28,780 nt of DNA from Polychytrium aggregatum. Taxonomy: Eukaryota > Chytridiomycota > Chytridiomycetes > Polychytriales. The notes beneath the pieces are model-generated. The model was not told where the DNA came from and did no database searches. It was given only the letters and a program-made list of their open reading frames with translations. Location: NCBI RefSeq assembly GCF_025602895.1, contig NW_026516508.1:1-28780 (forward strand). The letters are read 5' to 3'. The position numbers and the translations under genes were made by a program. Of the stretch, positions 1 through 28,780 are shown one piece after another. Each line of letters starts with the position of its first letter. Positions within the stretch are counted from its first letter, which is position 1.

Positions 1-1
1 C

Positions 2-244
2 AGAGCCTCTGACTATTCGGACGCCGAGAAGCCACACTATGTACGGAACTGTCCGGCTGGCTGGATGTATACTGTCTCTCAAGACGGTGTCCTTCGAAAC
101 AAACAGCAGACAGTGGTTGAATATGGAGAAATGCAACTGGAGGCTGCTCTGTTCTGCTCTGTACAAGCTGTATGTGCCGCGGGCACCAATGGTTGGGGCT
201 GCACCAAACGGACCACTGGCTACATTATCAGAGGATCTTCTTGA
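2..244 (+). CDS. Possible C-terminal exon of an unknown Cys-containing protein (partial)
   Basis: A plus-strand frame is open from the left edge to a TGA at 242-244 (about 80 codons). The peptide is rich in Cys, Trp and Tyr (for example NCPAGWMYTVSQDG, then FCSVQAVCAAG and WGCTK), which is more protein-like than the other frames here. I do not recognise the family; Cys spacing would suit a secreted protein. The frame overlaps the last 17 bases of the convergent DnaJ gene. Third-position GC is lower than in VID27. It could be a chance open frame; the upstream part lies outside the window. Confidence 0.3.
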   Translation, partial: RASDYSDAEKPHYVRNCPAGWMYTVSQDGVLRNKQQTVVEYGEMQLEAALFCSVQAVCAAGTNGWGCTKRTTGYIIRGSS

Positions 245-3079
245 GCTCTGAGGGTTGCAGAGATCACACGTCAGTCGATCGGACCAGTCCACGGCAATAT
301 AGCATTCAACACCGTCGCACACCCACCGCACACATCCGCTCACAGAGCCGCTGGGGTCGGCGGTGCTTACCTTCGAGCTGCTCTGGCGAGAGAGCAGGGG
401 GGAAGACAACCTGGTACTCGATAAATAAGCTTCCGCGCTCGCTGGGATACTCGACGTTGGGCATGCCTTCATTTTTGATCTCTTGAACGAACCCTGGAGA
501 GCACAAGGAATTCAGAGGGTCAGAAGGCGGCGCAGTCCAGGGTATGTAGTGGAAAGCTAGAGCATCCACAGAAGAGCTGGTCCCTCGTGGAGTGCATGCT
601 ATTTCCATCGATCGGCTTGGACCAATTAGACAGAGCAGTGCGTCGGTTCCTGCGCGCCCTGCATGGGACAGCCTCCATCGGCGGGCCATGTGCACCGACC
701 CAGCTGCACCGGTTTCAAGAGGGGCGTATCTGCATGCGGTGACATGGCCTCTGAGGCATCCAAGGCCCACCACGACCATTACCTGGCTGCGTAACGTCTG
801 ATCGGGAGACGCGGACGAGTTGTCCATCGAGGTGCTTGATCTGGCGCTCAAAGCCCAAGAGAGCCTCCTTGAGGGTGAGGATCTCCTTGGTATAGAGATT
901 GTCTCCGTTGCGGGCAAAGACGGGATGATCCCGCACGCGGAGTGTGAAGATGAGATCGCCAGGAGTGATGTCGGGCGACTCGTCACTTTCGTTTTCGAAA
1001 ACAATCCTCTGCTGGTCTGCCATTCCGCGCTCGATCGTGATCGTGAGCTGGTGCGAGCCGCGCTTGACCTTTGTTCCCTGGCAAACAGGGCACTTGGATT
1101 TGACGATTCTGCCCTTTCCGCCACAAACGTCGCAACTGCGGACAGCGTACGGGTGATGTCAATATCACGGTCGCCATAGCGCTGTCTCTTGTAGGGGACG
1201 AGGACATCGCCTCGACTACCGTCATGAGAGAGCCGTTCCGGTGCGTTGATGATCAGCGCCTCGGGCGTGCCCGTCGTCGGCACCGATAATCAGCCCACGC
1301 ACTGCCCGCGTTGATACATACGTGGTCTGCATCTGCTGATAAATGCCGGGACCGAGCATCTGACGAACCACTTTGATGCCGTTGCCGCCACAGGAGTGGC
1401 ACGTGTGGACATCGTCGGCATTTTTGGCTCCCGAGCCACGGCAAGTCGGGCAGATGATCTGCTTGTTGATTTCAAACTGAGTGCGGGGTTGGCAAGGAGT
1501 GTATGCCGTGGTCAGATCACGCTGCAGTTGATCGCGTCGATCGGCGAGCCGGGGAGCGCATGAGCACACTCGAGCTGTGTTGCTTACCTCGATGGTGGCT
1601 CCAAGGAACACATCCTCCAGGGTCACATCGAGGTCGATGTTGACGCTGACGCCCTTGCGCTCGTGGTGTTCTGCATGACACGGGCGTTAATGGTGGGTCG
1701 TCGGGGTTGGGGTGGCTATCGCCCAGCAACACTCGATCGGATTTGCTCTTGTACTGCGATACATACGTCGTTGGCCGCCAAATCCACCGAACCCAAACCT
1801 GAATATCGCGGTTGCATCGGGACAGTCGCAGAGTAAGCAAGATTCGACACAGTGCCGCACTGCCCATTATCCATCAACAGCTGCGAATGTCGCCGTCAGA
1901 GCGGGTGTGTGTGGATACTGGTCGCGTGGCACTCACTGGGAGAAGATGTCAAAGGGATCGCGATGTCCCCCGCCGCCTTCCTTGAGGCCTTCAGCTCCAT
2001 ATCGATCATAGATCCGGCGCTTCTCCTCGTCCGTCAAGACCTCGTAAGCTGTGGGTCGGCAGCGATGACCAGCAATCCGTGGACCAGCGGCCGAATGTGA
2101 ACACAGGTCCCAGCAGGGCGGCATGATAGTTTCGGCATTCCCGAGGGGCGAGCGCAATCCATGCGCATGAAATAAGGCGAGGGCGAAGCGATGTCAGCTT
2201 GGTACCGAGTCTGGCCCTCGTCCACCCTCTCCAGAGCAAGGCTGGACCAGCCCATACGGGAGGGCCTTTGGCTGTTGCTTGGATCACACTCCAGCACATA
2301 GCCGCTGGGTCTCTGTCCTAAGCCCCGTCCCACATGCAATTCCTATGAGCTGGCTGGCAGGGACGCAACAGCGGCTCCATACCTTCGGCGAGCTCGATGA
2401 ACTTGGCTTCAGCAACCTTATCTCCGGGATTCTTGTCAGGGTGATACTTTATCGACAGCTCTTTGTAAGCCTTCTTGATTGCTTTCTATGGGTTTGGGAG
2501 AGAGCGAGGGCGAGGGTAAACAGAATGAGAACAAAGGAGCCATGTGAGAAGAAATGCGACAGCATAAGCTTTGATCAGCGCGCCATTCTTCTGCCGATCG
2601 GAAATGCATACGCATGTGGTATCCAGGCGCATCACACAGGCATGTCGACCCGAGCCATCCATGCTGTTGCCGTTGTCATCGCGGCCGTCACCGTCTTTGC
2701 TGCCAGCTTCGTTGCCGTCGCGCATCCCAATTGTTTTGCGGGTCGCTGGCTGGCTGGCTGAGCGGATTCCGAATGACAGCAGCGACGACGACGTTGGCGA
2801 GATCAGGCCCCCCCCATTAATTCCGATTATCTTGCAGAGCATGCATAGATCGGTGCTTCAAAAACAAATTCGATCGCCGTGCCTCCATCTCGTCCTTGTC
2901 CTCCTCCCCCCACATCAGCGAGCCGCGGATCAGCCGGCCAGGGAGGGATGGGTTACCTTTGTGGCCGAGCGATCGACACCCAAGATCTTGTAGTAGTCTG
3001 TTCCAGCGCACACCAGCTGCAGACACAGGGCCAGCACAACCAGCAAGAAAACACATGAACGTGCTGCGGGCCACTTCAT
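228..3079 (-). CDS. ER-type DnaJ/Hsp40 co-chaperone, SCJ1-like (9 exons)
   Basis: Type I Hsp40 predicted to work in the ER lumen with an Hsp70 (BiP/Kar2 type) in folding and quality control. Exons in transcript order: 3079-2957, 2485-2383, 2048-1937, 1798-1767 (32 bp), 1670-1588, 1476-1322, 1135-783, 493-371, 247-228. They sum to 1104 nt (367 aa plus stop), and every junction has GT-AG ends and agreeing phases. Residues 1-25 form a signal peptide (hydrophobic [15 protein letters not shown]). The J domain starts at about 28, with HPD at 56-58. A short GF stretch (FGFGGFGG) follows. Four CXXC zinc-binding pairs lie at 160-163, 177-180, 204-207 and 218-221, then the C-terminal substrate/dimerisation domain, ending KKIL. 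No HDEL/KDEL retention tail is seen. An in-frame ATG at 3235 was not chosen because it would bury the signal peptide. Family assignment is firm; SCJ1 orthology is inference. Confidence 0.9.
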
Positions 3080-3206
3080 CTCGGATGCTCGTGGTGGCAG
3101 CTCTTGGGAACTGGCAAGGGTGGGTCGGTTGCGGCTGCGAGCGAGCGGCCCTGATCGAAAGCAGGATTCGAGGTCCCAGCCAAAGCGCGGGCCTGGATTT
3201 GGGCGA

Positions 3207-3225
3207 CGCGGTGCGCGCTGATTGG
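3207..3225 (-). promoter_or_regulatory. CCAAT box with ERSE-like spacing upstream of the DnaJ gene
   Basis: On the minus strand, CCAAT (3225-3221), nine bases, then CCGCG (3211-3207). This differs by one base from the animal ER-stress element CCAAT-N9-CCACG. It lies 128-146 bp before the DnaJ ATG. The CCAAT box is plausible as a basal element; stress control is inference, since fungi usually use other Hac1 sites. Confidence 0.3.
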
Positions 3226-3309
3226 CGGGCAGCATGGCTCGATCCGGACGCAGCCGGCTGGCTCAGCCAAGGGCAGCCCAGCCCAAAGCGAATCGGGCCA
3301 AGCACCGCT

Positions 3310-3338
3310 CGCAAGACCTGAGCCCGCAAGACCTGAGC
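3310..3338. repeat. 14-bp direct repeat, period 15
   Basis: CGCAAGACCTGAGC occurs at 3310-3323 and again at 3325-3338. It lies about 230 bp upstream of the DnaJ start codon. No function is evident. Confidence 0.8.
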
Positions 3339-3711
3339 ACATAGCGACTCTGTATTGCACATCTTTCACTCACTGGGCACATGGATGCCGCACAGGGCGC
3401 GATCGGTATGCAAGTCGCGTCCCGTTTCGCGGAATCAAGTGAGCCATATAGCGCATTCAAATGTTGGTGCAGTCGCCCCTCCACAAAACAGCATATCCAC
3501 TTGCCGAGCGACACTCTCCACGAAGCAATCGGCCTCGCCCCGCGCTGCAGCCCATGCGTCCTTGACCCGCACCATCAGCTGGTGCAGCAGCATCACATTG
3601 GCATCCCGGTATGGCTGTGTCCGGGCAGGGACAGAGGCGCAAAAGCGCACAAGCATAGATCGGTCCTGCGACGAGACAAGAGAGCCTCGCCTGAGGCAGC
3701 CCGGGACAGCG

Positions 3712-6168
3712 CTAGCACAGGTGCGAGACGCCAACGCTGTCCCTGCCATTGAAGAGCTTTGCGGGTGTCGACAGGGCCTTCTTCTGGGTCATCTCGACGT
3801 TTGTCGGAAGGGTGACGATGATGGAGCGGTCATTTCCGTACTGGAAGTTGTCCGAGACAACGCTTTCCGAGTAGAGCTTGATACCGTAGTCGTAGAGCTT
3901 GCCCTGCTTGACTCGGCGGAAGTTCCAGGTGACGACATAGGGGCCTGTCGATGTGACGATGAAGCGCTCCTCGCCGTCGCCGCAGTTGAACTTTGCGGGG
4001 GTGAAGTTTGGGGCTCCAATCAGGGCCATATGCTCAAGCTTGAGCTGGAGACGCTTCGGCGGGTTGCGGTCGTTGACGCCCATGGGCTTGTTGAAGCCGA
4101 TGGAGCTTGTGTTTGTCTTGAGCTGGGTGTCGAGCACCAACAGATACGACTTGCAGGTCGCGACGACGTACCGGCCATCATCGCTAACGTCGATGCCGAT
4201 GATGGGATCGCCGATGCCGGGGAACAGCGTCTTGGCCCGGGTCGAGAGCTTGTTGTACAGGCGGATATCGCCGTTGGTGCTGGCCATGGCGAGGGCCCCG
4301 AGGTTGTTGGTGGCACCGCAGGTGAAGCCCGTCTTGCTGTCGTACTGCTTGGTCTCGGTGTCGACGCGCTTGTTGCCAGACAGTCGCGGGTCAATGCGGA
4401 AGATGGCTTTGCTGTTGTGGCCCAGCAGCGTCTTTTCGGGGGTCATCTGCGCGTACTTGCTGACGGGCAGGATGTTGAGCACGGGCATGTATTCGTCCAC
4501 CTTCCATTCCTCCACAACCTTGCCGCGCTCCAGGTCCATCCGATAGACGGTCGAGGACTCGTTTTCTTTCATGAGCAGCAGCGACGAGTCTTGCTCGTGC
4601 AGAACGGCCTTGGCCGGGGTGAAGTGTTCATTGCCGAGGGTGCGGATGTTGTTGATGGTGGTTTTGTGCTGCAGCTGGTCGTCGTCCGTATATCCAAAGA
4701 CGCCGAGCTTGTCTCCACGGACGACATACGATTGGTTGCTGCTGTATCCAACGACCAGGGAGCTGTTGGTATCCTCGGGTTTGGCGAGGCCGCGATATGA
4801 GTGGTGCTCCTTCCCGCTCCGCAAGGACTTTGCCGCACCCTCCTCAGTGTCCTCCTCGTCGTCGTCGTCACCGTCTTCGGTTTCCTCGTCGTCCTCATCG
4901 GAAGCCTCGCTGGGCTCGTAGCTATGGCTCACCAGCCGTCTCGGTGTCTCGGGCTGGGCCGACGCACGGCTGAGGTTGAGTCGCTCGAGTTGTTCATCCA
5001 GCTCCGAAGGCTCGGGTTCGCCCAGGAATTCGGGTTCGCATTCCTCTGGCGACAAACCCTCCTCTTCCTGCTCCTCCTCCAGCGAATTGTCGGTATAGGC
5101 GTGCATCAGATAGCTTTGGTCCGTGGTGCTCAGGGGTGCTCTGTGCTTGCTCTCGTAGCAGGCGGTGACGACGAGCTGGTAGAATTCTTCAAAGTGTTCG
5201 GGCGCGGCAAAGGTAATCTGGAAGGAGTAGACGGGCTGCAGGCTGACGGGATCGTACCAGGCCCAAATAAAGGTGTTCTCCTCGGGGCGGAAGGTGAGGT
5301 TCATTCTCTCGTCAATGACCTGGCTGATCAGCGGGCTGTCGTTCTCGGAGATAAGGAGGTGGTATTGGAAGCGCTCGGGCTGGATGATCTGGATGTGAGC
5401 GGAGGCAAGCATTTCTCGGAACTGGCTGATTCGGCCGTCGTAGACATGGAGTGACGCATTGGTGCTGAGGACCGATTCGCCCTGAGGGACGCTGTGGAGC
5501 AGAGACTGGGTTTGCTTGGTGGCCGTGGGTTTGGGCGGAGGAACCTTGGGCTCTGCCTTGACCGACGAGGTGTCTGACTTTGACGACCGCGAAGGCGTCC
5601 CCTCGCGATAGGGCTGACGGGCCTTGGACGGAGTAAGCGGGCCCGTGCTGATGGCCTGCGCCTTGAGGTTCTCGGCATAGGTGTGGAGCAGCTCCGAGTC
5701 AACCTGCAAATAGTCGGTCTGGTGCCCGGCCTCGTAGATGCAGTTGTAGACGGCCGACTCGAAGGTCTCCAGCAGGGTCGACGACGTGTTGATGTCGGTC
5801 GAGAACTCATACCCGGAGCGCCCGCTTTCGTCGGTCGGATCGAGCCATGAGAAGATGCAGGGGGACTTGCCGCGCTTCTGGAACATCATGCCCTCGACCA
5901 GGGCAAAGGTTCGCTCGTCCTCGACGGACTCGGCGAGTTCATCCTCGTTGACGAGATTGTCCTCGCCCTCTTCAAAGACCCGGGTGACGACGAGCTGGTA
6001 CTGGTGGGGGATGGAGGTCTGGCGGATGCAGATGTCGCAGTCCTTGAAGACGCATTGGCGGTAGTTTTTGGCGGGATGGATGTGGAAGAGCTGGCCGGAC
6101 GGGAGCTGGACAACCTTGGAGGATGACGAGCCCCAAATGATGGATTTGAGGGTCGAGACCAAGAACAT
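3712..6168 (-). CDS. VID27: VID27 family protein
   Basis: Single-exon gene of 818 aa, close to the size of the yeast protein. VID27 is linked in yeast to vacuole import and degradation of gluconeogenic enzymes; its biochemical role is not well known. The N-terminus (MFLVSTLKSIIWG) and residues 1-160 match the family's N-terminal region. A linker rich in Pro, Ser and Lys covers about 175-225. Residues 235-360 form a second conserved PH-like block containing WAWYDP. An acidic run of Asp and Glu covers about 421-444. Residues 470-790 are the WD40-like propeller with blades around GHNSKAIFRIDPRLSG, STNGDIRLYNKLS and DVSDDGRYVVATC. ATG 6168 is the first in-frame ATG and starts the conserved N-terminus. 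No break is seen. A long plus-strand open frame at 3355-4800 is its antisense shadow. Confidence 0.93.
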   Translation of the reverse strand: MFLVSTLKSIIWGSSSSKVVQLPSGQLFHIHPAKNYRQCVFKDCDICIRQTSIPHQYQLVVTRVFEEGEDNLVNEDELAESVEDERTFALVEGMMFQKRGKSPCIFSWLDPTDESGRSGYEFSTDINTSSTLLETFESAVYNCIYEAGHQTDYLQVDSELLHTYAENLKAQAISTGPLTPSKARQPYREGTPSRSSKSDTSSVKAEPKVPPPKPTATKQTQSLLHSVPQGESVLSTNASLHVYDGRISQFREMLASAHIQIIQPERFQYHLLISENDSPLISQVIDERMNLTFRPEENTFIWAWYDPVSLQPVYSFQITFAAPEHFEEFYQLVVTACYESKHRAPLSTTDQSYLMHAYTDNSLEEEQEEEGLSPEECEPEFLGEPEPSELDEQLERLNLSRASAQPETPRRLVSHSYEPSEASDEDDEETEDGDDDDEEDTEEGAAKSLRSGKEHHSYRGLAKPEDTNSSLVVGYSSNQSYVVRGDKLGVFGYTDDDQLQHKTTINNIRTLGNEHFTPAKAVLHEQDSSLLLMKENESSTVYRMDLERGKVVEEWKVDEYMPVLNILPVSKYAQMTPEKTLLGHNSKAIFRIDPRLSGNKRVDTETKQYDSKTGFTCGATNNLGALAMASTNGDIRLYNKLSTRAKTLFPGIGDPIIGIDVSDDGRYVVATCKSYLLVLDTQLKTNTSSIGFNKPMGVNDRNPPKRLQLKLEHMALIGAPNFTPAKFNCGDGEERFIVTSTGPYVVTWNFRRVKQGKLYDYGIKLYSESVVSDNFQYGNDRSIIVTLPTNVEMTQKKALSTPAKLFNGRDSVGVSHLC

Positions 6169-6200
6169 GGTGGTGCGATGCAGCGATTATCGCAGAGCAG

Positions 6201-6260
6201 AGAGGTGCCGAGAGGTGCCGGGGATGCTGGGGGATGCTGAGGGACTCTGAGGGATGCAAA
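6201..6260. repeat. 10-bp-period degenerate tandem repeat upstream of VID27
   Basis: Six successive 10-mers: AGAGGTGCCG twice, then GGGATGCTGG, GGGATGCTGA, GGGACTCTGA and GGGATGCAAA. The array lies 33-92 bp before the VID27 ATG, so it is promoter or 5' leader; on the coding strand it is pyrimidine-rich. Confidence 0.75.
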
Positions 6261-6369
6261 GACAAGCCACGGGCGGGGTGCTGGCGGCTGATGGAAAGGC
6301 AGGCTGGACGGAAGGCGGAGGTGCAGCCCGAGGACAGAACTCATCTGTCCCGAAAAGGACATAGTGGAA

Positions 6370-6398
6370 CACGTGACATATGTGTGAGCACACGTGAC
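6370..6398. promoter_or_regulatory. Pair of CACGTGAC E-boxes 21 bp apart
   Basis: CACGTGAC at 6370-6377 and again at 6391-6398, same orientation, 21 bp start to start (two helical turns). They lie about 200-230 bp upstream of the VID27 ATG. CACGTGAC is the core recognised by bHLH factors such as Cbf1/Pho4/USF. Regulation of VID27 is inference from position. Confidence 0.5.
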
Positions 6399-7238
6399 AA
6401 GTGGCTGACGATCTTGGATGGGCCAGCGGATGTGGGGTGCTGCCAGCAAGCGATGGCGAGCAGGATCAAAGCAGCTGCCAGCCGACCCTCTGAGGCGAGA
6501 GGGCGTCGCGGACACTTGCAGAGGCAGCTCGCCGCGACTGGCCGAATCCAGCCAATGAGCAGCGGCGTCGCCCGTGGAGCGGGAATCTGGTGGCGGTCGG
6601 AAGGCGCAGCCAATCGCACGGCGTGGCGTCGAGCACGGGGCCGTGTGCGACCGAGCTTCGGCGGGATCGGGCGAGGGGGCGGCGATTGTGTTCTCGGTTG
6701 GTCTCGACTGCGCGCCGGCGCCAGTGGATGCATCGCGCCGCACGGTCGCCGGGCCACTGGCGCGGGTCCCCCGTGGCATCGAGCCGCAGTCCGGGGCCCG
6801 CGTGTCGGTCGCGGCGACAGCAAGGGCCCGTGCCACGACCACGCCGCCAGGACGCAGCACAGGGCTGTGTTGCTGGCGACACAGGCCGCCATGCCCGCGC
6901 GCCGGTGGTTTGCCGTTCCCGCGGCCTGGCCCGCTGCCAGGCTCGATGCAGAGCACATGGCCCCGGTGCGATGGCATCAGCAGGGCGACGGTGCCGCCCT
7001 TTCCGTGTGCATGCGCTCGTCGGCATCGCAGCCCGCCACCACCAGCATGCCATTAGCTGGCATGGATTTGTCTTGGACATCTTTTCGCATGGGCCGCCTT
7101 AGAGAATATACAAACTTTTTTTTCCTGTGGGTTTATTGAAGATGGCCGTCTGAACACATGCAGCAATGTTTCGTTTTTCGAGGTTTTGCAGTTTTCGATC
7201 TGGTCCGATATCGGTCGGCGAGTGTAGATGTATGGAGA

Positions 7239-7255
7239 GCCAGCAGACTGCTGGC
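7239..7255. repeat. Perfect 17-bp palindrome (8+1+8)
   Basis: GCCAGCAG-A-CTGCTGGC, a perfect inverted repeat around a central A in sequence without genes. It could bind a dimeric factor or form a small hairpin; no flanking gene gives it a role. Confidence 0.6.
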
Positions 7256-8189
7256 AGTATGCGATCTAGCGAAAGTATGAGGTCTTGATGGTCAGTCATC
7301 AATCTTGAAGAGGTCCGAGGGGTGGAGCATCGAGCTTTCGTTTTTGATTTCGGCAGGGAGACGAGTTGACGAGTTGGATACTCGGGGGGTCCAGGGGCCA
7401 GCGTGACCGCCAAGAACAGGCGCGCGAGTGTCGCAATCAGTCGACGACTGCAATAAATAGGATCTTAAGTTAATCGAATCGGCAGGCGGGGAGGACGGGA
7501 GGAGCTTGAGGTTGTCGAGGCGGGGGGGAGGCAAGGAGGTTGAGCGAGGGTGAGGCGGATTGGATATAGGAAGCGTGGCTGACCCAAGACGAAAAACGAG
7601 TCGAGGGAGGGCAGGAGAGGGGAGGGAATCAAACGGCTTCAAACGGATTTCACAGTTCAACAATCGCTGGGGAGAGGAAGGAGACTACTCTAAAAAAAAA
7701 TAACTCCTTCCAGGAAAATCAGGACGATGGGAATACAGGATAAATAAGGATTAAGCATGTGCAGAGCACGACCAAGCGCAACGGCGTGTCTGCAGCGGGG
7801 AAGGGAGGGGGAAGCGAAATCGCCTAGGCGGCAGAGCATGGGGGAAGCGTATCGGGAAAGCCCGGTCTCCGTTGAGCGATACATCAATCAATCGCAAGGT
7901 GTAGCCGGACAGCCTTGGAGGGGAAGGGGGAAAGACGCAACATGAAAGAACAGGAAAGCACAACAGCCGCCAAAAGCTGTATTCCAATCAAAAAGAAAAA
8001 AAAAAAAAAGAGCAAGAAAGAGCGAGAAAGCGACGGGGGACGGGAGACGGTAGATAGGGAACGAAAAACGGACAGCAAAAGGCGAGGGGGTCAAGAGCAG
8101 AAGAGCGAGCGGCAACAAAAAGATGGCGGGAACGAGGCAAGGAGAGATCGAATCCAGGAGTATGCGGTACGCTGCAGCCTTTGGCTTGC

Positions 8190-9786
8190 TCAGGCTGGCG
8201 ACACGCTGAGTATGGACTCGTCCAGGATGATCCCTAGAATCTTCTTTGCCCTTTCGTCGCCTCCGTCGGCCAGGATCTTCAACTGTGCCTCGCAGTTGTT
8301 TTCTCCGCCGTTTTCTGGCGACTTGACGTGCCGTCCGAGGGCGTCGCGGCGGGCAAAGGATTTGCCACATATTGGACATGTATGCGGCTTTATCCCTCTG
8401 TTGGAAAGCGAGCGAAGCAGGCAAAGTAGAGTATGCCAAGGACAGACACGGTCAGGTTCGGTCAATGTGGCGGTCGACTGGAGGAAGGGAGTCCCCCCTG
8501 AGAGCAATCGTATGAGCAGCATGGGCACCCAAGGAGAGCCAGCCAGGCAATCTGGCTCTTTGATGCAGCAGAGCGATACATACTGATGCAGCTTGACGTG
8601 GCGCTTGAGGTCGTTTTTCCGGGCAAAGGACGATTTGCAGTACTCGCAGCCGTACGGCCGCTCGCCTGTGTGGCTACGGTAATGTGACTTGAGATTGTAC
8701 GGGCGGGTGTAGACTGTGGAGGGGATGGGCAAGGAACGGTGACGGATTAGTCTGACGGCTCGACGTGGTGGGAGACGGACATGGCCAACGCTTTCGACGC
8801 TGGCAGACCACTCATTCATCTGGATACACTTGGATACATCTGAATGTGTCTGGATACACCTGAACATGTCTGGATATACATGGGCCCGTTTGATATCCAC
8901 TCCACACAGGCGCGCGGCGATGGCACTTACGCTTGTCGCAGCCGGGGAAGGGGCACTGGTACATGACCGTCTTGTGGGTGGCTTTGGAGGATATGCTGTC
9001 CGAGAGGGTGCTGAGCAGCTCGTCCGTCATCTTGATCGGGATCGGTGGCGGCATCGACTCGGCCGAGAACAGCTGGTCGGCAGAGGCACCAAGGCCGTCC
9101 TGGACGCCGAGAGAGTCGAGCGACGGCATGTTCTCGCTTATCATCGTCGCGGCCCGCAGCGACGACTCGGAGCGCGCCGGCGAAGTGTTGCGCGAGGAGA
9201 GCTGGGAGGGAGAGAGCCGCTGGTTGGGCGAGATGCTCCGGGTGCGGCCCTGGAGGCCAGGGTAGGGACCATAGTCTTCGCGGCGGGACGATGAGCGCTG
9301 GCTCGGGCGGAATCTCAGATCCGGCGTGGAGCAGTAGTCCTGGGCGATCAGGTAGCCTTTTTGGTCGGGGGACGAGTAAGGGAAGGTCGCCAGGCTGGGG
9401 TCGTCTATCGGTATTGACGAGTCGAAGCCGTGGCCAAGGTTGATGCTGTGCAGGTGGTCATCGTGGGTGGCGTCGGACACGGAGCCGTTGTGGTGGTCGT
9501 GTGCGAACGAGTCCTGGAAGTTTACGAGCCGGTGCTCGAAGGAGCCGTCGTAGAAGGGTGACGAGGGCGAGACGGAGGGCGAGTGGCTGCTGTAGAACGA
9601 GACCGGCGAGCCGAACGAAGTGCCGGTGGGCGACGGGATTGTTCCGATGGCACCGGAGGGAACGGTGAGGATGTAGTGCTCCTGGCCGGGTTGGGCAAAG
9701 GGCGAGGCAACATAGACAGGACCTTCGGTTGAGTGGGCCAAGGTGACGTTCCTGATGGATGGGCGAAAGCAGAGGCGGGTAAGCAT
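8190..9786 (-). CDS. C2H2 zinc-finger transcription factor, CRZ1-like; 5' end cut off by LTR
   Basis: Three exons: 9786-8931, 8713-8584 and 8397-8190 (GT-AG introns of 217 and 186 bp, phases agree), giving 397 aa from the ATG at 9786. Residues 1-270 are Ser/Pro-rich and low complexity, as in regulatory regions. Fingers: 278-300 (C-x4-C-x12-H-x3-H, containing TRPYNLKSH), 308-328 (C-x2-C-x12-H-x3-H, SFARKNDLKRH), and 336-364 (CPICGKSFARRDALGRH, ending in a Cys not a His). This order, with TRPYNLKSH in the first finger and a DALGRH C2HC-type third finger, resembles calcineurin-responsive CRZ1/Prz1 factors. I see no clear PxIxIT docking site. An LTR begins 13 bp before this ATG, and a good acceptor (CCCATCCATCAG) lies just after it, so an upstream exon may be missing. 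DNA binding is firm; CRZ1 orthology is tentative. Confidence 0.8.
8817..8880. repeat. 10-bp-period tandem repeat inside intron 1 of the zinc-finger gene
   Basis: Six units of about 10 bp on the TGGATACAYC theme (TGGATACACT, TGGATACATC, TGAATGTGTC, TGGATACACC, TGAACATGTC, TGGATATACA). Two unit types partly alternate, giving a weak 20-bp period. The array lies within intron 8714-8930 and does not touch its splice sites. Confidence 0.8.
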
Positions 9787-9799
9787 GACAGAAGGGAGG

Positions 9800-9928
9800 T
9801 GTAAGGAGTGAACAAGCGCAAGGACGAAGACCAAGTGCTTGGTATGAGCTTTATTAGCTTTTAGCCCCGAACACCAAAGAACAAGTTTTGTTCGAACTGG
9901 TGTTCAACATAGGCTCAGACATGCAGGG
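9800..9928 (-). mobile_element. LTR-B fragment (R/U5 end)
   Basis: These 129 bp match the first 129 bp of the complete LTR-B at 16059-16187 with one difference (TGTAAGG here, TGTGAGG there). On the minus strand this is the R/U5 end, including the predicted transcript start AGTTCGAACAA at 9898. The rest of the LTR, including its TATA box, is replaced at 9929 by the start of LTR-A. It is what remains of a B insertion immediately upstream of the zinc-finger gene. Confidence 0.85.
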
Positions 9929-10313
9929 TGTGAGGACCACGACAAGCAACGACACTGGACGACCAGGTGCTTGGCGAACAACGATAAGCTATATTACGAC
10001 TTATCAGATAACAACAAGTGTTGTTCGAACTGCAGATACAAAATGGGTGCAAGAAAGGAGGGGCTTTATAGCCAAGAGGGAAACCGAAGGGCGAAAGTGG
10101 GCGAGAGGGGTGGAGCGACAAACGAGGGACGAGATGGGGGTGCGAGGGAGGCGGAGCTGCTAGAGAGAGGGGCGAAGCACAGCGCAGTCGGAGGCGAAGT
10201 AAGAGTCATCGGCGCCAGCCAATCAGGGAATACACGCCAAGACAAACAAACATGACTCACGGTGCATCACGCGCAGCAGTCCACACGTGTTCCCAACGTG
10301 CATGATCATCACA
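9929..10313 (-). repeat. LTR-A, 3' LTR of A1
   Basis: 385 bp bounded by TGTGA...TCACA. On the minus strand it has a TATAAAG box, and 39 nt further the predicted start AGTTCGAACAA at 10031. It differs from the 5' LTR of A1 at about seven positions, four of them clustered near 10158-10166. It points at the zinc-finger gene, so read-through transcription from it would run into that gene. Confidence 0.92.
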
Positions 10314-10326
10314 TCATCCCCTCCCC
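10314..10326 (-). other. A1 polypurine tract
   Basis: GGGGAGGGGATGA on the minus strand, directly against the LTR start TGTGATG. It primes plus-strand DNA in this class of element. It also encodes the last residues and the stop codon of pol. Confidence 0.8.
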
Positions 10327-13300
10327 AAACTACGGCCACTCCTGCGAACAATAAGTCCAGGCTTGTCGGGGTACCGGCGGTGGAAGTCGGCTATCTTGTC
10401 GGGAGCGTTAACGTAGTTGGCGGGCTCCCAGCTGCGATGATCAGTCGAGTAGCCCTTCCAATCAACGAAATAGCTCAACTTACCGCGGACCAGCTTGGAG
10501 TCGAGGATCTCCTGGACTTCATACTCCAAGTGGTCGTCGACGCGGACTGGCGGAGGAGGGTCTTGGATGCGGCCGGGGAGGGTGTTCGACTTGTGGGGCT
10601 CAAGGAGGGAGACATGGAACACCGGATGGATCTTGAGATCCTTGGGAAGGTCGAGGCGGAAGGCGAGGGAACCGATGGCTTCGACGATCTTGTAGGGTCC
10701 GATGCGCTGGTAGTCCAACTTCTTGCTTGGACGGGTGGTCTTGATGTTGCGTGTTAGGACCCAGACTTGATCGCCAGGAGCGAACTTGGGAGCGTCGGAC
10801 TTGTGGGCATCCGCAAAGCGCTTGTAGTCCGCCTTGGCCTTCTCGAGGTTCTCCTTCAGCAACGCCAAGTTGTGCTGAAGGTGTTCGACTCGGTCGGTCG
10901 CGGAGGGGACATCGAGGCTGGAAGGAAGGACCGGAGACTCGAATCGAGGGTTGAAGCCGTAAGTCGCCAGGAACGGGGAGGCCTTGGTCGAGGTGTGCTC
11001 GAGGTTGTTGTATGAGAACTCGGCGAGCGGGAGCAGCATCGCCCAGTCATCCTGCTGGTACGAGGTGTAGCAGCGGAGATGCTGGTTGATGACTTGGTTG
11101 ACCCGCTCAGTCTGTCCATCGGTTTGGGGGATGGAACGCCGTGGACAGACTGGTCTTGATGCCGAGTTCTGAGCACAGGGCCTGCCAGAACCGCGAGGTG
11201 AACTGGCTTCCTCGGTCCGAGACGATGTTGTCCGGGAGACCGTGGAGACGGAAGATGTTGTCGAGGAACAGCGACGCTGTTTCCTCGGCACTTGGGAGGG
11301 ACCGACAGGGAAGGAAGTGGGCCATCTTGGTCAGGCTATCGACGACGACAAAGATGCAAGTCTTGCCGTTGGACTCGGGGAGGTCGGTGATAAAGTCCAT
11401 CGTCACCAGAGACCAGGGTCGCGATGCCGTCGGGAGGGGCTGCAAGTATCCAAACGGCTTATGTCGAGGGACTTTCGAGCGTGCACAAGTGTCGCACGTC
11501 GAGACATAAGCCTGGACATCCTTGCGGATCGAGGGCCACCAGAACTGCCTCGAGATCAGTGCTCGAGTCCGCCGAATGCCAGGATGTCCAACAGCGACAG
11601 GATCGTGGCATGACTTGAGGACGGGGACTCGACACGACTCTGGCACAACGATCTTGTCCATGAAGGTGAGGAGATCCATCCTTCAGGACATACTTGGGAT
11701 CGTTGCGGAGCTGGTCCAGGGACGGGTCCTTTGGTTGCTCCTCGGCAATGAGCTTGAGCAAGTCCACAGGGCGAGTGGAACTTGCATCCGAGGAGCGACG
11801 GACGGCACAGGCGAACGACGAAGGTGGCAGCAACGGGGGAGGCTCCTTGGACACAGGTGCGGACGGAGGGACGTAGTCCGGGCGGCGGGAGAGAGCGTCG
11901 GCCTTGCCGTTCTTTGGACCGGGGAGGTACTGGATCCGGAGGTCGAACCGAGACAGGAACTGCGACCACCGGGCGTGTCGCTGGTTGAGGATGCGGGCCG
12001 ACGCCAGGTATTCCAAGTTCTTGTGGTCGGTAAGGACTTGGACTGGGTGTTGGGCGCCTTCGAGGTAGTGTCGCCAGACCTCGAATGCCTCCTTGATGGC
12101 CAAGAGCTCCTTCTCATAGATGCTGTAGTTGCGTTCAGCATCCATGAGCGTGCGGGAGTGGAAAGGAGCACGGGTGCAGGTGGCCATCGGAGCCGCGCTG
12201 GGACAGGACGCATCCGATCGCAAAGTCTGAGGCATCAGACTCCACGACAAAGGGCTTGGATGGGTCGGGGTGCGCAAGGACGGGCTCGGAGACGAAGGCT
12301 TCCTTGAGGGACTGGAAAGCCTTGTGGGCGTCGGGGGACCAGCGGAAGACCTGGGACTTCTTGAACAGGAGCGTGAGCGGACCGGCGATCTTGGCATATC
12401 CGTCAATGAAGCGACGGTAAAAGTTCGAGAACCCAATGAAGGAGCGAAGGTCGGAGACATTGCGGGGGACGGGCCAGTCGACAATGGCGGAGAGCTTTGC
12501 TCGTTCCATCTCGATACCCTTGGGCGAGATGACGTAGCCGAGGAACGAGACCTTGTCCTTGGAGAACTCGCACTTCTCCAGCTTGCAGTACAACTTTGCA
12601 GCCTGGAGCTTGGCCAGGACCTGCTTGACGTGATTTGCATGCTGAGTGGGGTCAGCGCTGTAAATCAAGATGTCGTCAAGGTAGGCAATCGCAAAGTTGT
12701 CCAGCTCCTCACGAAGGACATCGTTGATGAAGTGCTGGAAGGTGGCCGGAGCATTGGTGAGTCCAAAGGGCATCACCAAGTACTCGAACTGGCCGTAACG
12801 AGTGCGGAAGGCCGTCTTCCACTCGTCGCCTGCGCGGATACGCAGCAGGTTGTAGGCCCCGCGGAGGTCCAGCTTCGTGAACACCTTCGCGTCCCGGACT
12901 CGGTCCAGCATCTCGTTGATCAACGGTAAGGGATAACGATTCTTGACCGTGATCGTGTTCAATGCGCGATAGTCCACGCAGAGACGCAGAGAGCCGTCCT
13001 TCTTCTTGACGAAGAGGATCGGGGAACCGGCGGGAGAGGACGAAGGACGGATGAACCCTTTGACGAGGTTGTCGTCGAGGTATTCACGAAGGGCCTTGAG
13101 TTCGGGCTCTGACAGGGAGTAGAGTGGTCCGAACTTGGGGGTCTTGCCGGGCTCCAGGTCGATCGGGCAGTCGTACGTCCGGTGCGGGGGCAACGAGTCG
13201 GCTTCCTGCTTCGAGAAGACTGAGCCAAACGACTTGTACTCCTCTGGGATCGACGTCGAGAGGGGCGTCGGATCCGGATCGGTGGCAGGAAGGACGAGGA

Positions 13301-14341
13301 CTTGGAACACAGTCAGGGGGTCGGGGCTAGACTGTGTGTCGAGGACGGACTGCTCCAACGACTTGTACCTGATCGCTTGGACACGGACAGGAGCGGGGCT
13401 GGGAGCAACGGGACCGGGGAGACCAGGACGGACGGAGACGAGACCGGAGGGACCAGGACGAGCAGCACAGGAACAGGGCACCTCACTCGGAACACAATCA
13501 GAATAACGTTGAGCGATCACTTTATTCTGATCATCTTCGCGAGTACAAACGGTGCGAGGCGAAGAAGCGAGCACCACAGTGGTGTCGGTAGAGGCACGAG
13601 GGAAAACATTGGGTGTGTCGCCAACAAGAGGAAGGGGAGAAGGAGAAACGGAAGAAACGGAAGGGAGGGAAGAGGCATCCACAACCTTGAGGATGTGGTT
13701 TGCAGGACGGGGAAGGCAAAGGAGTCCACGAGCCCAGTGGAACCTGGGTTCGATGGACTGCAGCCAGGGATAGCCAAGGATAACAGGTTGGTGGGGAGAC
13801 TTAATGACATCAAAGGAAAGGTGTTGAGTGTAGTCCCCAAGAACAATCTTGAGGGGTTCCGTCTCAAAAGTGATGGGGCCGGAAGAAAGTGGCTGGCCAT
13901 CGACACCTTGGACAGGGAGGGGAGTGGATTTGGAAACGAGGGGGACCGAGAAGCGGTCAACAAAGCTCTCGTCGATGAAGTTGCCGGAGGCACCAGAATC
14001 GACGAGAAGTTGGCAAGAGAGGGAGCGACCAGAAGGGAGAACAAGAGAAGCGGAAAAAACGGGAGAAGACGAAGAAATCGACGAGACGCACGAAGAAGGC
14101 TCGGAGCAGAGATCAGTGTCGGCAGCATGGTTCGAGCAGATGACCAAGTTCGCAGGTGGTGTGGAGATCGGGAGCTCTGTCAAAGACATCTGGGAGCCAG
14201 ATGTGCCCTTAGAAGAGGCGGGTTTGACAGAGTGCGATCCACCACCGACTACATTGATCATTCCACACATAGCCATGCGTTCGACACTTACCTCATGCTC
14301 CTTACCATCGACGCTTGCTTCTGGAGGAAGGGGAGACGGCT

Positions 14342-14384
14342 CCAGATCTAAGCCTCCACTTAGATCTGGGCCTGGTCGTTTCCC
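14342..14384 (-). promoter_or_regulatory. A1 gag-pol -1 programmed frameshift signal
   Basis: Slippery heptamer GGGAAAC at 14384-14378 in the correct phase for X_XXY_YYZ (gag codons TCG GGA AAC). An 8-nt spacer follows, then a perfect 11-bp hairpin: arms CCAGATCTAAG (14369-14359) and CTTAGATCTGG (14352-14342), loop TGGAGG. The gag stop codon TAA (14362-14360) lies in the 5' arm. The pol frame is open through the site. GGGAAAC is a known retroviral slippery sequence. Confidence 0.8.
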
Positions 14385-15343
14385 GACTCGAAGTGTTCCT
14401 CCTCACCATCATCGTAGACGATGGTTCGGACAACCTTCGAACGGGGACGGGAGCCGGGAGCCTGAGGACGGGAGCCGGGGAAGCGGGAACCAGAGGCGGG
14501 AGCACGGGAGCCGGACTTGAGGGGGCAGGACTTGGCGACGTGGCCGGGCTTGCCACAGCGGAAGCAGAGGCGCTCCTGGAAGCGGCGGTTCTTCTCCTCG
14601 GGGGTCAGGCGGCTGACGACGGCGGCGTCGATCTGCATCGGCTCGGAGTAGAGAACCGGAGGCTCCTGGGCGGGCGGCTGGAAGGACGGGGTGCGGGAGT
14701 TGAAGGCCTGGGTGCCGAAGGAAACAGGGCCAGTGTTTCGGAGCTCGTTGTTGAGCTCGATGATGCGTGCATCGATCTTGAGGCAACGCTCGACGAACGG
14801 GACCAAGCGGAGAGGGAGAGGGTCGATGAAGGAGAGGCGCTGCTTGATCTCCCTCGACAGGCCACGGCGGAAGGCGGAGATCTTGGCTTCGTCGTTCCAG
14901 GGAAGGTCGGCGGCAACGCGGAGGAACTCTGAGGCATAATCCATGCACGAGCGGTTGCCCTGTGCCATGGAGGAAAGGAGCAGCTCGGCAGTGTGGGTGC
15001 GGTCGGGATCGTCAAACGCTTGGCGAAAGCGTTCCATGAACGAGTCGAACGAGTGCAGGATTTGATCGTTCGACTCGATCAAGGGAGTCGCCCACTGGAG
15101 GGCCGGACCAGTGAGCAAACTCAAGACGTAACCCACCTTGACTTGCTCGGACGGGAACCTGGATGCCTGGAGCATCATGAGCAGGCGGCACTGGTTGACG
15201 AAGGGGCGGAACTTTGACCTGGTGCCGTCGAACTTGTCCGGGGTCGGCATGTGCGGGAGCTGTGGGGCGGCGGAAGAATGTGTGGTCCGGAGGAGAACCA
15301 GTTCCTCCTGGAGGGCAACGATTTGGGCCTGGAGTTGGTCCAT
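14360..15343 (-). CDS. gag: A1 Gag
   Basis: 327 aa, intact, from ATG 15343 to TAA 14362-14360. Structural protein that forms the particle and binds the element's RNA. A coiled N-terminus (LQAQIVALQEELVLL) precedes the retrotransposon gag capsid region at about 35-200 (KFDGTRSKFRPFVNQC, ALQWATPLIE, FMERFRQAFDD). A CCHC zinc knuckle lies at 260-273 (CFRCGKPGHVAKSC), followed by a basic GSR/P-rich tail that would bind RNA. Pol is reached by -1 frameshifting 7 codons before the stop. This is the commonest product expected from the element. Confidence 0.93.
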   Translation of the reverse strand: MDQLQAQIVALQEELVLLRTTHSSAAPQLPHMPTPDKFDGTRSKFRPFVNQCRLLMMLQASRFPSEQVKVGYVLSLLTGPALQWATPLIESNDQILHSFDSFMERFRQAFDDPDRTHTAELLLSSMAQGNRSCMDYASEFLRVAADLPWNDEAKISAFRRGLSREIKQRLSFIDPLPLRLVPFVERCLKIDARIIELNNELRNTGPVSFGTQAFNSRTPSFQPPAQEPPVLYSEPMQIDAAVVSRLTPEEKNRRFQERLCFRCGKPGHVAKSCPLKSGSRAPASGSRFPGSRPQAPGSRPRSKVVRTIVYDDGEEEHFESGNDQAQI

Positions 15344-15450
15344 GTGGGCTTTGAAAGTGGGGAGCGAGGATGCAGGGAAGACAACAGAGAATAGAAGGAT
15401 GAGGGCAGCAACGAAGCCTCAGCCAAGCAGGTGGTCAGACAGAGAGAGGG

Positions 15451-15461
15451 AGTTCGAACAA
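15451..15461 (-). other. A1 self-primer binding site
   Basis: On the minus strand TTGTTCGAACT, 2 nt inside the 5' LTR boundary. It is perfectly complementary over 11 nt to AGTTCGAACAA at the predicted RNA 5' end (15566-15556). No tRNA-type TGG start is present here. This is the arrangement used by self-primed Tf1/sushi elements. Confidence 0.8.
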
Positions 15462-15463
15462 TA

Positions 15464-15848
15464 TGTGAGGACCACGACAAGCAACGACACTGGACGACCA
15501 GGTGCTTGGCGAACAACGATAAGCTATATTACGACTTATCAGATAACAACAAGTGTTGTTCGAACTGAAGATACAAAATGGGTGCAAGAAAGGAGGGGCT
15601 TTATAGCCAAGAGGGAAACCGAAGGGCGAAAGTGGGCGAGAAGGGTGGAGCGACAAACGAGGGACGAGAAGGGGGTGCGAGGGAGGCGGAGCATCCAGCG
15701 AGAGGGGCGAAGCACAGCGCAGTCGGAGGCGAAGTAAGAGTCATCGGCGCCAGCCAATCAGGGAATACACGCCAAGACAAACAAACATGACTCACGGTGC
15801 ATCACGCGCAGCAGTCCACACGTGTTCCCAACGTGCATGATCATCACA
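15464..15848 (-). repeat. LTR-A, 5' LTR of A1
   Basis: 385 bp, TGTGA...TCACA. TATAAAG on the minus strand begins at 15605; the predicted transcript start is 15566. It is closer to the A2 LTR at 18956 (three differences) than to its own partner at 9929 (about seven). Confidence 0.92.
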
Positions 15849-15939
15849 TCGACCAAGCTGTGATCGCACTCATGTTGCGTTACCTTGCTCCTGGCAGGGA
15901 GATGCCCGCCTGGATCTCCAAGGACTGAGTGCCAGACCA

Positions 15940-16058
15940 TCATGCCCTGCTCCGTGCAAGTCGCTCGCGTGTGTTGGTCTTGCGTTTCGTACCAAACACG
16001 GCATCTTCGTCGTCCAGCCCAAAGGCACCGCCATAATCAATAAATATCTCTTCTCCAT
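15940..16058 (-). pseudogene. C-terminal remnant of a SET-domain protein
   Basis: Minus-strand frame starting at the LTR-B boundary: GEEIFIDYG, then about 29 more residues rich in Asp then Lys/Arg, ending at TGA 15942-15940. GEE-I/L-x-IDYG is the hallmark end of a SET lysine methyltransferase domain, whose Tyr helps bind S-adenosylmethionine. Only 38 codons remain; the rest of the SET domain would lie beyond the B insertion, outside the window. The 91 bp from 15849 to 15939 would be its 3' UTR. The match rests on one short motif, so it is tentative. Confidence 0.45.
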
Positions 16059-16477
16059 TGTGAGGAGTGAACAAGCGCAAGGACGAAGACCAAGTGCTTG
16101 GTATGAGCTTTATTAGCTTTTAGCCCCGAACACCAAAGAACAAGTTTTGTTCGAACTGGTGTTCAACATAGGCTCAGACATGCAGGGCTATTTATAGACC
16201 GGGAGAAGGTCGAGGGGCAAAAGTGGGCGAGAAGGGTGGAGCATCACAGAGAAGCGAGAAGGGGGTGCGAGAGTGGCTGGTGTGCAAGCGAGAGAGGCTT
16301 GGCACAGCCCGGGGACATGTGCCGAGCGGTGGGGGAGGCAGGAAACCAGTAGACGCGGGTGGCAACGGCGCGTGCTCATGCATGGGGGCAAACAAACACG
16401 TGGGGACTCATGATTGGTGCGGAGGGCGAGAGCATGCGGGACAGTCTCATTGGTCCGTTGTGATGCTGGTCATCACA
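16059..16477 (-). repeat. LTR-B, 3' LTR of element B
   Basis: 419 bp, TGTGA...TCACA. On the minus strand the TATAAATA box starts at 16196, the predicted start AGTTCGAACAA at 16157 (39 nt on), and AATAAA at 16114-16109. The left flank TCCAT (16054-16058) is the expected target-site duplication. Confidence 0.92.
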
Positions 16478-18955
16478 CTATCTCCTCCTCAAACTACGGC
16501 GTGTTCCATCTTGAGTTCTCCTGGGGCCAGGCTTGTCTGGGTAGCGTCGGTGGTACTCCGCGGCCACCGTTGGGGCAAAGACAATGTCGGCGGGCTCCCA
16601 ACTTCGATCGGTGACCGGGTAGCCTTTCCAATCGATGAGATAGTGCAGCTTTCCGCGCACGAACTTGGAGTCTAAGATCTCTTCGACCTCCCACTCCAAG
16701 TTCCCATCGATGACCACCGCAGGGGGCGGCGCTTGCACCCGACCCGGAAGCGAGTTCTTCTTGTAGGGCTCAAGAAGAGACACATGGAACACCGGGTGCA
16801 CCTTTATGTCCTTTGGCAAGTCCAGGCGGAAAGCCAATGTCCCGACGGCCTCGAGGATGGTGAATGGTCCAATCCTCTGGTAATCCAGCTTCTTGCTTGG
16901 GCGAGTGGTGCTGATGTTACGAGTCAGCACCCAGACTTGATCGCCTGGACGCAAGTCGGGAGCCTGGGACCTCCGGAGATCTGAGAAGTGCTTGTAGTCA
17001 GACTTTGCCTTCTCAAGATTCTCCTTCAACAGTGCCAGGTTCCGCTGGAGATGTTCAACCCTCTCCGTGGCAGAGGGAACATCAGGGCCGCCAGCGACAA
17101 CGGGGACTTCGAACCTTGGGTGGAACCCATAGGTTGCCAAGAATGGCGAGGCATGTGTTGACGAGTTCTCGAGGTTATTGTAAGAGAACTCGGCCAACGG
17201 CAGCAGCTCGGCCCAGTCATCTTGCTGATACGACGTGTAACAGCGCAGGTATTGGTTGATGACCTGGTTGACCCTCTCAGTCTGTCCATCGGTCTGGGGA
17301 TGGAAGGCCGTGGACAGACTGGTTTGGATCCCGAGCTGCGTGCAGAGTGCCTTCCAGAACCGAGAGGTGAACTGACTTCCTCGGTCTGAAACCACTGTGT
17401 CGGGGAGGCCATGGAGACGAAAGACATTGTCGAGGAACAGTGACGCAGTCTCCTCCGCCGACGGCAGTGAACGCCAGGACATAAAGTGTGCCATCTTTGT
17501 GAGGCTGCATACCACCACAAAGATGCAGGTGTGACCCTTGGACTTTGGCAGATCAGTGATAAAGTCCATGGTCAGTGTCCCCCAGGGTCGATCGGCTGTC
17601 TGGAGTGGCAACAGGAACCCAAACGGCTTGTGTCGCGGAGCTTTCGAGCGTGCACAGGTGTCGCACGTCGAGACGTACTCTTTGACATCTTTCCGATAGG
17701 TTTGCCACCAAAACTGTCGCGATACCAGAGCCAGAGTCCGTCGGATGCCTGGATGACCCACAGCGACTGGGTCATGGCACGACTTGAGCGCCGGAACTCG
17801 GCACGACTCTGGGACTACAATCCTGTTCTGGAAGGTGAGGTACTGGCCATTCCAGACGAACTTCGGGTCACGACGGTATTTGTCTAGACCGGGATCCCGA
17901 GCCTGCTCTTCGGCTATGAGCTGCAGCAAGTCCACAGGGTCACTGCGACTTGCAACCGAAGAGCGGGCGTCTCTGCTTCGGAGCACGCGTATCACCGCGG
18001 CAGGATCGAGAAGCAGAGGCGGATCCCTCGACACGGAGGCCGACGAAGGGATGTAGTCCGAGCGACGAGACAGGGCATCGGCCTTGCCGTTCCTCGCACC
18101 AGGACGGTACTGGATGCGGATGTCGAACCGAGACAAGAACTGGGACCACCGTGCATGGCGCTGGTTCAGGATGCGAGCCGTCGCCAGGTACTCCAAGTTC
18201 TTGTGATCGGTCAGAACGGCAACGGGATGCTGGGCGCCTTCGAGGTAGTGTCGCCACGCCTCGAAAGCCTCCTTGATCGCCAACAGCTCTTTCTCGTATA
18301 TGCTGTAGTTACGTTCAGCATTCGAGAGTGTCCGCGAATGGAACGAGCAAGGATGAAGGCGATCATCAGCACCCCGCTGGGAGAGCACGCATCCAAGCGC
18401 AAAGTCCGACGCATCTGACTCTACGACGAACGGCTTGGATGGGTCCGGATGCACCAGAACGGGCTCCGAAACGAAGGCATCCTTCAAGGATCTGAATGCT
18501 TTATCGGCTTCGCGGGACCACTGGAAGCCATGCGTCTTCCGGAAGAGCCGAGTCATGGGCCCCGCGATCTTTGCGTATCCATCGATGAAGCGTCGATAGA
18601 AGTTCGCAAACCCGACAAAGGATCGAAGATCCGAGATGTTGCGCGGTATGGGCCAATCCAAGATCGCAGAGAGCTTGGATCGCTCCATACCGATGCCCTC
18701 GGGCGAGACCATGAAACCAAGGAACGAGACCGAGGTTTTGGAGAACTCGCACTTCTCCAGCTTGCAATACAGCTTTGCAGCTCGGAGCTTCGAGAGGACC
18801 TGCTTGACGTGCTCTACATGCTGCGACGGATCAGCACTGTAGATCAAGATATCGTCAAGATACGCAATTGCGAACTGGTCCAACTCGGTGCGCAGGACGT
18901 CGCTGATGAAGTGCTGGAACGTCGCTGGCGCGTTGGTGAGCCCAAAGGGCATCAA
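16478..18955 (-). CDS. pol: Element B Pol, N-terminally truncated, otherwise intact
   Basis: About 825 uninterrupted codons from the RT region MPFGLTNAPATFQHF to a TAG at 16480-16478 that abuts the LTR. Domains in order: RT second half with YLDDILIYS, RNase H ([12 protein letters not shown] ... DALSRR), integrase HHCC zinc region ([10 protein letters not shown] ... CDTCARSK), DDE catalytic core (MDFITDLP, VSDRGSQF, TDGQTERVNQ), RIGPF module, and a chromodomain (EWEVEEILDSKF ... WKGYP ... SWEP). Protease, early RT and gag are missing because of the A2 insertion. No frameshift or stop is seen, so B was probably functional when hit. Confidence 0.93.
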   Translation of the reverse strand: MMPFGLTNAPATFQHFISDVLRTELDQFAIAYLDDILIYSADPSQHVEHVKQVLSKLRAAKLYCKLEKCEFSKTSVSFLGFMVSPEGIGMERSKLSAILDWPIPRNISDLRSFVGFANFYRRFIDGYAKIAGPMTRLFRKTHGFQWSREADKAFRSLKDAFVSEPVLVHPDPSKPFVVESDASDFALGCVLSQRGADDRLHPCSFHSRTLSNAERNYSIYEKELLAIKEAFEAWRHYLEGAQHPVAVLTDHKNLEYLATARILNQRHARWSQFLSRFDIRIQYRPGARNGKADALSRRSDYIPSSASVSRDPPLLLDPAAVIRVLRSRDARSSVASRSDPVDLLQLIAEEQARDPGLDKYRRDPKFVWNGQYLTFQNRIVVPESCRVPALKSCHDPVAVGHPGIRRTLALVSRQFWWQTYRKDVKEYVSTCDTCARSKAPRHKPFGFLLPLQTADRPWGTLTMDFITDLPKSKGHTCIFVVVCSLTKMAHFMSWRSLPSAEETASLFLDNVFRLHGLPDTVVSDRGSQFTSRFWKALCTQLGIQTSLSTAFHPQTDGQTERVNQVINQYLRCYTSYQQDDWAELLPLAEFSYNNLENSSTHASPFLATYGFHPRFEVPVVAGGPDVPSATERVEHLQRNLALLKENLEKAKSDYKHFSDLRRSQAPDLRPGDQVWVLTRNISTTRPSKKLDYQRIGPFTILEAVGTLAFRLDLPKDIKVHPVFHVSLLEPYKKNSLPGRVQAPPPAVVIDGNLEWEVEEILDSKFVRGKLHYLIDWKGYPVTDRSWEPADIVFAPTVAAEYHRRYPDKPGPRRTQDGTRRSLRRR

Positions 18956-19339
18956 TGTGAGGACCACGACAAGCAACGACACTGGACGACCAGGTGCTTG
19001 GCGAACAACGATAAGCTATATTACGACTTATCAATAACAACAAGTGTTGTTCGAACTGAAGATACAAAATGGGTGCAAGAAAGGAGGGGCTTTATAGCCA
19101 AGAGGGAAACCGAAGGGCGAAAGTGGGCGAGAAGGGTGGAGCGACAAACGAGGGACGAGATGGGGGTGCGAGGGAGGCGGAGCATCCAGCGAGAGGGGCG
19201 AAGCACAGCGCAGTCGGAGGCGAAGTAAGAGTCATCGGCGCCAGCCAATCAGGGAATACACGCCAAGACAAACAAACATGACTCATGGTGCATCACGCGC
19301 AGCAGTCCACACGTGTTCCCAACGTGCATGATCATCACA
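18956..19339 (-). repeat. LTR-A, 3' LTR of A2
   Basis: 384 bp, one base shorter than the other copies because of a single deletion (CTTATCAATAAC versus CTTATCAGATAAC in A1). It begins directly after GGCATCAA of the B RT gene. Confidence 0.93.
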
Positions 19340-19835
19340 TCATCCCCTCCCCAAACTACGGCCACTCCTACGAACAATAAGTCCAGGCTTGTCGGGGTAC
19401 CGGCGGTGGAAGTCGGCTATCTTGTCGGGAGCGTTAACGTAGTTGGCGGGCTCCCAGCTGCGATGATCAGTCGAGTAGCCCTTCCAATCAACGAAATAGC
19501 TCAACTTACCGCGGACCAGCTTGGAGTCGAGGATCTCCTGAACTTCATACTCCAAGTGGTCGTCGACGCGGACTGGCGGAGGAGGGTCTTGGATGCGGCC
19601 GGGGAGGGTGTTCGACTTGTGGGGCTCGAGGAGGGAGACATGGAACACCGGATGGATCTTGAGATCCTTTGGAAGGTCGAGGCGGAAGGCGAGGGAACCG
19701 ATGGCTTCGACGATTTTGTAGGGTCCAATGCGCTGGTAGTCCAACTTCTTGCTTGGACGGGTGGTCTTGATGTTGCGTGTTAGGACCCAGACTTGATCGC
19801 CAGGAGCGAACTTGGGAGCGTCGGACTTGTGGGCA
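19340..19835 (-). CDS. pol: A2 Pol, C-terminal fragment
   Basis: About 165 codons of integrase C-terminus (APGDQVWVLTRN, RIGPYKIVEA) and chromodomain (EYEVQEILDSKL ... WKGY ... SWEP), ending in a TGA against the LTR. The open frame ends at 19835 where element C is inserted. It agrees almost completely with A1 and shows no frameshift in the part present. Confidence 0.9.
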
Positions 19836-20626
19836 TGTTAGAGTCCAAAGGGGACTCAACGGCAAAAGAAGAAGTGAGCTCGAAGTGAGCTCAGGGAAAG
19901 CAAGGGTAGAGTCCGAAGTGGACTCGGAGAGGGAGCGAGGGAAGCAAAGATCCGTTCAAGATAAGACTTGTCTCGAAATGAGACGTGAGGAACACTCAGA
20001 GAATAAAGTAGAAGGCACTTTATTTAGTCCTATTTTGAACGCTAAGGTTCGACTACACATCGCGGGGGTCAGGCTATTTATAGACAAGTCCGGACTTGGC
20101 AGCGAAGGGCGGCCAAGGGAGGGAAAAGTGGGCGATCGAGCAGGGCGAAGGGGGCGATGCACGAACGAGGGCCGAGAAGGACCACCGAGACAGGCAGAGA
20201 ACCAAAGCGAGAGAGGCGCAAGCAAAAGCGAAGCACCTGGCAGGAGAAACGTGCAAAGGCGAAGCAATGTGACTCAACGTCCAAGAAGCGGATTGGTCAA
20301 GTATAAGGTTGGGGCAAATGCATGCGAGATGAACAAGAGATCGGGGCGGTCAGGCAGGTCATGAGTCACCGGTGGGGGGACACATGACCGGCAGCCGAAT
20401 TGCAACCAATCGCAGCAAGGCGCGTGCACAAACAAACCGGCGCGTGCGAAGAAGACAAAGGAAGCGGAGCAGCGCGGGAAAACGGAAGTGCGGAAGGAGC
20501 GGAAAAGACAGGCAAAAGGCGGAAAATCGGAGGGGAACTGCAAGGCTACACACAAACAAACAGAAAGGCAAAAGAATAGCCAAGTGTGCAGTCAAAGTGG
20601 AGAACAAGCAGGAGCTATCCCTAACA
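19836..20626 (-). repeat. LTR-C, complete 3' LTR
   Basis: 791 bp bounded by TGTTAG...CTAACA (6-bp terminal inverted repeat). TATAAATA on the minus strand starts at 20082; the predicted transcript start AGCGTTCAAAAT is at 20043, 39 nt on. The 19841-19984 part carries four small hairpins. Confidence 0.93.
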
Positions 20627-20638
20627 TCATCCCCTTCC
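20627..20638 (-). other. Element C polypurine tract
   Basis: GGAAGGGGATGA on the minus strand between the pol stop codon and the LTR. It shares the GGGGATGA end with the A tract. Confidence 0.8.
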
Positions 20639-23600
20639 TTAGCGACGAACTCCGGACGTCGCCTTCGGCTTTGAGGGATAGCGAAGGTGGAAGTCAGCAA
20701 CAAGATCAGTGGCGTGGGAAACATTGGCAGCGGGCTCCCAAGACCGGTCAGTCTCGGAATAGCCCTTCCACTGAACCAAGTACTGTAAGCGACCACGGAA
20801 GAGCCGAGAATCGAGAACAGTCTCGACCTCAAACTCTTCCTGGGAGTTAACAAGAATGGGAGGTGGTTCTGGTTGGGTGAACTCGGGAACAATGTCCTTC
20901 GTTCGGGGTTCAAGGAGGGATACATGGAAAACGGGGTGAACTTTAAGTGTGGAAGGGAGTTTAAGCTCAAAGGCAACGGGGTTGATGCGGCGAAGAACTT
21001 TAAAGGGGCCAAGCTTTTTCTGGTCAAGCTTGTTGGAGGGACGAAGGGTGCGAATGTGGCGACGATCCAGAAAAACGAGGTCGCCAACGGAGATGTCGGG
21101 AGTGGGGAGACGGGATTTGTTGGCCTGCACAGTGTAGGACTCTTGGGCAACCCGGAGGTTGGCCTTGAGATCCTCGAGAACGGTCTGAAGTCGGTCGACA
21201 CGTTCTTCGGCAGAGGGCACAACAGAGGGATCACGAATGATAGAGGGATCGAAAATGGGGTGATGGCCATGGACTGCAAAGAAGGGAGTCATGCCAGTGG
21301 AGGTGTTTTCCGAGTTGTTGTAAGTGAACTCGGCAAGGGGAAGGTGAAGGGTCCAGTCGTCTTGCAGGTAATTGCAATGGATACGCAAATACTGCTCGAT
21401 GACCTGGTTGAGAACCTCGGTCGAACCGTCGGTCTCGGGGTGGAAGGCAGAAGAAAGGGAAATCTTCGTCTTCAGAAGCTCATTGAAGCGCCTCCAGAAG
21501 GCCGAAGTAAACTGAGTTCCTCGGTCCGAAACAATAGACCGGGGACAACCATGCAAGCGGAAGATGTGGGAGAGGAAGAGTTCGGCGGTTTGCTCGCCTG
21601 TAACCGTCTTCGTGGTGGGCACAAAGTGTGCTTGTTTGGACAGGCGGTCCTTAACCACGAAGATCGAGTCAAAACCGTTCGAAGGTGGGAGATCCGTGAT
21701 GAAGTCCATCGACAGGTCCCACCAACGTTCGGAAGGAACGGGGAGAGGATGAAGTAAACCATAAGGGGAGTGACGGGACGGCTTGGCTCGCTGGCACGCT
21801 TCACAATTAGCAATGAAGCGACGCACAGACTTACGAAGCCGGGGCCAGTGAAAGTCCCGGGAGACGAGCTCAACGGTCTTGGCAAGACCAAAGTGACCAG
21901 CGGCAGCGGAGCAGTGACGTTGCTCAAACACTTTGAGCTGGAGCTCGGGGGAAGGGACAACGATCAGGTCTTTAAAGTAAAGGAGACCGTCACGGAAGGA
22001 GTAATCGCCATCAAGACGTTTGGCGTTAAAGTCAGAAAGGAGGGAACAAGAAAGGGTGGCAGCTCGAATCTCGGAGAGAAAGTCGGGATTCGAGCCGATA
22101 ACGGTGATGCTGTCGAGAGAAATAGACTCGAACAGCTGAAGGAAGTTGGTGGAGTGGAGGGAGTCACCAGGCTTTATCTCAAAGTCAGAACGGCGACTGA
22201 GAGCATCGGCTTTGGTGTTGAGGCGACCAGGGCGGTGGTAAATGCGAAAGGCAAAGTCAGAAAGGAATTGGGCCCACCGGAACTGGCGGCGAGAAAGTTG
22301 GGAAGCGGAAGTGAACCGGGTAAGGTTCTGATGATCGGAGAAAACAAGAGTGGGATGATCGGGGTCGGCAGCCATCAAGTAATGACGCCAGGCAGTAAAG
22401 GAGTCGACAATGGCAAGGAGCTCTTTGTCGTGGGTGTCATAATTCACCTCGGCAGGACGGAATTGCCGAGAGTGAAAAGCAACGGGGTGAAGAGCGCCGT
22501 CAGGGTCAAACTGGGAAAGGACGGCACCCAAAGCAAAGTCAGAAGCATCGGGCTCGATGACAGCGGGTTTGGAGAAATCAAAATAGCGAAGAATAGGTGC
22601 GGAAGTGAAAGAACGTTTAAGAGAATCAAAAGCCTCTTGGGCCTCGGGAGACCAAGAGAAGGTGGAGGATTTGGTGGTGAGTGAAGTCAAAGGACGAGCA
22701 AGTGCAGAAAAGTCCTTGACGAAGCGGCGGTAAAAGTTTGCGAAACCAATAAAAACTTGGATGTCGCGAGCAGAAGAGGGAACAGGCCAAAGAGAAACGG
22801 CCTCGACCTTGGCAGGGTCCATTTTGATGCCATCGGCAGAAATGATCATGCCGAGAAAATCAACTTCAGAAAGGTCAAAAGAACACTTGGCCGGATTGAC
22901 CTTAAGGGAGTGTTCACGAAGGCGAGAAAGAACAAGCTTAACATGCTCCTCATGCTCCTGGGGATCTTTTGAGAAGATCAGGATGTCGTCAAGATAAATG
23001 ACAACACAGACACCAAGGAGGTCCGAGAAGATGTCGTTCATAAAAAACTGGAAAGCAGCGGGGGCATTCGAAAGACCAAAGGGGATAACATTGTACTCAA
23101 ATGAGCCAGATTTGCAAACAAAAGCAGTCTTCCACTCATCGCCCTTCTTGACACGAACCAAGTGGTAAGCATCAGGAAGGTCGAGGTGTGAGAAGACGCG
23201 GGCAGAAGAAAGTTTATCCAGAAGATCCTGGAAGAGGGGAAGTGGGTAACGGTTCTTCTTCGTGATGGCATTGAGGCCCCGGTAGTCGACGCAAAGGCGA
23301 AGACCACCATTGGGCTTCTTCACGAAGAAGCAGGGAGCACCAACGGGAGAAGAGGATTTGGAGATCCAACCACGTGCGAGGGCGTTGGTCAGATACTCCG
23401 AAAGAGCAGATTCCTCGGCCGGGGACAAAGGATAGACTTTCCCCGGCTTTGGCAAACGAGGTTCCTTTCCATCCTCGGTCCGTACAAACTCAATAGACAA
23501 GTCATACGGACGATGAGGAGGCAAGGAAGAAGGAGGGTCAGACTTGAGGCTGAAAACGTCGCCAAACTCATTGTATTTGAGTGGGACACCTCGAGAGTCA

Positions 23601-24460
23601 ACGGGGGTGCCAGACTCGGCATACACCTTCGTCGTGAGCACGGACCTTATCGACACCGTAGGATACGTCTCCGGCGAAGGAGGACGGATATCCATTTGGG
23701 CAGCGAAAATGTCGAGCTTGTCTTCCCGTGCAAGACGGAGAAGACTCGCCGCATTAACGAGCTCAATGTCGGGTGAAGATGAGGCCGTTGGCTCTTCAGA
23801 AAGCGAAGCAGAGTCAAGGCGGGAAGAAAGGGAAGGCGAAGTGCCAAAGGAGGGAACCGGTGTAAGGGATGGACCGGAGGGAGGAGTCAAAGGCGAAGTG
23901 CCCGAAGGGGGAGGCGAGGAGCCGGAAGTGGACGAAGTGTCCAAGGAAGAAGCAGAGACATCCGCGAGGATGTGTCCATCGGCAAGGCAAGAGGGATCGG
24001 AGAATGAAAGGGAGAGGGACTTCCAATTGACAACTGGATTATGCAAGCGCATCCAGGGAAGACCAAGAGTGATGGGAGTGGTGGAGAGTCGAGTCACAAG
24101 AAAAGAAATCGACTCGGTGTGGGAACCAATGGTCAGAGTCAAAGGCACGGTTTGGAAACGAATGAAACCGGCCGAAGAGCCATCAGCAAGGGAAACGGAG
24201 TAAGGAGTAGAAAGAGGGATAAGAGAGAGTTTATGGAGATCCGCAAAGGCAGGATCAATGAGGGCAAGAGCGGTGCATCCATCATCAATAAAGACAGAAA
24301 GGGAGATGGAGACCGGGCCAGAAAGACTCATGACGATAAGAGTGGCCGGAAGAAGAAGCTTATCGTCCGATAGTGACGAGTCAGAGGGGGAAGATGTTCG
24401 TATCGCCGAACAGACCACCTCGCTTACTTGCGAGGTGCTGCTCGGCTGTGGGCATTTCCC
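20639..24460 (-). CDS. pol: Element C Pol (protease-RT-RNase H-integrase-chromodomain)
   Basis: About 1270 codons without a break in the -1 frame from the slippery site at 24460 to TAA 20641-20639. Protease region around 24290, with FIDDGCTA where D-S/T-G is normal. RT: FFVKKPNGGLRLCVDYRGLN and YLDDILIFS (YLDD at 22996-22985). RNase H: EPDASDFALGAVLSQ ... TKADALSRR. Integrase: HHCC zinc region ending CEACQRAK, and DDE core (MDFITDLP, VSDRGTQF, ETDGSTEVLNQ). Then KLGPFKV, then the chromodomain (EFEVETVLDSRL ... WKGYSETDRSWEP). It is made as a Gag-Pol fusion by frameshifting. It is more distant from A and B than they are from each other. Apart from the protease motif all catalytic residues are present. 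Confidence 0.95.
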   Translation of the reverse strand, partial: GKCPQPSSTSQVSEVVCSAIRTSSPSDSSLSDDKLLLPATLIVMSLSGPVSISLSVFIDDGCTALALIDPAFADLHKLSLIPLSTPYSVSLADGSSAGFIRFQTVPLTLTIGSHTESISFLVTRLSTTPITLGLPWMRLHNPVVNWKSLSLSFSDPSCLADGHILADVSASSLDTSSTSGSSPPPSGTSPLTPPSGPSLTPVPSFGTSPSLSSRLDSASLSEEPTASSSPDIELVNAASLLRLAREDKLDIFAAQMDIRPPSPETYPTVSIRSVLTTKVYAESGTPVDSRGVPLKYNEFGDVFSLKSDPPSSLPPHRPYDLSIEFVRTEDGKEPRLPKPGKVYPLSPAEESALSEYLTNALARGWISKSSSPVGAPCFFVKKPNGGLRLCVDYRGLNAITKKNRYPLPLFQDLLDKLSSARVFSHLDLPDAYHLVRVKKGDEWKTAFVCKSGSFEYNVIPFGLSNAPAAFQFFMNDIFSDLLGVCVVIYLDDILIFSKDPQEHEEHVKLVLSRLREHSLKVNPAKCSFDLSEVDFLGMIISADGIKMDPAKVEAVSLWPVPSSARDIQVFIGFANFYRRFVKDFSALARPLTSLTTKSSTFSWSPEAQEAFDSLKRSFTSAPILRYFDFSKPAVIEPDASDFALGAVLSQFDPDGALHPVAFHSRQFRPAEVNYDTHDKELLAIVDSFTAWRHYLMAADPDHPTLVFSDHQNLTRFTSASQLSRRQFRWAQFLSDFAFRIYHRPGRLNTKADALSRRSDFEIKPGDSLHSTNFLQLFESISLDSITVIGSNPDFLSEIRAATLSCSLLSDFNAKRLDGDYSFRDGLLYFKDLIVVPSPELQLKVFEQRHCSAAAGHFGLAKTVELVSRDFHWPRLRKSVRRFIANCEACQRAKPSRHSPYGLLHPLPVPSERWWDLSMDFITDLPPSNGFDSIFVVKDRLSKQAHFVPTTKTVTGEQTAELFLSHIFRLHGCPRSIVSDRGTQFTSAFWRRFNELLKTKISLSSAFHPETDGSTEVLNQVIEQYLRIHCNYLQDDWTLHLPLAEFTYNNSENTSTGMTPFFAVHGHHPIFDPSIIRDPSVVPSAEERVDRLQTVLEDLKANLRVAQESYTVQANKSRLPTPDISVGDLVFLDRRHIRTLRPSNKLDQKKLGPFKVLRRINPVAFELKLPSTLKVHPVFHVSLLEPRTKDIVPEFTQPEPPPILVNSQEEFEVETVLDSRLFRGRLQYLVQWKGYSETDRSWEPAANVSHATDLVADFHLRYPSKPKATSGVRR
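24405..24460 (-). promoter_or_regulatory. Element C gag-pol -1 programmed frameshift signal
   Basis: Slippery GGGAAAT at 24460-24454 in X_XXY_YYZ phase (gag codons TCG GGA AAT). After a 7-nt spacer comes a two-part stem: outer GCCGA/TCGGC (24446-24442 with 24409-24405), inner CACCTCGC/GCGAGGTG (24437-24430 with 24423-24416). The six-base loop AAGTAA contains the gag stop codon. Same layout as in A1 with a different structure. Confidence 0.75.
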
Positions 24461-25377
24461 GAGTTCCGTTTGACCAGAACCGGGCACTGCTGAACATCGC
24501 GACTGCCGGGACAAGACTTTTCCCCGCAGTACAAGCAGAGACCCTGCTCACGACGTCGCTTTTTCTCGACGTCGGAGAGCTTAGCAGGGCGGACCGAGAC
24601 AGAGTCAAGGTCCATGGGAGTGGGGGCAGAAGCGGAGGAAGAAGAAACATGCGCGGGAGAATGGTGGTGATGGGGAGCAGAGCGAGAAGAAGGAGGAGGA
24701 GGTTGGGAACGGGAGGAGACCTTGAGACGATGAAGGGCATCGTCGTACTCGACCGCTGCCTTGATCAACTCAGGCAAGGAAGCGGGAGCGGGGCGGAGAC
24801 CGATGAGGTGGAACTTGACCTCAGACTTCAAACCCTCCTTGAAGAAGTGCATCTTGGTGGGTTCATCGGTCTGGACTCGGGCGGCGAGCTGGACAAACCG
24901 GGTGGCGAAGGCTTGGCAGGACTTAAGTTGAACCAAGCGCTTGAGGTCGTTGAGGGCCTTATCTTGCGAGGAGGCCGTGTCCTCACCGAAGGTCGACTTG
25001 AGGGCAACTTCGAAGTCGGCGAAGGAGGCAGGGAAGCGGTTGGCCATGTAGAAGGCTGCTTCGTACCACTTGAAAGCCTCACCGCGGAGGAAGGAGGTGG
25101 CATAAAGGACCTTCTGGCGCTCGGGCGCGAAGAAGGCGGGATCGGCGAGGAAAACGAGGTGGCACTGGGCGAGGAAGGCCGTCGTCTCGTCGCGGGAACC
25201 TAGGAACTCCTTGGGCTTGTTCACCTGGTAGACCTGGCGGGGAGCGGCGGCGGGAGCTTGCAGATCTTGGATCTGACAATGGAGAGCAGCGTTCTGGGTC
25301 ATGAGGGCGTTCATACGCTCCTCCATGCGCGCCAGATACGCATTCAAGTCTGCAGGGGGTGCAGCAGGCTCAGCCAT
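24424..25377 (-). CDS. gag: Element C Gag
   Basis: 317 aa from ATG 25377 (MAEPAAPPADLNAYLARMEE) to TAA 24426-24424. Coiled N-terminus (about 10-40), capsid region with KEFLGSRDETTAFLAQC and FLRGEAFKWYEAAF, a Ser/Pro/His-rich linker, and a C-terminal Cys cluster (CLYCGEKSCPGSRDVQQC) where a CCHC knuckle is expected; the usual His position is Cys. The frame is open upstream into the LTR but without another ATG, so 25377 is the likely start. The RNA leader from the predicted start to this ATG is about 280 nt. Confidence 0.9.
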   Translation of the reverse strand: MAEPAAPPADLNAYLARMEERMNALMTQNAALHCQIQDLQAPAAAPRQVYQVNKPKEFLGSRDETTAFLAQCHLVFLADPAFFAPERQKVLYATSFLRGEAFKWYEAAFYMANRFPASFADFEVALKSTFGEDTASSQDKALNDLKRLVQLKSCQAFATRFVQLAARVQTDEPTKMHFFKEGLKSEVKFHLIGLRPAPASLPELIKAAVEYDDALHRLKVSSRSQPPPPSSRSAPHHHHSPAHVSSSSASAPTPMDLDSVSVRPAKLSDVEKKRRREQGLCLYCGEKSCPGSRDVQQCPVLVKRNSGNAHSRAAPRK

Positions 25378-25434
25378 CGGATCGACGAGGGAAAGAGAGG
25401 CGAAAGAAGAAGAAAGGCCGGGAAGCCAAGAGGG

Positions 25435-25446
25435 AGCGTTCAAAAT
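25435..25446 (-). other. Element C self-primer binding site
   Basis: ATTTTGAACGCT on the minus strand, 2 nt inside the 5' LTR boundary, perfectly complementary over 12 nt to AGCGTTCAAAAT at the predicted RNA 5' end (25656-25645). The sequence differs from the A site but pairs with its own LTR. Confidence 0.85.
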
Positions 25447-25448
25447 GA

Positions 25449-26005
25449 TGTTAGAGTCCAAAGGGGACTCAACGGCAAAAGAAGAAGTGAGCTCGAAGTG
25501 AGCTCAGGGAAAGCAAGGGTAGAGTCCGAAGTGGACTCGGAGAGGGAGCGAGGGAAGCAAAGATCCGTTCAAGATAAGACTTGTCTCGAAATGAGACGTG
25601 AGGAACACTCAGAGAATAAAGTAGAAGGCACTTTATTTAGTCCTATTTTGAACGCTAAGGTTCGACTACACATCGCGGGGGTCAGGCTATTTATAGACAA
25701 GTCCGGACTTGGCAGCGAAGGGCGGCCAAGGGAGGGAAAAGTGGGCGATCGAGCAGGGCGAAGGGGGCGATGCACGAACGAGGGCCGAGAAGGACCACCG
25801 AGACAGGCAGAGAACCAAAGCGAGAGAGGCGCAAGCAAAAGCGAAGCACCTGGCAGGAGAAACGTGCAAAGGCGAAGCAATGTGACTCAACGTCCAAGAA
25901 GCGGATTGGTCAAGTATAAGGTTGGGGCAAATGCATGCGAGATGAACAAGAGATCGGGGCGGTCAGGCAGGTCATGAGTCACCGGTGGGGGGACACATGA
26001 CCGGC
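25449..26005 (-). repeat. LTR-C, 5' LTR, cut by element D
   Basis: First 557 bp of LTR-C, with no difference seen from 19836-20392. It ends at 26005 (...GACCGGC), where LTR-D begins. The missing 234 bp of U3 should follow D. Includes TATA box and transcript start (25656). Confidence 0.95.
25454..25597 (-). other. Four tandem hairpins in the element C RNA leader
   Basis: Plus-strand view: GAGTCC-AAAGG-GGACTC (25454-25470), GAGCTC-GAAGT-GAGCTC (25489-25505), GAGTCC-GAAGT-GGACTC (25522-25538), GTCTC-GAAAT-GAGAC (25583-25597). Each has a 5-6 bp stem and a 5-nt loop; in the RNA two loops read ACUUC and one AUUUC. Stems differ in sequence but keep pairing. Also present in the 3' LTR at 19841-19984. 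Candidate packaging or dimerisation signal. Confidence 0.6.
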
Positions 26006-26314
26006 TGTAACGTCCACTACTGGGACGTTGGGGCAAGACGGGGAGGGAGGGGGTACAAGACAAGACAGGACGGGGCAGAACAGGGCGGTGCTAGGCTACT
26101 CTAGCGGACGGGTGAGCTCGGGGAGCACTTACGTTTATTCACGATAAAACCGAACTCCAGACAAACGGGGGGAACGGGGGCAACCCGCAGGTATACCCTG
26201 CGGTGGCCTGCCTGCGGTGCGTGAAAACGCAAAGCGCAGCACAGGTCACGACCCACTGCGCCGCGCAGTACGCGCAGTACGCGCAGCACAGCGTCGGAGA
26301 TACCATCTCCTACA
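26006..26314 (-). repeat. LTR-D, 3' LTR
   Basis: About 309 bp, TGTAACG...CTCCTACA; the inner end is judged from the TGTA/TACA inverted repeat because the partner LTR is outside. It holds a 7-bp hairpin whose loop is the TATA core (26185-26203), AATAAA on the minus strand (26139-26134), a small inverted repeat AACGTCC/GGACGTT (26009-26029), and GCGCAGTAC repeats near 26265-26285. Confidence 0.75.
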
Positions 26315-26323
26315 CTCCCACAC

Positions 26324-28780
26324 TTAAGAAGGCTTCCTGCGAGGAGCCCTGCGTGTGCTCTTTATTTGGGGCTCCTCGAGGTGTTTACCGTATTTACTCA
26401 GCTCCTCGGGTGCATGGGACAAGTCCTCCAGTGTTTGCCATGTGTTGCCCGAGTGTGGGTAACCAACCCACTTGACATAAAACCGAAGTGACCCATCAGC
26501 CACTTTCTTGTGCCTCACGATCCTTTCGACTTCATATTCTTGAGTATAGTATTGTCCGAGGTCGTCTTCCAGTGGTGCGTCGTCCGGGACACCTTCGTCG
26601 GCGTCGGGGAACTGTGCTGGACTGCGGGTCGTGTGGCGACGCAGCTTGGACACATGGAAGACAGGATGGAGCTTGCTTCCAGGTGGCAAGTCCAACAGGT
26701 AGTTGAGGGGACTGGGTCGGGCCGCTATCTTGAACGGTCCTCGGTACTTGGGCAACAACTTCTTTGACTGGGCTTCGGGGACCTTGATGTTGTCGGCGTC
26801 CAGGTAGACAAGGTCTCCAACTTCAAAGGAGACATCCTGGTGTCGGCGGTCGTAGTACTTCGCCATCACTTGTTGCGCATCCGTGAGCGCGTCGGCGATC
26901 ATCTTGTGTCGGACTTGATGATCTTTGACAAAGGCACTTGGTTTGGGAGGCAATCCAGCCGTGGACTCGGTCAGTGTCAAGGAGGTGGGAACATCAGGCT
27001 GGAATCCGTAGAGCGCCTCAAAGGGGCTCAAGCCAGTTGTGCTCGACTTGGCGGTGTTGTATGCAAACTCTGCATGACTCAGCTGTATGTCCCAGTCGTC
27101 TTGGCTGGTCGAGGCGTATGTCCTCAGGTATTGCTCGAGGGTGCGGATCGTCCGCTCGGACTGTCCATCCGTTTGTTGGTGGTGCGAGGTTGACATGTTC
27201 AGCTTGGTGCCGAGATGGTCGAACAGACTTGTCCAAAACAAGGAGGTGAATCGGGGGTCTCGATCACTGACGATGGACTTTGGGAGGCCGTGGTGCTTGA
27301 ACACATGCTTGAAGAACAGCAGTGCAAGGTCAGGCGCGGAGCATGTCGTCTGGCACGGCACAAAGTGTGCCATCTTGCTGAACCTGTCGACAAAGACAGC
27401 GATTGCATCGTGGTCCAACTTGGTCGTCGGTAGATGCGTGATGAGATCCATGGACATGCTGGTCCAGGGGCGGTCGGGAACAGGCAGGGGTTGCAGCAAT
27501 CCTTGCTCTCGGGTCGTGCGTGACTTGACCATCTTGCAGGTATGGCAGGACTCGATGTACTTCTCGACGGTGCGCTTCATTCCAGGCCAGTATGCGACTT
27601 TGGCCAGTCGGTCGTATGTCTTCTCGACTCCAAAGTGTCCAGCGAGGGGCGAGTCGTGGACCTCTTGGAGCAACTTGGTCTTCAACGACGGAATGTCCGG
27701 CACACAGACACGGCTGTCCTTCTTCAGGAGGAGCAGGCCATCACGCACTGTGTACTCGGATGATTCGTCGTCCTTGGGGAGCTTAGACACCTTTCGGAAC
27801 AGTTCTCCGAACTGTTTGTCGTTGGCGATGTTGTCTCGGACAACATCCAGCATCGTGTTGTCGACACTGACAGTCGACTCGTACAGTGACGCCAATTGGT
27901 AGTCGGGGCGTCGGGACAGTGCGTCAGGCACCACATTGAGTTTGCCTTTCTGGTATACAACCTCGTAGTTGTACTCGGCGAGGAACTCCATCCATCGCGC
28001 TTGGCGTCGGCTCAGGTTCTTCTTGGTGTCGAGGTAACGCAGTGACTGGTGGTCCGTCACAATCTTGAAGGGCTTGGCGGTACCGTGGAGGTACACTCGG
28101 AACTTCTGCAGCGCGTAGATGATCGCAAGCTGCTCCTTCTCGTGCACGGGATAGTTGATCTCGTGTTGGGACAGTTTGCGCGACTCGAAGGCAACGGGCC
28201 TTCCCTCCTGCATCAAAACAGCTCCCACCGCAAAGTCGGAGGCGTCGGTGTGCACGGAGACATCCGTGTTCGGGTCGAACACAGCGAGGACAGGAGCGTT
28301 CGTCAAGGCGTGCTTGAGGGTCTCGAACGCTTGGCGTTGTGGGTGGTCCCACACGAAGGGGCACTCTTTGCGGAGTAGGTCTGTGAGTGGACCGGCAGTG
28401 CGCGCCAGATCGGGGATGAATCGGCGGTAGTAGTTGACGAGACCGAGAAACGACTGCACGTCAGAGACGCATGCGAGCGGCGGCCACTCGACCACAGACT
28501 TGACCTTGGCGGGGTCGACTTCGATTCCTCTTCCTGAGACAACGTGTCCCAGGAACGGGACTTGATTCTTGAAGAACTCACACTTGGACAGTTTGGCATA
28601 CAACTTGTGCTCGCGTAGCTTGGCCAGCACGCGGGCGACATGACCTTCATGGGTCGCTTCATCCTTGCTGTACACAAGGATATCATCCAGGTACACGATG
28701 ACAGAGTTGTCGAGCTCTTGGCGGAACACATCGTTCATCAGCTGCATGAACGTGGCAGGTGCGTTCGTCAATCCGAACGG
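26324..28780 (-). CDS. pol: Element D Pol, partial (RT second half to chromodomain)
   Basis: 819 uninterrupted codons from the right edge (PFGLTNAPATFMQ) to TAA 26326-26324. RT with YLDDILVYSKD, RNase H (VHTDASDFAVGAVLMQ ... DALSRRPDY), integrase HHCC (GHFGVEKTYDRL ... CHTCKMVKS), DDE core (MDLITHLP, VSDRDPRF, TDGQSERTIRT), GPFKI module, chromodomain (YEVERIVRHKKV ... VKWVGYPHSGNTWQ) and a basic tail. All catalytic residues in the visible part are present. Its upstream part is outside the window. Confidence 0.95.
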   Translation of the reverse strand, partial: PFGLTNAPATFMQLMNDVFRQELDNSVIVYLDDILVYSKDEATHEGHVARVLAKLREHKLYAKLSKCEFFKNQVPFLGHVVSGRGIEVDPAKVKSVVEWPPLACVSDVQSFLGLVNYYRRFIPDLARTAGPLTDLLRKECPFVWDHPQRQAFETLKHALTNAPVLAVFDPNTDVSVHTDASDFAVGAVLMQEGRPVAFESRKLSQHEINYPVHEKEQLAIIYALQKFRVYLHGTAKPFKIVTDHQSLRYLDTKKNLSRRQARWMEFLAEYNYEVVYQKGKLNVVPDALSRRPDYQLASLYESTVSVDNTMLDVVRDNIANDKQFGELFRKVSKLPKDDESSEYTVRDGLLLLKKDSRVCVPDIPSLKTKLLQEVHDSPLAGHFGVEKTYDRLAKVAYWPGMKRTVEKYIESCHTCKMVKSRTTREQGLLQPLPVPDRPWTSMSMDLITHLPTTKLDHDAIAVFVDRFSKMAHFVPCQTTCSAPDLALLFFKHVFKHHGLPKSIVSDRDPRFTSLFWTSLFDHLGTKLNMSTSHHQQTDGQSERTIRTLEQYLRTYASTSQDDWDIQLSHAEFAYNTAKSSTTGLSPFEALYGFQPDVPTSLTLTESTAGLPPKPSAFVKDHQVRHKMIADALTDAQQVMAKYYDRRHQDVSFEVGDLVYLDADNIKVPEAQSKKLLPKYRGPFKIAARPSPLNYLLDLPPGSKLHPVFHVSKLRRHTTRSPAQFPDADEGVPDDAPLEDDLGQYYTQEYEVERIVRHKKVADGSLRFYVKWVGYPHSGNTWQTLEDLSHAPEELSKYGKHLEEPQIKSTRRAPRRKPS

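Follow-up and report, generated by a model that had tools for sequence, protein, structure and literature searches.

The question raised by this locus is from which primer its LTR retrotransposons begin reverse transcription. The window, i.e., the whole stretch of 28,780 nucleotides of Polychytrium aggregatum DNA that was analysed, lies on contig C231 of the genome searched (64.7 Mb, 418 contigs), and it contains the nested LTR retrotransposons A, B, a second A piece, C and D, all of them on the minus strand (Table 1). According to Pfam, a chromodomain is located downstream of the integrase in these four families, A, B, C and D. The pol frame of A is split in the window copy, with further pieces at 11459-12664, 11107-11682 and 10314-11330.

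Table 1. Features of the window, with the evidence on which each placement is based.
Feature	Position	Strand	Description and basis
Element A 3′ LTR	9929..10313	-	direct-repeat comparison, sequence ends
A protease-RT frame	12138..14402	-	ORFs and Pfam
A gag frame	14363..15418	-	Pfam Retrotrans_gag, Ty3_capsid, zf-CCHC
A leader arm of second duplex	15422..15436	-	GACCA-CC-TGCTTGGC; downstream of primer-binding site; duplex calculation
A primer-binding site (predicted)	15451..15461	-	TTGTTCGAACT; 2 nt inside LTR; sequence
Element A 5′ LTR	15464..15848	-	385 bp, TG...CA; direct repeat of 9929-10313; ends read from sequence
A U5 arm of second, crossing duplex	15496..15510	-	GCCAAGCA-CC-TGGTC; folding/duplex calculation
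A self-primer (R start), predicted RNA nt 1-11	15556..15566	-	AGTTCGAACAA; sequence, geometry scan, cross test
Element A TATA box	15600..15605	-	first T = 15605; sequence
Element B 3′ LTR	16059..16477	-	R start AGTTCGAACAAA at 16157-16146
B pol, 3′ part	16481..19015	-	Pfam: integrase, SH3_Tf2-1, chromodomain
Second A-family LTR	18956..19339	-	R start 19057-19047; direct repeats and sequence
Element C 3′ LTR	19836..20626	-	791 bp; sequence and direct repeats
C pol frame	20642..24547	-	1302 aa; Pfam: RT, RNase H, integrase, SH3_Tf2-1, chromodomain
C gag frame	24427..25503	-	Pfam
C primer-binding site (predicted)	25435..25446	-	ATTTTGAACGCT; 2 nt inside LTR; sequence
Element C 5′ LTR	25449..26005	-	D interrupts at 26005; sequence and repeats
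C self-primer (R start)	25645..25656	-	AGCGTTCAAAAT; sequence, fetched copies, cross test
Element C TATA box	25690..25695	-	first T = 25695; sequence
Element D 3′ LTR	26006..26314	-	other D copies: 5′ LTR, then TGGTAGCATCGG, initiator-tRNA-type site
D pol	26327..28780	-	open at window end; Pfam, chromodomain

Several features of the surroundings may be recorded here. The flanks of element A (9920-9928 and 15849-15858) have no common target-site duplication by eye, and the left flank ends in a broken B LTR while the right one does not; since the flanks do not share a duplication, a rearrangement or a recombination between A copies is suggested. The VID27 gene at 3715-6186 (minus strand; VID27_N, PH-like and WD40-like domains) is an ordinary host gene beside the repeats, and its relatives are distant, the two best named ones (Coemansia and Dentiscutata) being 46-49% alike over 41-46% of the protein. 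The only other stretch to share the highest score with the window, for the B LTR as well as for the C leader, is G000:C388:9473-24646, and the B flank, as far as displayed, is identical in the two (L039 and L040); C388 may in part represent a further copy or haplotype of the window.

On the minus strand, the LTR of element A ends with ...CACA, two nucleotides follow (15463-15462), and then comes the site TTGTTCGAACT, to which the word at the predicted start of the RNA, AGTTCGAACAA, is exactly complementary over 11 nt. In element C the arrangement is the same and the sequence is different: two nucleotides after the LTR end, the site ATTTTGAACGCT is exactly complementary to AGCGTTCAAAAT over 12 nt. 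The TATA box reads TATAAA in both elements, and in both the word starts 39 nt past its first T; the LTR of B in the window likewise carries the A word, from 16157, at a spacing of 39 nt. The preliminary description had already placed the two pairings, each 2 nt inside its LTR, and the spacing in the B LTR, and all of these coordinates are correct. It should be noted that GTTCGAAC within the word of A and B is an 8-nt palindrome, so that this word partly pairs in either orientation, a confound that is absent from the words of C and of the families E, G, H and I introduced below. The count of AGTTCGAACAA in the genome is 872 versus 327 for the reversed control; such an excess would be seen with any word from a repeat and is no proof by itself.

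Further families were sought by scanning the window and loci L001-L102 for an ATAAA box and a word lying 36-42 nt from the base before the box, and it was also required that the reverse complement of the word occur 50-450 nt further on, 1-3 nt after CA. The output comprised two isolated 8-mers and seven families whose complementary words measure 9-12 nt. Besides A, B and C, these are family E (word AGTGAATTAT, spacing 41 nt, 2 loci), family G (AGGCAGACAA, 38 nt, 1 locus), family H (AAGAAGAGTCA, 39 nt, 1 locus) and family I (GTCTTGCCA, 39 nt, 4 loci). The sites of all seven families lie 1-2 nt inside the LTR end CA, and the words start 38-41 nt beyond a TATA-like box. This box begins with T in families A, B, C and E, with cytosine in H and I, and with guanine in G. 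The spacing described earlier as fixed at 39 nt therefore stands for A, B, C, H and I and fails for E and G, and it would better be regarded as a tendency within the range of 38-41 nt. The same scan with the word reversed gave no matches; with the word complemented only, it gave two lone 8-mers, and with the word unchanged, 8-mers at three kinds of place.

The LTR ends of E (L057, L064 and L068) and I (L008, L039 and L041) were confirmed at loci where unrelated DNA comes directly after the same LTR tail, while the 3′ LTRs of G and H were not found in two further stretches, and G and H rest on one copy each. An LTR end of D is present at the edge of the stretch of G. When 5′ LTRs were sought without regard to pairing, in a small sample of only 14 stretches chosen from divergent pol pieces, a self-type 5′ LTR was present in eight (C, E, G and H once each, I four times). 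The other six contained, respectively, a 3′ LTR of C, D with a tRNA-type site, pol only, pol of D, a 3′ LTR of B, and gag-pol of C.

In the cross test, the 16 nt after each LTR were compared with the 20 nt of each R. All seven scan-picked families pair with themselves (A over 11, B over 12, C over 12, E over 10, G over 10, H over 11 and I over 9 nt), and foreign pairs reach at most 5 nt, except for A with B, close relatives that share the word. When the six different words were assigned to the sites in all 720 ways, the true assignment was alone in reaching 63, and the runner-up scored 51. The site of D pairs with the R regions of the seven families over 2-4 nt only. Because the families were found by pairing, the cross test shows how specific each word is to its own site; on the frequency of families without pairing it says nothing. 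The view that co-variation between families favours Tf1-type self-priming, formed on A and C, has thus gained the site of B and four more families with words of their own.

Within the families, the copies are very uniform. For A, 30 loci were taken as the best matches from 40 scored of 203 candidates (L013 being the window's own copy), and primer and site are unchanged in 29 of them; both are also present in L037, which is shortened by the end of its contig. A search for the A junction (25 nt, at most 3 mismatches), which would miss strongly diverged copies, gave 97 copies, of which 96 are exact and one is altered in the LTR end only, so that changes of the site number 0 of 97. For C, primer and site are unchanged in all 12 fetched copies (from 40 scored of 601 candidates), and the junction search, again with at most 3 mismatches, gave 243 copies, the best 100 of which are all exact. 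When the rows were picked by the downstream word, the primer was intact in 44/44 rows of A and 21/21 rows of C, these rows including 3′ LTRs, the window and loci that overlap. An unchanged primer in copies picked by the primer word itself was dropped as evidence, since that selection is circular. For B, 33 R regions were found in 30 loci (one being the window's own), and the primer word is intact in all 33; the site CTTTGTTCGAACT follows in 14, and unrelated sequence follows in 19, as would be expected of 3′ or solo LTRs. This site of B, which is missing from the window, pairs over 12 nt with its own RNA start, with 1 nt between the LTR and the pairing. Among the junction copies of A (97) and C (best 100 of 243) no variation of the site was found, hence no covariation within families. 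The joint change of R start and site, for which the preliminary description proposed that copies be collected, is thus seen between families and, as the copies of A and C are almost identical, not within them. As the copies are so alike and were mostly fetched as best scorers, it is the families, not the copies, that must carry the argument.

The seven families A, B, C, E, G, H and I very probably begin reverse transcription by Tf1-type self-priming. In this scheme, the RNA would begin with the first base of the primer word, 38-41 nt beyond the TATA-like box, and its first 9-12 nt would loop back to anneal with the complementary site that lies just within the 5′ LTR. A cut by RNase H at the end of this duplex would release a 3′ end, from which synthesis would proceed through U5 and R. 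A and B would in addition form a duplex between U5 and the leader that crosses the first and yields a pretzel-like knot. From the pairing, its geometry, its change from family to family and the contrast with the tRNA-type family D, we infer the transcript start, the RNase H cut and the priming itself; the earlier statement that the transcript start is pinned to the base was too strong, as complementarity alone cannot pin it.

RNA folding, carried out from the RNA start to 40 nt past the site with a program that does not allow knots, gave the primer-site helix a mean pair probability of 0.82-0.96 in B, C, E, G, H and I (six of the seven families), a value that for the most part only repeats the complementarity. 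When the primer helix was imposed, C alone had an interior more stable than its shuffles (z -5.2), and the interiors of A, B, E, G, H and I show no extra structure against shuffles (z -0.7 to +1.6). In A, the best duplex between U5 and leader (arms in Table 1) has -34.5 kcal/mol, a value as low being reached in 1 of 300 leader shuffles. Its counterpart in B, ATACCAAGCA with TGCTTGGTAT, is found at the equivalent place with one G-C pair replaced by A-U, and none of 300 shuffles is as low. Within 60 nt of leader, C, E, G, H and I gave no second duplex of this kind, with 69 to 287 of 300 shuffles being as low. As modelled, the second duplex of A and B would cross the primer helix, and the resulting pretzel-like knot resembles the duplexes of the Tf1 LTR with site-adjacent sequence; because of this crossing, a knot-free program must choose one helix, and the helix probability of A is only 0.03 because there the second duplex wins over the primer helix. 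The predicted fold of A, favouring a different pairing, and the 8-nt palindrome in the word of A and B, suitable for dimer formation, are what would be expected if the inverted repeats served another job (binding of integrase or Gag, packaging, or initiation of dimers) and priming were done by something else. This is highly improbable, as five other words pair without that palindrome, and the near-fixed distances to the TATA-like box and the LTR end are needed for priming, not for these jobs.

Family D offers a comparison of the predicted self-priming sites with a tRNA-type site in the same genome. In all 8 fetched copies, the 5′ LTR end of D, distinguished by the regular 5158-base spacing of its LTR ends, is directly followed by TGGTAGCATCGG, and this site matches 12 nt of the initiator tRNA-Met, the discriminator A and CCA being assumed; the initiator tRNA-Met genes of the genome have the anticodon stretch CTCATAACC and the 3′ end CCGATGCT. 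Among the matches listed, these genes recur every few kb on C219, C238, C364 and C366, some of them slightly changed, as if within a tandem repeat. D shows that tRNA-type sites exist here, and the word of A and B contains GTTCGAA, which we take to resemble the T loop of tRNA; moreover, the site of family I reads TGGCAAGACC, 2 nt inside the LTR, and a TGG site 2 bp inside is also described for DGLT-A of Dictyostelium (PMC5006619). It is nevertheless very unlikely that the sites after the LTRs of the seven families bind tRNAs and that their match to the LTR is coincidental or secondary, because A, B, C, E, G and H, judged by their words, have no TGG start, the T-loop likeness is missing from C, E, G, H and I, and each of the seven is complementary to its own RNA start, with almost the same spacing.

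The reverse transcriptase (RT) sequences were placed in an IQ-TREE tree of 19 rows, with Ty3 as a long outgroup and no true Tf1 or sushi sequences. A branch with support 98/96 unites A, B, C, E, G, H and I with two fish elements and two basidiomycete proteins annotated as Tf2 or tf2-like, and it also holds three more pieces of this genome and one protein of Powellomyces. D falls outside this branch with two plant elements (chromoviruses), in an order among them that the tree does not resolve. In this tree, without true Tf1 and sushi, the RT branch agrees with the priming type read from the site in 8/8 families; the RT of H (L036) was given to H by position, with about 250 nt unread between the two stretches. 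Pieces L062, L030 and L058 on the 98/96 branch join G, A and H, respectively.

The site of family I, TGGCAAGAC, lies at the position of a tRNA site and starts with TGG, yet it is also complementary to the RNA start of its own family, with the usual spacing, and the self-primer of I consequently ends in CCA like a tRNA. A hybrid of both types, if family I is one, would represent a living intermediate between the two modes of priming. By arithmetic, a TGG start would turn up by chance in one of the six words about once in 10 times, and therefore only a slim likelihood is given to the hybrid. The tRNA query of family I gave 408 matches in the genome; among the matches listed, many are pol of C and none is tRNA-like.

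Chance complementarity picked out by the reader, for which the shortness of the words and the descent of the common A/B word (73% likeness over 176 nt between an A LTR and one copy of the B LTR) could be cited, has practically no likelihood left and is in our view excluded, since a 9-nt exact match with 7 offsets and 3 gaps is expected at about 8e-5 per LTR (21/4^9), the control scans yield nothing above 8 nt, the true assignment is unique among the 720, and seven families obey the rule. With tRNA primers, the primer is copied into the site in each cycle. If the same holds for a self-primer, a mutation arising in R would be carried over into the site, with no need for a double mutation.

The self-priming mechanism itself is not new, and the finding is a sound extension to one more fungus. 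The first 11 bases of the Tf1 RNA are complementary to the primer-binding site, with the RNase H cut between bases 11 and 12 (PMC7175516), and a "pretzel" is formed by duplexes of the LTR with site-adjacent sequence (PMC10085805). The families here resemble Tf1/Tf2 of Schizosaccharomyces pombe, which belong to the Tf1/sushi chromoviruses, in the pairing (11 bases there, 9-12 nt here), in the chromodomain integrase (here in A, B and C by Pfam) and, for A and B, in a predicted second duplex like those of the pretzel; they differ in their primer words and in that the second duplex was not found in 5/7 families. By this analogy, A with 11 nt and the others with 9-12 nt would fit the Tf1 scheme without a new step.

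Outside Tf1/Tf2, a primer-binding site complementary to the predicted 5′ end of the mRNA is reported for Tj1 of S. japonicus and for Tosmo/Tcry (PMC4600332, PMC10085805), the same complementarity as here, in other hosts and with other sequences; the mobility of Tj1 was tested experimentally (PMC4600332), while the families here are known from sequence alone. In the basidiomycete Tcn1 self-priming has been proposed (PMC7175516), and in the Tcn1 clade of non-seed plants it is predicted for most elements (PMC6317226), which is like the present case; it differs in SM-Tcn1 of Selaginella, for which neither tRNA priming nor self-priming was found (PMC2864245). Among the listed papers on self-priming, which deal with fission yeasts, other yeasts, plants and further groups, none was seen to survey such families in early-diverging fungi. 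What is added here is seven families with six different primer words in one fungal genome, with a tRNA-type chromovirus alongside as a control. This D, nested in the same window, shares the chromodomain integrase and the genome with the self-priming families, and it differs from them in the TGG directly at the LTR end, the 12-nt match to the initiator tRNA and an RT outside the self-priming branch. The rule that site and RNA start match, regardless of what the sequence is, is thereby unusually clear within a single host.
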